Shown one piece after another: positions 1-64,000 of a stretch of DNA of 64,000 bases. Source of the DNA: Blastococcus aggregatus (GTDB taxonomy: Bacteria; Actinomycetota; Actinomycetes; Mycobacteriales; Geodermatophilaceae). The stretch covers positions 434,001-498,000 of the forward strand of contig NZ_OBQI01000002.1 of the NCBI RefSeq assembly GCF_900221005.1, read 5' to 3'. Under the pieces are notes generated by a model. The model made no database searches. It saw only the letters and a program-made list of their open reading frames with translations, and was not told the origin of the DNA. Position numbers and translations under genes: made by a program. How positions within the stretch are numbered: position 1 is the first letter of the stretch; every line of letters starts with the position of its first letter.

Positions 1-681
1 CACGTAGTAGAGCTCGATCTGCTCGGTGCTGGCGGTGTCGCCCTGCACCGGCGCCCCGATGACCAGGGACGCCCGGGGCTCACCGGTGTCGTCGGGGATC
101 TCGGCGTACCGGTAGGACTGGTTGCCGGCATCGACGTCGGCCCGGAGGTCCGCGGGCAGCGCCTGGTAGATGAACGCCCGGCTGGTTCCCGGGACCTCCG
201 TGTCCCCGCTCCGGTAGATCATGACGACGTCGAAGTCACCGGCCGCGCCACCGCTCTGCTGCAGCGCGGTGACCGTCCTGGCCAGGGTTGCGCGCACGCT
301 CGAGGCGTCGCCGGTGGCGATGCCGTCCACCTCGTTCTGCGCGTCGAGGACACCGGACTGGGCCTGGTCGATCGCCGCCTGCCGCTTGACCGAGAGCAGC
401 TGGTCGCGGATCTGGCTGAACAGCACGAGGCTCACGATGATCACCACGGTGCCGGCCACGACCATCGTGATGGCGCCGATGCGGACCTGCAGCGAGGAAC
501 GCCAGGCGTGCACCGCGCGGCTCGCCCAGCGGCGGGTCGTCGACCGGACACGTCGGCGGGCGGCACCGGCTCTCCGGCGCAACCCACGGCGGAGCCGCGC
601 GAGCTCCTGCGCGCGGGGGCTCCGCGGCCCCGGCGGCCCGGACGTGCCGGTGTCCGCCGGAGGCGTGCGGGTGGCCGTCAC
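1..681 (-). CDS. mtrB: MtrB sensor histidine kinase, N-terminal part (runs off window)
   Basis: Membrane histidine kinase partner of MtrA, which controls cell-wall and division genes in actinobacteria. Only the first 227 codons are present, from a GTG at 681. There is a basic cytoplasmic N-terminus, one membrane segment at about residues 68-91, then the start of the extracytoplasmic sensor domain. The stretch around AWRSSLQVR and the later ALVIG-like motif (here SLVIGAP) match MtrB of M. tuberculosis by memory. It starts 10 nt after the mtrA stop, so the two form one operon. The HAMP, HisKA and ATPase domains lie outside the window, so kinase function is inferred from the N-terminus and from its position. 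Confidence 0.9.
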   Translation of the reverse strand, partial: MTATRTPPADTGTSGPPGPRSPRAQELARLRRGLRRRAGAARRRVRSTTRRWASRAVHAWRSSLQVRIGAITMVVAGTVVIIVSLVLFSQIRDQLLSVKRQAAIDQAQSGVLDAQNEVDGIATGDASSVRATLARTVTALQQSGGAAGDFDVVMIYRSGDTEVPGTSRAFIYQALPADLRADVDAGNQSYRYAEIPDDTGEPRASLVIGAPVQGDTASTEQIELYYV

Positions 682-691
682 GCACCCATTG

Positions 692-1432
<741 letters not shown>

Positions 1433-1439
1433 GGGTGCA

Positions 1440-1459
1440 CCCCACCCGCCCGGGTGGGG
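1440..1459 (-). terminator. GC-rich hairpin between sahH and mtrA
   Basis: Perfect inverted repeat with 8-bp arms (CCCCACCC / GGGTGGGG) and a 4-nt loop. It lies 31 nt past the sahH stop and 8 nt before the mtrA ATG on the same strand. There is no T-tract, which is common for actinobacterial terminators. It could instead be a 5' structure affecting mtrA translation. Confidence 0.5.
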
Positions 1460-1490
1460 CGGATGGGGTGCAGCCGGGTGCTCTACCGGG

Positions 1491-2987
<1,497 letters not shown>

Positions 2988-3116
2988 GAAAGCTCCAGGG
3001 TGTGCCCGGCGCGGAGCCGGGCGGTGCAGTCGGATGCAGGGTCGCTTCGATCCCCGGGAACCGGGGAGAGCGAGCATGCCGAGGCTTCGGCGGGGCTCGT
3101 GCCGTTGCCCAGGATA
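2988..3116 (-). promoter_or_regulatory. Structured 5' leader of the adenosylhomocysteinase gene
   Basis: On the minus strand a -10-like TATCCT (3116-3111) is followed by about 110 nt before the start codon. The leader contains three consecutive hairpins: 3071-3099 (CGAGC/GCTCG outer stem, GCCGA/TCGGC inner stem), 3052-3066 (CCCCGG-N3-CCGGGG) and 3004-3022 (GCCCGGC-N5-GCCGGGC). The last sits directly before the GGAG ribosome site. I could not match it by eye to the SAH riboswitch or the SAM-IV consensus. It may be an RNA control element or just GC-rich structure. Confidence 0.45.
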
Positions 3117-3159
3117 GGCGGCGGATGCAACCCCGTCGCCCCGCGACCACCCGCGCGGG

Positions 3160-4077
3160 TCAGGACTCGCAGCCGACGCCGTCCCCGTCGCCGTCGAACG
3201 ACGGCGAGAACCCGGGGTCGCCGACGCGGATCGGCGCGGCCCCGGCCGCCTTCACCTCGGCGCAGTTCGCGTAGGACGCCGACGCGTCCGGGAGGACCGC
3301 CGGGGCGGGTGCCGGCGGCACCGCGGCGACCGCACCGGCGGGCAGCGGCTCGTCGGGGCAGGCGCTGAGCACCGTGGCCATGGCGTCCTTCTCCGCCTGG
3401 GTCACCCAGACCCCGTAGCCGACCTTCACGGCCACCTGGCGGGCGACGTAGGTGCAGCGGAACGACGTCGCCGGCGGCAGCCAGGTGGCGGCGTCGCCGT
3501 CGCTCTTCTGCATGTTCAGCGGGCCGTCGACGGCGAGCAGGTTGAGCGGGTCGTTGGCGAACCGGGCGCGCGCGTCGGCGTCCCACTGCTGGGCGCCCTT
3601 CTGCCAGGCGTCGGAGAGCGCGACGACGTGGTCGATCTGCACGGCCTCGCTGGTGCCCTCGCCGCGCTGGAAGGCGATCGTGCGGCCCGAGTACGGATCG
3701 GCCAGCGAGCCGGTGAGGACGACGCAGTCGCGGGTACCCGGCTTGAACGTCTCGCCGGTCAGGTCGCGGGCGAGGACGTCGTTGCGGGTGTCGCAGCCGT
3801 TGCGGTCGGTGTCCACCCAGCCGTTGCCGAACAGGTCCCGGTCGTACCCCGTGCGCGGCGCACGGCCCTTGACCGCCAGCTCCGCGAGGGCCGCGAGCGC
3901 GGTGCCGGGCGGCCCGTCGGACGGGGCAGCCGCCTCGACGGGAGCCTCGGCGGACGTCTCGTCGCCGGACGTCGCCTCCACCGCACAGCCGCCGAGCAGG
4001 GCGAGCGCCAGCAGCGGAGCGACCGTCGCCCGCGCCAGCCGTCGGGTGCGGACGAGCGGACGAGCGGGCACGGACAT
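3160..4077 (-). CDS. Secreted lipoprotein with HNH (DUF1524/GmrSD-type) nuclease domain and Excalibur domain
   Basis: 305 aa. The N-terminus has a basic patch, a hydrophobic core and a lipobox (LLGGCA), so it is probably an anchored exported lipoprotein. The middle region (about 85-230) carries the DUF1524 HNH pattern seen in actinobacterial secreted nucleases: the paired [11 protein letters not shown] and [19 protein letters not shown] motifs. The C-terminus (about 265-305) is an Excalibur calcium-binding domain, with NCAEVKAAG and the closing [11 protein letters not shown]. Likely role: metal-dependent extracellular DNA cleavage, for nutrient use or defence; this is family inference. No operon partner is obvious; it lies between manA and sahH. 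Confidence 0.85.
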
Positions 4078-4162
4078 TCCCCCAGGGCGAGACAGCAGCG
4101 CCCGGACCGTAGGCAGGCCCGCCGCTCCCCCGGTGCCGCGACACGCAGGTCGCGGCGCAGCC

Positions 4163-5338
4163 TCAGCTGATGTTGGTGGTGGAGCGGTAGAGCACCGCCG
4201 GGCCGCGGGCGCTGACCGGCGTCCCCGCCGGCACGAACGCCGACTCCCCCTTGCGCAGCGTCAGCGACTCCTCGGCCGACGACAGCACCGCGGTGCCCTC
4301 GGTGCAGAGCAGCAGCTGCGGGCCGCGGGTGGTGAGCGTGCCGGCCTGGTCGTCGAGCTGGCAGCGGGTGAGGTCGAAGTCCTCGACCGGGACCGGGTAG
4401 CGCAGCCCGCCGGGCCCGAGGACCGGGTGCAGCACGGGCACCCGCCCGTCGGTGAAGTCCAGCACCTCGATCAGCGCCGCGAGGTCGACGTGCTTGCCGG
4501 TCAGGCCGCCGCGCAGCACGTTGTCCGAGCTGGCCATGACCTCGACGCCGGCGCCGGACAGGTAGGCGTGCAGGTTGCCGGCCGGCATGAACACCGCCTC
4601 GCCGGGCTCCAGCTTGAGGTGGTTGCACATGAGCGAGATGACCACGCCGGGGTCGCCCGGGTAGGTCTCGGCCAGCGAGGCGGCCCAGCGGTAGGTGTTG
4701 ATGAACTCCGGGTCGTGCGCGGCGACGAAGCCGGACGCGGCCTCGGCGACGGCGCTCACGAGCACGTCGCGGGTCTCCGGGGACAGCGCGATCAGCTGCG
4801 GGATCGCGGCGCGCAGGCCGCCACGGGCCAGTGCGGCGATCGTCGGCTTCAGCTCGGGCACCTGCAGCTTGGCCAGGCAGTGCAGCGACTCCTCGACCGG
4901 CCGGAAGCCGCAGAGCGCCTCGAACGGCGTCAGCGCCAGCAGGATCTCCGGCTTGTGCGACCGGTCCTTGAACGTGCGCGTCGGGGAGTCGCGCGGCACG
5001 CCGGCGGCCTCCTCGGCGGCGAACCCGGCCGCGGCCTGCTCGTTCGTGGGGTGCGCCTGCAGCGACAGCGGCTGGTCGGCGGCGAGCACCTTCATCAGGA
5101 ACGGCAGCCGGGCACCGAACCGGCCGACGACCTCGCGGCCGAGCAGCAGCTCGGGCTCCGCGGCGATGGCCTTGTCCAGGGGGACGCCGTCGGAGCGCAC
5201 GCTGGGCTCGTCGGGGTGCGCGCCCATCCAGAGCTCGGCGTGCGGCTCATCGGCCGGGGAGGGCAGCCCCAGCAGCTCCGGGATCACCGTGTGCGAACCC
5301 CAGGGGTAGTGACGCACCGCGTTCTGAAGCTGCCACAT
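4163..5338 (-). CDS. manA: Mannose-6-phosphate isomerase, class I
   Basis: Interconverts fructose-6-phosphate and mannose-6-phosphate, the first step to GDP-mannose. 391 aa from the ATG at 5338; the start gives the typical MWQLQNAVRHYPWG opening and is 7 nt after a TAGCCT box. Type I PMI zinc-site sequences are visible: PHAELWMGAHPDEPS, LSLQAHPTNEQA, DRSHKPEILLALTPFEALCGFR and AVFMPAGNLHAYL. Neighbours SIS, manB and the distant manC complete the mannose activation route; the arrangement matches the manA-Rv3256c-manB region of M. tuberculosis, here interrupted by glpD and a DUF808 gene. Confidence 0.97.
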   Translation of the reverse strand: MWQLQNAVRHYPWGSHTVIPELLGLPSPADEPHAELWMGAHPDEPSVRSDGVPLDKAIAAEPELLLGREVVGRFGARLPFLMKVLAADQPLSLQAHPTNEQAAAGFAAEEAAGVPRDSPTRTFKDRSHKPEILLALTPFEALCGFRPVEESLHCLAKLQVPELKPTIAALARGGLRAAIPQLIALSPETRDVLVSAVAEAASGFVAAHDPEFINTYRWAASLAETYPGDPGVVISLMCNHLKLEPGEAVFMPAGNLHAYLSGAGVEVMASSDNVLRGGLTGKHVDLAALIEVLDFTDGRVPVLHPVLGPGGLRYPVPVEDFDLTRCQLDDQAGTLTTRGPQLLLCTEGTAVLSSAEESLTLRKGESAFVPAGTPVSARGPAVLYRSTTNIS

Positions 5339-5345
5339 GGGCTCC

Positions 5346-5351
5346 AGGCTA
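5346..5351 (-). promoter_or_regulatory. Leaderless-type -10 box of manA
   Basis: TAGCCT read on the minus strand, 7 nt before the manA ATG. It lies inside the 3' end of glpD, so manA can be expressed independently of glpD. Confidence 0.5.
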
Positions 5352-7148
5352 ACGACCCGCCCACGCCGCGCGTGCCACTCCGGCGCGCACGTCGGGCGCG
5401 CCGAGCCGCGCGGCATCGGCCGTGCGGTCGTCGGGCATGCGCTGCGACTCGCGCTCGGCGTCCACGCGGGCGGTGTAGTGCGCCACCTCCCGGCCGGTGC
5501 GCTCCTCGTCCCAGCCGAGCTCACGGGCCATCAGGTCGGCCACCCGCGGCGCGGTCTCGACGCCGCGGTGCGCGGTCTCGATGGAGATCCGGGTGCGCCG
5601 GGTGAGCACGTCGTCGAGGTGCAGCGCGCCCTCGGCGGTGACCGCGTGCACCACCTCGACGGCGAGGTAGTCCGGTGCGCCCGGCAGCGGCTCGGCGAGC
5701 TCCGGATCGGCCGCCGCGAGGGCCAGCACGTCGACGGTCCGGTCCCCGTGCCGGTGCAGCAGCCGCTCGACCGCGTCCTCGGGGAGCCCGGCGCCGGCGG
5801 CGAGGGCCACGGCGCCGTCGCGCACCTCGGTCCAGCGGTGCGCCCCCACCAGCGGCAGGTGCGCGGTGCGGGACGGCGGCACGCCGGGAAGCCCCTCGAC
5901 GGCGGCGTCGACGGCGTCCTCGGCCATGACGCGGTAGGTCGTGTACTTGCCGCCGGCCACCAGCACCAGGCCCGGCACGGGGGTGACGACGGCGTGCTCG
6001 CGGGACAGCCGGCTGGTCTCGTCGGACTCACCGGCCAGCAGCGGCCGGAGGCCGGCGTAGACGCCGAGGATCTGGTCGGTCGTCACCGGGCGGGTGAGCA
6101 CCCGGTTCACCTGGTCCAGCAGGTAGGCGATGTCCGCGCTGCTGGCCGCGGGGTGGTCGCGGTCGAGCTTCCAGGGCGTGTCGGTGGTGCCGACGATCCA
6201 CTCCTCGCCCCAGGGGATGACGAACAGCACGCTGGTCGGCGTCCGCAGGATGAGGCCGTCCGGCGTCCCGCCCGCGGCGGCGAGCGAACCGCCGTCGATC
6301 GCCGACCGCGGCACCACGAGGTGCACGCCCTTGGACGCGCGCACCCGCAGGCTCGGCGCGGCGTCCCCGAGCATCGTGCCGATGTCGTCGCTCCACACGC
6401 CGGTGGCCGCGATCACGCTGCGGGCGCGCACGGTGAACGACGAGCCGTCGGTGAGGTCGGCCGCGTGCACGCCGACCACCGCCGCGTCCTCCCCACCCGC
6501 CCCGCCGTCCCCCTCTCGCAGCAGGCCGGTGACCCGCGCACTGGACAGCACCCGGGCGCCGTACCCGGCGGCGGTGCGGACGACGGCGAGGGTGTGGCGG
6601 GCGTCGTCCACCTGCGCGTCCCAGTAGCGGATCGCGCCGTGGACGGCGTCGCGGCGCAGCCCGGGGAAGGCCGCCAGGGTCGCGGTCCGGGAGAGGTGCC
6701 GGTGGCGCGGGATCGGTCGGTGCGCGGTGAACGCGGCACCGAGGACGTCGTAGAGCGCCACCCCGGCGCCGAAGTAGGCCCGCTGCCAGACCGGCGCGGT
6801 GAGCGGCAGCAGGAACGGCAGCGGCCGCACCAGGTGCGGCGCGATCGTCTGCACCAGCCGGGCCCGCTCCTGCAGCGCCTCGTGCACCAGCGGGAAGGCG
6901 AACTGCTCGAGGTAGCGGAGCCCGCCGTGGATGAGCTTGCTCGAGCGGCTCGAGGTGCCCGCGGCGAAGTCGCGGGCCTCCAGCAGCGCGACCGTCAGCC
7001 CGCGGCTGGCGGCGTCGAGCGCGGCCCCGGCGCCGGTGACCCCGCCACCGATGACCAGCACGTCGACGACCTCGCGCTCGAGGCGCGCGCGGTCGGCACG
7101 TCGGCGGGCGGGCGAGAGCAGCGTGCGGTCGGTCGTCCCCGTGTGCAT
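5349..7148 (-). CDS. glpD: Glycerol-3-phosphate dehydrogenase (FAD-dependent, GlpD type)
   Basis: Oxidises sn-glycerol-3-phosphate to dihydroxyacetone phosphate at the membrane, passing electrons to quinone. 599 aa, the normal length for aerobic GlpD. The FAD dinucleotide motif VLVIGGGVTGAGAALDAASRG is at about residues 30-50, followed by SSRSSKLIHGGLRYLEQ, and later AGGKYTTYRVMAEDAVD and the C-terminal four-helix domain. Its start at 7148 has no clear ribosome site. It ends 10 nt before manA; it is not part of the mycobacterial version of this region, so it is a lineage-specific insertion. Confidence 0.96.
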   Translation of the reverse strand: MHTGTTDRTLLSPARRRADRARLEREVVDVLVIGGGVTGAGAALDAASRGLTVALLEARDFAAGTSSRSSKLIHGGLRYLEQFAFPLVHEALQERARLVQTIAPHLVRPLPFLLPLTAPVWQRAYFGAGVALYDVLGAAFTAHRPIPRHRHLSRTATLAAFPGLRRDAVHGAIRYWDAQVDDARHTLAVVRTAAGYGARVLSSARVTGLLREGDGGAGGEDAAVVGVHAADLTDGSSFTVRARSVIAATGVWSDDIGTMLGDAAPSLRVRASKGVHLVVPRSAIDGGSLAAAGGTPDGLILRTPTSVLFVIPWGEEWIVGTTDTPWKLDRDHPAASSADIAYLLDQVNRVLTRPVTTDQILGVYAGLRPLLAGESDETSRLSREHAVVTPVPGLVLVAGGKYTTYRVMAEDAVDAAVEGLPGVPPSRTAHLPLVGAHRWTEVRDGAVALAAGAGLPEDAVERLLHRHGDRTVDVLALAAADPELAEPLPGAPDYLAVEVVHAVTAEGALHLDDVLTRRTRISIETAHRGVETAPRVADLMARELGWDEERTGREVAHYTARVDAERESQRMPDDRTADAARLGAPDVRAGVARAAWAGR

Positions 7149-7166
7149 GGCCCTACTGTCCCCCGC

Positions 7167-8117
7167 TCAGTGGGCGGCTGCGTCGCTCCCGGCCTTCTTC
7201 CGGTGCACGGTGAGCGTCATCACGACGACGATGAGCGCACCGATGAGCAGCCCCAGCAGCGCGCTGCCGATGGTGTTGACGATCCAGCCCACGACCCCGC
7301 CGAGCGCCCCGGTCGCGTCGTGCGCGGCCTCCTCGAGGTGGTGGACGACGTCGTAGATCGCGTGCAGGCCGAGCTCGTCGGTGCCGACCAGGATGATGTG
7401 GCCGCCGACCCACAGCATGGCCGCGGTGCCGACCACCGTCAGCACGCTGAGCAGCTTCGGCATCCCCTTGACCAGGCTCCGCCCGATCGCGGCCACGCGC
7501 TTGCCCGACCGTTGCGCCAGGTTCAGGCCGACGTCGTCCATCTTCACGATGAGTCCCACGACGCCGTAGACGAGCACGGTGATGCCGACCGCGACGACGG
7601 CCAGGATGACCGCCCGCGAGACGAAGCCCTCGCTCGCCACCTCGTTGAGCGAGATGACCATGATCTCCGCGGACAGGATGAAGTCGGTGCGCACGGCCCC
7701 GGAGACGATCGTCTTCTCGTCCGGGAGCGCGTCCTCCACCGTCGCGTGCTCCTCGGCGTGGCCGCTGAACCGGTGCCAGATCTTCTCCGCGCCCTCGTAG
7801 CAGAGGTAGGCGCCACCGACCATGAGGATCGGGGTGAGCAGGAAGTTCAGGAACTCGCTGAGCAGCAGGATCGCCGGCAGGATGATCAGCAGCTTGTTGC
7901 GCAGCGAGCCCAGCGCGATCTTGCGGATGATCGGCAGCTCGCGCTCGGCGTTGAGCCCGTGCACGTACTGCGGCGTCACCGCCGTGTCGTCCACCACGAC
8001 GCCGGCAGCCTTCATGCTGGCCCGCCCGGCCGCCGCACCGATGTCGTCGAGAGAGGCGGCCGCGGCCTTGGCCAGCACCGCCACGTCGTCCAGCAGGGCT
8101 ACGAGTCCACCCGCCAC
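7167..8117 (-). CDS. DUF808 family membrane protein
   Basis: 316 aa integral membrane protein of the DUF808 family (YedI-like). The N-terminus, reading AGGLVALLDDVAVLAKAAAA with ASMKAAGVVVDDTAVTPQYV soon after, is diagnostic. Several hydrophobic spans follow (about 90-110, 160-190, 195-215, 235-260 and 270-300). Function is unknown. GTG start at 8117 with an AAAGGA ribosome site. It precedes glpD on the same strand with an 18-nt gap, so the two could be co-transcribed. Confidence 0.88.
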   Translation of the reverse strand: MAGGLVALLDDVAVLAKAAAASLDDIGAAAGRASMKAAGVVVDDTAVTPQYVHGLNAERELPIIRKIALGSLRNKLLIILPAILLLSEFLNFLLTPILMVGGAYLCYEGAEKIWHRFSGHAEEHATVEDALPDEKTIVSGAVRTDFILSAEIMVISLNEVASEGFVSRAVILAVVAVGITVLVYGVVGLIVKMDDVGLNLAQRSGKRVAAIGRSLVKGMPKLLSVLTVVGTAAMLWVGGHIILVGTDELGLHAIYDVVHHLEEAAHDATGALGGVVGWIVNTIGSALLGLLIGALIVVVMTLTVHRKKAGSDAAAH

Positions 8118-8180
8118 GGGAGGTCCTTTCCGTCGGTCAGCACGTGCGCCCTACCCATGATGAGGCCGTCCCGGAACCCG

Positions 8181-9323
8181 TCACGGCAGCCGGCCCCGCT
8201 CGGCGTCCAGCGCCAGCGCGAGGTAGACGGCGGTGAAGTCGGCGACGGCGAGCTGGCGGGCCAGCCGCGGCAGCCGGCCGGCGGACGCCGCCTGGCCCTG
8301 CTCGGCCAGGGCGCTGACCGGGACGTTGCGCGCCGCGGCGGTGCGCAGCACCTCGTCCATCGCCTCGCCGGCCGAGCGCGGGTCGCGCTCCCCGGCACCG
8401 TCGTGGCCGCCGGCCGCGGAGTCCCGGATGGTGAGCAGCCGGAGCCGCCGGCCGGCGTCGTCGGCCCGGTCGCGGAAGAAGTCGACGCCGTCGTGCGGCG
8501 CCAGCGGCCCACCGAGGACGGCGCAGGCCGCGACGCGCTGGTCGGGCAGCCGGAATCCGGCGGCGGGCAGGCCGGCGAGCGTGGCGAGCTGGTCGGCGAT
8601 CCGGGTCGCCGCCGCGCCGGCCAGCGGGCCCTCGGCGGCAATGACCGGCAGCGCGTCGAGCAGCTCCAGCGCCAGTGTCTTCGCCGGGTTGGCGAACGTC
8701 TCCTTCGCGGGGCCGCACTCCTCGGCGGTCGCGTCGAGCGCGGCCGCGATCGACTCCGGATCGGCGACCTCCCCCGGGAGCAGCCCGAGCTCGGCGGCCA
8801 GCAGGAGCATCGGGGTCAGCAGCGACCACAGCGTCGTGTGCCGCACCCGGCTCGCCGGGAGGGCCACGTACGGCGCGCGGCCGGTCGAGCAGGCCGCGTG
8901 CAGCGGGGCATCCTCCGCCCCGATGCCCAGCAGCGACACCCCGCGGCGGGCGGCCTCGTACGCGGGGCCGACGGCATAGCTGCCGGCTCCGGTGCGGGTC
9001 GCGACCACGACGACGTCGCTGGGCCCGGTCCACACGGGCAGGGCCGGGCCGGGGACGACGTCCACGGTCACCGGGCTGCCGGCGCCGAGCAGCGCGCGCA
9101 GCACCGACGCGGCCACCGCTCCCTCGCGACGGGCCACGATGACCAGCCCCCGGGGCCGGCCCCCGCCGGTGACCCGCCCGAGGCCGGCCTCCGCGGTCAG
9201 CCGCGCGGTCTCCCGCACCTGGGCACCGGCTCCGGCCACGGCCGGCAGCAGACCGCGGGGATCCCGTGCGCGCATGACCTCGAGGTCGTCGAGGACCTCC
9301 TCGGCGAGCTCGGGCGGGATCAT
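8181..9323 (-). CDS. SIS-domain protein, phosphoglucose/phosphomannose isomerase-like (Rv3256c type)
   Basis: 380 aa. Two-part sugar-isomerase fold of the bacterial PGI/PMI-like family, weakly conserved in sequence. The ATG at 9323 overlaps the stop of the preceding small gene by 4 nt (ATGA), and manB is upstream, reproducing the order manB - small gene - SIS - manA of other actinobacteria. In M. tuberculosis the equivalent gene (Rv3256c) has no established activity. A role in mannose phosphate metabolism is inferred from context only; the typical catalytic signatures of true PGI are not clear by eye. Confidence 0.85.
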   Translation of the reverse strand: MIPPELAEEVLDDLEVMRARDPRGLLPAVAGAGAQVRETARLTAEAGLGRVTGGGRPRGLVIVARREGAVAASVLRALLGAGSPVTVDVVPGPALPVWTGPSDVVVVATRTGAGSYAVGPAYEAARRGVSLLGIGAEDAPLHAACSTGRAPYVALPASRVRHTTLWSLLTPMLLLAAELGLLPGEVADPESIAAALDATAEECGPAKETFANPAKTLALELLDALPVIAAEGPLAGAAATRIADQLATLAGLPAAGFRLPDQRVAACAVLGGPLAPHDGVDFFRDRADDAGRRLRLLTIRDSAAGGHDGAGERDPRSAGEAMDEVLRTAAARNVPVSALAEQGQAASAGRLPRLARQLAVADFTAVYLALALDAERGRLP

Positions 9324-9526
9324 GAGTTGCGGTGACGCGCCTCGTCCAGCAGCAGCACGGGGATGCCGTCGCGCACCGGGAAGGCCCGGTCGCACGTCGT
9401 GCACAGCAGCTCGCCGGCCGCCTCGTCGACGGTCAGCGGGCTGTGGTGGGTGTCCGGACAGGCCAGGATGGACAGCAGCTCGGGGTCCAGCCCCAGCGGT
9501 CCACCGGTCGTCGCGTTCGTCGTCAT
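9320..9526 (-). CDS. Trm112-like zinc-ribbon protein (UPF0434 type)
   Basis: 68 aa. Two cysteine pairs can be seen, ACPDTHH near residue 22 and CTTCDRAFP near residue 42, with the family ending VRDGIPVLLLDEARH. Trm112-like proteins often activate methyltransferases, but bacterial free-standing members are mostly uncharacterised. It overlaps manB at its start and the SIS gene at its stop, both by 4 nt, so all three should be translationally coupled. Confidence 0.9.
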   Translation of the reverse strand: MTTNATTGGPLGLDPELLSILACPDTHHSPLTVDEAAGELLCTTCDRAFPVRDGIPVLLLDEARHRNS

Positions 9527-10887
9527 GCCCGCACCATCCCCAGTACCTGATTCGTGAGTTCGGTCATCCGCGCCTCGTCCGGCGCCTCCACGTTCAGCCG
9601 CAGCAGCGGCTCGGTGTTGCTCGCGCGCAGGTTGAACCACGCACCGTCGGCCAGCTCGACGGTCAGCCCGTCCAGCTCGTCGATGCGCGTGCCCTCCTGG
9701 TCGGCGAAGGCCGCCCGCACGTCGGCCGTCCGCGCCGCGGCGTCGTCCACGGTGGAGTTGATCTCGCCCGAGGCGGCGTAGCGCGAGTAGGCGGCGGTGA
9801 GCTCGGAGAGCGTGCCGCCCTGCTCGCCGAGGGCGGCGAGCACGTGCATGGCCGCGAGCATGCCGGTGTCGGCGCGCCAGAAGTCGCGGAAGTAGTAGTG
9901 CGCCGAGTGCTCCCCGCCGAACACGGCGTCGGTGCGGGCCATCTCGGCCTTGATGAACGAGTGGCCCACCCGGGTGCGCACCGGCTCGCCGCCGTGCTCG
10001 CGCACGATCTCGGGTACGGCCTTCGAGGTGATGAGGTTGTGGATGATCGTCGTCCCGCGGCCCTTGGCCAGCTCGCGGACGGCGACCAGGGCGGTGATCG
10101 CCGAGGGGCTGACCGGCTCGCCCCGCTCGTCGATGACGAAGACGCGGTCGGCGTCGCCGTCGAAGGCCAGGCCGATGTCGGCGCCGTGCTCGCGCACGCC
10201 GGCCTGCAGGTCGACCAGGTTGGCCGGGTCCAGCGGGTTCGCCTCGTGGTTCGGGAAGGAGCCGTCCAGCTCGAAGTACATCGGGACGACGTCCAGCGGC
10301 AGGTCGGCCAGGACCACCGGCACCGTGTGCCCGCCCATGCCGTTGCCGGCGTCGACGACCACCTTGAGCGGCCGGATCCCCGAGAGGTCGACGAGGCCGC
10401 GCAGGTGCGCGGCGTACTCGTGGATGACGTCCCGCTGGCTCACCGAGCCGACCCGGCCCGGGACGCGGTCGTAGCTGTCGGCCTCGGCGGAGGCGCGGAT
10501 CTGGGCGAGCCCGGAGTCCTGCCCGATCGGGGCCGCGCCGGCCCGGCACATCTTGATGCCGTTGTACTGCGCCGGGTTGTGGCTGGCGGTGAACATCGCA
10601 CCCGGGATGCCCAGGGAGCCGGCCGCGAAGTAGAGCATGTCGGTCGAGCCCAGACCGGCCTCGACGACGTCCAGACCGCGGCTGATCACGCCCTCGGCGA
10701 AGGCCCGCGAGAGCGGGACCGACGAGTCGCGCATGTCGTGGGCGGTGACCACCGAGGTGGCCCCGCTGTCGGCGTGCACGAACTCGGCGAACGCGGCGCC
10801 GATCGACCGGGCGACGGCCTCGTCCCACTGGTCGGGGACGATCCCCCGCACGTCGTAGGCCTTGATGATCGATGAGAGGTCAGCCAC
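9523..10887 (-). CDS. manB: Phosphomannomutase/phosphoglucomutase
   Basis: Converts mannose-6-phosphate to mannose-1-phosphate (possibly also glucose phosphates). 454 aa, normal length. The start IIKAYDVRGIVPDQWD is typical. The active-site phosphoserine loop TASHNPAQYNGIK, metal loop AFDGDADRVFVID, sugar-binding GGEHSAHYYFRDF and the phosphate-binding RASNTEPLLRLNVE are all present. GTG start at 10887 lies 6 nt after a TAGGGT box. First gene of the manB - Trm112-like - SIS operon. Confidence 0.97.
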   Translation of the reverse strand: MADLSSIIKAYDVRGIVPDQWDEAVARSIGAAFAEFVHADSGATSVVTAHDMRDSSVPLSRAFAEGVISRGLDVVEAGLGSTDMLYFAAGSLGIPGAMFTASHNPAQYNGIKMCRAGAAPIGQDSGLAQIRASAEADSYDRVPGRVGSVSQRDVIHEYAAHLRGLVDLSGIRPLKVVVDAGNGMGGHTVPVVLADLPLDVVPMYFELDGSFPNHEANPLDPANLVDLQAGVREHGADIGLAFDGDADRVFVIDERGEPVSPSAITALVAVRELAKGRGTTIIHNLITSKAVPEIVREHGGEPVRTRVGHSFIKAEMARTDAVFGGEHSAHYYFRDFWRADTGMLAAMHVLAALGEQGGTLSELTAAYSRYAASGEINSTVDDAAARTADVRAAFADQEGTRIDELDGLTVELADGAWFNLRASNTEPLLRLNVEAPDEARMTELTNQVLGMVRA

Positions 10888-10893
10888 GCCGAG

Positions 10894-10899
10894 ACCCTA
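10894..10899 (-). promoter_or_regulatory. Leaderless-type -10 box of manB
   Basis: TAGGGT on the minus strand with a 6-nt gap to the GTG start of manB; no ribosome site precedes the GTG. Together this predicts a leaderless transcript. Confidence 0.55.
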
Positions 10900-10935
10900 T
10901 CGGCGCCCACGACCGGCCGCTCGTACGGCCACTCG

Positions 10936-11304
10936 TCAGGGCAGGTCGGGGAGGACGCGCAGGTGCCCGCGCCGGGTGCCGCGACCGTCGTCCAGCGGAT
11001 CGCGCGGGGGCTCGGGGCGAGCGGCCTCGCGCACGGCGTCGGCCAGGGCGAGCAGGTCGTCGCCGGTCGGGCCGACGTCGTCCAGGTCGATCTCGTGCCG
11101 GACGACCTCCCAGCCGCGGGGGACGGTCAGCCGCTCGGCGTGGAACTCGCAGAGGTCGTAGCTGTGCGGCTCCGAGAAGGTCGCCAACGGCCCGACAACG
11201 GCCGTGGACTCCGCGTACACGTAGGTCAGAGTCGCCGCTGCCGGTTGCGCGCAGCCGCTGCGCGAGCAGCGACGTGACTGCCTCACCACCGGTTCCTCAC
11301 GCAT
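10936..11304 (-). CDS. DUF3499 family protein (Rv3258c type)
   Basis: 122 aa from the ATG at 11304. Family features: two N-terminal cysteines in RRCSRSGCAQPAAATLTYVYAE, and the central SYDLCEFHAERLTVPRGWEVVRHE with a further Cys and His, so a small zinc-binding fold is likely. Function unknown. In M. tuberculosis the matching gene lies between manB (Rv3257c) and Rv3259, the same setting as here. The frame is open upstream of 11304 but that extension runs against the divergent SDR gene and is not conserved. Confidence 0.9.
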   Translation of the reverse strand: MREEPVVRQSRRCSRSGCAQPAAATLTYVYAESTAVVGPLATFSEPHSYDLCEFHAERLTVPRGWEVVRHEIDLDDVGPTGDDLLALADAVREAARPEPPRDPLDDGRGTRRGHLRVLPDLP

Positions 11305-11386
11305 GCACCGTAAACCCGCCTGCGGGTCGACCGCAGCAGGCGCACCGGGAATTCGGGGAGGGCGTCCCATCCTGCACGATGACCCC

Positions 11387-12139
11387 GTGGGCATCGACAC
11401 AGGTCCGGTCCTCGTCCTGGGCGGGCGCAGCGAGATCGGCACGGCCGTCGCCGTCCGGCTCGCCGCGCGCGGCTGCGGCACCGTCGTGCTGGCCGCGCGG
11501 CGGGCGGGAGACCTCGACGAGCAGGAGGCCGAGCTGCGCGCGGCCGGCGCCACCACGGTGGGCCGGGTGGAGTTCGACGCCGACGACCTCACCGGTCACG
11601 CCGCGGCCCTCGACGAGGTGGAACGGCGCTTCGGCGTGCCGACCACTGTCGTCGTGGCCTTCGGCGTGCTCGGCGACCAGGCCCTCGCCGAGCGCGACCC
11701 GGCCGCCGCGGTCGCCGTCGTCCACACCGACTTCACCGCGCAGGTGCACGTGCTCACCCTGCTGGCCGACCGGTTGCGGGCGGCAGGGCGCGGCACGCTG
11801 GTCGTCTTCTCCTCGGTCGCCGGCGTGCGGGTCCGCCGGGCCAACTACGTGTACGGCTCGGCCAAGGCCGGGCTCGACGGGTTCGCCAGCGGGCTGGCCG
11901 ACGCCCTGGCCGGCTCGGGCGTGCGGCTGCTGCTGGTCCGCCCCGGCTTCGTCGTCGGCCGGATGACCGAGGGCATGTCCCCCGCACCGTTCTCGAGCAC
12001 GCCCGACCAGGTGGCCGACGCCGTCGTCGCCGGCCTGGGCGGCCGCCGCGGCGAGGTCTGGGTGCCCGGGGTGCTGCGGCCGGTCTTCTTCCTCATGCGG
12101 CTGCTCCCCCGGGCCGTCTGGCGCCGGCTGCCACGGTGA
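11387..12139 (+). CDS. Short-chain dehydrogenase, DprE2-like paralogue
   Basis: 250 aa SDR from the GTG at 11387; the frame is also open back to 11303 but the conserved part begins at VGIDTGPVLVLGGRSEIG. NAD(P) motif GGRSEIGTAVAVRL, then VVFSSVAGVRVRRANYVYGSAKAGLDGF with the Ser-Tyr-Lys triad, and VRPGFVVGRMTEGM. The same GGxSxI, SSVAG, NYVYGSxKAG and VRPGFV motifs occur in the true DprE2 at 41397-42152, so this is a second DprE2-type enzyme lying far from dprE1. It may reduce a similar keto-sugar lipid or an unrelated substrate; no partner oxidase is next to it. Confidence 0.8.
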   Translation: MGIDTGPVLVLGGRSEIGTAVAVRLAARGCGTVVLAARRAGDLDEQEAELRAAGATTVGRVEFDADDLTGHAAALDEVERRFGVPTTVVVAFGVLGDQALAERDPAAAVAVVHTDFTAQVHVLTLLADRLRAAGRGTLVVFSSVAGVRVRRANYVYGSAKAGLDGFASGLADALAGSGVRLLLVRPGFVVGRMTEGMSPAPFSSTPDQVADAVVAGLGGRRGEVWVPGVLRPVFFLMRLLPRAVWRRLPR

Positions 12140-12170
12140 GCGCGTCGGCCGCCGTAGGCTCTGCGCCGTC

Positions 12171-12638
12171 ATGACCGGTCTCTCCCGCCGCCCCGCCCGC
12201 TCCCGTCGCGACCGCCACGGCCGCGGCCTGCGCGGCCGCCTGGTGCCGGCCGAGGTGCCGCTGGCCCGCAGCCGCGCCGAGCAGTTCGACGACCTCGTGC
12301 TCGACGCGGTCGAGGACCTCGAGCGCCGCTGGGAGCGCGAGCTCGCCGGCGTCGAGTTCGCCGTCGAGGACGTGCCGTGGGTGGACCACACCAGCCCCGA
12401 CGACGTGGTGCTGGACTCCGACGTGCTCGACGACGCCAGCGTGCCGCTGGCCCGCATCCTCCCCGCGCACCGGGAGGACGGCCGCGAGGTGGCGCCGCGG
12501 ATCATCGTCTACCGCCGCCCGCTGGAGCTCCGCGCCGGCGACCGGGACGACCTCGCCGACCTGGTGCGCGACGTCGTCGTCGACCAGGTGGCGGTCCTGC
12601 TCGGCCGCGATCCGGAGGAGATCGACCCCACCGGCTGA
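12171..12638 (+). CDS. Metallopeptidase-family protein (zincin-like DUF1025), Rv3259 type
   Basis: 155 aa. Matches the actinobacterial zincin-1 family in the region FDDLVLDAVEDLERRWERELAGVEFAVEDVP and IIVYRRPLE. The expected HExxH zinc motif near the C-terminus is replaced by the stretch RDVVVDQVAVLLG, so peptidase activity is doubtful. A TAGGCT box (12155-12160) ends 10 nt before the ATG, so a nearly leaderless transcript is plausible. Position next to DUF3499 and whiB2 matches Rv3258c-Rv3259-Rv3260c. Confidence 0.82.
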   Translation: MTGLSRRPARSRRDRHGRGLRGRLVPAEVPLARSRAEQFDDLVLDAVEDLERRWERELAGVEFAVEDVPWVDHTSPDDVVLDSDVLDDASVPLARILPAHREDGREVAPRIIVYRRPLELRAGDRDDLADLVRDVVVDQVAVLLGRDPEEIDPTG

Positions 12639-12662
12639 GCGGACCGTCCCGAGGCCCCTGCG

Positions 12663-13532
12663 ATGCTGGGCGGGATGGACGTTCCCGCGATGGCCGCCGG
12701 GCCCTGGATCGCGCTGGGCGCCGCCCTCGGGCTGCTGCTGCTGCTCGCGGCCGGCGCGGTCGCGCTGCGGCTCCGCACCCGCGTCCCGCCCGGAACCCCG
12801 GACGCCCTCCCTCCGGCCGGTGAGCCCCGGGACGACCTGGCCGACTTCCTGGCCCGTCCCCCCGGCACGCCGGGTGCACCGGAGACTCCGGACGAGGGAT
12901 GGGCGGTGCTCGCACCGGTCGCGCCCGCGCGGGAGGAGCCCGCCCCCGCCGTCCCCGGCACGCGTCCGGGGACGACCCTGGCGGCGCTCGCCGTCGTCGC
13001 CCTCCTCCTCGTCGGCGCCGCGGCCGCGCTGGCCGCCGCGGCCCGCTCCCCCGAACCGGCGCCCGCCGCGGCGCCGGCGCCGTCCCCTCCCGATCCGCCG
13101 GCCTCCTCCGGCGACGAGGAGGTCACCGCCCGGCTCGCCTTCGGCGGCGTCGTCCTGGAGGAGCACGCGGTGGGCGTCACCGTCGCCTATCCCGAGCTGG
13201 AGCTGACCTCCGACGACGGACGCACCGTCGCGCGGCTGCGGCTCCCTGCCGCCAACTGCCTGGCCGCCACCGCTCCCCCGCAGCCCGGCGACGCCGCCTG
13301 CCGGGAGGCGCGCACCGAGTACGCGGAGCTCGCCACCCCCGACCTCGACGTGGTCCGGAACGGCGACGAGCTCACCCTCTCCGGCCGGTTCGCCACCGAG
13401 CTGCACCCACCGGGCCGTGCGGCGGAACCGACCGGGCGGAGCTACGACGTCTCCGTCACCCTCGACCCGACGGGCGACGGGCGGTCCGACCCGGAGCTGA
13501 CCTGGGGCGACCGGCTCGTCCCTCCCCGCTAG
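12663..13532 (+). CDS. Hypothetical membrane-anchored protein
   Basis: 289 aa, not recognised. Two membrane segments (about residues 13-34 and 102-124) separated by a Pro-rich linker, then another Ala/Pro-rich linker and a C-terminal soluble domain (about 150-289) with two Cys (NCLAAT and DAACREA) that could form a disulfide outside the cell. An alternative start at 12675 gives MDVPAM. It ends convergently with the next gene, overlapping by 4 nt. No function can be proposed. Confidence 0.7.
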   Translation: MLGGMDVPAMAAGPWIALGAALGLLLLLAAGAVALRLRTRVPPGTPDALPPAGEPRDDLADFLARPPGTPGAPETPDEGWAVLAPVAPAREEPAPAVPGTRPGTTLAALAVVALLLVGAAAALAAAARSPEPAPAAAPAPSPPDPPASSGDEEVTARLAFGGVVLEEHAVGVTVAYPELELTSDDGRTVARLRLPAANCLAATAPPQPGDAACREARTEYAELATPDLDVVRNGDELTLSGRFATELHPPGRAAEPTGRSYDVSVTLDPTGDGRSDPELTWGDRLVPPR

Positions 13533-14365
13533 GAGCGGCGGCCGCCCAGCCGCCGGGCCACGTCCGGCGCCGGCAGCCAGGACCGCGCCGGGACGGTGAC
13601 CGCCGCCGCGGGCGCACCGCGCTCGGACCGCATCCCCGGCAGGCCCGGCGTCGCCCACCACGGCCGGCGGTCCGGGCCGTCGAGGAGCGTCAGCAGCGCA
13701 CCGTCCCGGTCGGCCGGGACGGCGACCTCGAGCCGGCCGGCCGCGGCGTGCAGCCGGGCGGCGGCGCGCAGGAACGCGCGGGCACCGGCGTCGGGCGCCT
13801 GCGCCAGGAGGGCCGGCAGCACCCGCTCGAGCGCGCGGGGATCGGTGCTGCGGGCGACGGGACCGACGTCGTCGAGGCCGTCGACGAGCGCCGCGGTCCG
13901 CTCGTTCGCCATGCGGGCCATCGGGAAGCGCTCGGCCAGCCGGCGGGCGGTCCGGTCGCCGAGCGGCAGGCCCGCGAGGTGCAGCGACCACGGGCCGTGC
14001 AGGCCGCCCAGCAGCTCCAGGACGCCCTCGGCCAGCGCGGCGGAGGCGTCGTCGTCGGCGGCCAGCAGCCGCGCGGTCGGCCCACCGGGAGGCGCCGGGA
14101 CGCCGTCGCCGAGCATCGTCACCGCCGTCGTGAGGCCGCGGCGGCGCAGCTGCAGGAAGGCGGCGGCCGCCGGCGGCTGCCCGTCGGCCCCGACGACGAC
14201 GGCCACCGGGCGACCGGCCCGGCGCCGGGCGGCCTGCACGTCGAGGACGGCGGTCAGCCAGGGCGCGCGGGCGGTGACCGGGGCACGCAGCCGGCGGGCC
14301 AGCGGAGTGGCGGCGCGGACCTCGGGGACCACCCGGTCCCGGCCGACGGCGACCCGGGTGCGCAT
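13529..14365 (-). CDS. Hypothetical protein
   Basis: 278 aa from the ATG at 14365. Not recognised. It is rich in Ala, Arg and Leu with no clear signal peptide or membrane span. The segment PVAVVVGADGQPPAAAAFLQLRRRGLTT and the later WSLHLAGLPLGDRTARRLAERFP have the look of an acetyltransferase-like alpha/beta fold, but I see no decisive motif. It sits alone between a convergent membrane protein and whiB2, at a place where M. tuberculosis has no equivalent. Confidence 0.65.
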   Translation of the reverse strand: MRTRVAVGRDRVVPEVRAATPLARRLRAPVTARAPWLTAVLDVQAARRRAGRPVAVVVGADGQPPAAAAFLQLRRRGLTTAVTMLGDGVPAPPGGPTARLLAADDDASAALAEGVLELLGGLHGPWSLHLAGLPLGDRTARRLAERFPMARMANERTAALVDGLDDVGPVARSTDPRALERVLPALLAQAPDAGARAFLRAAARLHAAAGRLEVAVPADRDGALLTLLDGPDRRPWWATPGLPGMRSERGAPAAAVTVPARSWLPAPDVARRLGGRRS

Positions 14366-14453
14366 GCCCCGAATAGCACCACAGCCGCCGACGGGGGTCG
14401 TCGGCGGCTGGAGTGGGCCCCCGTCCCGGGGGCGCAGCTGGAAGCGCGGGTGG

Positions 14454-14894
14454 TCAGACGGCGCGGCGGCGCAGGCGACGGCGCTCGCGCTCGGAGAGCC
14501 CGCCCCAGATGCCGAAGCGCTCGTCGTTGGACAGCGCGTACTCGAGGCACTCGGCCTTGACCTCGCACCCCGTGCAGATCTTCTTCGCCTCGCGGGTGGA
14601 GCCGCCCTTCTCGGGGAAGAACGCCTCCGGGTCGGTCTCGGCGCACAGGGCGCGCTCCTGCCAGGACTGCCCCTCGGCCTCCAGGCCGATGCCCAGCAGT
14701 CCGGAGATCCCCGAGCCGGCGGGTGCACCGAGGCTCTGGCCGGCGCCCGACCCGAATCGGTCGGTCGCGCGGTCGCTCCCGTTGACGTAATCGCTCAACC
14801 ACGACACCTCGGCCATGACGATGCGTCCCCTCTCGCTCTCGTCCCGGTGCGTGGCTTCCGGGAGGCTCCCGATCCGCTCAGCACTCGATGACAT
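14454..14894 (-). CDS. whiB2: WhiB-family transcriptional regulator (WhiB2/WhmD type)
   Basis: Iron-sulfur cluster DNA-binding regulator; WhiB2/WhmD proteins control septation. 146 aa. The four cluster cysteines are Cys84, Cys107, Cys110 and Cys116 (C-x22-C-x2-C-x5-C), followed by the FGIWGGLSERERR turn and the basic C-terminal RLRRR. The long N-terminus before Cys84 is variable. The ATG at 14894 is supported by a consensus promoter that places it almost at the transcript 5' end; an internal ATG at 14816 is the alternative. Location divergent from fbiA matches Rv3260c/Rv3261. Confidence 0.96.
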   Translation of the reverse strand: MSSSAERIGSLPEATHRDESERGRIVMAEVSWLSDYVNGSDRATDRFGSGAGQSLGAPAGSGISGLLGIGLEAEGQSWQERALCAETDPEAFFPEKGGSTREAKKICTGCEVKAECLEYALSNDERFGIWGGLSERERRRLRRRAV

Positions 14895-14901
14895 CGTCGG
14901 A

Positions 14902-14931
14902 ATTACACGCGTGTCGTTGCCCAGCCGTCAA
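14902..14931 (-). promoter_or_regulatory. Consensus sigma-A promoter of whiB2 (leaderless)
   Basis: On the minus strand: -35 TTGACG (14931-14926), an 18-nt spacer, and -10 TGTAAT (14907-14902), then 7 nt to the whiB2 ATG. The best -35/-10 pair seen in the window. The spacer contains the palindrome ACACGCGTGT, which could be a binding site. Confidence 0.75.
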
Positions 14932-15057
14932 CTTTGCTCGGTGTAAGCGACACGCCACACACGCCCCAGGGGTCACACCCCGTTCGTCACATCTCGTCTG
15001 CTACCTCGACACGCCCGTGGAACAGTGCACAACTGCCTATCGGGCACGATGTGTTTC

Positions 15058-16008
15058 GTGCAGATCGTGGTGCTGGCTGGTGGGACCGGAGGGGCTCGAT
15101 TCCTGAGGGGGGTGCGGGCCGCTGAACCCGGGGCGGAGATCACCGCGGTGGTCAACACCGGGGACGACGTGACGATGCACGGGCTGCGCATCTGCCCGGA
15201 CCTCGACACCGTCGTCTACACCCTCGGCGGGGGCATCGACGAGGAGCGCGGCTGGGGCCGGGCGGGCGAGAGCTGGACGGTCAAGGAGGAGCTCGCCGCC
15301 TACGGCGCCGACCCCGACTGGTTCGGCCTCGGCGACCGCGACCTGGCCACGCACCTCATCCGCACCCGGATGCTCGACGCCGGCTACCCCCTCTCGGCGG
15401 TGACCGCGGCGCTCGCCGACCGCTGGCAGCCCGGCGTCACCGTGCTGCCGATGAGCGACCAGCGGGTCGAGACCCACGTGGTCGTCGACGACCCCGAGAC
15501 CGGCCGCCCGCGCGCCATCCACTTCCAGGAGTGGTGGGTGCGGCACCGGGCCGCCCTGGACGCCTCGGCGTTCGTGCAGGTCGGCGTGGACGCCGCCCGC
15601 CCCGCGCCCGGCGTCGTCGAGGCCTTCGCCACGGCCGACGCGGTGCTCGTCGCGCCGTCGAACCCGGTGGTCTCGATCGGCACGATCCTCGGGGTCCCGG
15701 GCCTGCGCGAGGCGCTGCTCGCCACGCCCGCGCGGATCGCCGGCGTCTCGCCGATCGTCGGTGGCGCCGTCGTGCGCGGCATGGCCGACCGCTGCCTGCC
15801 GGTGCTGGACATCGAGGTGAGCGCCGAGGGCGTGGGCCGGCACTACGGCGCCCGATCGGACGGCGGCCTGCTCGACGCCTGGCTCGTCGCGCCCGGCGAC
15901 CCGGCCGACGTCGCCGGCGTGGACGTCCGGCAGGTGCCGCTGCTCATGTCCGACCCGGAGACGACGGCGGCGCTGGCCCGCGCCGCGCTGGACGCCGCGG
16001 GTGTCTGA
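15058..16008 (+). CDS. fbiA: 2-phospho-L-lactate transferase (F420 biosynthesis)
   Basis: Transfers the phospholactyl (or phosphoenolpyruvyl) group to the deazaflavin Fo, making F420-0 or its dehydro form. 316 aa from the GTG at 15058, which gives the family opening [22 protein letters not shown] codons slightly upstream are also in frame. Conserved [24 protein letters not shown], the [13 protein letters not shown] stretch, and [14 protein letters not shown] are seen. It overlaps fbiB by 8 nt. Divergent from whiB2, as in mycobacteria. Confidence 0.96.
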
Positions 16009-17056
16009 GCCGCCGCCCGGCGTCTCGGTGCTGCCGGTCGCCGGCCTGCCGGAGTTCGCGCCGGGTGACGACCTGGCGGCCGCGATCGCCGGGCGCGCTC
16101 CGTGGCTGGCCGACGGCGACGTCGTCGTCGTCACCTCGAAGGTGGTCTCCAAGGTCGAGGGCTCGCTGGTGCGGGTGCCGCCGGGCGCCGACCGCGAGGC
16201 CGCCCGCCAGGCGGCGATCGACGGGCAGACCGTGCGGGTGGTCGCCCGCCGCGGACCGCTCAAGATCGTGCAGACGCCGCACGGCTGGGTGGTGGCCGCC
16301 GCCGGCATCGACGCCTCCAACGTGGACCAGGGCTCGCTCGTGCTGCTCCCGGAGGACTCCGACGCCTCGGCCCGCGGGCTGCGGGCCCGGCTTGCGGAGC
16401 TGCTCGGGGTCGACGTCGCCGTGGTGGTGAGCGACACCTTCGGGCGCACCTGGCGGGAGGGGCTGACCGACGTCGCCGTCGGCTCCGCCGGGATCACCGC
16501 CCTGGTGGACCACCGGGGCGCCGTCGACGCCCACGGCAACCGGCTGGAGACCACCCGCATCGCCGTCGTCGACGAGCTGGCCTCGGCCGCCGACCTGGTC
16601 AAGGGCAAGCTCGACGGCGTGCCGGTCGCGGTGGTGCGCGGCCTGCCCCTGGACCGGCCCGAGCACGACGAGGGCACCCGACCGCTGGTGCGACTGCCCG
16701 GCGACGACCTCTTCCCCTACGGCTCCCGCGATGTGGTGGGCTCGCGCTCCCCCGCCGCAGAGCTCGTGCCGCGGGCCGGCGAGCTGGACGCGGTGGCGGC
16801 CGCCTTCCGCACCGCCAGCGCCTCGCTGCCCGAGTTCCCCGTGGTGCTGCGCTACGGCGGCGAGGGCGACGGCGCCGTCGACGTGCACCTCACCGACGCG
16901 GTCACCACCACGACGGCGGTCAACCTCGGCGCGCTGCTCGGCGCGGCGATCGTGCAGCTGCACGCCGAGGGGTGGGCGACCCGCTGGGAGCCGGCGACCA
17001 CGGCTGGCGGCACCTCACTCGTCGGGAGGCTGTGGCTGGGCACAGAGCCCGCCTGA
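16001..17056 (+). CDS. fbiB: Coenzyme F420:L-glutamate ligase (CofE/FbiB N-domain) with short C-terminal tail
   Basis: GTP-dependent addition of glutamate residues to F420-0. 351 aa from a GTG at 16001 that overlaps fbiA. The CofE domain occupies about residues 10-245: [59 protein letters not shown]. tuberculosis FbiB is about 450 aa with a C-terminal nitroreductase-like FMN domain of some 200 aa; here only about 105 residues follow and they do not resemble that fold. So the ligase is present, but the reductase that saturates dehydro-F420 would have to be a separate protein. Confidence 0.93.
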
Positions 17057-17071
17057 CCCGTCGCGGTCCGT

Positions 17072-17077
17072 TACCGT
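17072..17077 (+). promoter_or_regulatory. Leaderless-type -10 box of rmlA
   Basis: TACCGT, 8 nt before the rmlA ATG and 16 nt after the fbiB stop. No ribosome site precedes the ATG. Confidence 0.5.
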
Positions 17078-17085
17078 TCCCGCCC

Positions 17086-17952
17086 ATGCGCGGGATCATC
17101 TTGGCCGGTGGCACGGGAAGTCGGCTCTTCCCCATCACCCAGGCCGTGAGCAAGCAGCTCATGCCGGTCTACGACAAGCCGATGATCTACTACCCGCTCT
17201 CGACGTTGATGATGGCCGGCGTCCGCGAGGTGCTGATCATCACCACCCCCGGCGACCAGGAGGCCTTCCGCCACCTGCTCGGCGACGGCAGCCGGCTGGG
17301 CATGCGGATCGAGTACGCGGTGCAGCCGCGGCCGGAGGGCCTGGCCCAGGCCTTCCTCATCGGCGCCGAGTTCCTCGACGGCGAGGCGGCGGCGCTGGTG
17401 CTGGGCGACAACATCTTCTACGGCGCGGGCCTCGGCACGGCGCTGGCGCGGCTGCCCGAGCCCGCGGGCGGGCACGTCTTCGCATACCACGTCGCCAACC
17501 CGCAGGAGTACGGCGTTGTGGAGTTCGATCCCGACGGCCGGGTGCTGTCGATCGAGGAGAAGCCCGAGAAGCCGCGCAGCTCCTACGCCGTCCCGGGCCT
17601 GTACTTCTACGCCGGCGACGTCGTCGAGGTGGCCCGGGCGATCACCCCGAGCGCGCGGGGCGAGCTGGAGATCACCGCGGTGAACGAGCACTACCTGCGG
17701 GAGGACCGGCTCACCGTCACGGCCCTGGACCGCGGCACCGCCTGGCTGGACACCGGCACCTTCGCCTCGCTGCGCCAGGCCACCGAGTTCGTCTCCGTGG
17801 TCGAGGAGCGGCAGGGCCTCAAGATCGGCTGCATCGAGGAGGTCGCCTGGCGCAACGGCTGGCTGGACGACGACGGCCTGGTCGCCGCCGCCGGCCCGCT
17901 CGGCAAGAGCGGCTACGGCGACTACCTGCTGGGCCTGCTCGGCGACCGCTAG
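17086..17952 (+). CDS. rmlA: Glucose-1-phosphate thymidylyltransferase
   Basis: Makes dTDP-glucose from glucose-1-phosphate and dTTP, the first step to dTDP-L-rhamnose. 288 aa. The nucleotidyltransferase opening [18 protein letters not shown], then [51 protein letters not shown] and WLDTGTF are typical of RmlA. RmlB, RmlC and RmlD are not in this window. dTDP-rhamnose is the donor for the WbbL-type enzyme encoded at 21626-22573, so the two genes probably serve the same wall linker. The 3' end overlaps the convergent glycosylase gene. Confidence 0.97.
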
Positions 17953-18884
17953 ATCCGGCGGTGGTCCGTCGGCGCGAAGCGCGGCCCCCGGCGGGGTCGC
18001 CGCGGGCCGCCGGCCAGCAGCAGGCGCACGACCCGCTGGCGGTGCCCCCGCCACGGTTCCAGCAGGGCGAGCATGTCGTCGTCGCTGGTGACCCGGGCCC
18101 CCGTCAGCGCGAAGCCGACGAGGTTCTTCAGGTGGTAGTCGCCGACGCTCACCGTGTCCGGGCACCCCAGCGTCCGCTGCACCACCTCGGCCGCCGTCCA
18201 GGCGCCGATCCCCGGCACCGAGCACAGCCGCCGCTGCAACGTCGGTGAGTCGCAGCCGTCGTGCGGCTCGAGCCGGTCGGCGACCGTGGCCACCGCGCGC
18301 AGGGCCCGGCGCCGGGCGCCGTCCAGCCCGCAGGCGTGCCACTGCCAGTCGGTGATCTCCAGGACGCGCCGCGCTGCGGGCAGGACGCGCATGCCGTCCG
18401 GCGCCGGCCCCGGAGCGGGCTCCCCGGCGAGGCGCAGCAGCTCCCGCCAGACCCGGTGCGCCTCGACCGTGGTCACCTTCTGCTCGAGGACGGCGGGCAC
18501 CAGCGCGTCCCACGTGCGGCCCGTGCTCCCCAGCCGCAGCCAGGGGGTGCGGCGGTGCAGGTCGGCCACCAGCGGGTGGTCGCCCGGGTCGAAGGCCGCG
18601 ACGGGGTCCTCCGCGCCGAGCGCGCGGGGCACCATGGCGCCGGCCCGCTCCGCACCCGGGCCCCACGCGGCGACCGAGACCCGGCCGGCGACGTACCTGA
18701 CCCGCGCCGTGGCCGGGCCGTCGGGCGTGGTGGTGGTCCACCAGATGCCCTCGGGGGTGACGCGCAGCGCCGGGTCGGCCGCCCCGCGGCTGTGCGGTGC
18801 GAGCGCCCGCCGCAGGTCCAGCGGCCAGTCGGGCTCCCACGTCGCCTCGTAGCGGGCCGTGGTGGTCGCGCCGGGACTGCTCAC
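17949..18884 (-). CDS. DNA-3-methyladenine glycosylase II-like protein (AlkA/HhH-GPD)
   Basis: 311 aa from a GTG at 18884 that overlaps the upstream gene by 4 nt. The HhH-GPD region is at about residues 115-260: [18 protein letters not shown], then the helix-hairpin-helix [21 protein letters not shown] followed by [12 protein letters not shown] containing the catalytic Asp. Base-excision repair of alkylated purines is the family role. An open upstream extension of about 100 codons is low-complexity and belongs to the overlapping membrane protein gene. Coupled to the WsfD-like gene, with no functional link evident. Confidence 0.88.
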
Positions 18885-20512
18885 CGGGCGCCGCCGGCGG
18901 CCGGCACGCCCGCCTCGACGGAGTCCTCCTCGGCGGGCGGTGCACCCCCGTCGCGCTCCGCCGCACGGCGGCGACGGACCGCGCCCGCGGCCGTCCGGAT
19001 GCCGGCCTCCAGCAGGACCGCCATCAGCAGTCCGGTGGCGAAGGCGGCGTGCACGTTGTGCTTGGCCAGCTCGTAGTAGCCGTCGCTGAGCGCCAGCAGC
19101 GACTGGCTTCCCGCGTAGCCCGTCAGCAGCAGGGCCAGGACGCCGCGCACAGCGCGGCCCGCCTCCTCCGACCGGGCCCAGCGCACCCCGAACACGGCCG
19201 CACCCAGCCACAGGAAGGAGATCGCCGGTACCGGCCAGCCCTGCGGCAGGAGGCCGAGCACCCAGAACACCGGGCTCGGGCGCTCGGCGAGCCGTGGTTC
19301 GTCCCCGGGCTCACCGGGGAGGTTGGCCAGGTAGTCGACCCGGGCGTCGGCGACGGCGTCGAACGACCGCGGGACCAGCTCGAGGAACCGGTCGGGATGG
19401 GTGGCGAAGAACTCCAGGTAGGTCTTCCAGGAGAAGACGGTCCAGGCGTTGTCCTCGATGTCCGGGTCGTTCCACGGCGTGTCCTCCTCCCACGCGTTCG
19501 TGCCGGCGAAGCGGGCCAGCTCGGGCGGCAGCCCCATCTCCGCCAGGTCCGCCTCCGGGTCGTCGGACTCCACCAGGAGGGTGTGGAAGAGCAGGTTGTA
19601 CTTGTTGCCGTTGCTCAGCCCCTCGCCCTGACTCATCGCCGTCAGGCCCAGCACTCCCCCGCCGAGCGCCAGCACCGCGACCAGGGCCGCGATCGGACGG
19701 CGGAGGCTCCACCGGCCCGGCTGCGCGGGCCGGCTCCGGTACCGGCGGCTGAGCAGCAGGGCGAGCCCGACGGCCGGGAGGACGGTGATCAGCGCGGTCT
19801 TGGCGGCCCCGGTGAACACGACGGCCAGCCCCAGGAACAGCAGCCACGGCCACGTCCGGTGCACGACCAGCCCGACGATCGCGGCGCACACCCACAGCAG
19901 CCCGATGAAGCCGCCCTGGTCGGTGTAGCCGGAGTTGAGGTAGGTGACGAACCCGATGTCGCTGACGGCCACCACGACCAGGGCGACCAGCGGCCAGCGC
20001 GCACCCGCGCCGCCGGGCAGGGCGAGGAACAGCGCCGCGGCCCCCAAGCCGAGCAGCACCGCGCCGACTCCGGCCATGACCGACATGTCGAAGCCGTCGT
20101 CGCCGGTCACCAGCCGGGTGACCCAGTAGGTGAGCCGCAGCAGGGGCCGCCAGGAGGTGGCGTACTGCCAGTTCTCACCCGGGCAGCGGTTGCCCGCGTC
20201 GTAGTCGCTCTCGAACCCCTGCTGCGAGGAGGCCGGGCCGATGACGAGGCCCAGCCGGCAGACCAGCCGGTCGGCGTCCCCGTTGTCCGCGAGCCCCACC
20301 GTCCCGCTCACGAACAGCTGGGCCAGGACCACCGCCGTCGTCACGGCGAGGACGACGGTGGCGCCCACGGCCCGGACCCGTCCGGGGAGGCGGGCCGGCG
20401 GCTGCTCGTCGGTCGGTCCGCCGGCCGGGCGCAGGTCGCGGGAGAGACGCACGACGACCATCTTCCGCGATGTCGGAGCCCCGTGCGGGCTGCGCCGGTC
20501 CGGATGCGTCAC
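18881..20512 (-). CDS. Polytopic membrane protein, putative glycan hexosyltransferase (WsfD-like)
   Basis: 543 aa with about 10 membrane segments. After the first segment comes an extracytoplasmic acidic motif, GLADNGDADRLVCRLGL, resembling the NGD motif of WsfD-like GT-C enzymes that use lipid-linked sugars. A large loop (about 300-390) has FSWKTYLEFFATHPDRFLELVPRS. The GTG at 20512 is 1 nt after manC ends, so it is translated with manC; an in-frame ATG at 20461 is an alternative. Likely role: sugar transfer or modification in envelope glycan assembly, inferred from fold and neighbours. Confidence 0.7.
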   Translation of the reverse strand: MTHPDRRSPHGAPTSRKMVVVRLSRDLRPAGGPTDEQPPARLPGRVRAVGATVVLAVTTAVVLAQLFVSGTVGLADNGDADRLVCRLGLVIGPASSQQGFESDYDAGNRCPGENWQYATSWRPLLRLTYWVTRLVTGDDGFDMSVMAGVGAVLLGLGAAALFLALPGGAGARWPLVALVVVAVSDIGFVTYLNSGYTDQGGFIGLLWVCAAIVGLVVHRTWPWLLFLGLAVVFTGAAKTALITVLPAVGLALLLSRRYRSRPAQPGRWSLRRPIAALVAVLALGGGVLGLTAMSQGEGLSNGNKYNLLFHTLLVESDDPEADLAEMGLPPELARFAGTNAWEEDTPWNDPDIEDNAWTVFSWKTYLEFFATHPDRFLELVPRSFDAVADARVDYLANLPGEPGDEPRLAERPSPVFWVLGLLPQGWPVPAISFLWLGAAVFGVRWARSEEAGRAVRGVLALLLTGYAGSQSLLALSDGYYELAKHNVHAAFATGLLMAVLLEAGIRTAAGAVRRRRAAERDGGAPPAEEDSVEAGVPAAGGAR

Positions 20513-20513
20513 A

Positions 20514-21614
20514 TCAGCTGAAGCGCGCCCCGTGCCGGGATTCCACCTCGGCGAGCAACTGCTTGACCCGCTCCGCGTCGCCCACGGGGCAGACCATCGT
20601 GACGTCGGCGGTGTGCACGACGACGCAGTCGCGCACCCCGAGCAGCGCCACGAGGTGCTCCGGGTCGTCGGAGAGGACCACGTTGCCCGAGCTGTCGAGC
20701 AGCACCCTCAGGCCCCGGCCGGCGTTGCCCGCGTCGTCGGTCTCCAGGGTGTTCGCCAGCGCCGGCCACGAGCCGATGTCCAGCCACTCCACGTCCAGGT
20801 CGACGACGGCGACCCGGCCCGGCTCCGCGGCCGCGGGCTCGAGCACGGCGTAGTCCACGCTGATCTTCGGCAGGGTCGGGAAGACCTCGGCCAGGACGGC
20901 GTCGCGCTCCGGACCCGCCGGGGCGGCCACGATGCGGGCCAGGCCCTTGGCGCTCTCGGGCAGGTGGTCGGCCAGCGCGTCGAGCACCGTCTGCGCCCGC
21001 CAGACGAACATGCCCGAGTTCCAGACGTACTCCCCCGACGCCAGGTAGGCCTCGGCGGTGGCGCGGTCGGGCTTCTCCCGGAAGGACGCCGCCTCCGACG
21101 CGCCGGCGACCTCGGTCGGCGCGCCCTTCTGCACGTAGCCGAAGCCGGTCGCCGGGGAGGTCGGCGTGACGCCGAGCGTCACCAGCGCCGAGGGGCGCAC
21201 GCCGAGGAGGTCGTAAGCGGTGGTCAGCGCCGTGACGAAGCGCTCGACCGGGCGGATCACGTGGTCGGCGCTGACGACGGCGAGCTCGGCGTCCGGGTCG
21301 ACGTCGGCCACCAGCGCGGCGGTGAGGCCGACGGCGTTGGCGGTGTCCCGCGCCATGGGCTCGAGGACCAGCCGGTCGGCGCGCAGCCGCGGCAGGGCGG
21401 CGCGCACCATGTCGGCGTAGCGGGCGGCGGTGCACACCCAGATCTGCTCGGCCGGCAGCACCGCCTCGAGGCGGGTGAACGCCTCCTCCAGCAGGCTGTG
21501 CGCGCCGCCGTCCTCGTCGGCGACGACGTCGAGCAGCTGCTTGGGGCGCTGGGCGCGGGACAGCGGCCACAGCCGCGTGCCGGAGCCGCCCGCCATGATC
21601 ACGGCGTGTCGCAT
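20514..21614 (-). CDS. manC: Mannose-1-phosphate guanylyltransferase
   Basis: Makes GDP-mannose from mannose-1-phosphate and GTP. 366 aa, single-domain type (no PMI fusion). Signature motifs: MAGGSGTRLWPLSRAQRPKQLL, the VVSADHVIRP substrate loop, GFGYVQKG, FREKPDRATAEAYL and WNSGMFVWRA. A strong AGGAGG lies 9 nt before the ATG at 21614. It follows the wbbL gene by 11 nt, the same pair as Rv3264c-Rv3265c. GDP-mannose feeds Gmd in the locus at 27544 and mannosyltransferases generally. Confidence 0.97.
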   Translation of the reverse strand: MRHAVIMAGGSGTRLWPLSRAQRPKQLLDVVADEDGGAHSLLEEAFTRLEAVLPAEQIWVCTAARYADMVRAALPRLRADRLVLEPMARDTANAVGLTAALVADVDPDAELAVVSADHVIRPVERFVTALTTAYDLLGVRPSALVTLGVTPTSPATGFGYVQKGAPTEVAGASEAASFREKPDRATAEAYLASGEYVWNSGMFVWRAQTVLDALADHLPESAKGLARIVAAPAGPERDAVLAEVFPTLPKISVDYAVLEPAAAEPGRVAVVDLDVEWLDIGSWPALANTLETDDAGNAGRGLRVLLDSSGNVVLSDDPEHLVALLGVRDCVVVHTADVTMVCPVGDAERVKQLLAEVESRHGARFS

Positions 21615-21625
21615 CGCGTGTCCTC

Positions 21626-22573
21626 CTACTGGCCGGTGCCGGGGTGGCCGGGGTGGTCGTGCGGCAGCTGGTCGACGGTCTGCTGCGGCTGCGCGCCGGC
21701 GTCCACCCGGCTGCTGGCGTAGGAGAGCAGCATCCGGGCGCCGAGACCGGCCCGGAGGGCGGCCCGCAGCGGCGCGTGGCGACGCCGCGGGAAGTCGGCG
21801 GAGAGGTACCGCAGCGCGCTCGTGTGGTGCACCCGCTGCATGCGGCGGGCCGAGCGCCGGGTGGCGTGGCCGCCCTCGTGGGTCACCACCGAGGTGGGCA
21901 CGTAGACGTGCAGCCAGCCCCGCTGGCCGAGGCGGCGGGCGAGGTCGACGTCCTCGAAGTACATGAAGTAGCCGGGGTCGAAGCCGCCCACCGACGCGTA
22001 CGCGGCGAGGTCGACGAGCAGGCAGCTGCCCGAGAGCCAGCCCGCGGGGCGCTCGGTGATCTCGTCGCGCTCGCGGCGGTAGCGCGCCGTCCACGGGTTG
22101 GCCGGCCAGACCCAGCCGAGCAGGGCGTGCCCGATGCCGGTCGACAGCGACGGGAGGTCGCGGGCCGAGGGGTAGATCGTCCCCTCGGGGGTGCGGATGG
22201 CCGGGCCCAGCGTCGCCGCGCGGGGCCAGCGCTCCGCGGCCTCGAGCAGCTCGTCGACCGCACCCGGCTCGAAGCGGACGTCGGGGTTCGCCACGATGGC
22301 GTACCCGGAGGTGGCGCCGGCCAGCGCGGCGTTCGCGGCGGCGCCGTAGCCGACGTTGCCGCCGGTGCGCAGCAGCGTCACCTCGGCGCGCTGCCGCGCC
22401 GCCCGCTCGGGGACGCCGTCGGTCGAGCCGTTGTCGGCGAGGACGACCTCGTAGGGCCGGTCCGTGGCCTCGGAGAGGGAGTCGAGGAACCCCTGGAGCG
22501 TCTCGCCCGGCGAGTACGTCACCACCACCACCCGGAGCGGCGCGTCGACCGGGGCGCTGTGCACGGAGGTCAC
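21626..22573 (-). CDS. wbbL: GT2 rhamnosyltransferase, WbbL type
   Basis: Transfers L-rhamnose from dTDP-rhamnose to the decaprenyl-linked GlcNAc, forming the arabinogalactan linker disaccharide (known for mycobacterial WbbL). 315 aa. GT-A fold: VVVVTYSPGETLQGFL at the N-terminus, LADNGSTDG, TGGNVGYGAAANAAL, IVANPDVRFEPGAV (metal-binding Asp region), and GYFMYFEDVDLARRLGQRGW. GTG start at 22573 overlaps the upstream GT4 by 4 nt. The manC partner and the local order match Rv3264c-Rv3265c. Confidence 0.9.
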   Translation of the reverse strand: MTSVHSAPVDAPLRVVVVTYSPGETLQGFLDSLSEATDRPYEVVLADNGSTDGVPERAARQRAEVTLLRTGGNVGYGAAANAALAGATSGYAIVANPDVRFEPGAVDELLEAAERWPRAATLGPAIRTPEGTIYPSARDLPSLSTGIGHALLGWVWPANPWTARYRRERDEITERPAGWLSGSCLLVDLAAYASVGGFDPGYFMYFEDVDLARRLGQRGWLHVYVPTSVVTHEGGHATRRSARRMQRVHHTSALRYLSADFPRRRHAPLRAALRAGLGARMLLSYASSRVDAGAQPQQTVDQLPHDHPGHPGTGQ

Positions 22574-23736
22574 CCTACGTCGGGCCCGCGGCGCCCCAGG
22601 GAGGGTCTCGCGGCGGCCGCGTAGGCGTGCCGGTGCTGCTCCGCGCAGGCCTGCCAGGTGAAACCGGCGGCCCGCGCCACCGCCGCGGCGGACAGCCGCG
22701 CGCGCTCCTCCGGCGCGGCGAGCAGCTCCCCCAGCCGCTGCCCGATCGACCCGGCGTCGTACCCGGTGTAGGCCACGGCGTCCCCGCCCACCTCCGGCAG
22801 CGCGAGCGACCGGGTGGTGAGCACCGGCGCGCCGCAGGCCATCGCCTCGAGCACCGGCAGCCCGAACCCCTCGGCCAGGCTCGGGTACGCCAGCACCTCC
22901 GCGCCGCCCAGGAACCCGGCGAGCAGCTCCAGCGGCAGGTACCCCGGCCGGACCACCTCCAGCCCGTCGGGCACGCGGGCGAGCACCTCGTCCACCCGCT
23001 CGTCCCAGCCGCGGCCGCCGGCGAGCACGAGCGCCGGCGGGTCGGGCAGCCCGGCCACCGCCTGCTGCCACCCCTCGATCAGCGCGGGCACGTTCTTGCG
23101 CGGCTCGATCGTGCCGAGGAAGCCGACGTAGCGGCCGGCGCGCAGCCCCAGGTGCCGGCGGGCCGCCGCGACCTCCTGCTCCGAGGGAACGTGGAAGCGG
23201 GCGGCGTCGACCCCGTGGTGGGCGACCTCCACCTGGCCGTGCACGCCCCGCGTCACCCGGCTCAGCTCGTCCAGCGTCGCCTGCGAGGGCACCACGCATC
23301 GGGCGGCGCGGCGCAGCGACGCCGTCGTCCAGGCCCGGAAGAAGGTGCGCTTGACCCGCTGGTGGACCTCGGGGTGGGTGAAGAAGGTGGCGTCGTGCAG
23401 CGTGGTCACCACGGGCAGGCCCGCGGCCAGCGGCATCGTGTAGTGCGGGCAGTGCAGGACCTGGGCGCCCACCTCGCGGGCCACCCGCGGCAGACCGACC
23501 TGCTCCCAGGCCAGCCGGGCGGGCCGGCGCGCGATCGCCTCCGGCGCGGGGACGACGCGGGCGCCGGGCAGCAGCTCCCGGTAGTACGCCTCGTCGCGGT
23601 GCTGGCAGACCACGGCGAGGTCGGTGCCCAGCTCGGCCAGCGCGGGCAGCAGCTGGTCGACGTACCGCCCCACACCGCCCCGGTCCTCGGGTACCGCCGT
23701 GGCGTCGACCAGGACGCGGGGCATGGCCTCGGACAC
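22570..23736 (-). CDS. Family 4 glycosyltransferase
   Basis: 388 aa GT-B enzyme. Acceptor domain opens with MPRVLVDATAVPEDRGGVGRYVDQLL; donor domain shows VGFLGTIEPRKNVPALIEGW and the E-x7-E type motif AYPSLAEGFGLPVLEAMACGAPVLT. Probably mannosyl or related GDP-sugar transferase. GTG start at 23736 is 6 nt after a TAGGCT box; an ATG at residue 5 is an alternative. First gene of a minus-strand unit GT4 - wbbL - manC - WsfD-like - AlkA-like, each overlapping or nearly abutting the next. Substrate specificity cannot be read from sequence. Confidence 0.92.
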   Translation of the reverse strand: MSEAMPRVLVDATAVPEDRGGVGRYVDQLLPALAELGTDLAVVCQHRDEAYYRELLPGARVVPAPEAIARRPARLAWEQVGLPRVAREVGAQVLHCPHYTMPLAAGLPVVTTLHDATFFTHPEVHQRVKRTFFRAWTTASLRRAARCVVPSQATLDELSRVTRGVHGQVEVAHHGVDAARFHVPSEQEVAAARRHLGLRAGRYVGFLGTIEPRKNVPALIEGWQQAVAGLPDPPALVLAGGRGWDERVDEVLARVPDGLEVVRPGYLPLELLAGFLGGAEVLAYPSLAEGFGLPVLEAMACGAPVLTTRSLALPEVGGDAVAYTGYDAGSIGQRLGELLAAPEERARLSAAAVARAAGFTWQACAEQHRHAYAAAARPSLGRRGPDVG

Positions 23737-23742
23737 CGGTGG

Positions 23743-23748
23743 AGCCTA
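23743..23748 (-). promoter_or_regulatory. Leaderless-type -10 box before the GT4-wbbL-manC unit
   Basis: TAGGCT on the minus strand, 6 nt before the GTG at 23736. Confidence 0.5.
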
Positions 23749-23888
23749 GCGCCGGAGCCGATGCCCGCCCGCGGCGCCGGGAGCACCGCGGCCGCTGTGT
23801 CACGATGGGGGTGCCCGGCCTCCGGCCCCCTCCCGTGCGAGCTGCCGTGTCGCGTTCCACCTGGCCGCGCCCAGTCGAAGGACATCCC

Positions 23889-25211
23889 ATGCTGCCCCAG
23901 ACCACCGGTGACGGTGCCGCGACGACCGCCCTCGTCGACGCCGCCGCGCCCGCCGCCGGCACGCCCGCCTCCAGCGACGCGGCCACGACCCGGAAGGGCC
24001 GGCTGGAGTTCCTCGACGCGCTGCGCGGCATCGCCGCGCTGGTCGTGGCGGTGCAGCACCTCGGGGAGACCCAGTGGGTCGGCCTGCTGGGCTGGTCGCA
24101 CCACTGGTTCCGGCTGGGCGAGTTCGGCGTCCTGGTCTTCTTCCTCTGCAGCGGGTTCATCATCCCGGCGTCGCTGGAGCGCCGGAACGACCTCGTCGAG
24201 TTCTGGATCGGCCGGTTCTTCCGGTTGTGGCCGCTCTACCTCGCCGTCCTCGCCGTGGCCATCGGCGCCTGGGCCGTCTCCGACCGGCTGACCGCGCCGG
24301 GCGGCTACCGCCTCGTCGAGGACTCGCTGCTGAACACCACCATGCTGCAGGTCTTCACCACCCGGCCCCTGGTGATCGGGGCCTCCTGGACGCTGGGCTA
24401 CGAGCTCGTCTTCTACCTGCTGGTGTCCGTGCTCTTCCTGCTCAACGTGCACCGGAGCTCGGCGGCGACGGCGGTGCTGCTGCTGGTCTCGGCCCTCGCG
24501 CTGGGCGGCACGACCACCGCGTTCATGATCCAGCAGCGGCCGGACCACTGGTGGACCTTCCCGGTCGCCGGCCTCCTGCTGCTCCTGGTGGTCGCCGGAC
24601 GCGTGCCCGGCCTCGCCTCGCGCGCGGCGCTGCTGGCCATGGGGAGCGTCGTGGTCGTGGCCCTGGCCAACCGGCCGCACGCGATGTACTTCTCGCTGCT
24701 CCTGCTCGGGTCGATGTTCGTCGGCACCGTGCTCTACCGCTGGACGGCGGGGCAGCTGAGCGGCCGGACCGCCGCGACCGTGTACGCCCTCGGCGTGGTC
24801 GTCATCGTCCTGTGCCAGTACACCTGGCACGTCGGCTACCTCGAGCCGATCAGCGGGGAGACCCCCAGCTGGCTCACCCAGACCGCGACGTTCCTCGGCG
24901 CGTACGCCGTGTTCGGTGCCGCGCTGATGCTGCGCCGGTTCCGCTGGCCCCGCCCGCTGGTCTACCTCGGGACCATCAGCTACTCGGTCTACCTGCTGCA
25001 CGCGCTGGTGCTGCTGCTCGTCCTCCCGCGCGTGCCCGGCGGCGCCTGGGCGAACTTCGCCCTGCTGATGGCGGTCACCGTGGTCGGGGCGGCCCTCACC
25101 TACCGGTTCGTCGAGCGGCCGGGCATCGCGCTGGGCCGCCGGGTCATCGCCGCCCGGCGGGCCCGGCTGGCGGCGCGGCCCGTCGCGGCGGAGGGCGTCC
25201 GGGCGGACTAG
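23889..25211 (+). CDS. Acyltransferase family 3 (OafA/YrhL-like) membrane protein
   Basis: 440 aa from the ATG at 23889. After a 35-residue cytosolic lead comes the family opening RLEFLDALRGIAALVVAVQHL with the conserved catalytic-region His, then FFLCSGFIIPASLERR and FRLWPLYLAVL. About 10 membrane spans. Such enzymes O-acetylate or otherwise acylate surface sugars. Its place among the glycosyltransferases suggests modification of the exported polysaccharide. It converges with the next GT4, overlapping by 4 nt. Confidence 0.92.
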   Translation: MLPQTTGDGAATTALVDAAAPAAGTPASSDAATTRKGRLEFLDALRGIAALVVAVQHLGETQWVGLLGWSHHWFRLGEFGVLVFFLCSGFIIPASLERRNDLVEFWIGRFFRLWPLYLAVLAVAIGAWAVSDRLTAPGGYRLVEDSLLNTTMLQVFTTRPLVIGASWTLGYELVFYLLVSVLFLLNVHRSSAATAVLLLVSALALGGTTTAFMIQQRPDHWWTFPVAGLLLLLVVAGRVPGLASRAALLAMGSVVVVALANRPHAMYFSLLLLGSMFVGTVLYRWTAGQLSGRTAATVYALGVVVIVLCQYTWHVGYLEPISGETPSWLTQTATFLGAYAVFGAALMLRRFRWPRPLVYLGTISYSVYLLHALVLLLVLPRVPGGAWANFALLMAVTVVGAALTYRFVERPGIALGRRVIAARRARLAARPVAAEGVRAD

Positions 25212-26311
25212 GGGCGCAGCTCCCGGTAGAGCTCCCACAGCCGGCCGGCCGCGCCGGTCCAGGAGAACTCCGCGGCCCGGGCCCGGCCCCGGCGCACCAG
25301 GTCGCGGCGCAGGTCGTCGGCGCCCACCACCCGTGCCAGCACGGTAGCCAGCGCCGCGGCGTCACCGACCGGCGCGACCGCGGTCGCCCCGCCCCCGACC
25401 TCCACGAGTGCCGGGTCGTCGGAGGTGACCACCGGCACGCCCGCGGCCATGCCCTCGAGTGCGGGCAGCCCGAAGCCCTCCGCCCGGCTCGGCACGACCA
25501 CCGCCGCGGCCCCGTGCAGCAGGGCGGCCAGGTCGGCGTCGGGGATCCGGCCGAGCGCGCGGACCCGGCCGGTCGGCAGGCCCGCGCCGGCCGCCAGGCC
25601 CGCGAGGTCGACGTCGCCCCACCCGGGCTGACCGGCCACCAGCAGCGGGAGGTCGGGGGCACCCGGTCGCCCGAGGGCGGCGATCAGGACGTCGAGCCCC
25701 TTGCGCGGCTCGAGGGTCGCCGTCGTCATCAGGTAGCCGCCCGGGACGGCGCCGAGCGCGGCCAGCCGGTCGGCGGAGTCGGCCGGCAGGGCGAGCCGCC
25801 CGGAGACGCCCTCCCCCACCACGACCACGGGGCAGCGCAGGTCGAGGTGCTCGGCCAGCGCGCGGGCGACCGCCTCGGTGGGGACGACGACGGCGGCCGC
25901 GGACGCCGCGGTCCGCTCGCCCATCCGGCGGTGCCAGTGGGCGCCGCGGGGGGTGAGGGTCTCCGGATGGGTCCACGGCACCGCGTCGTGCACGGTCACC
26001 ACCACCGGCAGCCGGCTCCCCAGCGGCGCGAGCAGCGTGGGTGCGTGCAGCAGGTCGACCTGCCGCGGGCGGGGCCGCGCGGACCGCTCCCAGGCCGCGA
26101 CCAGGGCCCGGCGCGGCAGCGGGAGCCGCGCGGGTCCTAGCACCCCCGGCACCCGGGCCGCCGCGGCATCCCGGTGCCAGGCCGTCCAGCCGGCGACCGA
26201 GTCGCCGGGGCCGGCGGTGGCCGCCAGGGCCTCGGCCACCTCGGCGGCGTACCGGCCCGTCCCGCCCGGCACGGGGGCCAGCAACTGCTCGACGACCACT
26301 CCTACCCGCAC
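25208..26311 (-). CDS. Family 4 glycosyltransferase
   Basis: 367 aa GT-B fold. Opens MRVGVVVEQLLAPVPGGTGRYAAEVA (GTG start), with VTVHDAVPWTHPETLTPRG in the acceptor domain and TTATLEPRKGLDVLIAAL, then VPSRAEGFGLPALEGMAAGVPVVTSD in the donor domain. Closely similar in layout to the gene on the other side of the divergent promoter (26343-27449), so the two likely arose by duplication. No ribosome site; a TAGGGT box lies 6 nt upstream of the GTG. Substrate unknown. Confidence 0.92.
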   Translation of the reverse strand: MRVGVVVEQLLAPVPGGTGRYAAEVAEALAATAGPGDSVAGWTAWHRDAAAARVPGVLGPARLPLPRRALVAAWERSARPRPRQVDLLHAPTLLAPLGSRLPVVVTVHDAVPWTHPETLTPRGAHWHRRMGERTAASAAAVVVPTEAVARALAEHLDLRCPVVVVGEGVSGRLALPADSADRLAALGAVPGGYLMTTATLEPRKGLDVLIAALGRPGAPDLPLLVAGQPGWGDVDLAGLAAGAGLPTGRVRALGRIPDADLAALLHGAAAVVVPSRAEGFGLPALEGMAAGVPVVTSDDPALVEVGGGATAVAPVGDAAALATVLARVVGADDLRRDLVRRGRARAAEFSWTGAAGRLWELYRELRP

Positions 26312-26317
26312 CCCCCG

Positions 26318-26323
26318 ACCCTA
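26318..26323 (-). promoter_or_regulatory. Leaderless-type -10 box of the GT4 gene at 25208-26311
   Basis: TAGGGT on the minus strand with a 6-nt gap to the GTG at 26311; same hexamer and spacing as the manB promoter. Confidence 0.55.
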
Positions 26324-26342
26324 GGTGCGGGACGATGCGGCG

Positions 26343-27449
26343 GTGCGCATAGGACTGGACGCCACCCCGCTGCTCGGCCCCCGCACCGGCGTCGGCCGGT
26401 ACACCGGAGAACTCGTGCGCGAGCTGGCCGCCACCGGCGAGGACGAGGTCGTCGCCACCGCCTTCACCTTCCGCGGCACCGAGCGGCTCCGGGACGCCGT
26501 CCCCGCGTCGGTGCAGGTGCGGGCGCGCCGCATGCCGGCCCGCCTGCTGCGCGAGCTGTGGCGGCGGACCGACCTCCCGCCCGTCTCCTGGTCCGCCGGC
26601 CGGGTCGACCTCTTCCACGGCACCAACTTCGTGCTGCCGCCGGTGGGCCGGGCGGCCGGCGTCGTGACGGTCCACGACCTCTCCTTCCTGCGCACCCGGG
26701 ACGCGGTCGACGCCGCCTCGCGCGCCTACCGGGAGCTCGTGCCGCGCAGCATCGAGCGCGCCGCGGTGGTGCTCACCCCCAGCCAGGCGGTCGCCGACGA
26801 GGTCACGGCCGAGTACGGCACCGATCCGGCCCGCGTCCTGGCCACCCCGCTCGGCGTCGCCCCCCACTGGCTGCGCGCCGAGCGCCCGGAGGCCGCGTGG
26901 CTGGCCGCCCGGGGGCTGCCCGAGGACTACGTCGTCGCCGTCGGCACGCTCGAGCCGCGGAAGGGGCTGCAGACCCTCGTCGACGCCTTCGTCCCCCTCC
27001 TCGCCGGCGATCCGGCGGCCCCCGATCTCGTCCTCGTCGGGCCCCAGGGGTGGGGTACCGCGCTGGACCTCAGCCGGCTGCCCGCCGACCGGGTCCACCT
27101 GACCGGCTTCCTCGGGGACGACGAGCTCCGCCAGGTGGTCGCCGGCAGCCGGGGCCTGGCGTTCCCCTCGCGCTACGAGGGGTTCGGCCTCCCGCCGCTG
27201 GAGGCGCTGGCCTGCGGCCGGCCGGTGGTGGTGAGCGACCTCCCGGTGATGCACGAGGTGCTGGGCGAGCACGGCCGCTACGTACCGGTCGGGGACGTGG
27301 ACTCCCTCGCCGACGCGATCGGCCGGCTGCCGCGCGACCGGGACGAGGCGGCGGAGGCCGCCCACCGCTCCCACGCGGCCGCGTTCACGTGGACGCGGTG
27401 CGCCGAGCGCACCCGCGCCGCCTACGCGCTGGCTCTTCCGACGGGGTGA
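26343..27449 (+). CDS. Family 4 glycosyltransferase
   Basis: 368 aa from the GTG at 26343 (another GTG at 26325 is in frame). N-terminus VRIGLDATPLLGPRTGVGRYTGEL; VTVHDLSFLRTRDAVD; donor domain VAVGTLEPRKGLQTLVDAF and FPSRYEGFGLPPLEALACGRPVVVSDL. Members with this EPRKG and EGFGLPPLEA pair include mannosyl- and rhamnosyltransferases that use GDP-sugars. It is followed by gmd, which makes the GDP-deoxysugar. Divergent from a sister GT4. Confidence 0.92.
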   Translation: MRIGLDATPLLGPRTGVGRYTGELVRELAATGEDEVVATAFTFRGTERLRDAVPASVQVRARRMPARLLRELWRRTDLPPVSWSAGRVDLFHGTNFVLPPVGRAAGVVTVHDLSFLRTRDAVDAASRAYRELVPRSIERAAVVLTPSQAVADEVTAEYGTDPARVLATPLGVAPHWLRAERPEAAWLAARGLPEDYVVAVGTLEPRKGLQTLVDAFVPLLAGDPAAPDLVLVGPQGWGTALDLSRLPADRVHLTGFLGDDELRQVVAGSRGLAFPSRYEGFGLPPLEALACGRPVVVSDLPVMHEVLGEHGRYVPVGDVDSLADAIGRLPRDRDEAAEAAHRSHAAAFTWTRCAERTRAAYALALPTG

Positions 27450-27502
27450 GGAACCGCCCCGATTCCCGGACACCGGCGGCCGGCCTGGCTAACCTCTGGC
27501 TG

Positions 27503-27521
27503 CTGCGGCTTCCCGCCGCAG
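27503..27521 (+). promoter_or_regulatory. gmd leader: hairpin after a -10-like box
   Basis: A TAACCT box at 27490-27495 is followed by a perfect hairpin (CTGCGGC-N5-GCCGCAG) and then GGGGAGGAAG, the ribosome site of gmd. The hairpin could act as an attenuator or stabilise the mRNA 5' end. Confidence 0.4.
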
Positions 27522-27543
27522 GGGAGGAAGACGAGGGACTCGC

Positions 27544-28524
<981 letters not shown>

Positions 28525-28525
28525 G

Positions 28526-29515
28526 GTGGGCACCGCACTGGTGACCGGCCTGACCGGTCAGGACGGCGGTTACCTCGCCGAGCAGCTGGTCGCGGCCGGC
28601 GACGTCGTGCACGGCGTCGTCTCGTCCGCGCAGGACCCCGACGGCGTGCCCGGCCACCTGCGCGACCTGGGCGACGCGCTCGTCGTCCACGAGGCCGATC
28701 TGCGCGACCTGACCGCGCTCACAGCGCTGGTCGACGACGTCGAGCCCGACCGGCTGTTCAACCTGGCCGGGATGTCCAGCGTCGCCGCCTCCTGGGAGGA
28801 CCCGGTGGGCGCCCTGGAGGTCAACGCCCGCCCGGTCCTCGGGCTGCTGGAGCACCTGCACCGGCGCTCGGAGCGGGGCGCGCCACCCACCCGCTTCGTG
28901 CAGGCGTCCAGCGCCGAGGTGTTCGCCGGCTGCGGCCGGACGCCGATCGACGAGTCCTGCCCGGTGACCCCGCTGAACCCCTACGGCTCGGCCAAGGCGC
29001 TGGCGCACCAGTCGGTCGGGATGTACCGGGCGCGTGGCCTGCATGCCAGCTCGCTGGTGCTGTTCAACCACGAGTCGCCCCGTCGCCCGACGCGCTTCGT
29101 CACGCGGAAGATCACCGCCGGGGTCGCCGCCATCGCCGCGGGCCGGGCCGACCGGCTCACCCTCGGCAACCTGGCGGTCCACCGCGACTGGGGCTGGGCG
29201 CCGGACTACACGCGGGCGATGGTGCTCGCGGCCGCCGCCGCGACGCCCGACGACTACGTCGTGGCGACCGGGCGGGCGCACAGCCTGTTCGACCTGGTGG
29301 AGACCGCGTTCGCCCAGGTCGGGATTACCGACTGGCGGCCCTACGTGGTCTCCGATGCCGCGCTGATCCGCCCGGCCGACGCCGAGGTGCTGGTGGGCGA
29401 CTCGACGAGGCTGCGGACGCGGCTCGGCTGGGCCCCGACGGTGGACTTCGACGGCATGGTCGCGGCCATGGTCGCCGCCGACGTCGCGGCGCTGGCCGAC
29501 GAGCTACCCGGCTGA
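28526..29515 (+). CDS. GDP-4-keto-6-deoxy-D-mannose reductase-like SDR (Rmd/Gmd paralogue)
   Basis: 329 aa from a GTG at 28526. Close relative of the preceding Gmd ([63 protein letters not shown]). A tandem Gmd plus Gmd-like pair is typical where the second enzyme reduces the 4-keto intermediate to GDP-D-rhamnose (Rmd); reduction toward GDP-6-deoxytalose, or a second dehydratase, cannot be excluded. Converges with the next GT4 with a 12-nt overlap. Confidence 0.75.
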   Translation: MGTALVTGLTGQDGGYLAEQLVAAGDVVHGVVSSAQDPDGVPGHLRDLGDALVVHEADLRDLTALTALVDDVEPDRLFNLAGMSSVAASWEDPVGALEVNARPVLGLLEHLHRRSERGAPPTRFVQASSAEVFAGCGRTPIDESCPVTPLNPYGSAKALAHQSVGMYRARGLHASSLVLFNHESPRRPTRFVTRKITAGVAAIAAGRADRLTLGNLAVHRDWGWAPDYTRAMVLAAAAATPDDYVVATGRAHSLFDLVETAFAQVGITDWRPYVVSDAALIRPADAEVLVGDSTRLRTRLGWAPTVDFDGMVAAMVAADVAALADELPG

Positions 29516-30952
29516 CCTCGGGGCCGCCGGGTCCGCACCCTCGGGACCGGTCCCGGCGGCCCGCGTCTGCACCGCACGGGCCTCCGCCTCGAGCGCCTTG
29601 ATGGTCGCGTCCTGCAGCTCGTTGAGCCGCGCCACGATCGGGTCCACCTGGAACGCCGTCGCCTTGCGCAGGATCTTCTTCACCAGGCGCACCGAGCGCC
29701 GGCCGTGGTTGGTGTCGGGCGGCCCCACGCGCGGGAGCCGGCGCAGCGGCGCCGACCGGAGCCCCACCTCGGCGACGGTCGCGGCCGAGGCGGCGCCTGC
29801 CATGCCCGGGCGGGTGGACCGGCTGAGCGAGGGGCGGCTCGAGGCGCGCAGCCGCACGCGGTCCTGCAGCTCGGCGCGCAGGTCACCACCCTCGGGGAGC
29901 TCCTCGGCCCAGTTCGGGGTCTCCGGCACGTCGGCGAGGGGAAGACGCTCGATCATGGCCCGGCGCAGCTCGTCGTCGTCGTCGACGAAACGCACGTCGG
30001 CCTGGCCCGCCGCCTGCTCGGCCAGCCCACCGACGCGGGTGGCGATCACCGGCCGGCCGAAGAGCGCGGCGCGCTCCATCACCCCGGAGGACCAGATGTT
30101 GCGGTAGGGCAGGACGACCACGTCGGCGGCGACGATCCACCGGTCGAAGAGCTCGTCGCTGACGTAGCCGAGGTGCAGCGTCGCGCCGTCCACGCTGTCG
30201 GCGAGGTCGGCGAGGTCGCTCGCGTGCCGCACCATGTCCGGGTCGTCGGTGCGGACCGACCCGACGACGTCGAGCCGGGCGCCGGCGGCGGCCAGCCCGT
30301 CGAAGGCCTCCATCGCGCGGTCGAAGCCCTTGGACGGCTGGACGAACCCGATGCCCAGGAAGACGAAGGCGTCCTCCGCGATGTCCAGGGACGCGCGGGC
30401 GGCCGCCCGGTCCATGCGGGTGTGCGGGCGGAAGTCCGCGCCGTGCGGGATCAGCTGGACCCGGGCGGGGTCCACGCCGAAGTCGGCGATGAAGGCTGTC
30501 CGCTCGGAGGCGGTGTGCACCTTGATCGACTGCGGCAGGTGCCACAGCCGGCGGGCGACCTGCCCGTCGGGCCGGCGGGGGTCGCCGAACCGGCCGTCGA
30601 TCTCGTGGATGACGACCTCCAGACGCCGGGCCAGGGCGAACGGCACCATGAGGGCCGTGCTCTCCGCCAACCGCGCCGAGGCACTCCCCGGATCGGTGTA
30701 GAAGAAGTCGGGGTGGAACTGGACGATCACCCGGTCGTACTCACGGATCCGCTTGGCCAGCGCCAGCGCGCCCCGCGGTCCCCGGAGGTCCAGGTGGTGG
30801 TGGGCGGCGCTCGGCCCGGGTGAGAGCACCTCGACGTCGAGGCCCTCGCGGCGCAGCGCCCGCACGGTCTGCAGGGCGTAGGACGCGATGCCGTCCCTCA
30901 CCGGCGGGTACGGCGAGATCATCAGCACCCGCTCGCGGCGCTCGGCGGTCAC
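29504..30952 (-). CDS. Family 4 glycosyltransferase with basic C-terminal extension
   Basis: 482 aa from a GTG at 30952 that overlaps the upstream GT4 stop by 4 nt. N-terminal domain: VLMISPYPPVRDGIASYALQT and VIVQFHPDFFYTDPG. Donor domain: FLGIGFVQPSKGFDRAMEAF and the loop ADVVVLPYRNIWSSGVMERAALFGRPVIAT. After about residue 370 comes a 110-residue tail that is Arg/Pro/Ala rich and ends in a predicted helical segment (VARLNELQDATIKALEAEAR), similar in style to coiled-coil anchors. The tail may dock the enzyme to a partner. Substrate unknown. Confidence 0.88.
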   Translation of the reverse strand: MTAERRERVLMISPYPPVRDGIASYALQTVRALRREGLDVEVLSPGPSAAHHHLDLRGPRGALALAKRIREYDRVIVQFHPDFFYTDPGSASARLAESTALMVPFALARRLEVVIHEIDGRFGDPRRPDGQVARRLWHLPQSIKVHTASERTAFIADFGVDPARVQLIPHGADFRPHTRMDRAAARASLDIAEDAFVFLGIGFVQPSKGFDRAMEAFDGLAAAGARLDVVGSVRTDDPDMVRHASDLADLADSVDGATLHLGYVSDELFDRWIVAADVVVLPYRNIWSSGVMERAALFGRPVIATRVGGLAEQAAGQADVRFVDDDDELRRAMIERLPLADVPETPNWAEELPEGGDLRAELQDRVRLRASSRPSLSRSTRPGMAGAASAATVAEVGLRSAPLRRLPRVGPPDTNHGRRSVRLVKKILRKATAFQVDPIVARLNELQDATIKALEAEARAVQTRAAGTGPEGADPAAPRSAG

Positions 30953-32151
30953 GGCGTCGTCCACGTGCTCAGTCCCTTCTCGACCCCGTCGAGGACGCGG
31001 TCCCACGTGTAGCTCTCGAGCACGTAGTCGCGCCCGCCCTTCGCCAGCCGGCGCGCCATGTCCGGCGCCTCGGCGACCAGCCGGAGGCACTCGACGAACT
31101 CGGCCTCGTCGTCGTAGACCAGGCCGGCCCCGGAGCGCTCGCAGTGCCAGCGCACCACGTCGCTGCCCCCGTTCGCGATGACCGGGGTACCGGCCAGCCA
31201 GGCCTCCATGACCGTGCGGGAGAACGCCTCGAACCGGCTCGACTGGATGTAGGCCTCTGCCGCGGCGAAGGCGTTGTCACGCTCGGCGTCGGGCAGGAAG
31301 CCCAGGTCGAACACCCGGCCCTCCAGCGACGGCGGCGGGTTGACCTCGCCCGAGCCGAAGGTGACCAGCGACAGGGGCAGGCCGCCCTCCACCGCCCGGC
31401 CGAAGGCCGCGAGCATCTCCTCCCAGCCCTTGGCCCCCTCGCGCCGCCCGGCGTACAGGACGAACCGCTCCGGCAGGTCGTAGCGCTCGCGGAAGCCCTG
31501 GGGGTCGTAGCTCTCGGGCACCTCGACGCCGCAGCCGACGACCCCGTGCGGCGCCAGCTTGCGCGACACGCGGTGCGCCAGCTCGTGCTCGGGCTCGGTC
31601 TGGAAGAACAGCCCGGCGATGCCGGAGAGCACCGGCTGGAAGACGTCGAGGTAGGCGGCCGGCTCGTCGTGGAGACAGGTCCACAGCACGCTCTTCTCCG
31701 GCAGCAGCTGGCTGCCGGCGTACGCGGGCCAGAAGACGTAGGGCCCGTAGATCAGGGCCCGGTAGTCCTCGCCGTGGTCGAGCAGGTGGTGGTACATCTC
31801 CGGGGACCGCATGCCCGCGTTGATCCACCGCTGCTGCTCGACCAGGCCCAGCGGCTGGCCGGTGGCGACGGCGTGGTCGAGCCAGCCCCGCTCCGGGTCG
31901 TCCTCGAAGACCGCGGGGAAGCGGCGCACCTTCAGACCGCCCTCGACGGACTCCCCCGCCGGCAGGACGTTCTTCCAGCCGAAGTGGTCGAGTGCGCAGG
32001 TGGTCAGGACCTCCACGTCCCACCCGCGGGCAGCGAGGCGGCGGCCCATCTCGGCCAGCACGATCTCCGCGCCGCCGACCATCCCCTCCCCGTAGCGGGC
32101 GGGCACCACGGCGATCCGGCCGCGACGGTCGATCGGCTCGATCGAGCTCAT
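30949..32151 (-). CDS. Family 4 glycosyltransferase
   Basis: 400 aa from the ATG at 32151 (a GTG at 32208 is an in-frame alternative). Opens with IAVVPARYGEGMVGGAEIVLAEMGRRL, a pattern of GT4 enzymes that act on surface polysaccharides, with VLTTCALDHFGWKN following. Donor domain: VLYAGRREGAKGWEEML, then AEAYIQSSRFEAFSRTVMEAWLAGTPVIANG. Located directly after wzt, so expression follows the exporter genes. The sugar added is not determinable. Confidence 0.9.
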   Translation of the reverse strand: MSSIEPIDRRGRIAVVPARYGEGMVGGAEIVLAEMGRRLAARGWDVEVLTTCALDHFGWKNVLPAGESVEGGLKVRRFPAVFEDDPERGWLDHAVATGQPLGLVEQQRWINAGMRSPEMYHHLLDHGEDYRALIYGPYVFWPAYAGSQLLPEKSVLWTCLHDEPAAYLDVFQPVLSGIAGLFFQTEPEHELAHRVSRKLAPHGVVGCGVEVPESYDPQGFRERYDLPERFVLYAGRREGAKGWEEMLAAFGRAVEGGLPLSLVTFGSGEVNPPPSLEGRVFDLGFLPDAERDNAFAAAEAYIQSSRFEAFSRTVMEAWLAGTPVIANGGSDVVRWHCERSGAGLVYDDEAEFVECLRLVAEAPDMARRLAKGGRDYVLESYTWDRVLDGVEKGLSTWTTP

Positions 32152-32197
32152 GTCGTCGTCTCCCTCGGTCGGTCGGTCGGCTGCTGCAGCAGGCACG

Positions 32198-33445
32198 TCA
32201 GCGCTCACCCGCGGCGCTCTCGAGCGGCACGCCACCGCGCGGGACGGCCTGGTCGCCGACCCGGTACCCCGGCCGCAGGTGCACGGCACCGTCCTCGTAG
32301 GCGTCGGTCACGACCCGGAACGTCGCCAGCCGGTTGACGCGGTGGTACACGGTCTTGTTGCCGGTCGAGGCGACGGCGATGCTGACCTGGTAGACGCCCT
32401 CGGACAGCGGCACCTCCGGGAACTCGACCGTGACCTCTTCCGGTGCGCCGGTCAGCTCGGGCAGCGAGAAGCCCTGCATGTCGCTGTTGGCTCCCCAGAC
32501 CACCTGACCCCCGCTGTCCTCGAGCGCGACCCCCACGATCCAGTCGTCCAGCCGGCTTCCCGGGTCCACCCGGAAGCGCACCTGGAGGCCGGCGCCCGAC
32601 GGCAGGGTGCGCACCGGCCGCCCGTCGAGGTCGGCCACCGACACGTCGGAGATCGTCACCCGGCGGGTGCCCTGGGCGGCGAGGTCGACGTTCTTCTCCT
32701 CGTCCGCCTCCTCGACGGCCTGGTTCAGGTCGCGGAAGGCGCGGACCGCCTCGGTGGGAGTGCCGTCGACCAGCTGGTTGCCGTGGTCGAGCAGGACGGC
32801 CCGGTCGCAGAGCTGGCGCACCTGGTCCAGGCCGTGGCTGACGAAGACGATGGTGCGGCCCTCGCGCTGGAAGCGCCGGATCCGGTCCAGGCACTTGCGC
32901 TGGAACGGCTCGTCGCCGACCGACAGCACCTCGTCGACCAGCAGGATCTCCGGGTCGACGTGCACCGCGACGGCGAACGCCAGGCGCACGTACATGCCGC
33001 TGGAGTAGAACTTGACCTGGGTGTCGATGAAGTTCTCGATGCCCGAGAAGTCGACGATCTCGTCGAAGTACCCGTCGGTCTGCTTGCGGGTGAGACCGAG
33101 GATCGCGGCGTTGAGGTACACGTTCTCGCGGCCGGTGAGGTCGCCGTGGAACCCGGCGCCGAGCTCGAGGAGCGCGGCCAGCCGGCCACGCCGCTCGACG
33201 TACCCGCTGGACGGCGTGAGGATGCCGCCGATGATCTTGAGCAGGGTGCTCTTGCCGGAGCCGTTGTGCCCGATCAGGCCGGTCGTGCTGCCCGAGGCGA
33301 AGGTCAGGTCGATGTCGCGCAGCGCCCAGAAGGCCTCGGCGTTCTCGCGGGAGCGGCGGGCGTTGACCAGCCGCTCCTTGAGCGACTTGTCCTTGCGCAG
33401 GGCGAACTGCTTGGAGACGTCGTGGACGCGGATCACGTCGGTCAT
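32198..33445 (-). CDS. wzt: Polysaccharide ABC transporter ATPase with C-terminal substrate-recognition-like extension
   Basis: 415 aa. ATPase domain residues about 1-245: Walker A GHNGSGKST at 59-67, signature YSSGMYVRLAFAVAVH, Walker B EILLVDEVLSVGD, and the switch His in FVSHGLDQV. After about residue 255 there is a further 160-residue domain rich in beta-type sequence (VQVRF-like strands, WGANSDMQGFSLPEL, VYQVSIAVAST). That is the layout of Wzt proteins whose C-terminal domain binds the chemically capped end of the chain before export. Pairs with the permease gene immediately upstream. Confidence 0.95.
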   Translation of the reverse strand: MTDVIRVHDVSKQFALRKDKSLKERLVNARRSRENAEAFWALRDIDLTFASGSTTGLIGHNGSGKSTLLKIIGGILTPSSGYVERRGRLAALLELGAGFHGDLTGRENVYLNAAILGLTRKQTDGYFDEIVDFSGIENFIDTQVKFYSSGMYVRLAFAVAVHVDPEILLVDEVLSVGDEPFQRKCLDRIRRFQREGRTIVFVSHGLDQVRQLCDRAVLLDHGNQLVDGTPTEAVRAFRDLNQAVEEADEEKNVDLAAQGTRRVTISDVSVADLDGRPVRTLPSGAGLQVRFRVDPGSRLDDWIVGVALEDSGGQVVWGANSDMQGFSLPELTGAPEEVTVEFPEVPLSEGVYQVSIAVASTGNKTVYHRVNRLATFRVVTDAYEDGAVHLRPGYRVGDQAVPRGGVPLESAAGER

Positions 33446-33450
33446 GGCGG

Positions 33451-34434
33451 TCAGAGCTCCTGCGCGAAGTTGCCCTGGGACCGGGCGAAGAGCCGCTGGG
33501 CCACCCAGACGAAGACCAGCCCCGCCGCGATCAGCACCCCGAGGCGGAGGTAGAGGTTGCCGTCGTAGTAGAACGCCGCGCCGGCCTCGGTCTGGCCACC
33601 GGGCCACAGCGCCCGCTGGAAGGCCAGCACGATGTTCGCCATCGGGTTGGCCAGGTAGACCTGGAACAGCCAGGCGAGGTCGTTGTCGACGGTCAGCGTG
33701 GTCCGGACCTTGGTCCAGTCGTAGACGATCGGCGTCATCCAGAACCACAGCAGCAGGCCGACCTCGACGAGGTGGGTGACGTCGCGGAGGAAGACGTTGC
33801 TGGCCGCGAGGATGAGGCCCAGCCCGACGGAGAAGAAGATCAGGGCCAGGAGCGCCAGCGGGATCAGGCCCAGGTTCCCCGGCGACGGGAAGCTCCAGGT
33901 CACCATGTAGGCGAGGATCAGGATGACCGCCTGCAGCAGCACGTTCACCAGCGCCGCGCCGACGACCGACAGCGGGAACAGCTCGCGCGGGAAGTACACC
34001 TTCTTCACCAGGCCGGCGTTGCCGACGATGGACCCGGTGCAGCCGCCGATGATGTCGGTGAACAGCGTCCAGGCCAGGAGCCCGGTGAACAGGTAGATGC
34101 CGAACTGCGGGATGACCTTGCCCGACCCGAGGAAGACGCCGATCGCGACCGCGTAGACCAGCAGGTACAGCAGCGGCCGCAGCAGGGTCCAGACGAACCC
34201 GAGGACGCTGTCCTTGTACTTGACCTTCAGCTCTTTGCGGATCAGCTGCCCGAGCAGCTCGCGGTAGGCCCAGATGTCGCGGACGGTCGGCACGAAGCCC
34301 CGCCAGAAGGACACCGGCTGGTTCACGCGCTCCAGCGGCTGGTCCTCCAGGGGCGCCTCGCCGGCTCCGACGGCGGGCCCGATGGTCCGCGTCGCTACGG
34401 CCGGGGCGGCGGCACCCCGTTCCTGATGTGGCAT
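33451..34434 (-). CDS. wzm: Polysaccharide ABC transporter permease
   Basis: 327 aa. After a 55-residue cytosolic lead comes FWRGFVPTVRDIWAYRELLGQLIRKELKVKYKDSVLGFVWTLLRP, a textbook Wzm/ABC-2 opening, then six membrane spans and the VKKVYFPRELFPLSVV loop. Exports the undecaprenyl- or decaprenyl-linked polymer across the membrane with the wzt product. A TACGAT box lies 7 nt before the ATG, so wzm-wzt-GT4-GT4 should be a leaderless operon. Confidence 0.95.
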   Translation of the reverse strand: MPHQERGAAAPAVATRTIGPAVGAGEAPLEDQPLERVNQPVSFWRGFVPTVRDIWAYRELLGQLIRKELKVKYKDSVLGFVWTLLRPLLYLLVYAVAIGVFLGSGKVIPQFGIYLFTGLLAWTLFTDIIGGCTGSIVGNAGLVKKVYFPRELFPLSVVGAALVNVLLQAVILILAYMVTWSFPSPGNLGLIPLALLALIFFSVGLGLILAASNVFLRDVTHLVEVGLLLWFWMTPIVYDWTKVRTTLTVDNDLAWLFQVYLANPMANIVLAFQRALWPGGQTEAGAAFYYDGNLYLRLGVLIAAGLVFVWVAQRLFARSQGNFAQEL

Positions 34435-34441
34435 GGCAGCG

Positions 34442-34447
34442 ATCGTA
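34442..34447 (-). promoter_or_regulatory. Leaderless-type -10 box of wzm-wzt
   Basis: TACGAT on the minus strand, 7 nt before the wzm ATG; no ribosome site between. The intergenic region up to 34622 also holds a TAGGGT box (34567-34572) that could be the -10 of the divergent GT4 gene. Confidence 0.5.
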
Positions 34448-34622
34448 CGTACCGGTCCCCCTCGCACGACCGCGCCGAGGGAGGCGCGTTGCCGGTTGGG
34501 GGATGCGCCACAGAACAGCGGGCTCAGACCCCTCGCCCGTCCCGCGGGCCCCACGCCGCAGCGGCTAGGGTTCTGGTCCGGGACAGATGCGGGGGGACGC
34601 CCCGGGTGCGGAGGGCGGTCAC

Positions 34623-35642
34623 GTGGACATCGTCGTGTGCGGGGCGCAGAAGCCCTTCGTGCGAGGCGGCGCCGAGCAGCACCAGGAGAACCTGGTGGCC
34701 GCGCTCGAGACCGCCGGCCACCGCGTCGACCTGGTCCGGCTGCCCGTGGCCTGGGAGAAGGGCCGGTTGTTCGACTCCCCCCTCGCCTGGCGCATGGTCC
34801 CGATCGACGCCGACCTCGTCATCGCGACCAACTTCCCGTCGTACTTCGTGCAGCACCCGAACAAGGTCGTCTGGCTCCTGCACCAGCACCGGGGCGCCTA
34901 CGACGGTTTCGAGGCCGGCGCCTCGTGGTCGGACTTCGCCTGGGACGACGTCAGCCTCGAGGAGCAGCGGCTGCTGACGGAGTGGGACGTCGCCGCCCTG
35001 TCCGAGGCGCGCACGGTGTTCAGCAACTCCGGGGTGGTCAGCCGGCGGCTGGCCCGCTTCAACGGCCTGGACAGCACCCCCCTCGCCCATCCCCCGCCGC
35101 TGCACGAGGTCCTGCACCCCGGGGAGTTCGGCGACTACGTCCTCTCCGTGCAGCGGCAGGAGGAGAACAAGCGGCCGCACCTCCTCGTCGAGGCGATGGC
35201 CCACGTCCCGTCGCCGGTCCGCGCCGTCATGGCCGGCCGGGGCGAGCTCCTCGACGAGGTCCGCCGGCACGTCGAGGACGCCGGCCTCGCCGGGAAGGTC
35301 GAGCTCCCCGGCTTCGTGCCCGACGCCGACCTGGTCGAGCTGTACGCGGGCGCGCTCGCCGTCGTGTACGTGCCGGAGGACGAGGACTACGGCTACACCA
35401 CGCTGCAGGCCTTCTACGCGGGCAAGCCGGTGATCTGCGCAGCCGACTCGGGGGCGGTGCTGGACTGGGTCGAGGACGGCGTGACGGGGCTGGTCTGCGA
35501 CGGGACCCCCGCGGGCCTCGCCGCGGCGATCCGCCGGCTGGCCGACGACCCGGCGCTGGCGCAGCGGCTCGGCGCGGCCGGCCGCGAACGCATCGCCGAC
35601 CTGTCCTGGGCCGACGTCGTGGCGCGGCTCACGGCGCCGTGA
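34623..35642 (+). CDS. Family 4 glycosyltransferase (short)
   Basis: 339 aa from the GTG at 34623. Opens VDIVVCGAQKPFVRGGAEQHQENLVAAL; acceptor domain has WLLHQHRGAYDGFEAG; donor domain has LSVQRQEENKRPHLLVEAM and VVYVPEDEDYGYTTLQAFYAGKPVICAADSG. The EDEDYGYTTLQAF variant, instead of the usual EGFG, is typical of a subfamily found beside O-antigen-type methyltransferases. Its stop overlaps the next gene by 4 nt. Substrate unknown. Confidence 0.88.
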   Translation: MDIVVCGAQKPFVRGGAEQHQENLVAALETAGHRVDLVRLPVAWEKGRLFDSPLAWRMVPIDADLVIATNFPSYFVQHPNKVVWLLHQHRGAYDGFEAGASWSDFAWDDVSLEEQRLLTEWDVAALSEARTVFSNSGVVSRRLARFNGLDSTPLAHPPPLHEVLHPGEFGDYVLSVQRQEENKRPHLLVEAMAHVPSPVRAVMAGRGELLDEVRRHVEDAGLAGKVELPGFVPDADLVELYAGALAVVYVPEDEDYGYTTLQAFYAGKPVICAADSGAVLDWVEDGVTGLVCDGTPAGLAAAIRRLADDPALAQRLGAAGRERIADLSWADVVARLTAP

Positions 35643-36550
35643 CCGCCCCCGTCCGCCTGGCCGTCCACGTCGGCCGCGACGTCCCCGAGGGCCTCACCGC
35701 GGTGCTGGCCGCGCTTCCCCCGGACGTGCAGCCGGTCGCCGCCTCCGAACGCGAGGCGCTGCCGGAGGGCACGGTGGCGCACCTCTACTGCAGCGACGTC
35801 CTGCCCCGTCGCCCGGCGACCCCGTACGCCGTCTGGCGCGTGCCCGGGGCGGATGCCGGCGACCTCGGCGACGTCCCGGTGCTCGCCGACGCGGGGGCCG
35901 AGCACGTCCGCCCCGGCGACCTGCAGGTGTCCCTCCGCGCCTGGCCCGAGGCCGCCCGGCCGATCCTGCCGTTCACCCGCGCCGGCCTGCGCCGCGTGCG
36001 CGACCTGCCCGGCCGCCTCGTCGGGGAGGCACGACCCGACGGCGTCTGGTGGGGCGTCCCCGGCGGGCAACCGGCCGCGGCACCGCTGGACACCTGGCCG
36101 ACGCTCGCCGCCCTGTCCTCGGCCGTGGTCGCCACCGGCGAGGAGCTGTGGACCGCCCTCGCCTGGGCCGCGCCCGCGGTGACCGACGCCGCCGGTGCCC
36201 GACTGCTCGGTCTGACGCCGGACGAGGACGTGCTGGTCGGCGACGACCCGGCCGCCCGGTCCCGGCTCGCCGCCGAGCTGGCCGACGACGACCTCCGTGC
36301 CGCCCGGCTGGCACGCAGCGGCTGGCAGACCGCCCGGTCGCACCTGCCTCCGGGGGTGGCCGCGGACCTGTGCCGCCGCCTGGGCGTCCGGACGGCCCCG
36401 CACAGCTCCGTGTCAGGGTTGACCGCGGCCCTGGACGCGCTGGGCACCCCACCGCACAGCCTCGTCCGCCGCCGCGCCCGGGCTGCGACCGCCGCTCTGC
36501 CGGGCGCCGTGACCGCCGGTTGGCGACCCCACCGAGAGGAGCACTCGTGA
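35639..36550 (+). CDS. Unknown protein between glycosyltransferase and methyltransferase
   Basis: 303 aa from a GTG that overlaps the previous stop (GTGA); it overlaps the next start in the same way, so it is locked into the operon. Opens VRLAVHVGRDVPEGLTAVLAALPPDVQPV. No signal peptide or membrane span. I see no catalytic motif, though the opening and length recall a degenerate GT-B half (missing EPRKG and EGFG). Role in glycan assembly is inferred from position only. Confidence 0.7.
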   Translation: MTAPVRLAVHVGRDVPEGLTAVLAALPPDVQPVAASEREALPEGTVAHLYCSDVLPRRPATPYAVWRVPGADAGDLGDVPVLADAGAEHVRPGDLQVSLRAWPEAARPILPFTRAGLRRVRDLPGRLVGEARPDGVWWGVPGGQPAAAPLDTWPTLAALSSAVVATGEELWTALAWAAPAVTDAAGARLLGLTPDEDVLVGDDPAARSRLAAELADDDLRAARLARSGWQTARSHLPPGVAADLCRRLGVRTAPHSSVSGLTAALDALGTPPHSLVRRRARAATAALPGAVTAGWRPHREEHS

Positions 36551-37857
36551 GCACCCCCGACCCGACCAGCGCCGAGGCCGTCGAGCGGCTCCGCGCCGTG
36601 GACGCGCCCCCGGCGGCGCCGGAACCGGCTCCGGCTCCCCGCCGGTGGGAGCGCACCGCCGCCCGCGTGGCCGGTCGTGGCCGGCGCGCCGCCGCCGGGC
36701 TGGCCCGGCGGGGCCTGAAGCCCGTGCTGCGCCGCGCCGAGGTCGAGGTGGGCTCCCGGGTGCAGCGGATGGTCACCGAGGCCCTCGACGGGGATCCCGC
36801 TCTCGCCCAGTTGCGCGAGGTGTCCGAACGCGGAGGGCTGGACCCCCAGCTGATCCGCGAGCGCGACGCGACGGTGCACAGCGCCCACGTGAACCTGGAG
36901 CTGCTCAAGGGCGAGCTGCGGCACGTGCAGACCACGCTCGACGAGCTCGGCATGGCGTTCGCGCCCGGGACCGGCCTGGCCGGCGCGGGAGCCCGCTACG
37001 CCGAGCTGCGGGAATCGGTGTACGCGCTGGAGCGGCGGCTGCGGACCGCCGGCAACGCACCGACGACTCCCCCGGACCCGGCGGCCCCGGCGGCCGCGCC
37101 GATCGCGCGGGCGACGCCGGCGGAGGGCACCCCGGCGGTGCTGTCCTCGACCCTGTTCGACTACGTCGGCTTCGAGCGGCGGTTCCGGGGCGACCCGGAC
37201 GCCATCCTGACCACCCTCGTCGACCGCTACGCCGACCTGCTGCAGGACCACCAGCCGGTCGTGGACGTCGGGTGCGGCCGCGGCGAGCTGCTCGGGATGC
37301 TCGCCGAGCGCGGGATCGACGTCATCGGCGTCGAGCCCGACCCCGGGATGGCCGCGGAGGCCCAGGCGCGCGGCATCACCGTGCACGAGGAGCTGGCCGG
37401 CGACTGGCTGCGCTCGGTCCCGGACGGCTCGCTCGGGGCGATCATCACCACGCACGTCCTCGAGCACCTCGAGCTCGACGACATGATCGAGCTGCTGGAG
37501 CTGGCGGCGGTGAAGCTGGGGCCGGACTCGGTCTTCATCAGCGAGACGCCCAACCCGGCCTCGCTGATCGTGCTGGGCAACTCCTACCTGCTCGACCCGA
37601 CGCACGTCCGGCCGCTGCACCCGAGCCTGCTGGCGTTCCTCTGCGAGAAGGCCGGCTTCCGGGACGTCCGGCTGCGGTTCTACAGCCCGGCGGAGGACTA
37701 CCACCTGCCGATGACCGCGGTCGACGAGGACGCCCCGGCGTGGGCCCGGGAGCTCACCGAGTCGGTGAACAAGGGCTTCTCGACGCTCAACGAGGTGCTC
37801 TTCGGCCCGCAGGACTACGCGGTGATCGCCCGGACACCGCCGGCCCCCGAGTCCTGA
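36547..37857 (+). CDS. SAM-dependent methyltransferase with N-terminal coiled coil (putative chain-capping enzyme)
   Basis: 436 aa. The first 100 residues are Pro/Arg rich. Residues about 105-165 form a likely coiled coil (NLELLKGELRHVQTTLDELG and the later YAELRESVYALERRLR). A second linker leads to the methyltransferase domain (about 200-430) with motif I VVDVGCGRGELLGML at 238-252, motif III-like IITTHVLEHLELDDMIELL and ETPNPASLIVLGNSYLLDPTHVRPLHP. The last stretch is common in O-antigen methyltransferases that cap polysaccharide chains. Its presence with Wzm/Wzt suggests a methyl cap used as an export signal. Confidence 0.88.
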   Translation: MSTPDPTSAEAVERLRAVDAPPAAPEPAPAPRRWERTAARVAGRGRRAAAGLARRGLKPVLRRAEVEVGSRVQRMVTEALDGDPALAQLREVSERGGLDPQLIRERDATVHSAHVNLELLKGELRHVQTTLDELGMAFAPGTGLAGAGARYAELRESVYALERRLRTAGNAPTTPPDPAAPAAAPIARATPAEGTPAVLSSTLFDYVGFERRFRGDPDAILTTLVDRYADLLQDHQPVVDVGCGRGELLGMLAERGIDVIGVEPDPGMAAEAQARGITVHEELAGDWLRSVPDGSLGAIITTHVLEHLELDDMIELLELAAVKLGPDSVFISETPNPASLIVLGNSYLLDPTHVRPLHPSLLAFLCEKAGFRDVRLRFYSPAEDYHLPMTAVDEDAPAWARELTESVNKGFSTLNEVLFGPQDYAVIARTPPAPES

Positions 37858-37868
37858 CCGGCGCACCC

Positions 37869-39584
37869 GTGGCCACCCGGAGCTCGACGGCCGTCGACGT
37901 CCCCCCGTCGGCGGAGGGAGCGACCGTGCGCCGGTCGCGGCACGGGTTCTGGGCGCTCCTGGTGGCCGCGGTGGCCGTCGCGGCCGCCTTCGGCGTCACG
38001 GTCGCCCGGGTCCTGGGCGACGTGGACGACTCCTTCCGCTTCGGCGGCGACCAGGCGCTGACCGGGCTGTCGGTGCACGAGGCGAGCTCGTTCGACCGGG
38101 ACCTCGGCCCGTACTCGCGCTACGGCTGGTCGCACCCGGGGCCGCTCTGGTTCTACCTGCTGGCCCCGCCGATGCGGCTCCTCGGCGGCGACGACATCGC
38201 GCTCATGGCCGCCGGCGTGCTGATCAACGGGCTGCTGGCGGTGGCCGTCGTGCTCGCCGTCCACCGGGCCGGCCGCCCGCTGCTCACCCTGGGCGTGTCG
38301 GCCGTGCTGCTGGCGTTCGTCCTGCGCATGCCCGCGGAGATGTTCGTCGACGTGTGGAGCCCCTACGCGCTGCTGATGGGGACGCTGCTCTTCCTCGTGC
38401 TCGCGGCGCGGGTGCACTCGGGCAGCTGGCCGGCGCTGCTGGGCATGCTGCTCGCCGGCAGCTTCCTGGCGCAGACCCACGTCGGCACCGCACCTCTCGT
38501 CGCGCTCGTCAGCGCGACCGGTGGCGTCTCGTTCGTCCTCGCCCGCCGCGCCCGCCGCGCGACCACGGAGCCCGGGACCGACGCCGGCGAGCCACCGCGC
38601 GCACGGCCGGGCCGCTGGACAGTGGTGCTGGGCGTGCTGCTCGTCGCGGTCTGGATCCCGCCGGTCGTCGAGCAGCTCTCGTCGCCGGTGCGGGAGGGCA
38701 ACCTGGTCCGGTTGGTGAGCTTCTTCCTGAACCACGAGGACCCCGGCGGCAGCCCGACGCCACCCCAGGCCCTGATCGCCGTGGGCCGGATCCTCGCCAT
38801 GACGCCGTACGACTGGGGCCCCGGCCCGTGGGAGATGGACGTCTCGACCCTGCCGGCACCGGTGGGCCTCGCGCTGGCCGCGCAGGCGCTCGCCGCGGTG
38901 ACCCTGGTGCTGCTCGGCCGTCGCTGGGGATCGCGCGCCGGCACCTGGTGGGGTGCCGTCCTGTGCGCTGCCCTGGCGGCGGCGGTCGTCTCCGCCGTCA
39001 CCGTCACCGGTGTCCTGTACTGGTACCTCATCGTCTGGGTCGCGGTGCTGCCCGCAGCCACCGCGATCGGCGCGCTGCACCTGGTCCTCGACCGCGTGGC
39101 CGCGGGTCGGGCCGGCGCTCCGGGCCCCCGGCTCGCCCTCGACCGTGCACCGGTCCTGCTGCCCCTCGCGGTGGTCGTGGTGGCCGGGTCGGTGGTGGCG
39201 GCGATGTCGCTGGGCGACGCGGCCGAGGAGCTGCCGTCGGACTACGGCGTCGTCGAGGCGTCCCGGCTGGTCGACGACGCCCTCGGGGACGTCGACACGA
39301 GCACGGTGCACGTGGACATCGAGACGCCGGCGCTCTGGCCGGTCGCGGCCGGGGTGGTCAACGAGCTGGTCGCCGACGGCCTCGACGTCACCGTGGACCG
39401 GGGCTCCGAGGAGCTCTTCGGCGCGGACCGGGTGAGCGCCGGCGACGAGCCCGTGGACCTGGTGTTCGTGACGACCGGCTCCCGGGCGCACGACCGGCTC
39501 CTCCGGGAGGCCGGCGTCACCGACGTCGGCACGGCGCCCACGGAGTGGGGGCCCACCTCGGTCCTGCTCCGCGTGTCGCGCTAG
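37869..39584 (+). CDS. GT-C-type polytopic membrane protein
   Basis: 571 aa from a GTG at 37869. About 11 membrane spans. The first extracytoplasmic loop has FGGDQALTGLSVHEASSFDRDLGPYSRYGWSHPGPLWFYLLAPPM, a pattern of actinobacterial GT-C-like proteins with acidic residues near the membrane. The C-terminal about 130 residues form a soluble domain. Probably uses a polyprenyl-phosphate sugar to decorate the polymer. It starts 12 nt after the methyltransferase stop, so it is the last gene of that operon. Confidence 0.78.
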   Translation: MATRSSTAVDVPPSAEGATVRRSRHGFWALLVAAVAVAAAFGVTVARVLGDVDDSFRFGGDQALTGLSVHEASSFDRDLGPYSRYGWSHPGPLWFYLLAPPMRLLGGDDIALMAAGVLINGLLAVAVVLAVHRAGRPLLTLGVSAVLLAFVLRMPAEMFVDVWSPYALLMGTLLFLVLAARVHSGSWPALLGMLLAGSFLAQTHVGTAPLVALVSATGGVSFVLARRARRATTEPGTDAGEPPRARPGRWTVVLGVLLVAVWIPPVVEQLSSPVREGNLVRLVSFFLNHEDPGGSPTPPQALIAVGRILAMTPYDWGPGPWEMDVSTLPAPVGLALAAQALAAVTLVLLGRRWGSRAGTWWGAVLCAALAAAVVSAVTVTGVLYWYLIVWVAVLPAATAIGALHLVLDRVAAGRAGAPGPRLALDRAPVLLPLAVVVVAGSVVAAMSLGDAAEELPSDYGVVEASRLVDDALGDVDTSTVHVDIETPALWPVAAGVVNELVADGLDVTVDRGSEELFGADRVSAGDEPVDLVFVTTGSRAHDRLLREAGVTDVGTAPTEWGPTSVLLRVSR

Positions 39585-39779
39585 CGCACCGGGGCCGCAG
39601 CACCGGGACGGTTGTGGCGGAGCGTGACGGAACGGTCAGGTGGTCCCCGACGGTGGGCGCCGCGACAGCTCCGTTCCACGGTTCCCCGCCCCCGCGGCCC
39701 TACCCTGGGAAGGACTTCGCCGCGGGACCCTGGCTCCCGAATGCTCCACCGAGCCGGCCCGCCCGACGTGAGGACGTGC

Positions 39780-41315
39780 ATGACGGACAACGCCGACCGC
39801 CCCGGGACCGGCCGCCCGCTCCCGGCCCGGCTGGACCCGCGCGCCGGCGTGCCCTCGCGCCGCGAGCGCCGGGCCGACGCCCGCGCCGAGCGGGGCGGCG
39901 GCGGGCGCCGCCGGGCCGTCACGGCCGGGCGGGTCGTCACCGCGCTGGCCTCCACCGTGCTGCTGGCCGGCAGCGGCTGGGGCTGGTACCTCGGCCAGGT
40001 CGCCGACGCGAGCATGAACCGCACCGACGCCATCCCGACCAGCGGCAACGAGGGCATCGGCGACGCGATGAACATGCTGCTCGTCGGGAGCGACAGCCGG
40101 GCCAGCGCCAGCGAGGAGGAGCTGACCCAGCTCAACACCGAGGCGAACGACGGCGTCAACACCGACACGATGATCCTGGTGCACGTGCCGGCCGACGGGT
40201 CGGAGGCGTCGTTCGTCTCGTTCCCGCGCGACTCCTTCGTGGAGATCCCCGGCTACGGCGAGCACAAGCTCAACGCCGCCTACGCCTACGGCTACTACGA
40301 GGAGGCCGGCGACGACGCGACGGACAGCGAGCGCCAGGCCTCCGGCGCGCAGCTGCTCATCAAGACGATCAGCGGCCTGACCGGGCTGTCGATCGACCAC
40401 TACGCCGAGGTCGACCTGCTCGGGTTCTTCAAGCTCTCCGAGGTCGTCGGCGGCGTGGAGGTCAACCTCTGCGCACCGGCCAAGGAGCCCAACTCCGGCG
40501 TCGACCTGCCCGCCGGCGTGCAGACGATCCAGGGTGAGCAGGCGCTGGCCTTCGTCCGGCAGCGGCACGGGCTGCCGGGCGGCGACTTCGACCGGATCGT
40601 CCGCCAGCAGACGTTCATGGCCGGGATGATCCGCAAGATGATGTCGGACAACGTGCTGCTGGACCTCGGCAAGCAGCGCCGGCTGGTCGAGGCCGCCGCC
40701 GACTCGCTGACCGTGGACGAGAACCTCAAGCTGCTCGACCTGGCGGCACAGATGCAGTCGGTGAAGCCCGACAGCATCCAGTTCCAGACGGTGCCCAACC
40801 TCGGCACCGACCGGGACCCGGACGCCGGCTCCATCGTCCGGCTGGAGGACCCGAAGGCGCTGAAGGCCTTCTTCGCCGACCTCTCCGCCGAGCCGGAGCC
40901 CGCTCCGGGCACGACTCCCCCGGCGGCCGAGCCCGCCGCCGAGCCGGTGCCGGCCGCCGACGTGTCCGTGGCGGTCTACAACGGCTCGGGCACCTCGGGT
41001 CTGGCGGCCACCACCACCGCGGAGCTCGAGGAACAGGGCTTCCCGATCGTCACCACGGGGAACGCGGACAGCCGGGACTACGAGGCCACCGAGATCCGCC
41101 ACGCCGCCGGCGACGAGACGCTGGCCGCCACCCTGGCCGCGGCCATCCCCGGCGCCGTCGTCGTCGAGTCCGACGAGCCGGCGGAGGGCACCGTGCACCT
41201 CGTGCTCGGTGCGGACTTCAACGGTGTCGGGCAGCCGGTCACCGCCCCCGAGCCCACGGCGCCCGCCGTGCCCGAGGACACGTTCACCGCCGCGAACACC
41301 GACTGCATCAACTGA
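39780..41315 (+). CDS. LytR-CpsA-Psr (LCP) family glycopolymer ligase
   Basis: Transfers a lipid-linked wall polymer to peptidoglycan. 511 aa. Basic cytosolic N-terminus, one membrane span (about 48-66), LCP domain (about 85-290) with LLVGSDSRA, NTDTMILVHVPADG, FVSFPRDSFVEIPGYGEHKLNAAYAYG and FVRQRHGLPGGDFDRIVRQQ (the conserved Arg and Asp set). A C-terminal LytR_C domain follows (about 400-480: VAVYNGSGTSGLAATT). A -10-like TACCCT lies at 39699-39704. Its position between the polysaccharide locus and the arabinan genes suggests it anchors one or both. Confidence 0.94.
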   Translation: MTDNADRPGTGRPLPARLDPRAGVPSRRERRADARAERGGGGRRRAVTAGRVVTALASTVLLAGSGWGWYLGQVADASMNRTDAIPTSGNEGIGDAMNMLLVGSDSRASASEEELTQLNTEANDGVNTDTMILVHVPADGSEASFVSFPRDSFVEIPGYGEHKLNAAYAYGYYEEAGDDATDSERQASGAQLLIKTISGLTGLSIDHYAEVDLLGFFKLSEVVGGVEVNLCAPAKEPNSGVDLPAGVQTIQGEQALAFVRQRHGLPGGDFDRIVRQQTFMAGMIRKMMSDNVLLDLGKQRRLVEAAADSLTVDENLKLLDLAAQMQSVKPDSIQFQTVPNLGTDRDPDAGSIVRLEDPKALKAFFADLSAEPEPAPGTTPPAAEPAAEPVPAADVSVAVYNGSGTSGLAATTTAELEEQGFPIVTTGNADSRDYEATEIRHAAGDETLAATLAAAIPGAVVVESDEPAEGTVHLVLGADFNGVGQPVTAPEPTAPAVPEDTFTAANTDCIN

Positions 41316-41347
41316 GCGCCGGCGCCCCGGGCGCCGACCGGAACGGC

Positions 41348-41381
41348 AGAGGCCCCGACCGCAGCAGCGGTCGGGGCCTCT
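41348..41381. terminator. Perfect hairpin terminator between LCP gene and dprE2
   Basis: Perfect 15-bp inverted repeat (AGAGGCCCCGACCGC and its complement) with the 4-nt loop AGCA. It lies 33 nt past the LCP stop and 16 nt past the dprE2 stop in the other direction, so it can serve both convergent units. Confidence 0.9.
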
Positions 41382-41396
41382 CCCGTCGTGCCGGGC

Positions 41397-42152
41397 TCAG
41401 AAGGGCAGGCGGCGGAAGACCGCGCGCGGCGTGTGCCGCAGCCCGCTCATGACGAAGCGCATCGCGCCCGGCACCCAGACGGTGTGCCGGCCCTTGCGGA
41501 CGCCGGTCACGATCGCCTCGGCCACCGCCTCGGGCGTCGTGGACAGCGGCGCCTCGGGCAGGCCCTCGGTCATCTTCGACCGGACGAACCCCGGGCGGAC
41601 GACGAGCACGGAGACCCCGGTGCCCACGAGCGAGTCGGCCAGGCCGGAGTAGAAGGCGTCGACGCCGGCCTTGGTCGAGCCGTAGACGTAGTTGGACCGG
41701 CGGGCCCGCTCCCCGGCGACCGAGGACAGCGCGACGATCGCCCCGTGCCCCTGGCTGCGCATCCGGTTGGCCAGCACCGTGCCGACGACGACCGGCGCCA
41801 CGTAGTTGACCTGGCCGAGCGCGGCGGCCGCGGCGGGGTCGGTGGCGAGGGCGTCCTGGTCGCCGAGCTGGCCGAAGGCGACCACGGCGACGTCGATGTC
41901 GCCGCCGGCCGCGGCGGCGGCGACCACGCGCTCGGGCGAGCCCGCGTCGTCGGCGTCGAAGTCCACGACCTCGACCGCGGCACCGGCGGCCGTCAGCTCG
42001 TCGGCGACGGCGGCCCGCCGCGGGGTGTCCCGGGCGGCGACGACGACGCGCAGCGGCCGCTCCTGCAGGTACCGGCGGGCGGTGGCGACGGCGATGTCGG
42101 ACGTGCCGCCGACGAGCAGCAGCGAGCTCGGGGATCCGAGGGCGTCGATCAC
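41397..42152 (-). CDS. dprE2: Decaprenylphosphoryl-2-keto-ribose reductase DprE2
   Basis: NADH-dependent second half-reaction of ribose-to-arabinose epimerisation, giving decaprenylphosphoryl-D-arabinose. 251 aa SDR. GGTSDIAVATARRYL cofactor motif, VALSSVAGERARRSNYVYGSTKAGVDAF with Ser-Tyr-Lys, VRPGFVRSKMTEGL, and the C-terminal RAVFRRLPF. It follows dprE1 with a 4-nt overlap, so the two are co-translated, as in M. tuberculosis. Confidence 0.95.
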   Translation of the reverse strand: MIDALGSPSSLLLVGGTSDIAVATARRYLQERPLRVVVAARDTPRRAAVADELTAAGAAVEVVDFDADDAGSPERVVAAAAAGGDIDVAVVAFGQLGDQDALATDPAAAAALGQVNYVAPVVVGTVLANRMRSQGHGAIVALSSVAGERARRSNYVYGSTKAGVDAFYSGLADSLVGTGVSVLVVRPGFVRSKMTEGLPEAPLSTTPEAVAEAIVTGVRKGRHTVWVPGAMRFVMSGLRHTPRAVFRRLPF

Positions 42153-43504
42153 AGGGAGAGCCTCCTGGCCAGGTCGGACGTGAAGACGCCGTCGGGGTCG
42201 ACGCGCCTGCGGATGGCGCGGAAGTCGTCGAGCCGGGGGTACATCGCCGCGAAGGTCTCGGGGCGGACCCGGGAGTCCTTGGCGAGGTAGGTGCGCCCCT
42301 CGGCGGCGACGACGACCTCGTCGAGGGAGTCGAGCAGGCCGGCCAGGCCCTTCATCACGGGGATGTCCAGCGCCAGCGTCCAGCCGGGCGAGGGGTAGGA
42401 CAGCATGCCGGGGTTGCCGGGACCGAAGCGCTTGAGCACCGCGAGGAAGGACGCCGTCCCGAACGAGCTGAGCCGGTCCAGCACCTCCCGCATGGCCTCC
42501 TCCTGCCCGAAGGGCACGGTGACCTGGTACTGCACGAAGCCGCGCGGGCCGTAGATGCGGTTCCAGCCACCCACCGCGTCCAGCGGGTGGAAGAACGTGG
42601 GGATGCTCTGCAGCTGGTCGCGCTTGCGCGTGGGCGCCTTGCGGTACCAGACCTCGTTGAAGGCGGCCACGGTCGCCAGGTTGAGCAGCCCCGGCGGGAA
42701 GACGTCGGGCACCGAGATCTTGATCGAGCCGTGGTACTTGAGCGGGTCGGCCCGCCGCTTGGCCGGCAGCTCGTCGAGCGTCGCGAAACGCCCGCGGGTC
42801 ACCACGGAGCGGCCCATGCGCTTCCCCTTGGCCAGGGTGTCGATCCAGGCCACCGAGTACTCGTACAGGTGGTCGGTCTCGGCCAGCAGGGTCATGAGCG
42901 AGTCGAGGTCCGGCGTGCGGTCGGTGTCGACGAGGCAGCGCGAGGACTCGATCCGCTTCAGCTGCACCTGCGCGCGCAGGATGACGCCGGTCAGGCCCAT
43001 GCCGCCGGCGGTGGCCCAGAAGAGGTCGGGGTCGGACTCGGGGCCGACCCGGCGGACCTCGCCGTCGGCGGTGAGGAGGTCCAGCCAGCGGACGTGCTGG
43101 GCGAAGCTGCCGGCCACGTGGTGGTTCTTGCCGTGGATGTCCGCGCCGATCGCCCCGCCGACCGTCACCAGCCTCGTGCCCGGGGTCACCGGCACGAAGA
43201 AGCCCTGGGGGACGAACCGGTTCATGAGCTCGTCGAGCGAGATGCCCGCCTCGACGTCGACCAGGCCGGTCTCCGCGTCGAAGGCCAGCACCGCGTCGGC
43301 CGCGGTCATGTCGAGCACGTGGCCGCCGGCGTTCTGCGCCGCGTCGCCGTAGCTGCGCGCCAGGCCCCGGGCCACGACGCCGCGCCCGGCGGCGGCCGCG
43401 GCCTGGACCACGGCGCGCACCTCGGCGTCGTCGTGCACGGGGGTGAGCACGGCGGGTGTGGGCGCCGTGCGGCCCCAGCCGTTGAGCAGCGTGGTCTCAG
43501 ACAT
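42149..43504 (-). CDS. dprE1: Decaprenylphosphoryl-beta-D-ribose 2-oxidase DprE1
   Basis: FAD-dependent oxidation of decaprenylphosphoryl-ribose at C2. 451 aa. FAD-binding motifs GLARSYGDAAQNAGGHVLDM and TVGGAIGADIHGKNHHVAGSF are clear. The stretch FGPGNPGMLSYPSPGWTLALDIP aligns with the mycobacterial segment containing Cys387, the residue attacked by benzothiazinones; here that residue is Ala378 (codon 42371-42373, GCG). The C-terminal KDSRVRPETFAAMYPRLDDF is conserved. Its start overlaps the ubiA stop by 8 nt. Confidence 0.96.
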   Translation of the reverse strand: MSETTLLNGWGRTAPTPAVLTPVHDDAEVRAVVQAAAAAGRGVVARGLARSYGDAAQNAGGHVLDMTAADAVLAFDAETGLVDVEAGISLDELMNRFVPQGFFVPVTPGTRLVTVGGAIGADIHGKNHHVAGSFAQHVRWLDLLTADGEVRRVGPESDPDLFWATAGGMGLTGVILRAQVQLKRIESSRCLVDTDRTPDLDSLMTLLAETDHLYEYSVAWIDTLAKGKRMGRSVVTRGRFATLDELPAKRRADPLKYHGSIKISVPDVFPPGLLNLATVAAFNEVWYRKAPTRKRDQLQSIPTFFHPLDAVGGWNRIYGPRGFVQYQVTVPFGQEEAMREVLDRLSSFGTASFLAVLKRFGPGNPGMLSYPSPGWTLALDIPVMKGLAGLLDSLDEVVVAAEGRTYLAKDSRVRPETFAAMYPRLDDFRAIRRRVDPDGVFTSDLARRLSL

Positions 43505-44477
43505 CGAAGACTCCCAACGCCATGGTCACGACCCACAGCACACCCAGGCAGAACAGGACGCGGTCGTGCAGGACGATCTCCTCGGGCGCACCCGCGGCGC
43601 CCTTGTCGACGTCGACGGCGTACCGCAGGATCGCCATCACGAACGGGGCGATGGAGATGGTCGACCACGGGACGCCGTCCTGGGTCTCGCCCATCTCGAA
43701 CGCCCACAGGCTGTAGGCGGTCACGGCCACGCCGGCGGACAGGCTCCACACGAACCGCAGGTAGCTGGCCGAGTACTCCTTGAGCGTCTTGCGCGTCGCG
43801 GCGGCGTCACCCACCAGCACGAGCTCGGAGTACCGCTTGCCGGCCACCATGAACAGCGACCCGAAGGCCGCCACCAGGAGGAACCACTGCGAGAGCAGCA
43901 GGCCCGCGGCCACACCGCCGGCGATGCCGCGCAGCAGGAACCCCGAGGCCACGACGGCGAGGTCGATGACCGGCTGGTTCTTGAGGAACACGCAGTAGGC
44001 CAGCTGGATCACCACGTAGCTGGCCAGCACGAACGCCAGTTCCGGCCGGGTCAGCAGCACGGCGGCGACGAGCGCGACGGTGCAGAGCACGGTGGCCATC
44101 GCCAGCGCCAGCCAGCGGGGCACGATCCCGGCGGCGATCGGCCGGAACCGCTTGCGCGGGTGCCGGCGGTCCTCCTCGACGTCGATCGTGTCGTTGACCA
44201 GGTAGACGGCGGAGGCGGCCAGGCAGAACAGCACGAAGGCGACGGCGGTCGGCCGCATCACCTCGGCGTTGAAGATCTCCCCGGCGGCCAGCGGCGCGGC
44301 CAGCACCAGGACGTTCTTGACCCACTGCCGCGGCCGCAGAGCCCGGACCAGGCCCCAGGCGAAGGTGCCCCGGAAGCCGGGGAGCCGGGGAGCGAGCGGC
44401 GGCGGGGACTCCTCGACGAGCTCCCCCGACATCGTCGAGGGTGCCGGTGCGGGGGTCGACTGGGGGTGCACGGTCAC
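43497..44477 (-). CDS. ubiA: Decaprenyl-phosphate phosphoribosyltransferase (UbiA family)
   Basis: Joins 5-phosphoribosyl diphosphate and decaprenyl phosphate, the committed step to arabinan donors (known for Rv3806c). 326 aa from a GTG at 44477 with ribosome site GGGAGGAAG. UbiA Asp motif NDTIDVEEDRRHPRKRFRPIA is at about 95-115, preceded by RPRQWVKNVLVLAAPLA. The second conserved region YSASYLRFVWSLS and about eight membrane spans are present. Upstream neighbour is the PAP2 phosphatase, downstream dprE1, so the entire precursor route is one overlapping operon. Confidence 0.94.
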   Translation of the reverse strand: MTVHPQSTPAPAPSTMSGELVEESPPPLAPRLPGFRGTFAWGLVRALRPRQWVKNVLVLAAPLAAGEIFNAEVMRPTAVAFVLFCLAASAVYLVNDTIDVEEDRRHPRKRFRPIAAGIVPRWLALAMATVLCTVALVAAVLLTRPELAFVLASYVVIQLAYCVFLKNQPVIDLAVVASGFLLRGIAGGVAAGLLLSQWFLLVAAFGSLFMVAGKRYSELVLVGDAAATRKTLKEYSASYLRFVWSLSAGVAVTAYSLWAFEMGETQDGVPWSTISIAPFVMAILRYAVDVDKGAAGAPEEIVLHDRVLFCLGVLWVVTMALGVFDV

Positions 44478-45007
44478 GCCTTCCTCCCTGCGTCTCCGGT
44501 CGTGCGACGCCGCACGACCGTGGCCACGCCGGCGCCGAGGGCGGCGCCCGACACCACGTCCGACGGGTAGTGGACGCCCAGGAGGACCCGGGAGACCAGC
44601 ATGACGACGGTCACCGCCGCCATCGGCGGCCCGCCGACCATCGGCCCGAACCCGACGGCCGCCGCGGCGGTGGAGCAGCTGTGCGCGCTCGGGAAGGACA
44701 GCCGGCTCGGCGTCCCGACCAGCGGCGGCACGTCCTCCAGCGAGGGCCGGACCCGGCGCACGACGCGCTTGACCGCCACGCCGGCCGCGTGCGCGGCCAC
44801 GACCCCGACCATCCCGGACACCCACTCGTCGCGACGGCGGCCGGTGGCCCAGCCGGCAGCGCCGAGCGCCAGCCAGCCGAGGGCGTGCTCGCCGAAGTGC
44901 GACAGCCCCCGTGCGACCGGCACGGCCGGCGTGCCGCCGAGCGTGCGGCGCGTCGAGCGCAGGACCGCGTGGTCGAATCGGGTGAGGGCAGCGCTCGGTG
45001 CGGTCAT
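44474..45007 (-). CDS. PAP2-family phosphatase (decaprenylphosphoryl-5-phosphoribose phosphatase, Rv3807c type)
   Basis: Removes the 5-phosphate from decaprenylphosphoryl-phosphoribose. 177 aa. PAP2 motifs: KRVVRRVRPS (KxxxxxxRP), FPSAHSCSTA (PSxH) and SRVLLGVHYPSDVVSG (SRxxxxxHxxxD), with about five membrane spans. The ATG at 45007 is preceded by a TACAGT box (45022-45017) 9 nt away. Its stop overlaps the ubiA start by 4 nt. Confidence 0.93.
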   Translation of the reverse strand: MTAPSAALTRFDHAVLRSTRRTLGGTPAVPVARGLSHFGEHALGWLALGAAGWATGRRRDEWVSGMVGVVAAHAAGVAVKRVVRRVRPSLEDVPPLVGTPSRLSFPSAHSCSTAAAAVGFGPMVGGPPMAAVTVVMLVSRVLLGVHYPSDVVSGAALGAGVATVVRRRTTGDAGRKA

Positions 45008-45098
45008 CGGGTGCCGACTGTAGACGGGCACCTGCGCCGTCGCCGGGACGACGCGGGGCGGACCGATCCGTCGCAACCCGCCCTGCCACTCTTGTCCC

Positions 45099-45944
45099 GT
45101 GCCCACCACCCCCTCGCCTGCCGCCGACGCCGGACGCCCGCAGGAGACGATGCCGGCGGGCCTCCTGGCGGCCGCGCTGCGCCGGTCCTCGGCCACCCCG
45201 CTGCTCACCTCCTACGACGACGCGACCGACGAGCGGGTCGAGCTCTCGGCGGCGACGCTGGCCAACTGGGTGGCCAAGACGGCCAACCTGCTGCAGGACG
45301 AGTGCGACGTCGGCCCGGGCAGCACGGTGGCGCTGGCCCTGCCGGTCCACTGGCAGACGGCGGCGGTCCTGCTGGGCGCCTGGAGCTGCGGGGCGGCGGT
45401 GCTCGACACCGCGCTCGAGGACGAGGGCCGGGCGGCGGGCGCGGACGTCGTGCTCGCCGCCCAGGACCGGCTCCCAGCCCTGGAGGAGGCGCACGACGAC
45501 GCCTCCGCGACCGAGCTCTGGGGGCTGTCGCTGCACCCCCTGGGCCTGGGCATGACCGGGTACTCGGGCGCCGCCCGTGACTTCGCCGTCGAGGTGCGCA
45601 CGCACGGGGACGTCTTCTTCCCCTACCGGGAGCCCGACCCGGCCGGTCCCGGACTGCTGGTCGGCGAGGCGTCGCTGAGCCTCGGCAGCCTGACCTCGGC
45701 GGCCGCGGAGCTCGCCGGCCGGCTCGGCCTGACCGAGGGCGACCGCATCCTGGTCGACGAGCGGACCGCCGCCGAGGCCGGCCCGGTGGCGTGGCTGCTC
45801 GCGCCGCTGGCCGCCGGCGCCTCGCTGGTCCTGTGCCGCAACGCCGCACCCGACCGGCTGGCGTCCCGCGCGGCGGCGGAACGGGTGACGGCCACCCTCG
45901 GGATACGGGTCGAGGGGGTCCGCGAGCTCGGTCGCCGCGGCTGA
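45099..45944 (+). CDS. TIGR03089 family protein (AMP-ligase-like fragment)
   Basis: 281 aa from a GTG at 45099. Belongs to a small actinobacterial family that resembles the first half of AMP-dependent ligases: LPLLTSYDDATDERVELSAATLANWVAKTANLL and VALALPVHWQTAAVLLGAWSCGAAV. It lacks the phosphate-binding TSGTTG loop and the C-terminal lid domain, so adenylation is unlikely. Such genes commonly lie near LCP or wall genes. Function unknown. Confidence 0.85.
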   Translation: MPTTPSPAADAGRPQETMPAGLLAAALRRSSATPLLTSYDDATDERVELSAATLANWVAKTANLLQDECDVGPGSTVALALPVHWQTAAVLLGAWSCGAAVLDTALEDEGRAAGADVVLAAQDRLPALEEAHDDASATELWGLSLHPLGLGMTGYSGAARDFAVEVRTHGDVFFPYREPDPAGPGLLVGEASLSLGSLTSAAAELAGRLGLTEGDRILVDERTAAEAGPVAWLLAPLAAGASLVLCRNAAPDRLASRAAAERVTATLGIRVEGVRELGRRG

Positions 45945-45967
45945 CGGATGGTCGCGCGCGTCACACC

Positions 45968-45973
45968 TACACT
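45968..45973 (+). promoter_or_regulatory. Leaderless-type -10 box of the Emb gene
   Basis: TACACT, 7 nt before the GTG at 45981. This supports the GTG over the upstream ATG at 45948 as the real start. Confidence 0.55.
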
Positions 45974-45980
45974 CCCCCGC

Positions 45981-48900
45981 GTGACGACCCCCGCGGACAC
46001 CGACGCGGCGCCCGGGGGGCGCGACCGACGGCGGGTCCTGGCCTGGGTGCTCGCCGGGCTCACCCTGCTGCTCGCGGTGACGCTGCCCCTCGCGCCGGTG
46101 CGGGTGGACACGCCGGAGGTCCAGTGGCCGCTGGACCCGGGTGATCCGCAGTCGACCGTCGCCCTGTTCATGCCCTACCGGCCGATCGACCTGCAGGCCG
46201 AGATCCCGTGCGCGGCGGTCACCGCCCTGGCCGGGCGGCAGGAGCCCGGCGCGGCCCCGGCGGTGCTGCTCGCCACGGCACTGCCCGGGTCCGAGCGCGG
46301 CAGCGCGCGAGGGCTGCGTGCGACGGTCACCGAGACGAACATGCGCATCCTCTCCTCGGGCGAGGAGCTCTACAGCGGCGGCCTCCCGGCATCCTCGGAC
46401 TGCACCTTCGTGATCGCGGCGCTCCAGTCCGGGACGACCGTGACGCTCGAGCGGCCCGGCTCCGATCCGGAGGTGCTCGCCGACCGGCCGGGCCTCGGGG
46501 TCCCCGAGGTCACCGCGTTCACCACCGACCTCACGGCCGCTGACGGCTCGTCTCCGTCGGTCACCGCGCATCCCGACGCGCGGTTCCAGACCTCGCCGAC
46601 GGCGTGGAAGACGGCGCTCGTCGTCGCCCACGTCGCCGCGCTGCTCGGCTGCCTCTGGCTGCTGTGGCGGGCCGGCCCGGCCGCCCCCCGCCGGCGCCGG
46701 GAGCCGCTGCCCGCGCTGGTGGAGCCCCCGACCGGGCGTGGCGGGCGGACCTGGGCCCTGCTCGCGGACGTCGGCGTCGTGGTCACGCTCGTGGTGTGGA
46801 CCCTCATCGGGTTCATCAACACCGACGACTACTACTACAGCGCCGAGGCCCGGACCCTGGACTCGGCCGGGTACGTCGGCAACCAGTTCCGCTTCTTCAA
46901 CGTCCCCGAGATCCCGTTCATCCTCCACCAGACGCTGCTCGCCCCCCTGACCGAGCTCTCCACCCAGCCGCTGGTGCTGCGGCTGCCCTCCCTGGCCGCC
47001 GGCCTGCTGGTCTGGTGGCTGCTCACCCGTCAGCTCGTGCCGCTCCTGGTCGACCGGCCGCACCCGGCCCTGCGGGTCGTGGCCGGCGTCGCGCTGCTGG
47101 CCTGGTGGCTGCCGTGGAACATCGGCGCACGGCCCGAGTTCCTGATCACGCTCGCCTGGGCGGCCACGCTCACCCTGGCCCTGCAGGCGATCCGCCGCGA
47201 GCGCGTGTGGCTGCTCGGCGCGGCCGCGCTCGTCGCCGGCACGGCCGTGACCATCACGGCCTCCGGCCTGTCCTGCGCGGCCACCCTCGTCGTGCTGCTC
47301 CCCCGGCTGTGGCCGCTGCTGCGCCGCTCGGCGCTCGGCCTGTGGGCGACGCTCGCGCTGATGGTGGCCTCGGCCAGCGTCGCGGCCACGATCGTCTTCT
47401 CCGACGCCACCCTCGCCAGCGCGCTGACCGCCCTGCGGGTGCACCGCGAGGTGCCGCCGGTCGAGCCCTGGTACAAGGAGGTGCTGCGCTACTACTACCT
47501 GACGCTGGGCGACGACCCGGCGCAGCGCACCTTCGGCCGCCAGCTCGCCGTGGTGCTCACCCTCGCCGTGCTCATCGGCGTCTCGGTGACCCTGACGCGG
47601 ACCACCCGTCCCGGGGCGCTGCGCACCACGTGGGCGGTGCCGGCACTGGCCTACGTCGCCGCCAACCTCGCCTTCCTGCCCTCGCCCACGAAGTGGACCC
47701 ACCACTTCGGAGCGCTGGCGGCACCGGGCGCGCTGCTGCTCACCGTCGGCGTCGCGGTGCTCGTCCGCCGCCGCCCCGACCGATGGGCGGCGGCCGCTCT
47801 CGCGGTCGGCCTGCTCCTGGCCGCCACGACCGCGTTCCACGCCGGCAACCACCAGGTCGAGTACTCCGCCTACCGGGTGCTGCGCGACGTCCCCGGGGTG
47901 CTCGGGAACCCGGCCGCCTGGGTCGCGGGAACCCTCGCGGTCATCGGGGCGCTCTGGTGGCGCGCCCGCCGCTCCTCCGAGCCGGGTGCCGCTGCCTACC
48001 GCCCGTGGCCCGAGGCGGCGATCACCGTCGTGGTGACGGCGCTGGTCGCGTCGGTCCTGGTGCAGACCGCGAGCGCCTCGGCGTCCAACATCCTGCTGCG
48101 GGACACCTGGTCGATGGTCGGCGACACCACGTCGGTCCTGCGCGGGGACCCGGGGTGCGGCTTCGCCGACGACGCCGTCGCGCTCACCGGCACGGCCCGG
48201 CTGCCCAGCACCGACGTGGGCGACCCGGCCGCACCGCCGTCCGACGACGACACCTCGCTGCAGAACTCGTTCGAGAACCGCGAGGTGGTCCCGGAGGACG
48301 TCGACCGGTGGACCACACGGACCGACGAGCCGGTCGATCAGACCGTCGAGCTGGTGACACCGTGGTTCGACCTGGCGGAGATGACCGTGCGGGACGTGCT
48401 GGCGATGGGCATCGCCGGGAACCCCGACGGCGGGACGACGGTCGTCGCCGAGTACGCCGACGCCGAGGTCCGCGTGCTGCCCGAGGTGTTCGCGGTGGAC
48501 CCGGACGAGGTCGAGGACCTCGCAGCGGGCGCGTGGACCCGGGAGAACCTCGGCGCGCGGCAGGAACTCCCCGCGGACGCGTCCCTGGTGCGGTTCCGCT
48601 TGACCGACCGGAACCTGACGGCCGAGGGATGGCTGACCGTGACGGCGCCCTACCTGGTGGTCGGGCAGCCGCTCAGCGAGCTGTTCGACGGGACGGCGGT
48701 CGGGCTCGACTGGCCGATCGGGTTCAACATGCCGTGCGTCGATCCCCCGAGGGTCGCCGACGGCATGGTCGAACCCGTCAACTGGCTGGTCTTCAGCGAC
48801 ACCTTCGCCGACTCCCCCGACATCACGATCATCGACGACCGGGGCGGGGCGTACGGGACCGTGGAGGAGGTCGCGCGGTTCACCACGTACCGCGGCTTCC

Positions 48901-49058
48901 TCCCGGGCACCTCCCCGGACGTCGAGTGGGGCCGGCTCGTGGCGCTGGACTACGAGCTGCCGACCGGTGCCTTCCGCGTCGAGGAGGGCAGCCGCACCAT
49001 CGCCGGCTGGGGCTGGTGGCCGGAGGCCGGCCCGGGCCCGTCGCCGGAGGAGGACTGA
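45981..49058 (+). CDS. Arabinosyltransferase, EmbA/B/C family
   Basis: Transfers arabinose from decaprenylphosphoryl-arabinose to the growing arabinan outside the membrane. 1025 aa, near the usual 1050-1100. Layout: one span, an extracytoplasmic carbohydrate-binding N-domain (about 45-205), then about 14 spans. The catalytic double Asp (282-283) is in GFINTDDYYYSAEARTLD, followed by GYVGNQFRFFNVPEIPF. The family stretch LPSPTKWTHHFGALAAPGA is clear. The C-terminal soluble domain (about 720-1025) ends at GWWPEAGPGPS. Only one Emb gene is seen, next to the complete donor-making operon. Confidence 0.94.
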   Translation: MTTPADTDAAPGGRDRRRVLAWVLAGLTLLLAVTLPLAPVRVDTPEVQWPLDPGDPQSTVALFMPYRPIDLQAEIPCAAVTALAGRQEPGAAPAVLLATALPGSERGSARGLRATVTETNMRILSSGEELYSGGLPASSDCTFVIAALQSGTTVTLERPGSDPEVLADRPGLGVPEVTAFTTDLTAADGSSPSVTAHPDARFQTSPTAWKTALVVAHVAALLGCLWLLWRAGPAAPRRRREPLPALVEPPTGRGGRTWALLADVGVVVTLVVWTLIGFINTDDYYYSAEARTLDSAGYVGNQFRFFNVPEIPFILHQTLLAPLTELSTQPLVLRLPSLAAGLLVWWLLTRQLVPLLVDRPHPALRVVAGVALLAWWLPWNIGARPEFLITLAWAATLTLALQAIRRERVWLLGAAALVAGTAVTITASGLSCAATLVVLLPRLWPLLRRSALGLWATLALMVASASVAATIVFSDATLASALTALRVHREVPPVEPWYKEVLRYYYLTLGDDPAQRTFGRQLAVVLTLAVLIGVSVTLTRTTRPGALRTTWAVPALAYVAANLAFLPSPTKWTHHFGALAAPGALLLTVGVAVLVRRRPDRWAAAALAVGLLLAATTAFHAGNHQVEYSAYRVLRDVPGVLGNPAAWVAGTLAVIGALWWRARRSSEPGAAAYRPWPEAAITVVVTALVASVLVQTASASASNILLRDTWSMVGDTTSVLRGDPGCGFADDAVALTGTARLPSTDVGDPAAPPSDDDTSLQNSFENREVVPEDVDRWTTRTDEPVDQTVELVTPWFDLAEMTVRDVLAMGIAGNPDGGTTVVAEYADAEVRVLPEVFAVDPDEVEDLAAGAWTRENLGARQELPADASLVRFRLTDRNLTAEGWLTVTAPYLVVGQPLSELFDGTAVGLDWPIGFNMPCVDPPRVADGMVEPVNWLVFSDTFADSPDITIIDDRGGAYGTVEEVARFTTYRGFLPGTSPDVEWGRLVALDYELPTGAFRVEEGSRTIAGWGWWPEAGPGPSPEED

Positions 49059-49210
49059 GGGAGGACCTCCGCGGTCAGGGCAGGAGGCCGCCGGCGCTCG
49101 CCGTGCCCTGCACCTGGTCGGTGCCCTCGTAGGACCGCGGCCGGCCCACGTGGTCGCGCAGGACGGCGTGCAGGCAGCGCCGGCCTGGTGAGCCTCACCA
49201 CTCCCCCGGC

Positions 49211-49272
49211 ATACCCCCGGGGGAATGCCTTCGATGGGGCTACCGTTGGTCCGTGCATACCCCCCCGGGTAT
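49211..49272 (+). promoter_or_regulatory. Promoter flanked by two CstR/CsoR-type operators
   Basis: Site 1 at 49211-49226 (ATACCC-CCGG-GGGAAT) and site 2 at 49257-49272 (ATACCC-CCCC-GGGTAT) share a 16-bp design. Between them is a TACCGT box (49241-49246) that fits a -10, so site 1 would cover the -35 area and site 2 the initial transcribed region. Expected to repress the rhodanese operon until persulfide (or metal) inactivates the repressor. The 150 nt before site 1 hold no gene that I can support. Confidence 0.75.
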
Positions 49273-49296
49273 AGCCACCGACCTTCAGGAGCTGAC

Positions 49297-49611
49297 GTGA
49301 TCCCCGAGATCGACCAGAACACCTTCGCGGCCCGGCTCGCCGAGGGCGACGCCCACGTCGTCGATGTGCGCGAGGCGCGCGAGTACCGCCCCGGCCACGT
49401 CCCCGGCGCACAGAACCTTCCGCTGAGCGTGCTGCCGGCCCGGCTGCCGGAGCTGCCGAAGGACCGGCCGGTCTACGTGATCTGCCAGGCAGGCGGTCGC
49501 AGCGCCCAGGCCACCGAGCTGATGCGCGCCGTCGGCATCGACGCCACCAGCGTCACCGGCGGCACCGGCGCCTGGATCGAGTCCGGCCGGCCCGTCGCCA
49601 CCGCCGCCTGA
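49297..49611 (+). CDS. Single-domain rhodanese
   Basis: 104 aa from a GTG at 49297 with AGGAG ribosome site. VVDVREAREYRPGHVPGAQNLPLS is the rhodanese CH2A-type segment; catalytic Cys63 lies in VICQAGGRSAQA. Likely moves sulfane sulfur between thiols (persulfide relay). First gene behind the double operator; the CstB-like gene follows 37 nt later, so the two are probably one transcript. Confidence 0.93.
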   Translation: MIPEIDQNTFAARLAEGDAHVVDVREAREYRPGHVPGAQNLPLSVLPARLPELPKDRPVYVICQAGGRSAQATELMRAVGIDATSVTGGTGAWIESGRPVATAA

Positions 49612-49648
49612 CCCCGACCACGACACCACGGCCCCGAGAGGAAACCCG

Positions 49649-51037
49649 ATGACCATCACCGTCCTCCCCCTGGACACCCCCGGCCTGGGTGACCGCACGT
49701 ACCTCGCCCACGACGGGGAGGTCGCGCTCGTGGTCGACCCGCAGCGCGACTACGACCGCGTCCTCGGCATCGCCGAGGCGGCCGGTGTCCGCATCACCCA
49801 CGTCTTCGAGTCCCACATCCACAACGACTACGTCACCGGCGGACTGGAACTGGCCCGCGAGGTCGGCGCCCGGTACCTGCTGAACGCCGACGACCCGGTC
49901 TCCTTCGAACGGACCGGGGTCTCCGACGGCGACGTCGTCGAGGTGGGGGCCCGGATGCGCGTGCGGGTGCTGCTCACCCCCGGTCACACGCACACCCACC
50001 TGTCGTTCGCACTGGAGGCCGACGGCGAGTCGGTGGCGGTGTTCACCGGCGGCTCGCTGCTCTTCGGCTCCACGGGGCGCCCGGACCTGCTCGGTCCGGA
50101 TCACACCCAGACCCTTGCCCACGCCCAGTGGCACTCCGCCCAGCGGCTGGCCGCCGAGCTCCCGGACGAGACCGCCGTCTACCCGACGCACGGCTTCGGC
50201 AGCTTCTGCTCGGCCACCCAGTCCGGCGGCACCGCCAGCACCATCGGGCAGGAGAAGCTCGCCAACCCCGCGCTGACCACCGACGAGGCCCGCTACGTCG
50301 AGGACCTCCTCGCCGGCCTGGATGCCTACCCGGCCTACTACGCGCACATGGGCCCGGCCAACTCCGCCGGACCCGGGGAGGCCGACCTCTCCCTGCCGAC
50401 CGAGGCGGACCCGGACGAGCTGCGCCGGCGCATCGAGGCCGGCGAGTGGGTCGTCGACCTGCGCACCCGCACCGCCTTCGCCGCCGGGCACGTCGGCGGG
50501 ACGGTCAACTTCGGCCTGGACGGCCAGTTCGTCACCTACCTCGCCTGGCTCATGCCGTGGGGCACCCCGGTGACCCTGCTCGGCGAGACCGCCGAGGACG
50601 TCGCCGAGGCGCAGCGCGAGCTGGTCCGCGTCGGCATCGACCGGCCGGCCGCGATGGCCACCGGCAGCGTCGAGGACTGGTCCGGCGGGCAGCCGCTGCG
50701 GGCCTACCGCACCGCCACCTTCGCCGACCTCGCCGCCGAGGGCGCCGCCGGCCGCGGCCCCGTCGTCCTCGACGTGCGGCGCAACCAGGAGCGCGCCGAG
50801 CGGCACATCGCCGGTTCGCTGCACATCCCGATCCACGAGGTGCTCGAGCGCCTCGACGAGGTCCCGGCCGGGCCGGTGTGGGTGCACTGCGCCGGCGGCT
50901 ACCGCGCCGGCGTCGTCGCCGCCCTGCTCGACGCCCACGGCATCGACGTCGTCGCCATCGACGACTCCTTCGACAACGCCGGCCCCGCCGGTCTCCACCT
51001 CTCCACCGACGCGGTCAGGCAGGAGATCCCCGCATGA
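49649..51037 (+). CDS. Persulfide dioxygenase-rhodanese fusion (CstB-like)
   Basis: 462 aa. N-terminal metallo-beta-lactamase fold (about 1-215) with the iron ligands in FESHIHNDYVTGG and TPGHTHTHLS and the Asp/His later in the FTGGSLLFGSTGRPDL and YPTHGFGSFC segments. A first rhodanese-like domain (about 258-350) lacks a catalytic Cys; a second (about 365-462) has Cys414 in VHCAGGYRA. The same three-part plan is known from CstB, which oxidises low-molecular-weight persulfides to thiosulfate. Good AGAGGA ribosome site. Its stop overlaps the next start (ATGA). Confidence 0.92.
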   Translation: MTITVLPLDTPGLGDRTYLAHDGEVALVVDPQRDYDRVLGIAEAAGVRITHVFESHIHNDYVTGGLELAREVGARYLLNADDPVSFERTGVSDGDVVEVGARMRVRVLLTPGHTHTHLSFALEADGESVAVFTGGSLLFGSTGRPDLLGPDHTQTLAHAQWHSAQRLAAELPDETAVYPTHGFGSFCSATQSGGTASTIGQEKLANPALTTDEARYVEDLLAGLDAYPAYYAHMGPANSAGPGEADLSLPTEADPDELRRRIEAGEWVVDLRTRTAFAAGHVGGTVNFGLDGQFVTYLAWLMPWGTPVTLLGETAEDVAEAQRELVRVGIDRPAAMATGSVEDWSGGQPLRAYRTATFADLAAEGAAGRGPVVLDVRRNQERAERHIAGSLHIPIHEVLERLDEVPAGPVWVHCAGGYRAGVVAALLDAHGIDVVAIDDSFDNAGPAGLHLSTDAVRQEIPA

Positions 51038-51609
51038 GCACTCCCACCGTCGACGCCCCCACCCTCGCCGAGCGCCTCGGCAACGGCTCCGACCCCACGC
51101 TGATCGACGTCCGCACTCCGGCGGAGTTCGAGGCCGGCCACATCGCGGGCGCCGTCAACGTCCCCCTCGACGAGCTGAAGGCTTCGCTCGACCAGCTCCG
51201 CACGGTCCTGGACGATCACCACGACGTCGTCCTGGTCTGCCGCTCCGGCGCCCGGGCGGGACAGGCGCAGGAGGCTCTGCAGGCAGCCGGCCTCACCTCC
51301 CCCACCGTCCTCTCCGGCGGCATCGTGAACTGGGAGAGGACCGGCGGCGCGGTGAACCGTGGCCGCCAGAGCTGGGAGCTCGAGCGCCAGGTCCGCCTGG
51401 CCGCCGGGTCGCTCGTCGCCGCCGGGGTCCTGGCCAGCACGGTCGCGCCGAAGGCGAAGTGGCTGTCCGGGGCCGTCGGGGGCGGGCTCGCCGTCGCCGC
51501 CCTGACCGACACCTGCGCCATGGGCATGGTGCTGGCGCGGATGCCGTGGAACAGGCGCGGCGCCCGCCCCACCGGCTCTGCTCTGGACCAGCTGACCAGG
51601 GAGAGGTGA
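51034..51609 (+). CDS. Rhodanese with C-terminal membrane (DUF2892-like) domain
   Basis: 191 aa. Rhodanese part about 8-110: LIDVRTPAEFEAGHIAGAVNVPL and Cys69 in LVCRSGARAGQA, then VLSGGIVNWERTGGAVNRG. The C-terminal part has two hydrophobic segments (about 127-145 and 150-168) ending in TDTCAMGMVLARMPWN, like DUF2892 membrane domains often fused to or next to rhodaneses. Probably a membrane-attached sulfurtransferase feeding the TauE transporter that follows. Confidence 0.9.
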   Translation: MSTPTVDAPTLAERLGNGSDPTLIDVRTPAEFEAGHIAGAVNVPLDELKASLDQLRTVLDDHHDVVLVCRSGARAGQAQEALQAAGLTSPTVLSGGIVNWERTGGAVNRGRQSWELERQVRLAAGSLVAAGVLASTVAPKAKWLSGAVGGGLAVAALTDTCAMGMVLARMPWNRRGARPTGSALDQLTRER

Positions 51610-51614
51610 CGGGC

Positions 51615-52493
51615 ATGCTGATCGCGCTCACCGTCGCGCTGGCCGTCGTCGTCGGGGTGACCCTGGGTCTTCTCGGCGGTGGCGGGTCGATCCTGATGGT
51701 GCCGCTGCTGGTCTACGTGGCCGGCATGGACGCCAAGGAGGCGATCGCCGCCTCGCTCGTGGTCGTCGGCGTCACCGCGGCGGTGAGCGTGGTCGGCCAC
51801 GCCCGCGCCGGGCGCGTCCGCTGGCGCACCGGGCTGCTCTTCGGGACTGCCGGCATGGCCGGCGCGCTGGCCGGCGGGTTCGTCGGCGGCCACCTTCCCG
51901 GGCAGCTGCTGATGATCGCCTTCGCCCTCATGATGGTCGCCACGGCGGTGGCCATGCTGCGCGGCCGCCGGGACGTCGACCCGGCCAAGGCGCACGCCGA
52001 GCTGCCCGTGGGCCGGGTCCTGCTGGACGGCGTCGTCGTCGGCCTGGTCACCGGCCTGGTCGGCGCGGGTGGCGGATTCCTCGTCGTCCCCGCGCTGGCG
52101 TTGCTCGGCGGGCTGCCGATGGGCGTCGCCGTGGGCACCTCGCTGCTGGTCATCGCCATGAAGTCCTTCGCCGGGCTGACCGGCTACCTGGCCACCGTGT
52201 CGATCGACTGGGCCCTCGTGGGTGCGATCACCGCCGCCGCCGTCGTCGGGAGCCTGCTCGGGGCCCGACTGGTCGACCGCATCCCGGCCGACGCGCTGCG
52301 CCGGGCGTTCGGGTGGTTCGTCCTGACCATGGGCGCCTTCGTCCTCGTCCAGGAGGCACCCGAAGGCGCGCGGCTGCCGGCTCTGGTCGCCGTGCTCGGC
52401 GTGGCCGGCGCGATGGGGACCTGCACGGCGTTCGTGCCCCGCTGCCCGCTCCGCCACGCCGGGATCGTCGGCCCGCGCCCCGCCGGGGCCTGA
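51615..52493 (+). CDS. TauE/SafE family sulfite/sulfur-anion exporter
   Basis: 292 aa. Two inverted repeats of the TauE fold: [31 protein letters not shown] and GLVGAGGGFLVVPALALLGGLPMGVAVGTS. About eight spans. Likely exports sulfite or thiosulfate made by the CstB-like enzyme. The end carries TCTAFVPRCPLRHAG, two cysteines outside the usual fold. It starts 5 nt after the rhodanese stop. Confidence 0.92.
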   Translation: MLIALTVALAVVVGVTLGLLGGGGSILMVPLLVYVAGMDAKEAIAASLVVVGVTAAVSVVGHARAGRVRWRTGLLFGTAGMAGALAGGFVGGHLPGQLLMIAFALMMVATAVAMLRGRRDVDPAKAHAELPVGRVLLDGVVVGLVTGLVGAGGGFLVVPALALLGGLPMGVAVGTSLLVIAMKSFAGLTGYLATVSIDWALVGAITAAAVVGSLLGARLVDRIPADALRRAFGWFVLTMGAFVLVQEAPEGARLPALVAVLGVAGAMGTCTAFVPRCPLRHAGIVGPRPAGA

Positions 52494-52554
52494 CCCAGAC
52501 GGCCGCGCGGTGCGTCCGGGAATGCCCACGCACCGCGCGGCGCTCCAGGACGCA

Positions 52555-52570
52555 GTACCCGCCGGGGTAT
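52555..52570 (+). promoter_or_regulatory. CstR/CsoR-type operator upstream of the repressor gene
   Basis: GTACCC-GCCG-GGGTAT, same 16-bp layout as the sites at 49211, 49257 and 62539, with one arm mismatch. It lies 20 nt before the repressor ATG, so autoregulation is expected. Confidence 0.7.
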
Positions 52571-52572
52571 GA

Positions 52573-52869
<297 letters not shown>

Positions 52870-52872
52870 CCC

Positions 52873-54237
52873 CTAGCCGTCGGCGGGTCGCACCTCGAGT
52901 CCGGCCTTCCCGGCCGACTCGTAGGAGTCGTCGACGAGGACGACGGACCGGCCGGGCCGGTCCAGCACCGACGCGGCGATCGACGCCCGGTAGCCGGAGC
53001 CGCAGTAGACCCACACCTCGCCCTGCGGGACCTCGTCGAGCCGGTCGGCGAGCTCGTGCAGCGGGATGTGCTGCGAGCCGCGGACGAAGCCGTTCGCCCG
53101 CTCGTCGTTGCGCCGGGCGTCGAGGACCTGCACCGGCCCGCGCTCCATCGCCTCGGCCAGGCCGGCGAAGTCGGACACCGGGTAGGACCGCAGGGGCCGC
53201 CCGTCGGCGAGGTCCTCGATGTCCCCGATCGCAGCACCGGCCAGCTCGTCGACGCCGATCCGCACCAGCTCGCGACGGGCCTCGGCCACCTGCTCCTCGC
53301 TCTCGCCGATCAGCGTCAGCGGCTCCCCGTAGCGGTAGAGCCAGCCCAGGTAGGTCACGAAGTTGGTGCCGAGCTCGACGTTCATCGAGTCGGTCAGGTG
53401 GCCGGCCGCGAACGCCGTGCGCTCCCGCAGGTCGACCACCCACTCCCCCGCCTCGATACGCCGGCGCAGCTCCGCGGGGTCGACCTTCTCGGGCATGGAG
53501 AGGTCGACCGGTGCCGGGCCGCGCCGGTTGATCGGTGCCATGCGTGCGTAGTAGGCCGGGTAGGCGTCCAGCCCGGCGAGCAGGGTGTCGACGTAGTCCT
53601 GCTCGTCCTGCGTCAGCGCCGGGTTGACCCGCTGCTGCTCACCGATGGTCGACGACGTCCCACTGGTCGGGGTGGCCGAGCAGAAGCTGCCGAAGCCGTG
53701 GGTCGGGAACACCTGCGCCCCGTCCGGGAGCTCCCCGGCCAGCCGCCGCACCGAGTGGTACTGGGCGTGGGTCAACTCGTCGGTGGCCTCCGGGCTGACC
53801 AGGTCGGTGCGGCCCGTGGCGCCGTAGAGCATCGATCCCCCGGTGAACACCGCCTCGACCTCTCCATCCCCGTCGGCGAGCGCGTAGCTGACGTGGTGGT
53901 GGGTGTGGCCCGGGGTGTGCAGCACCCGCAGGCGCAGCCGGCCGGCCTCGACCACGTCGCCGTCCGAGACCGCCACGTGCTCGACCTCGGCATCGCTCCC
54001 ACTCGGCAGGACGTAGTCGGCGCCGGTCTCCCGGGCGAGCTCCGGGCCACCGGTCACGTAGTCGTTGTGCACGTGCGTCTCGAGCACGTGCGTCACCCGC
54101 ACCCCTCGGCCGGCCACCACCTCCAGCACGCGGTCGATGTCGCGCTGGGGATCGATCACGACGGCCACCTCGCCGTCGTCGATCAGGTAGCTGCGGTCGC
54201 CCAGGCTGGAGGTCTCGATCGTCTGCACCTCGAACAT
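52873..54237 (-). CDS. Persulfide dioxygenase-rhodanese fusion (CstB-like), second copy
   Basis: 454 aa, full-length paralogue of the protein at 49649-51037. MBL part: LETHVHNDYVTGG, TPGHTHHHVSYAL, FTGGSMLYGATGRTDL. First rhodanese domain without Cys (VVDLRERTAFAAGHLTDSMN), second with Cys412 in VYCGSGYRASIA. The long shared segment ALTxDExxYVxxLLAGLDAYPAYYAxM shows close common ancestry. It follows the DUF302 gene by 1 nt on the minus strand, so they form an operon separate from the first copy. Confidence 0.92.
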   Translation of the reverse strand: MFEVQTIETSSLGDRSYLIDDGEVAVVIDPQRDIDRVLEVVAGRGVRVTHVLETHVHNDYVTGGPELARETGADYVLPSGSDAEVEHVAVSDGDVVEAGRLRLRVLHTPGHTHHHVSYALADGDGEVEAVFTGGSMLYGATGRTDLVSPEATDELTHAQYHSVRRLAGELPDGAQVFPTHGFGSFCSATPTSGTSSTIGEQQRVNPALTQDEQDYVDTLLAGLDAYPAYYARMAPINRRGPAPVDLSMPEKVDPAELRRRIEAGEWVVDLRERTAFAAGHLTDSMNVELGTNFVTYLGWLYRYGEPLTLIGESEEQVAEARRELVRIGVDELAGAAIGDIEDLADGRPLRSYPVSDFAGLAEAMERGPVQVLDARRNDERANGFVRGSQHIPLHELADRLDEVPQGEVWVYCGSGYRASIAASVLDRPGRSVVLVDDSYESAGKAGLEVRPADG

Positions 54238-54238
54238 G

Positions 54239-54628
54239 TCAGCTCCCCAGTGCGGCCAGCGCCGCGTCGAGACGGCGTCCGGCCTCGTCGGCCATGGGCT
54301 GGAGCTCGGGCCGCCCGGTCATCGACACCATGGTCTGCGGATCCAGGACCTGCACCGTCGAGCCATCGCCGGCCTGGCTGACGACGACGTTGCACGGCAG
54401 CAGGACGCCGACGCCGCGGTCCACCTCCAGCGCCTGCTGCGCGAGGTCGGGGGCACAGGCGCCCAGGATCAGGTAGGGCTCCATCTCCACACCCCGCTTC
54501 TGCCGCAGGGTTGCCTGCACGTCGATCTCGGTGAGGATGCCGAAGCCCTGCTCGGCCAGGGCCTCCCTGGTGCGCGCCACCGCCTCCGCGAACGGGACGG
54601 CGAGGTCGAGGGTGCGTCGGTACTCCAT
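54239..54628 (-). CDS. DUF302 family protein
   Basis: 129 aa from an ATG at 54628 with AAGGAA ribosome site. MEYRRTLDLAVPFAEAVARTREALAEQGFGILTEIDV and YLILGACAPDLAQQALEVDRGVGVLLPCNVVV are typical of DUF302, a family often found with rhodaneses and persulfide enzymes. Two Cys (ACAP and LPCNV) could carry sulfur. Function unknown. An in-frame open path continues upstream into the peroxidase gene because of that gene's frameshift; the ATG with its ribosome site is clearly the real start. Confidence 0.88.
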   Translation of the reverse strand: MEYRRTLDLAVPFAEAVARTREALAEQGFGILTEIDVQATLRQKRGVEMEPYLILGACAPDLAQQALEVDRGVGVLLPCNVVVSQAGDGSTVQVLDPQTMVSMTGRPELQPMADEAGRRLDAALAALGS

Positions 54629-54933
54629 GCGCAGTTCCTTCCGGTCCGTCGCCCGACGCTGCGCAGCGGCCCTCCAGGTCGGACCGCAGGTCGGAGCGGC
54701 GAGGTCTCCCTCCCGGTACCCGCAGCGCCGGCCTCGTACCGCCGACCCTGTCCGGTCCGGGAAGTGTCCCGACTGCCCACCTGAACTGGGACGTTGCCCC
54801 CGTCCTGGATTTCTGCGTAATCTCGACCTGTGTACTGGGGTAATCGACCGAGCAGGCCCGCGTTCTGCGTGTGCCTCCTCGGGGTGACCCCACTGCTGGT
54901 CGACGACCGACTCTGTCCCGGCGGCACGCCCTC

Positions 54934-54955
54934 CCGCTGAGCGAACGCTCAGCGG
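54934..54955. promoter_or_regulatory. Perfect 22-bp palindrome, TetR-type operator candidate
   Basis: Ten-bp arms (CCGCTGAGCG and its complement) around a central AA. The core GAGCGAACGCTC is typical of TetR-family operators. No TetR gene lies in this window. As RNA it could also form a hairpin with almost no loop, which makes DNA-level binding more likely. Confidence 0.5.
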
Positions 54956-54992
54956 CCCCGTGTCCGCCCGCACGTCCGTCGAAGGATTCCCG

Positions 54993-55163
54993 TTGACCGA
55001 GATCGCCGCGCCCGTTCCCGCAGCCCTGCCGTCCGCCCGGGTGACCGACGCGGTCACGCCGACCACGTCGGCCGCGAACAGCTCCGCCCCGGCCCGCGGA
55101 TCGCGGCTGCGGCGCCTGGCCTCCGCCGTCGTGGACACGCACCGGGCTGCCGTCCCGTTCTGA
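54993..55163 (+). CDS. Possible small protein (56 aa)
   Basis: TTG start at 54993 with GAAGGA 6 nt upstream. The product is Ala/Thr/Pro rich with a basic stretch (RGSRLRRLASAVVD) near the end. A GTG at 54960 is in frame. No known family. Support comes from the ribosome site and the palindrome 38 nt upstream; codon use alone is not decisive in this GC-rich DNA. It converges with the peroxidase gene. Confidence 0.3.
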   Translation: MTEIAAPVPAALPSARVTDAVTPTTSAANSSAPARGSRLRRLASAVVDTHRAAVPF

Positions 55164-55193
55164 CCGTGCGCGTCGGGTTCCCCGGAACCCGGA

Positions 55194-56401
55194 TCAGCTC
55201 TCCAGGAGCACCTGCCCCAGGTGCTCTCCCGGAGCGACCCCGGCAGGACGGCGAAGACCGCCGATCCGATCGGCGTCGTCCACCGGTTGAGCAGGTCGAC
55301 CTCGGCCAGCCGCTGCTGCACGGGCACGAACTGGGTGCGCACGTCGGCCTGGAAGGAGATGAACACCTGCCCGCTGTCGCTGAGCTGCCCCGGTGGCGGG
55401 GGGACGTCGTAGTGGTACGGGCGACGCAGCATCCGCTCCCTGCGGTCGAGCGGTGCTGCTCGGCCGATGTGGGAGGCAGGGTCGATGACGGGCAGTCCGT
55501 CCGGGCCGACCGCGGTGAGGTCCGCCGGGTGCTGCTCCTCGCTGCCCGTCAACGGTGCTCCGGTGGCGAGCCGTCTGCCGATCACCCGCTCCTTCGCGGG
55601 CCGGTCCAGCTCGTCCCACGTGTCCAGGTGCATGGCGATGCGGCGCACCACCATCCCGGTGCCGCCGCGCAGCCACCCGGGCCCGTCGTCCCCGATCCAC
55701 ACGAGGTCGTCCTCGGCGCCGTCGACGGGTTGCACCGTGCCGTCGACCTGGCCCATGAGATTGCGCTGGGTGAAGCCGCCGGGCAGTGATCCGGCGCTGT
55801 TGCGGAATCCGTGCTGCACCCACCGCAGCGAGCCGAACGGCCGGGCCTGCTTCAGCAGCGTCCGCACCGCATGCGCGACGGTGAGCGCGTCGTCGGCACA
55901 CACCTGAGCGACCAGGTCACCACCCGACCAGCGCTGCTCCAGCCGGTCGATGCCGAAGGCGGGCAGCGGCGCCAACCAGTCCGGCCGGCGGCCGGCCATC
56001 CCGATGCGGTCGAACGCACCCGGCCCCAGCCCGACGGTGACCGTCAGGTTGGCCGGTACGGCGGCCAGCTCGGGTTCGGTGTCCCCGAGCGCGGGCGCCC
56101 CCGCGGTCAGCCGCTCGGCGTCCTCGGTCCAGACCCGCAGCAGGCGGGCGAGGTCGGCGGGACCGGTGCCCTCGGCGAGGTCCACGGCCACCAGCGTCGC
56201 CGCCGCCTGCGGTGGCGTCCGCACGCCGGCCTGGTGGAGACCGCGGAACGGCACCGTCGCCCGTCCGACGGCGTCCTCGGGCGGCGTCGCCGGCCGGCCG
56301 GGGTCAGCTCCCAGCGCCGCCCCGGCCAGGGCGACGGTGGCGCCGCCCGCCACGGCTCCCCCGCCGACGAGGAACCCCCGTCGACTCAGCTGCGAGACCA
56401 T
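55194..56401 (-). CDS. Dyp-type peroxidase (EfeB-like, Tat-exported), apparent frameshift near 3' end
   Basis: Heme peroxidase. Twin-arginine signal at the start (LSRRGFLVGGGAVAGG). Dyp motifs: GQVDGTVQP (GxxDG, distal Asp), WLRGGTGMVVRRIAMHLDTWDEL, EEQHPADL (proximal His region) and ASHIGRAAP. The main frame runs to GSAVFAVLPG; the natural end VAPGEHLGQVLLES then stop lies one frame over. Adding one G to the C-run at 55238-55241 (plus strand) would join them into a 402-aa protein. The span is 1208 nt, one base short of whole codons. Without correction the frame stays open as far as the DUF302 gene. Either a sequence error or a recent mutation. Last gene of a seven-gene operon. Confidence 0.85.
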
Positions 56402-56964
56402 CAGCCGTCGTCCTCCGCGCCGTTCCCGGGGGTGTAGGACTCCTCGGCACCGGAGAACTCCCGCCCGTTCGCGGTGATCTCGATCGTCCCGCCGCCGGCG
56501 GTCTCGAAGGTGACGGTCACGTCGTCCCCCACGGTCACGGGCGCGTCCAGGCCCAGCAGCATGATGTGGTCCCCGCCGGGCCTCAGCTCGTACTCGCCGC
56601 CGGCGGGGACGACGATGCCGCCGGCCTTCTCCTGCATGACCATGGCGCCGTCGGCACCCATGACCGTCTCGTGCATCTCGACCGTCCGGGCCACGGGCGA
56701 GCTCGCGGCGACCAGCGTCACGTCCTCGTCGCCGCGGTTGGTCAGCGTCCCGAACACCCCGGTCATCCCGGTGTCCGCCGCCTTCACCCAGCCGTCCGCC
56801 AGGGCCACCGACACCTCCGGCGTGGCCGCGTCGGCTTGCGCCGCCGGAGCGGACGGGTCCTTCGTCGCGGTGTCGGCGCCACAACCGACGAGTGCGAGAG
56901 CCAGGGCCATGCCGCCGACGGCGAGCTGGACGACGGGGCGGCGGGACCGGGACGAGGAGGTCAT
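56401..56964 (-). CDS. PCu(A)C-type periplasmic copper chaperone lipoprotein
   Basis: 187 aa. Lipobox LALVGCGAD. PCuAC domain (about 50-165): SVALADGWVKAADTGMTGVFGTLTNRGDEDV, Cu(I) ligands in VEMHETVMGADGAMVMQ and GGDHIMLLGL (the H-x10-M-x21-H-x-M type set). Delivers Cu(I), typically to the CuA site of cytochrome oxidase. A 25-residue acidic tail follows. Starts inside the copC stop and overlaps the peroxidase start by 1 nt. Confidence 0.93.
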   Translation of the reverse strand: MTSSSRSRRPVVQLAVGGMALALALVGCGADTATKDPSAPAAQADAATPEVSVALADGWVKAADTGMTGVFGTLTNRGDEDVTLVAASSPVARTVEMHETVMGADGAMVMQEKAGGIVVPAGGEYELRPGGDHIMLLGLDAPVTVGDDVTVTFETAGGGTIEITANGREFSGAEESYTPGNGAEDDG

Positions 56965-57551
56965 CGAAGTTCTCCGGGATCGGGGCGGGGGGACGCCGTG
57001 ACCGTGGTCGGGACGGCGGACCTGCGACGGCGCCAGACCAGCGCCGGCAGGAGGAACAGGGCGGCCAGGACGGCAGCGGCGACGGCGAACCAGGCCGCTC
57101 CGGGCCGGCCGGACGAGGTGGACGACGGTTCCGTCGCTCCTGGCGCAGCCGCCGCAGTGGGAGTGGCGAGCGCCGCACCCCCGACGGTGAAGGCGAACGT
57201 CCCGGAGGCGGGATGACCGTCATCGACCACCACGCGCCAGCTCACGGTGTAGCTGCCGTCGGAGATGTCCGGCACCAGCGCCTGGACGACGACACCGTCG
57301 GCCGCCTGCGGCGGGCCATCGACGACCGAGGTGCCGTCGGCGGCACGGACGACCACGAGCGGGTCGATGGGGGCGAGTCCGCGCGTGACGTGGAGTCGGA
57401 CCTCGGCCGGCGGGCTGTCCAGTGCCTGACCGGCAGCCGGCGCGCTCGAGGCCAGGACGTCGTCGTGCGCCCGCGCGGAGCCGGCGGACACCAGCACGAC
57501 GAGGACGGTGGCGACGGCAACCGCTGCGAGCCGGCGCCGGCGGGCAGTCAC
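56961..57551 (-). CDS. copC: CopC-domain copper-resistance protein with C-terminal membrane anchor
   Basis: 196 aa. Signal peptide ending at SARA, so the mature protein begins with His, the Cu(II) ligand of CopC. CopC fold about 30-125: HDDVLASSAPAAGQALDSPPAEVRL and VDDGHPASGTFAFTV, giving the Asp and His of the same site. A Pro/Ala linker and one membrane span (about 150-170) followed by RRRR anchor it. No CopD domain is fused. 4-nt overlaps with both neighbours. Confidence 0.93.
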   Translation of the reverse strand: MTARRRRLAAVAVATVLVVLVSAGSARAHDDVLASSAPAAGQALDSPPAEVRLHVTRGLAPIDPLVVVRAADGTSVVDGPPQAADGVVVQALVPDISDGSYTVSWRVVVDDGHPASGTFAFTVGGAALATPTAAAAPGATEPSSTSSGRPGAAWFAVAAAVLAALFLLPALVWRRRRSAVPTTVTASPRPDPGELR

Positions 57552-58198
57552 CGTTCCGCCCGGCCGGCGAGGCGCCGCCAGAACACGGTTCCGCCCGCCA
57601 GGGCGAGCACCCCCAGGGCGGTGGCTGCCGCGTACCAGGCAGCCCCGGCACCCGATCGGCTGTCGGCGCGGTCCGAGGGGACGGCCACCGGACCACGGTC
57701 GGACTCGGCGTCGCCGGCCCCGCGACCGACGCCGAGCACCAGCACGGGGGCAGGCATCGCAGGATCGGGGACTGCTGCGGTCGCCGGCTCGATCCAGGCG
57801 TCCTCCCGGCCGTCGGCGTACCGCTGGACGGTGGGGAGGAGCAGTTCCCCGTCCGTCGTGGGCAGGGCAGGGACTGCGATCGAGTACTCCGCGTCCCGGC
57901 CCACCGGCAGGGGCTTCCCGCCGACGGTGACCACGTCGTCAGCGACCGTCAGCCTCCATCCCGGGGGGCCCGATTCGAGGACGAGACCATCGCCGGGCAT
58001 CCCTCGGGGGAACCGCGTCGCGACCTCGACGATCCCGGAGGACGGGTGCTCCGCGGCCGCGGAGAACCGCAGGGTCGCCGGATCACCGGCCTCCGCGCCG
58101 CCGGCCGTCACCTCGACGTGCGCGAACGCGGGCGCAGCGACGGCCAGGACGAGGGCCACCGCCATCGGCGGCACGCCGAACAGCGCGCGGACTCTCAT
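57548..58198 (-). CDS. YcnI-family (DUF1775) copper-binding protein
   Basis: 216 aa. Signal peptide ending APAFA, then His as first mature residue (HVEVTAGGAEAGDPATLRF), as in YcnI, where that His helps bind Cu(II). DUF1775 fold about 28-150 with VATRFPRGMPGDGLVLES and GWRLTVADD. C-terminal linker and membrane span. YcnI genes usually travel with CopC, as here (4-nt overlap). Confidence 0.92.
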   Translation of the reverse strand: MRVRALFGVPPMAVALVLAVAAPAFAHVEVTAGGAEAGDPATLRFSAAAEHPSSGIVEVATRFPRGMPGDGLVLESGPPGWRLTVADDVVTVGGKPLPVGRDAEYSIAVPALPTTDGELLLPTVQRYADGREDAWIEPATAAVPDPAMPAPVLVLGVGRGAGDAESDRGPVAVPSDRADSRSGAGAAWYAAATALGVLALAGGTVFWRRLAGRAER

Positions 58199-58746
58199 GT
58201 CGTAGAAGTCGTCCCGCACGACGGTGGAGTTCCACACGGCGTAGAAGAGTCGTGTGATCCAGCGCACGGCAGCGCCGGCACGGCGCAGGCGATCTGCCCC
58301 CGCAGCCGGCGAGCCAGCGCCCAGGCGAGCAGCACGACAGCGAGCAGCGACAGCACCGGCTGGACGGGCTCGAAGTACGTCATCGCGCCGCTGGCCCCGA
58401 GCGCCAGGAGGACGAGCTTGTTGCAGACCGGACAGCCCACGGCGAAGAAGGTCAGCAGTCCGCCGGCACCGCCCCACAGCCGCGATCGGCGCTCCTCCTC
58501 GGCCGGCGCCGGGTCGGGCGAGCCCGGCTCCCGCACGTAGGTGGCCACGAGCAACCCGGCGAGCGCCGCGCTCACGAGCAGCGCCGGCCAGGACCACCAC
58601 GTGGGCGGGACCTCCCGGCCGAAGACGGGCGTGTCGATGAGGTCGGTCGGCACGGCGACCACCAGCACGCCGACGACGGTCATCGCGAGCGCGGTGAGCC
58701 CGCGACGGCGGTCCCAGGACCGGAGCGCCAGGTACATCGAGGTCAT
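58195..58746 (-). CDS. Membrane protein with CPVC motif
   Basis: 183 aa with about four membrane segments. The motif FFAVGCPVCNKLVLLALGASGAMTYFEPVQP places a CxxC at the membrane face, like a thiol-redox or metal site. Two further Cys pairs lie in the tail (QIACAVPALPCAG and TPCGTPPSC). I cannot name a characterised family; similar proteins occur next to DsbA/CcdA genes in actinobacteria. Overlaps both neighbours by 4 nt, so it probably works with CcdA (electron supply) or YcnI/CopC (copper). Confidence 0.8.
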   Translation of the reverse strand: MTSMYLALRSWDRRRGLTALAMTVVGVLVVAVPTDLIDTPVFGREVPPTWWSWPALLVSAALAGLLVATYVREPGSPDPAPAEEERRSRLWGGAGGLLTFFAVGCPVCNKLVLLALGASGAMTYFEPVQPVLSLLAVVLLAWALARRLRGQIACAVPALPCAGSHDSSTPCGTPPSCGTTSTT

Positions 58747-59648
58747 CGGGGTTCCTGTCGGTCGAGCGCGTCGATGATGTCGTCGTCCGGCCGGGCAGCG
58801 GGGGCCTGGGTGCGGAGCCGGTGCAGGCGGCGCGCGATGACGCCGAGGAGGAGGGCCGCGGCGGCCGCCAGCACCCAGACGTCGAGGTGGCGCGCGGACA
58901 TCTCGGTGATCCAGCTCTGCGCCTCGAACTCGAGGTCCGCGGTGTCCCCGAACCCGAGGACCCCTGTGATGCCGGCGGTGCCGTCGAAGCGGAGGAAGAG
59001 CCAGCCGACGACGACGAACAGCCCGCCGGAGATCAGCTGGGTCGTGTGCAGCTGCCGGCCGCCGATGCGCAGCGGGCGGCCACGGAGCCACCGGCGGCGG
59101 CCGAGGTCGAACCGGTCCCAGAGCAGCGCGAGGACGAACATCGGCGCCGCCATCCCGAGTGCGTAGACGGCCAGCAGAACCCCTCCGCCCACGACGCCGC
59201 CGTCGGTCGCGGCGAGGGTGAGGACGGCGCCGAGGATGGGTCCCGAGCAGAACCCGGCGAGGCCGTAGACCGCACCCAGCGCGAAGGTCCCCGCCCACCC
59301 GCGGGCCCGGCCCGGGGTGGCGACCCGGGCCCGGAGCCGGTCGGCTCCGGGCAGGCCGAAGCCACCACCGAGGATCTGGACCACGCCGAGGGCGATGATC
59401 GTCCAGCCGGCGACGGCGATCAGCACCTCGCGGTGGCCGTAGAAGAGCGTCGAGACCAGCGCCGACCCCACCCCGAGGGGCACCAGGGTCAGGCAGAGCC
59501 CGAGCCAGAAGACGACCGTGCGGGCGAGCAGCTCGCGCGGGTGGGCGAACGCGTAGGCGAAGAACGACGGCAGCAGGAGCGCGCTGCAGGGGCTGATGAG
59601 CGTCAGCGCGCCGCCGAGGAACGCCGCCGCGAGCCCCAGCTCACCCAT
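58743..59648 (-). CDS. CcdA/DsbD-type thiol-disulfide electron transporter
   Basis: 301 aa. DsbD transmembrane-domain layout: LISPCSALLLPSFFAYAF with the first Cys and GLAGFCSGPILGAVLTL with the second, in about six spans; a seventh span at the C-terminus (about 255-275). Carries reducing electrons across the membrane to extracytoplasmic thiols, e.g. for cytochrome c or CuA assembly. It overlaps the DsbA-like gene by 8 nt. Confidence 0.92.
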   Translation of the reverse strand: MGELGLAAAFLGGALTLISPCSALLLPSFFAYAFAHPRELLARTVVFWLGLCLTLVPLGVGSALVSTLFYGHREVLIAVAGWTIIALGVVQILGGGFGLPGADRLRARVATPGRARGWAGTFALGAVYGLAGFCSGPILGAVLTLAATDGGVVGGGVLLAVYALGMAAPMFVLALLWDRFDLGRRRWLRGRPLRIGGRQLHTTQLISGGLFVVVGWLFLRFDGTAGITGVLGFGDTADLEFEAQSWITEMSARHLDVWVLAAAAALLLGVIARRLHRLRTQAPAARPDDDIIDALDRQEPR

Positions 59649-60405
59649 CGTCCCCGGCCGCGTCGGCCGCCTGCTCGATCGCCGCGACGAACGTGTCGGT
59701 GGGCTGCGCGCCCATGATCGGCCGGCCGTTCAGGAGGAAGGCGGGCGTACCGGAGATGCCGAGCTGCTGCCCCTCCCGGAAGTCGGCGGTGACCGCGTCG
59801 AGGGTCTCCTGCGACTGCATGGTCGCGGTGAACCGCTCGACGTCGAGGTCGAGATCGCGGGCGAGCCCGATCAGCACGTCGTCGGTCAGCTGACCGCTGT
59901 TCGGCGGGAAGCCCAGCGCGTAGACCGCGTCGTGGAACTCCCAGAAAGCACCCTGCTCGCCCGCCGAGCGTGCGGCACGTGCCGCTTGCACCGACTGCTC
60001 ACCGAAGTAGGGGAAGTCCCGCCACTCCAGCCGCAGGATGCCGGCCTCGACGAACCGCTCGACCAGCACCGGTTCGGTCTCCTGGGCGAACTTCGCGCAG
60101 AAGGGGCACTGGAAGTCCTCCCACATGACCAGCACGACCGGCGCATCGGCGTCCCCCTGCGCGAGCGGGTCGCCAGGGACCCGCCGGGCGAGGGTGTCCG
60201 ACGGCTGCGCCGTCCCACCCTCCTGGCTCACGTCCGCGACCGGGCCGCCGCCGTCGTTCCCGCCGCGACCGACACCCCAGACGACGGCGACGACGGCGAG
60301 CGCGACGACCACGGCCAGGGCGATGAGCGGTCCGCGCAGGGCCTGCGCCGTCGAGGATCGACCGGCCTCGGCTTTCGACCGCGGAGATGGAGCAGAGCTG
60401 GGCAC
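59641..60405 (-). CDS. DsbA/thioredoxin-like extracytoplasmic oxidoreductase
   Basis: 254 aa from a GTG at 60405. Cytosolic lead, one membrane span (about 25-46), then a DsbA-fold domain: VVLVMWEDFQCPFCAKFAQETEPVL with Cys100-Pro-Phe-Cys103, and the cis-Pro loop GISGTPAFLLNGRPIMGAQP. The CPFC pair makes it a thioredoxin-like thiol oxidase or reductase; CcdA next door suggests it is kept reduced. First gene of the seven-gene unit ending with the peroxidase. Confidence 0.93.
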   Translation of the reverse strand: MPSSAPSPRSKAEAGRSSTAQALRGPLIALAVVVALAVVAVVWGVGRGGNDGGGPVADVSQEGGTAQPSDTLARRVPGDPLAQGDADAPVVLVMWEDFQCPFCAKFAQETEPVLVERFVEAGILRLEWRDFPYFGEQSVQAARAARSAGEQGAFWEFHDAVYALGFPPNSGQLTDDVLIGLARDLDLDVERFTATMQSQETLDAVTADFREGQQLGISGTPAFLLNGRPIMGAQPTDTFVAAIEQAADAAGDDG

Positions 60406-60441
60406 GAGTACTTCCCCCTGGAGCGTCGATGGCACCGATGG

Positions 60442-60476
60442 TTGTCCGGACAACTCGGCTACAGTTGACCGTACAA
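60442..60476. promoter_or_regulatory. Double GntR/HutC-type operator in divergent promoter
   Basis: Perfect 12-bp palindrome TTGTCCGGACAA at 60442-60453 and a related copy TTGACCGTACAA at 60465-60476, matching at 10 of 12 positions, 23 bp apart. The design fits HutC-type GntR operators (GT-n-n-n-n-AC core). A TACAGT box at 60460-60465 could be the -10 for the gntR gene. The site could control both the DsbA operon and gntR. Confidence 0.65.
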
Positions 60477-60526
60477 GAAGTCCGGAGGCCGGCGACCGCC
60501 TCCCCGCGACCCGATCTGGAGGAGCC

Positions 60527-61342
60527 ATGCCGGAGCTCCCGCGCACCCCACCGGCAGCGCGGCTGGACCGCCGTGCGAGCACACCGCTGTGGCGCCAGCT
60601 GGCCGTCGATCTCCGCGACCGGTTGGACGAGGGTGAGTTCGCCGGGGGCTTCCCCGGCGAGGTCGAGCTCGGTCTCCGGTACTCGGTCAGCCGGCACACG
60701 GTGCGCGAGGCGTTGCGCCAGCTCCGTGCCGACGGCGTGATCAGCACCGGGCGCGGACGGCGACCCCGGCTCGCCGCGCCCGACCCGGTCATCGCCCAGC
60801 CCACGGGGATCGCCTACTCGCTCTTCTCCTCCGTGGAGGCCTGCGGGCTGGTGCAGACGTCGGTGGTGCGGGTGCTGACCGTGCGGGCGGACGGCGTCAT
60901 CGCCCCACGACTGGGGCTGGAGGAGTCGACGCCGCTGGTCCACCTCGAGCGCCTGCGCCTGGCCGACGGGCGGCCACTGGCGCTCGACCGCGTGTGGCTC
61001 CCTGCCTCGATCGGCGAGCCCTTGCTGGGCGTCGACTTCCGCCGCACCAGCCTGTACGAGGAGCTCGCCCGGACCGGCATCCCGGTCACTGGCGGCCAGG
61101 AGACCGTCCGAGCGGTCATCCCGGGCAGGGCCGAGCACGACGCCCTCGACCTGCAGCCGCCGTCGGCGGTGTTCTCCGTCGAGCGGACGGGCACGAGCTC
61201 CGGCGTCCCCGTCGAGTGGCGGCACACCCTGATCCGGGCCGACCGTTTCACCCTGACCAGCACGCTGGACCCTCGGCCAGGAGCCACCGAGCCGCGCAAC
61301 GGTGACACCCCCACCTCAGCGCTCACGCCGAGCTTCGGCTGA
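60527..61342 (+). CDS. GntR-family regulator, HutC/UTRA type
   Basis: 271 aa from an ATG at 60527 with GGAGGA. Winged helix (about 18-85): TPLWRQLAVDLRDRLDEGEFAGGFPGEVELGLRYSVSRHTVREALRQLRADGVI. UTRA effector domain (about 100-260) with VHLERLRLADGRPLALDRVWLP and SLYEELARTGIPVTGG. The ligand is unknown. The divergent DsbA-CcdA-copper operon and the downstream rhodanese-TauE genes are the obvious candidates for control. Confidence 0.92.
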   Translation: MPELPRTPPAARLDRRASTPLWRQLAVDLRDRLDEGEFAGGFPGEVELGLRYSVSRHTVREALRQLRADGVISTGRGRRPRLAAPDPVIAQPTGIAYSLFSSVEACGLVQTSVVRVLTVRADGVIAPRLGLEESTPLVHLERLRLADGRPLALDRVWLPASIGEPLLGVDFRRTSLYEELARTGIPVTGGQETVRAVIPGRAEHDALDLQPPSAVFSVERTGTSSGVPVEWRHTLIRADRFTLTSTLDPRPGATEPRNGDTPTSALTPSFG

Positions 61343-61361
61343 CCCACCGGAAGGAACGACG

Positions 61362-61715
61362 ATGACCGAGCCGTCCTCCACCACCCGGCTCCCCGACCTG
61401 GACCCGGGCCAGGCCGCCGAACTGCTCGAGCGGGGCGAGGCCGTGATCCTCGACGTCCGGGAGCCGGCGGAGTGGGCAGCGGGCCACGCCCCGCAGGCCC
61501 GACACCTCCCGCTCGGTCTGCTCACCCCGGAGGCGGTCCCGCAGGACCGCCCGGTGATCGCCGTCTGCCGGTCGGGCAACCGCTCGGGCCAGGCCGCCGA
61601 CACCCTGGCCGCAGCCGGCAGGCGAGTGCACAACCTGGCCGGCGGCATGAAGGCGTGGACACGGACCGGTCTCCCGGTCGTCACGGACGACGGGAAGCCC
61701 GGCACCGTCGCGTGA
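61362..61715 (+). CDS. Single-domain rhodanese
   Basis: 117 aa from an ATG at 61362 with AAGGAA. ILDVREPAEWAAGHAPQARHLPLG, catalytic Cys69 in AVCRSGNRSGQAADTLAAAG, NLAGGMKAWTRTGLPV. Starts 19 nt after gntR and overlaps the TauE start by 1 nt, so all three are likely co-transcribed. Second rhodanese-TauE pair in the window, parallel to 49297-52493. Confidence 0.93.
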   Translation: MTEPSSTTRLPDLDPGQAAELLERGEAVILDVREPAEWAAGHAPQARHLPLGLLTPEAVPQDRPVIAVCRSGNRSGQAADTLAAAGRRVHNLAGGMKAWTRTGLPVVTDDGKPGTVA

Positions 61716-62506
61716 TGCTCGCCGCCACGCTCGGGCTGGGACTGGTCATCGGCCTGAGCCTGGGCGCACTGGGCGGCGGCGGCTCCATCCTCACCGTGCC
61801 CGCCCTGGTCTACGTCATCGGCCAGGACGCCCGGGCCGCCACGACCAGCAGCCTGTTCATCGTCGGGATCACCTCGGTCATCGCCGCGCTCGGCCACGCC
61901 CGCAGTGGACGGGTGCGCTGGGGCATCGGCATCGTCTTCGGCGTCACCGGCATCGCGGCCGGCTTCGCCGGGACCGCGGTCAACCGGCTCGTGGACCCCG
62001 ACGTCCTCCTGCTCGCCTTCGCCGCGGTGATCGTCGTCGCCGCTGTGGGCATGCTCCTGAACAGCCGACACGAGGAGGAGCCCGCACCACAGGAGGGCGA
62101 CGCACCGCAGCCCGCTCGCCGCTGGACAGCCGGGCGGGTCGGCCGGATCGCCGGTGCCGGCCTGCTCGTCGGCTTCATGACCGGCTTCTTCGGCGTCGGC
62201 GGCGGCTTCGTGATCGTCCCGGCACTCACCCTCGCCCTGGGCCTGTCCATGCCACAGGCGGTCGCCACGTCGCTGGTCGTCATCTCGATCAACTCCGCAG
62301 GTGCACTGCTGGCCCGCGCGGGCACTGCGCACTTCGACTGGGCGGTGATCGTCCCGTTCACGCTGGCCGCTGTCGCCGGCTCTCTGGGCGGGAAGATGGT
62401 CGCCGACCGCGTCTCCGGCACGACCCTCACCCGCGCCTTCGCCGTCCTCCTGCTCGCCGTGGCCGTCTACACCGGCACGTCGAGCCTGATCTCGCTCCTC
62501 GGTTGA
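61715..62506 (+). CDS. TauE/SafE family exporter, second copy
   Basis: 263 aa from the ATG at 61715. [31 protein letters not shown] and [31 protein letters not shown] are the two TauE repeat motifs. About eight spans, with a charged cytosolic loop ([19 protein letters not shown]) in the middle. Same family as 51615-52493 but lacks that protein's Cys-containing tail. Likely exports a sulfur anion. Confidence 0.92.
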
Positions 62507-62538
62507 CCCGGGAACAGGACGCACCCCGTATCCGGTTA

Positions 62539-62554
62539 ATACCCCCGTGGGTAT
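62539..62554 (+). promoter_or_regulatory. CstR/CsoR-type operator upstream of thioredoxin
   Basis: ATACCC-CCGT-GGGTAT, a perfect copy of the 16-bp design found at 49211, 49257 and 52555. It lies 22 nt before the thioredoxin ATG, between the TauE stop and the ribosome site GAAAGGA. This ties the second sulfur cluster to the CstR-like repressor encoded 10 kb away. Confidence 0.72.
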
Positions 62555-62576
62555 CAGCCGACGAAAGGACCCCATC

Positions 62577-62945
62577 ATGAGCTCGACCGCTCTCACCGCA
62601 TCGACCTTCCAGGAGACCGTCAGCGGCGACGGCATCGTGCTGGTCGACTTCTGGGCCGGCTGGTGCGGTCCCTGCCGGGCATTCGCGCCCGTCTTCGAGG
62701 CCGCTGCAGAGCGCCACCCCGACATCGTCTTCGGCAAGGTCGACACCGAGGCCGAGCAGGACCTGGCCGCCGCGGCCGGGATCCGGTCGATCCCGACGCT
62801 GATGGCCTTCCGCGACGGGGTCCTCGTGTTCGCACAGCCCGGCGCTCTGCCCGCCGAGTCGCTCGAGGAGCTCGTCACCGCGGTGCGTGCGCTGGACATG
62901 GACCAGGTGCGCGCCGACCTGACCGAGCAGCGCCGCACGGCCTGA
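62577..62945 (+). CDS. Thioredoxin
   Basis: 122 aa. [31 protein letters not shown] with Cys30-Gly-Pro-Cys33 and the cis-Pro loop [15 protein letters not shown]. Reduces disulfides and persulfides in the cytosol. The ATG at 62577 has AAAGGA upstream; the frame opens earlier but that part overlaps the operator. Placed under a CstR-type operator, it may serve to remove sulfane sulfur from proteins. Confidence 0.95.
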
Positions 62946-62970
62946 GCCAGGTGCACCAGGCGGACGAGCG

Positions 62971-64000
62971 GTGACCATCGGCGACGACGAGGCCGGCGAC
63001 GGTGGTGGGGCGGCGACCTCACCACCGTCGCCGATCCGGCTGGGGCTGCGCGAGAACGCCGCCCAGTTCGCGCTGCTGGTCGCCGTCAACGCCCTGGTCG
63101 GCGGCATGGTCGGCCAGCAGCAGACCGTGCTGCCGCTGCTCGCCGAGGACGAGTTCGGGCTGACCGGCTACACCGTCATCTTCACCTACGTCGCAGCCTT
63201 CGGGGTCACCAAGGCCGCCGCCAACTGGTTCGCCGGCACCCTGTCGGACCGCTACGGCCGCAAGCCCGTGCTGCTCGCCGGATGGCTGTTCGCCGTCCCC
63301 GTGCCGCTGATGCTGATCGCCGCTCCGAACTGGGGCTGGGTCGTGGCGGCGAACGTGCTGCTCGGCATCAACCAGGGGCTCACCTGGTCCACCACCGTGG
63401 TGATGAAGATCGACCTGGTGGGTCCTCGCCGGCGCGGGCTGGCGATGGGACTGAACGAAGCAGCCGGTTACGGCGCGGTCGCGGTCACCTCGCTGATCGC
63501 CGGCTACCTCGCCGGCGAGTTCGGCCTGCGCCCGGCGCCCTTCCTGCTCGGCCTCTTCTACATCGCCCTGGCCCTGCTGCTCTCCGGCGCGTTCGTGCGG
63601 GAGACCCGCGCCCACGCCCACCTCGAGGCGGGGCAGCACACGCCCCGGGCCGACGGTCTGCACGACCACCTGCACGCCGGGCTGACCGATCGCCAGATCT
63701 GGGCGCAGACCAGCCTGAGGGAGCCCGCGCTGTCCTCGGCCAGTCAGGCCGGGCTGGTGAACAACCTCAACTTCGGCCTCTCCTGGGGCCTGTTCCCGCT
63801 GCTGTTCGCCACCGCCGACCTGGCGGTCGGCCAGATCGGCCTGCTCTTCGCCCTCTACCCGGGGGTGTGGGGGGTGGGCCAGCTGATCACCGGCGCCCTG
63901 TCCGACCGGGTCGGGCGCAAGCATCTCGTCACCACGGGCATGGCCACCCAGGCCGCCGCCCTCGCCGTCATCGCCGCCTCCGACAGCTTCGGCGGCTGGG
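62971..64000 (+). CDS. MFS transporter (partial, runs off window)
   Basis: At least 343 codons from a GTG at 62971. Major facilitator fold: the loop 2-3 motif GTLSDRYGRKPVLLAGW and its repeat GALSDRVGRKHLVTTGMA, about 10 spans so far. A His-rich cytosolic loop (AHAHLEAGQHTPRADGLHDHLHAG) separates the halves and could bind metal. Substrate unknown; it follows thioredoxin by 25 nt and may be part of the same transcript. Confidence 0.9.
   Translation, partial: MTIGDDEAGDGGGAATSPPSPIRLGLRENAAQFALLVAVNALVGGMVGQQQTVLPLLAEDEFGLTGYTVIFTYVAAFGVTKAAANWFAGTLSDRYGRKPVLLAGWLFAVPVPLMLIAAPNWGWVVAANVLLGINQGLTWSTTVVMKIDLVGPRRRGLAMGLNEAAGYGAVAVTSLIAGYLAGEFGLRPAPFLLGLFYIALALLLSGAFVRETRAHAHLEAGQHTPRADGLHDHLHAGLTDRQIWAQTSLREPALSSASQAGLVNNLNFGLSWGLFPLLFATADLAVGQIGLLFALYPGVWGVGQLITGALSDRVGRKHLVTTGMATQAAALAVIAASDSFGGW

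Follow-up and report, generated by a model that had tools for sequence, protein, structure and literature searches.

A predicted CstR-type sulfur regulon that includes a thioredoxin gene in Blastococcus aggregatus

RESULTS

Two Sulfur Gene Clusters Carry Four Palindromic Sites

The window, a stretch of 64,000 nucleotides from a contig of the soil actinomycete Blastococcus aggregatus, contains two clusters of sulfur genes, both of which are duplicated on another contig. The first begins with a single-domain rhodanese with a GTG start (49297..49611, + strand, PF00581), followed on the same strand by a protein of lactamase-fold plus rhodanese domains (49649..51037, PF00753 and PF00581), here termed type III persulfide dioxygenase (PDO)-like from the description of ScPDO in the excerpts of PMC7533328, a rhodanese with a YgaP-like membrane segment (51034..51609, PF00581 and PF11127) and a TauE/SafE sulfite exporter (51615..52493, PF01925). 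These genes are linked to that of a DUF156 repressor (52591..52869, + strand, PF02583, 81.6 bits against a cut-off of 22.8), toward which a second PDO-like gene of lactamase-fold plus rhodanese type converges (52873..54237, − strand, PF00753 and PF00581). In the second cluster lie a rhodanese (61362..61715, + strand, PF00581) and a second TauE/SafE exporter (61715..62506, + strand, PF01925), with a WCGPC thioredoxin downstream (62577..62945, + strand, PF00085, TIGR01068 above its curated cut-off) and then an MFS transporter (62971..64000, + strand, PF07690) that runs past the window end and for which no NCBIfam model exceeds its cut-off among the 25 matches listed.

The original prediction described four sites of identical layout, ATACCC-N4-GGGTAT, next to the rhodanese operon, the repressor gene and the thioredoxin gene. 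All four are present, and Pfam bears out the identity of the genes that they adjoin, but the layout is slightly less uniform than claimed, as two sites are perfect and two carry one mismatch. The rhodanese/PDO promoter has predicted operator I (49211..49226, ATACCCCCGGGGGAAT, one mismatch) and, 46 bp downstream from start to start, the perfect operator II (49257..49272). That of the repressor gene (52555..52570, GTACCCGCCGGGGTAT) begins GTACCC, an outer-base mismatch, and the perfect thioredoxin site (62539..62554) begins 38 bp before the ATG. The putative promoters of the repressor and of its targets share the layout ATACCn6GGTAT, with N4 between CCC and GGG. The convergent PDO-like gene (52873..54237) lacks a separate operator at ≤1 mismatch. 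At this stringency the window contains four 16-mers and each of 100 dinucleotide shuffles of it none; at ≤3 mismatches there is no enrichment in the window (7 seen, 5.69 expected).

Among Blastococcus copies the sites occupy similar promoter positions, with conserved arms and diverged flanks. The 16 letters of operator I, mismatch included, recur in three of the four full-length relative promoters shown besides that of the window, and the fourth, the contig 11 copy, reads ATGCCCCCGGGGGAAT at this position. The contig 11 copy and Blastococcus sp. TF02A-30 both repeat the site of the repressor gene letter for letter. Several type-2 cstR promoters, read by eye, have a TTGCAC-like box on one side of the operator and a TAnnnT-like box on the other. 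The genus copies of the thioredoxin operator shown retain the arms, apart from one outer base in a single locus, L061, and vary in the N4 core.

The Repressor Lacks the Copper-ligand Histidine

Copper-sensing CsoR proteins have a Cys-His-Cys copper site, and His is a copper ligand in the Cu(I)-CsoR of Streptomyces lividans. This site is absent from the repressor of the window, which has, as first read, a pair of Cys 29 residues apart, with Gly instead of His at the ligand position that lies four residues ahead of the second Cys; nor do the window sites, all N4, have the N5 spacing of copper-CsoR-type operators. No NCBIfam model scores above its cut-off, the best being the copper sensor RicR (46.7 bits against 175). 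The best match among solved structures, 7mq1, was deposited as copper-sensing repressor CsoR, and 7MQ2, of the same sequence, is named CstR in the excerpts of PMC9774590. The genome as a whole encodes four non-His and two His-type DUF156 proteins.

Distribution of N4 and N5 Sites

The proposed scan of the whole genome (4.62 Mb) with the 16-bp pattern returned 10 sites at ≤1 mismatch and none for the reversed-pattern control. Nine of the ten lie at CstR-type, rhodanese/PDO or thioredoxin genes; the remaining one (C5:168458) precedes a gene with a multicopper oxidase domain, as does a further N4 site at C8:500121. A 14-mer core at ≤1 mismatch is less specific (41 sites against 64 for the reversed control), and because the relaxed motifs showed no enrichment, the analysis was confined to the 16-mer at ≤1 mismatch and to exact spacer forms.

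Across the genus, all 16 N4 16-mers fetched, from 21 non-own sites, lie at CstR-type, rhodanese/PDO or thioredoxin genes. The 20 genus N5 loci fetched, one from the window's own genome, have no CstR-type match; 13 have a P-type ATPase or copper-type CsoR match, one a lipoprotein match only and six none. In the phylum sample, copper-side markers only were found in 26/43 N5 loci versus 1/40 N4 loci, the ATPase and lipoprotein labels in both genus and phylum counts being our own naming; Pfam confirmed the E1-E2 ATPase, multicopper oxidase and SHOCT domains, with only a sub-threshold match for the lipoprotein. The 40 phylum N4 loci span 52 of 53 non-own sites; 28 are without a panel gene nearby, and three (L217, L247 and L272) owe their sulfur label to a thioredoxin-like match alone (44–57% identity). 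One genome with N4 loci lacking panel genes, G117, combines four such loci with a low-scoring non-His DUF156 gene (Val). A large N4 regulon in the distant genome G113, which has 15 of the 16-mers, was considered and rejected, as their shared translated context is repeat-like, sulfur genes are missing and there is one DUF156 gene.

Spacer Length Follows Sensor Type

A regulator-first census, replacing counts that had included motif-fetched loci, was made of 108 loci: the genome's own six, 30 of 56 high-scoring (above 92 bits), 56 lower-scoring full matches and 16 further loci. The high- and lower-scoring loci came from a DUF156 search of 47 of the genomes with thioredoxin relatives described below, with six fragments that scored no more than 63 bits excluded, and seven loci were dropped, one as a duplicate (L324) and six as unparsed (L299, L308, L341, L344, L360 and L361). 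Upstream of non-His genes N4 is found in 37/64 and N5 in 0/64, and upstream of His-type (copper) genes N5 in 22/37 and N4 in 0/37, counts that include relatives and are not independent. A smaller earlier census, without 12 of the 16 further loci, gave 32/54 for N4 at non-His and 22/37 for N5 at His-type genes. Among the non-His genes, four that have Arg or Val in place of His lack an exact N4 site.

It thus seems, from these upstream sequences, that the signal of the sulfur sensor differs from that of the copper sensor by one base of spacing. A DUF156 tree of the smaller census set could be explained by one old split, the dividing branch of which is weak (77/73), and the correlation may reflect such an ancestral event.

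The Thioredoxin Operator Recurs in Actinomycetota

The link between thioredoxin and the operator recurs across Actinomycetota. The site is perfect in 21 of 80 thioredoxin relatives and present at ≤1 mismatch in 27, leaving 53 without it at that threshold; elsewhere in the same loci there are 26 looser 14-mers in 1.36 Mb. Of the eight genes with a thioredoxin domain in the B. aggregatus genome, the operator is restricted to the two paralogues. Among the 80 thioredoxin loci, fetched with up to 10 kb of flanking sequence, 17 encode a DUF156 protein that best matches a CstR query, and none the copper CsoR query. The DUF156 search covered 47 of the 80 genomes. It took in 21 of the 27 whose thioredoxin site has at most one mismatch, and passed over several MAGs and most Nocardia. 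A Gly/Ala-type DUF156 gene was found in 19 of the 21 genomes with the thioredoxin site and in 14 of 23 without it (plus one unparsed), a hand count that excludes three loci (L067, L087 and L095) whose N4 sites lie farther off; this co-occurrence is weak. The two exceptions with the site are Blastococcus mobilis, which has a one-mismatch site and in which only a His-type gene was found, and G042.

The MFS gene starts 25 bp after the thioredoxin gene and may be co-transcribed with it. Given this short gap, and because two Arthrobacter loci have MFS relatives behind PDO-like genes that are headed by N4 sites, co-regulation is plausible and the transporter is a candidate member of the regulon.

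DISCUSSION

From the sites, genes, conservation and N4/N5 split computed here, we consider it probable (roughly 0.8) that a CstR-type, sulfane-sulfur-sensing DUF156 repressor uses these sites as operators at its own gene, the rhodanese/PDO/rhodanese/TauE operon and thioredoxin, and that persulfide de-represses these targets. The regulon with thioredoxin first proposed for this DNA remains the best reading, with computational support from site enrichment, the genus loci and the recurring thioredoxin link.

That the genome's own copper-sensing CsoRs read the sites instead, the genes forming a copper response, is quite unlikely. Two N4 sites (C5:168458 and C8:500121) do precede multicopper oxidase genes, and genes that we take, by eye, to be of copper type lie between the two clusters of the window. 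The half-sites TACCC/GGGTA are also common to copper CsoR operators (excerpts of PMC3902906). Against this, His-type csoR genes have N5 in 22 of 37 cases and never N4, the genus N5 loci have a P-type ATPase or copper-type CsoR match in 13 of 20 and a CstR-type match in none, and in the phylum sample copper-side markers only accompany N5 in 26/43 loci and N4 in one of 40.

We judge it very unlikely that a regulator outside DUF156 reads the thioredoxin site, with CstR limited to the rhodanese/PDO operon and itself. In Streptomyces coelicolor the trx genes are reported, in the source excerpted, to be under AdpA, which binds seven trx promoters; the consensus given there for AdpA is, however, unlike the thioredoxin site, whose arms and spacer equal those at the cstR and rhodanese promoters, and the fetched flanks, up to 10 kb long, of 17/80 thioredoxin loci contain a CstR-type gene. 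Functionless relics or a dispersed repeat would fit the 15 16-mers of G113, which are without CstR-linked genes and whose shared translated context suggests such a repeat, but as an account of the present sites this is scarcely credible, as those in the genus hold similar promoter positions with conserved arms amid diverged flanks.

The core of the CstR-type regulon is of a known kind, with its precedent in ScCsoR of S. coelicolor (PMC7533328). As described in the excerpts of that paper, ScCsoR senses sulfane sulfur and binds a 16-bp ATACCn6GGTAT sequence; its targets are persulfide dioxygenase, TauE and rhodanese, and polysulfide releases it from the DNA in a manner that needs both Cys. The two systems have in common the DUF156 family, two Cys 29 residues apart (37/66 in ScCsoR), PDO, TauE and rhodanese targets, and two operators in the pdo promoter, as at Scpdo. 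They differ in the thioredoxin operator of Blastococcus, as neither thioredoxin nor MFS is among the four ScCsoR target genes named in those excerpts, and in the two copies of the Blastococcus clusters and two further CstR-type loci. This precedent, the second copy of the regulon, the four paralogous repressors and the link of N5 to copper-type CsoR were absent from the original prediction.

Other comparisons rest on excerpts of the literature drawn on (PMC7533328, PMC3902906, PMC10318464, PMC9952706, PMC9774590, PMC5480029 and PMC12724321). By analogy, the repressor would resemble CstR of Staphylococcus aureus, a CsoR-family persulfide sensor that represses sulfur genes (PMC9774590, PMC5480029), although a single direct operon, cst, with cstA, cstB and sqr, is suggested there (PMC5480029). 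The Cu(I)-CsoR of S. lividans shares the family, the type 2 operator and the TAC/GTA inverted repeat, but has an N5 spacer and copper-efflux targets (PMC3902906). TTHA1953 of Thermus thermophilus is likewise a CsoR-family repressor that acts on sulfur genes and is regulated through Cys. Its targets include the thioredoxin SoxW, but its motif differs and the pathway is that of Sox; its binding changed about 10- or 15-fold when one spacer base was added or removed (PMC10318464).

At low persulfide, the repressor would bind ATACCC-N4-GGGTAT at its own, the rhodanese/PDO/rhodanese/TauE and the thioredoxin promoters. By analogy with ScCsoR and S. aureus CstR, from which sensing, de-repression and the roles of the enzymes are carried over, a rise in persulfides or polysulfides would modify the two cysteines and the repressor would leave the DNA. 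Sulfane sulfur could then exit oxidatively, through PDO, which would yield sulfite for export by TauE, and reductively, through thioredoxin to H2S. Any assignment of the four paralogous repressors to individual sites is conjectural. If this scheme is true, oxidative and reductive removal of sulfane sulfur are joined in actinomycetes under one kind of sensor; the excerpts surveyed contain no statement that we could find of a CstR-type thioredoxin operator in this group.

We lean toward the view that one spacer base insulates two families in Actinomycetota, with N4 read only by CstR-type repressors and N5 only by copper CsoRs. The sulfur and copper responses of a cell that has several DUF156 paralogues, of which there are six here, would thereby stay separate, and the sulfur regulon would have a reductive arm through thioredoxin. 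No statement of the N4/N5 split was found in the excerpts surveyed, although Grossoehme 2011, on the paralogous S. aureus pair, may contain one. Such a rule would separate sulfur from copper operators with common half-sites at the level of single letters and, if true, would let a pattern search pick out either regulon when related genomes are annotated.

Operator sites and gene content

The original prediction placed four ATACCC-N4-GGGTAT palindromes of identical layout beside sulfur genes, and all four are present in the window (contig 8, 434001-498000), at 49211-49226, 49257-49272, 52555-52570 and 62539-62554; two are perfect 16-mers, but the other two have one mismatch. No 16-mer at up to one mismatch occurred in 100 shuffled windows. 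The proposed scan of the full genome (4.62 Mb, 13 contigs) at the same tolerance returned 10 sites, with none for the reversed pattern. Sulfur genes accompany nine of the 10: the window contributes four, a duplicate on contig 11 three more, and CstR-type loci on contigs 4 and 6 one apiece. The tenth (contig 5) is near a multicopper oxidase gene. The reported sites are real and their first reading is essentially correct. Both the repressor and its operator belong to a known kind, to which the analysis adds an arm through thioredoxin, a duplication and a split between N4 and N5 spacers.

By Pfam, the sulfur clusters encode a rhodanese, a lactamase-fold/rhodanese protein resembling persulfide dioxygenase (PDO), a rhodanese with a membrane segment, TauE and the DUF156 repressor, then a second PDO-like protein, DUF302, rhodanese, TauE and thioredoxin; a GntR/UTRA regulator and an MFS transporter are also found in the window. 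The thioredoxin scores above the TIGR01068 cut-off and, among the matches listed, is nearest to Blastococcus records. Six DUF156 genes occur in the genome, with Gly at the copper-ligand (His) position in four and His in two, and the operator is present at just two of its eight thioredoxin-domain genes, the paralogues that adjoin these sites. Both sulfur clusters belong to a segmental duplication (window 49165-62945 versus contig 11, 86-94% identity), in which 49165-52869 matches at 93.7%, 52893-55164 at 86.0% and 58259-62945 at 89.5%; the contig 11 stretches compared gave no match to the intervening 55165-58258 or to the MFS gene. The two copies of the thioredoxin operator have the same arms around different central bases, CCGT versus ATAT.

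The rhodanese promoter contains an operator pair spaced 46 bp, which recurs in relatives, and the deviating letters of its first operator are the same in four of the five full-length promoters shown, the window included. The S. coelicolor pdo promoter likewise contains a pair of sites, which PMC7533328 places at -48 and -9 relative to the pdo start. In type-2 cstR promoters the site lies, as read by eye, between TTGCAC-like and TAnnnT-like boxes, a position that fits repression through promoter occlusion.

Spacer length and sensor type

Copper CsoR (PMC3902906) recognizes the same TACCC/GGGTA arms as the sites here, so the half-sites alone do not identify the sensor that reads them; the length of the spacer may. 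In a regulator-first census, genes were fetched by family rather than by motif (101 of 108 loci kept) and searched up to 450 bp upstream for exact TACCC-Nx-GGGTA with spacers of 0 to 12. N4 was found upstream of 37/64 non-His genes and N5 of none (0/64), N5 upstream of 22/37 His-type genes and N4 of none (0/37), and no other exact spacer in this range preceded any of the 101 genes. Counted on distinct protein segments, the values are 31/57 (non-His, N4) and 18/33 (His-type, N5). Because N4 accompanies 36/59 Gly/Ala genes, the single Thr gene (1/1) and none of the Arg and Val genes (0/4), the rule may, judged from these sequences, be limited to the Gly/Ala clade and near kin. A tree separates His from non-His types, although the dividing branch is weak (77/73), and the split may therefore be a single old event, retained since.

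Published spacers agree with the split at each end: the S. lividans CsoR operator has N5 (PMC3902906), and that of ScCsoR, the S. coelicolor sulfane-sulfur sensor, has n6 between ATACC and GGTAT, equal to N4 (PMC7533328). For TTHA1953, a CsoR-family repressor of Thermus thermophilus, PMC10318464 gives a 10- or 15-fold shift in binding on a one-base change of spacer. Within the genus, fetched N4 16-mer loci outside this genome (16 of 21 sites) have sulfur genes in 16/16 cases. The fetched N5 loci have a P-type ATPase or copper-type CsoR match in 13/20, a lipoprotein match only in 1/20, no panel gene in 6/20 and a CstR-type match in 0/20.

Across a phylum sample of 60 genomes (motif-fetched loci, 43 N5 and 40 N4), the N5 side mostly holds and the N4 side is diluted. 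Copper-side markers alone occur at 26/43 N5 loci, thioredoxin-like matches alone at three, both at one and neither at 13, while the 40 N4 loci divide into 11 sulfur, one copper and 28 neither. Three genomes with low-scoring DUF156 genes (G107, G119, G126) contribute nine N4 loci, every one sulfur. Eleven of the remaining N4 rows come from G113 (2.7 Mb), where the motif occurs at 15 places in repeat-like context without CstR-linked genes; these matches look like a dispersed repeat. G117 runs against a simple N4 rule: its low-scoring DUF156 gene is non-His (Val; contig 7, 48851-49087), yet its four N4 loci lack any panel gene. Four N5 sites also occur in that genome.

Two N4 sites in B. aggregatus, GTACCCCCGGGGGTAC (contig 8, 500121-500136) and ATACCCCGGGGGGTAC (contig 5, 168458-168473), both lie 5' of small genes and a multicopper oxidase. 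The former is 3.6 kb beyond the thioredoxin site and adjoins a small SHOCT-domain gene; in a relative (G020) an oxidase-type N4 site lies ~740 bp from a rhodanese operator. Unless the sulfur sensor governs the oxidase as well, these sites are exceptions to the N4 rule.

Thioredoxin as a probable regulon member

Among the best 80 relatives of the thioredoxin in named genomes, taken from a longer list and searched from -200 to +30 of the gene, 21 have a perfect 16-mer and 27 have one at up to one mismatch. The latter span Blastococcus, Nocardioides, Streptomyces, Microbacterium, Knoellia, Intrasporangium, Ornithinimicrobium, Cryobacterium, Dormiibacterota and others. The remaining 1.36 Mb of these 80 loci contains 26 copies of the looser 14-mer, often in CstR clusters too. 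A CstR-type gene is nearby in 17/80, and the copper CsoR query is the best DUF156 match in 0/80. The site is absent at this tolerance from 53/80, including all Nocardia rows; four of the 53 (L067, L087, L095, L101) have N4 14-mers farther upstream. Nocardia loci such as L064, L068, L071, L077 and L078 show in the operator's place, between roughly -115 and -160 of the thioredoxin gene, a recurring string that resembles a half-site and often ends in GTGGTGGGTAT; it may be an operator in decay or else a promoter box.

Hand counts place a Gly/Ala-type DUF156 gene in 19/21 genomes with the thioredoxin site and in 14/23 without it, plus one unparsed, a co-occurrence that is weakly supportive. The exceptions are B. 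mobilis (L061), whose site carries one mismatch and in which the only DUF156 gene found is of His type, and G042 (L124), whose low-scoring DUF156 gene has His.

Most likely, the repressor would keep these promoters shut until its cysteines react with persulfides, persulfide sensing and de-repression being taken over by analogy from ScCsoR and CstR. Upon release, sulfane sulfur would leave as sulfite through PDO and TauE, and thioredoxin would reduce it to sulfide; in S. coelicolor, more H2S is reportedly released on thioredoxin overexpression.

The MFS gene starts 25 bp past the thioredoxin stop. MFS relatives follow thioredoxin at four similar loci, two in the genus (L047, L052) and two in Blastococcus (L059, L061), and one does so in Cryobacterium (L128); none does in the contig 11 copy or L060. 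In Arthrobacter (L067, L087), 77% identical relatives stand behind a PDO-like gene that has two N4 sites upstream. In Nocardioides soli (L062, 6183-7320), one operator precedes a row of three genes, two for thioredoxin with one of CstR type between them.
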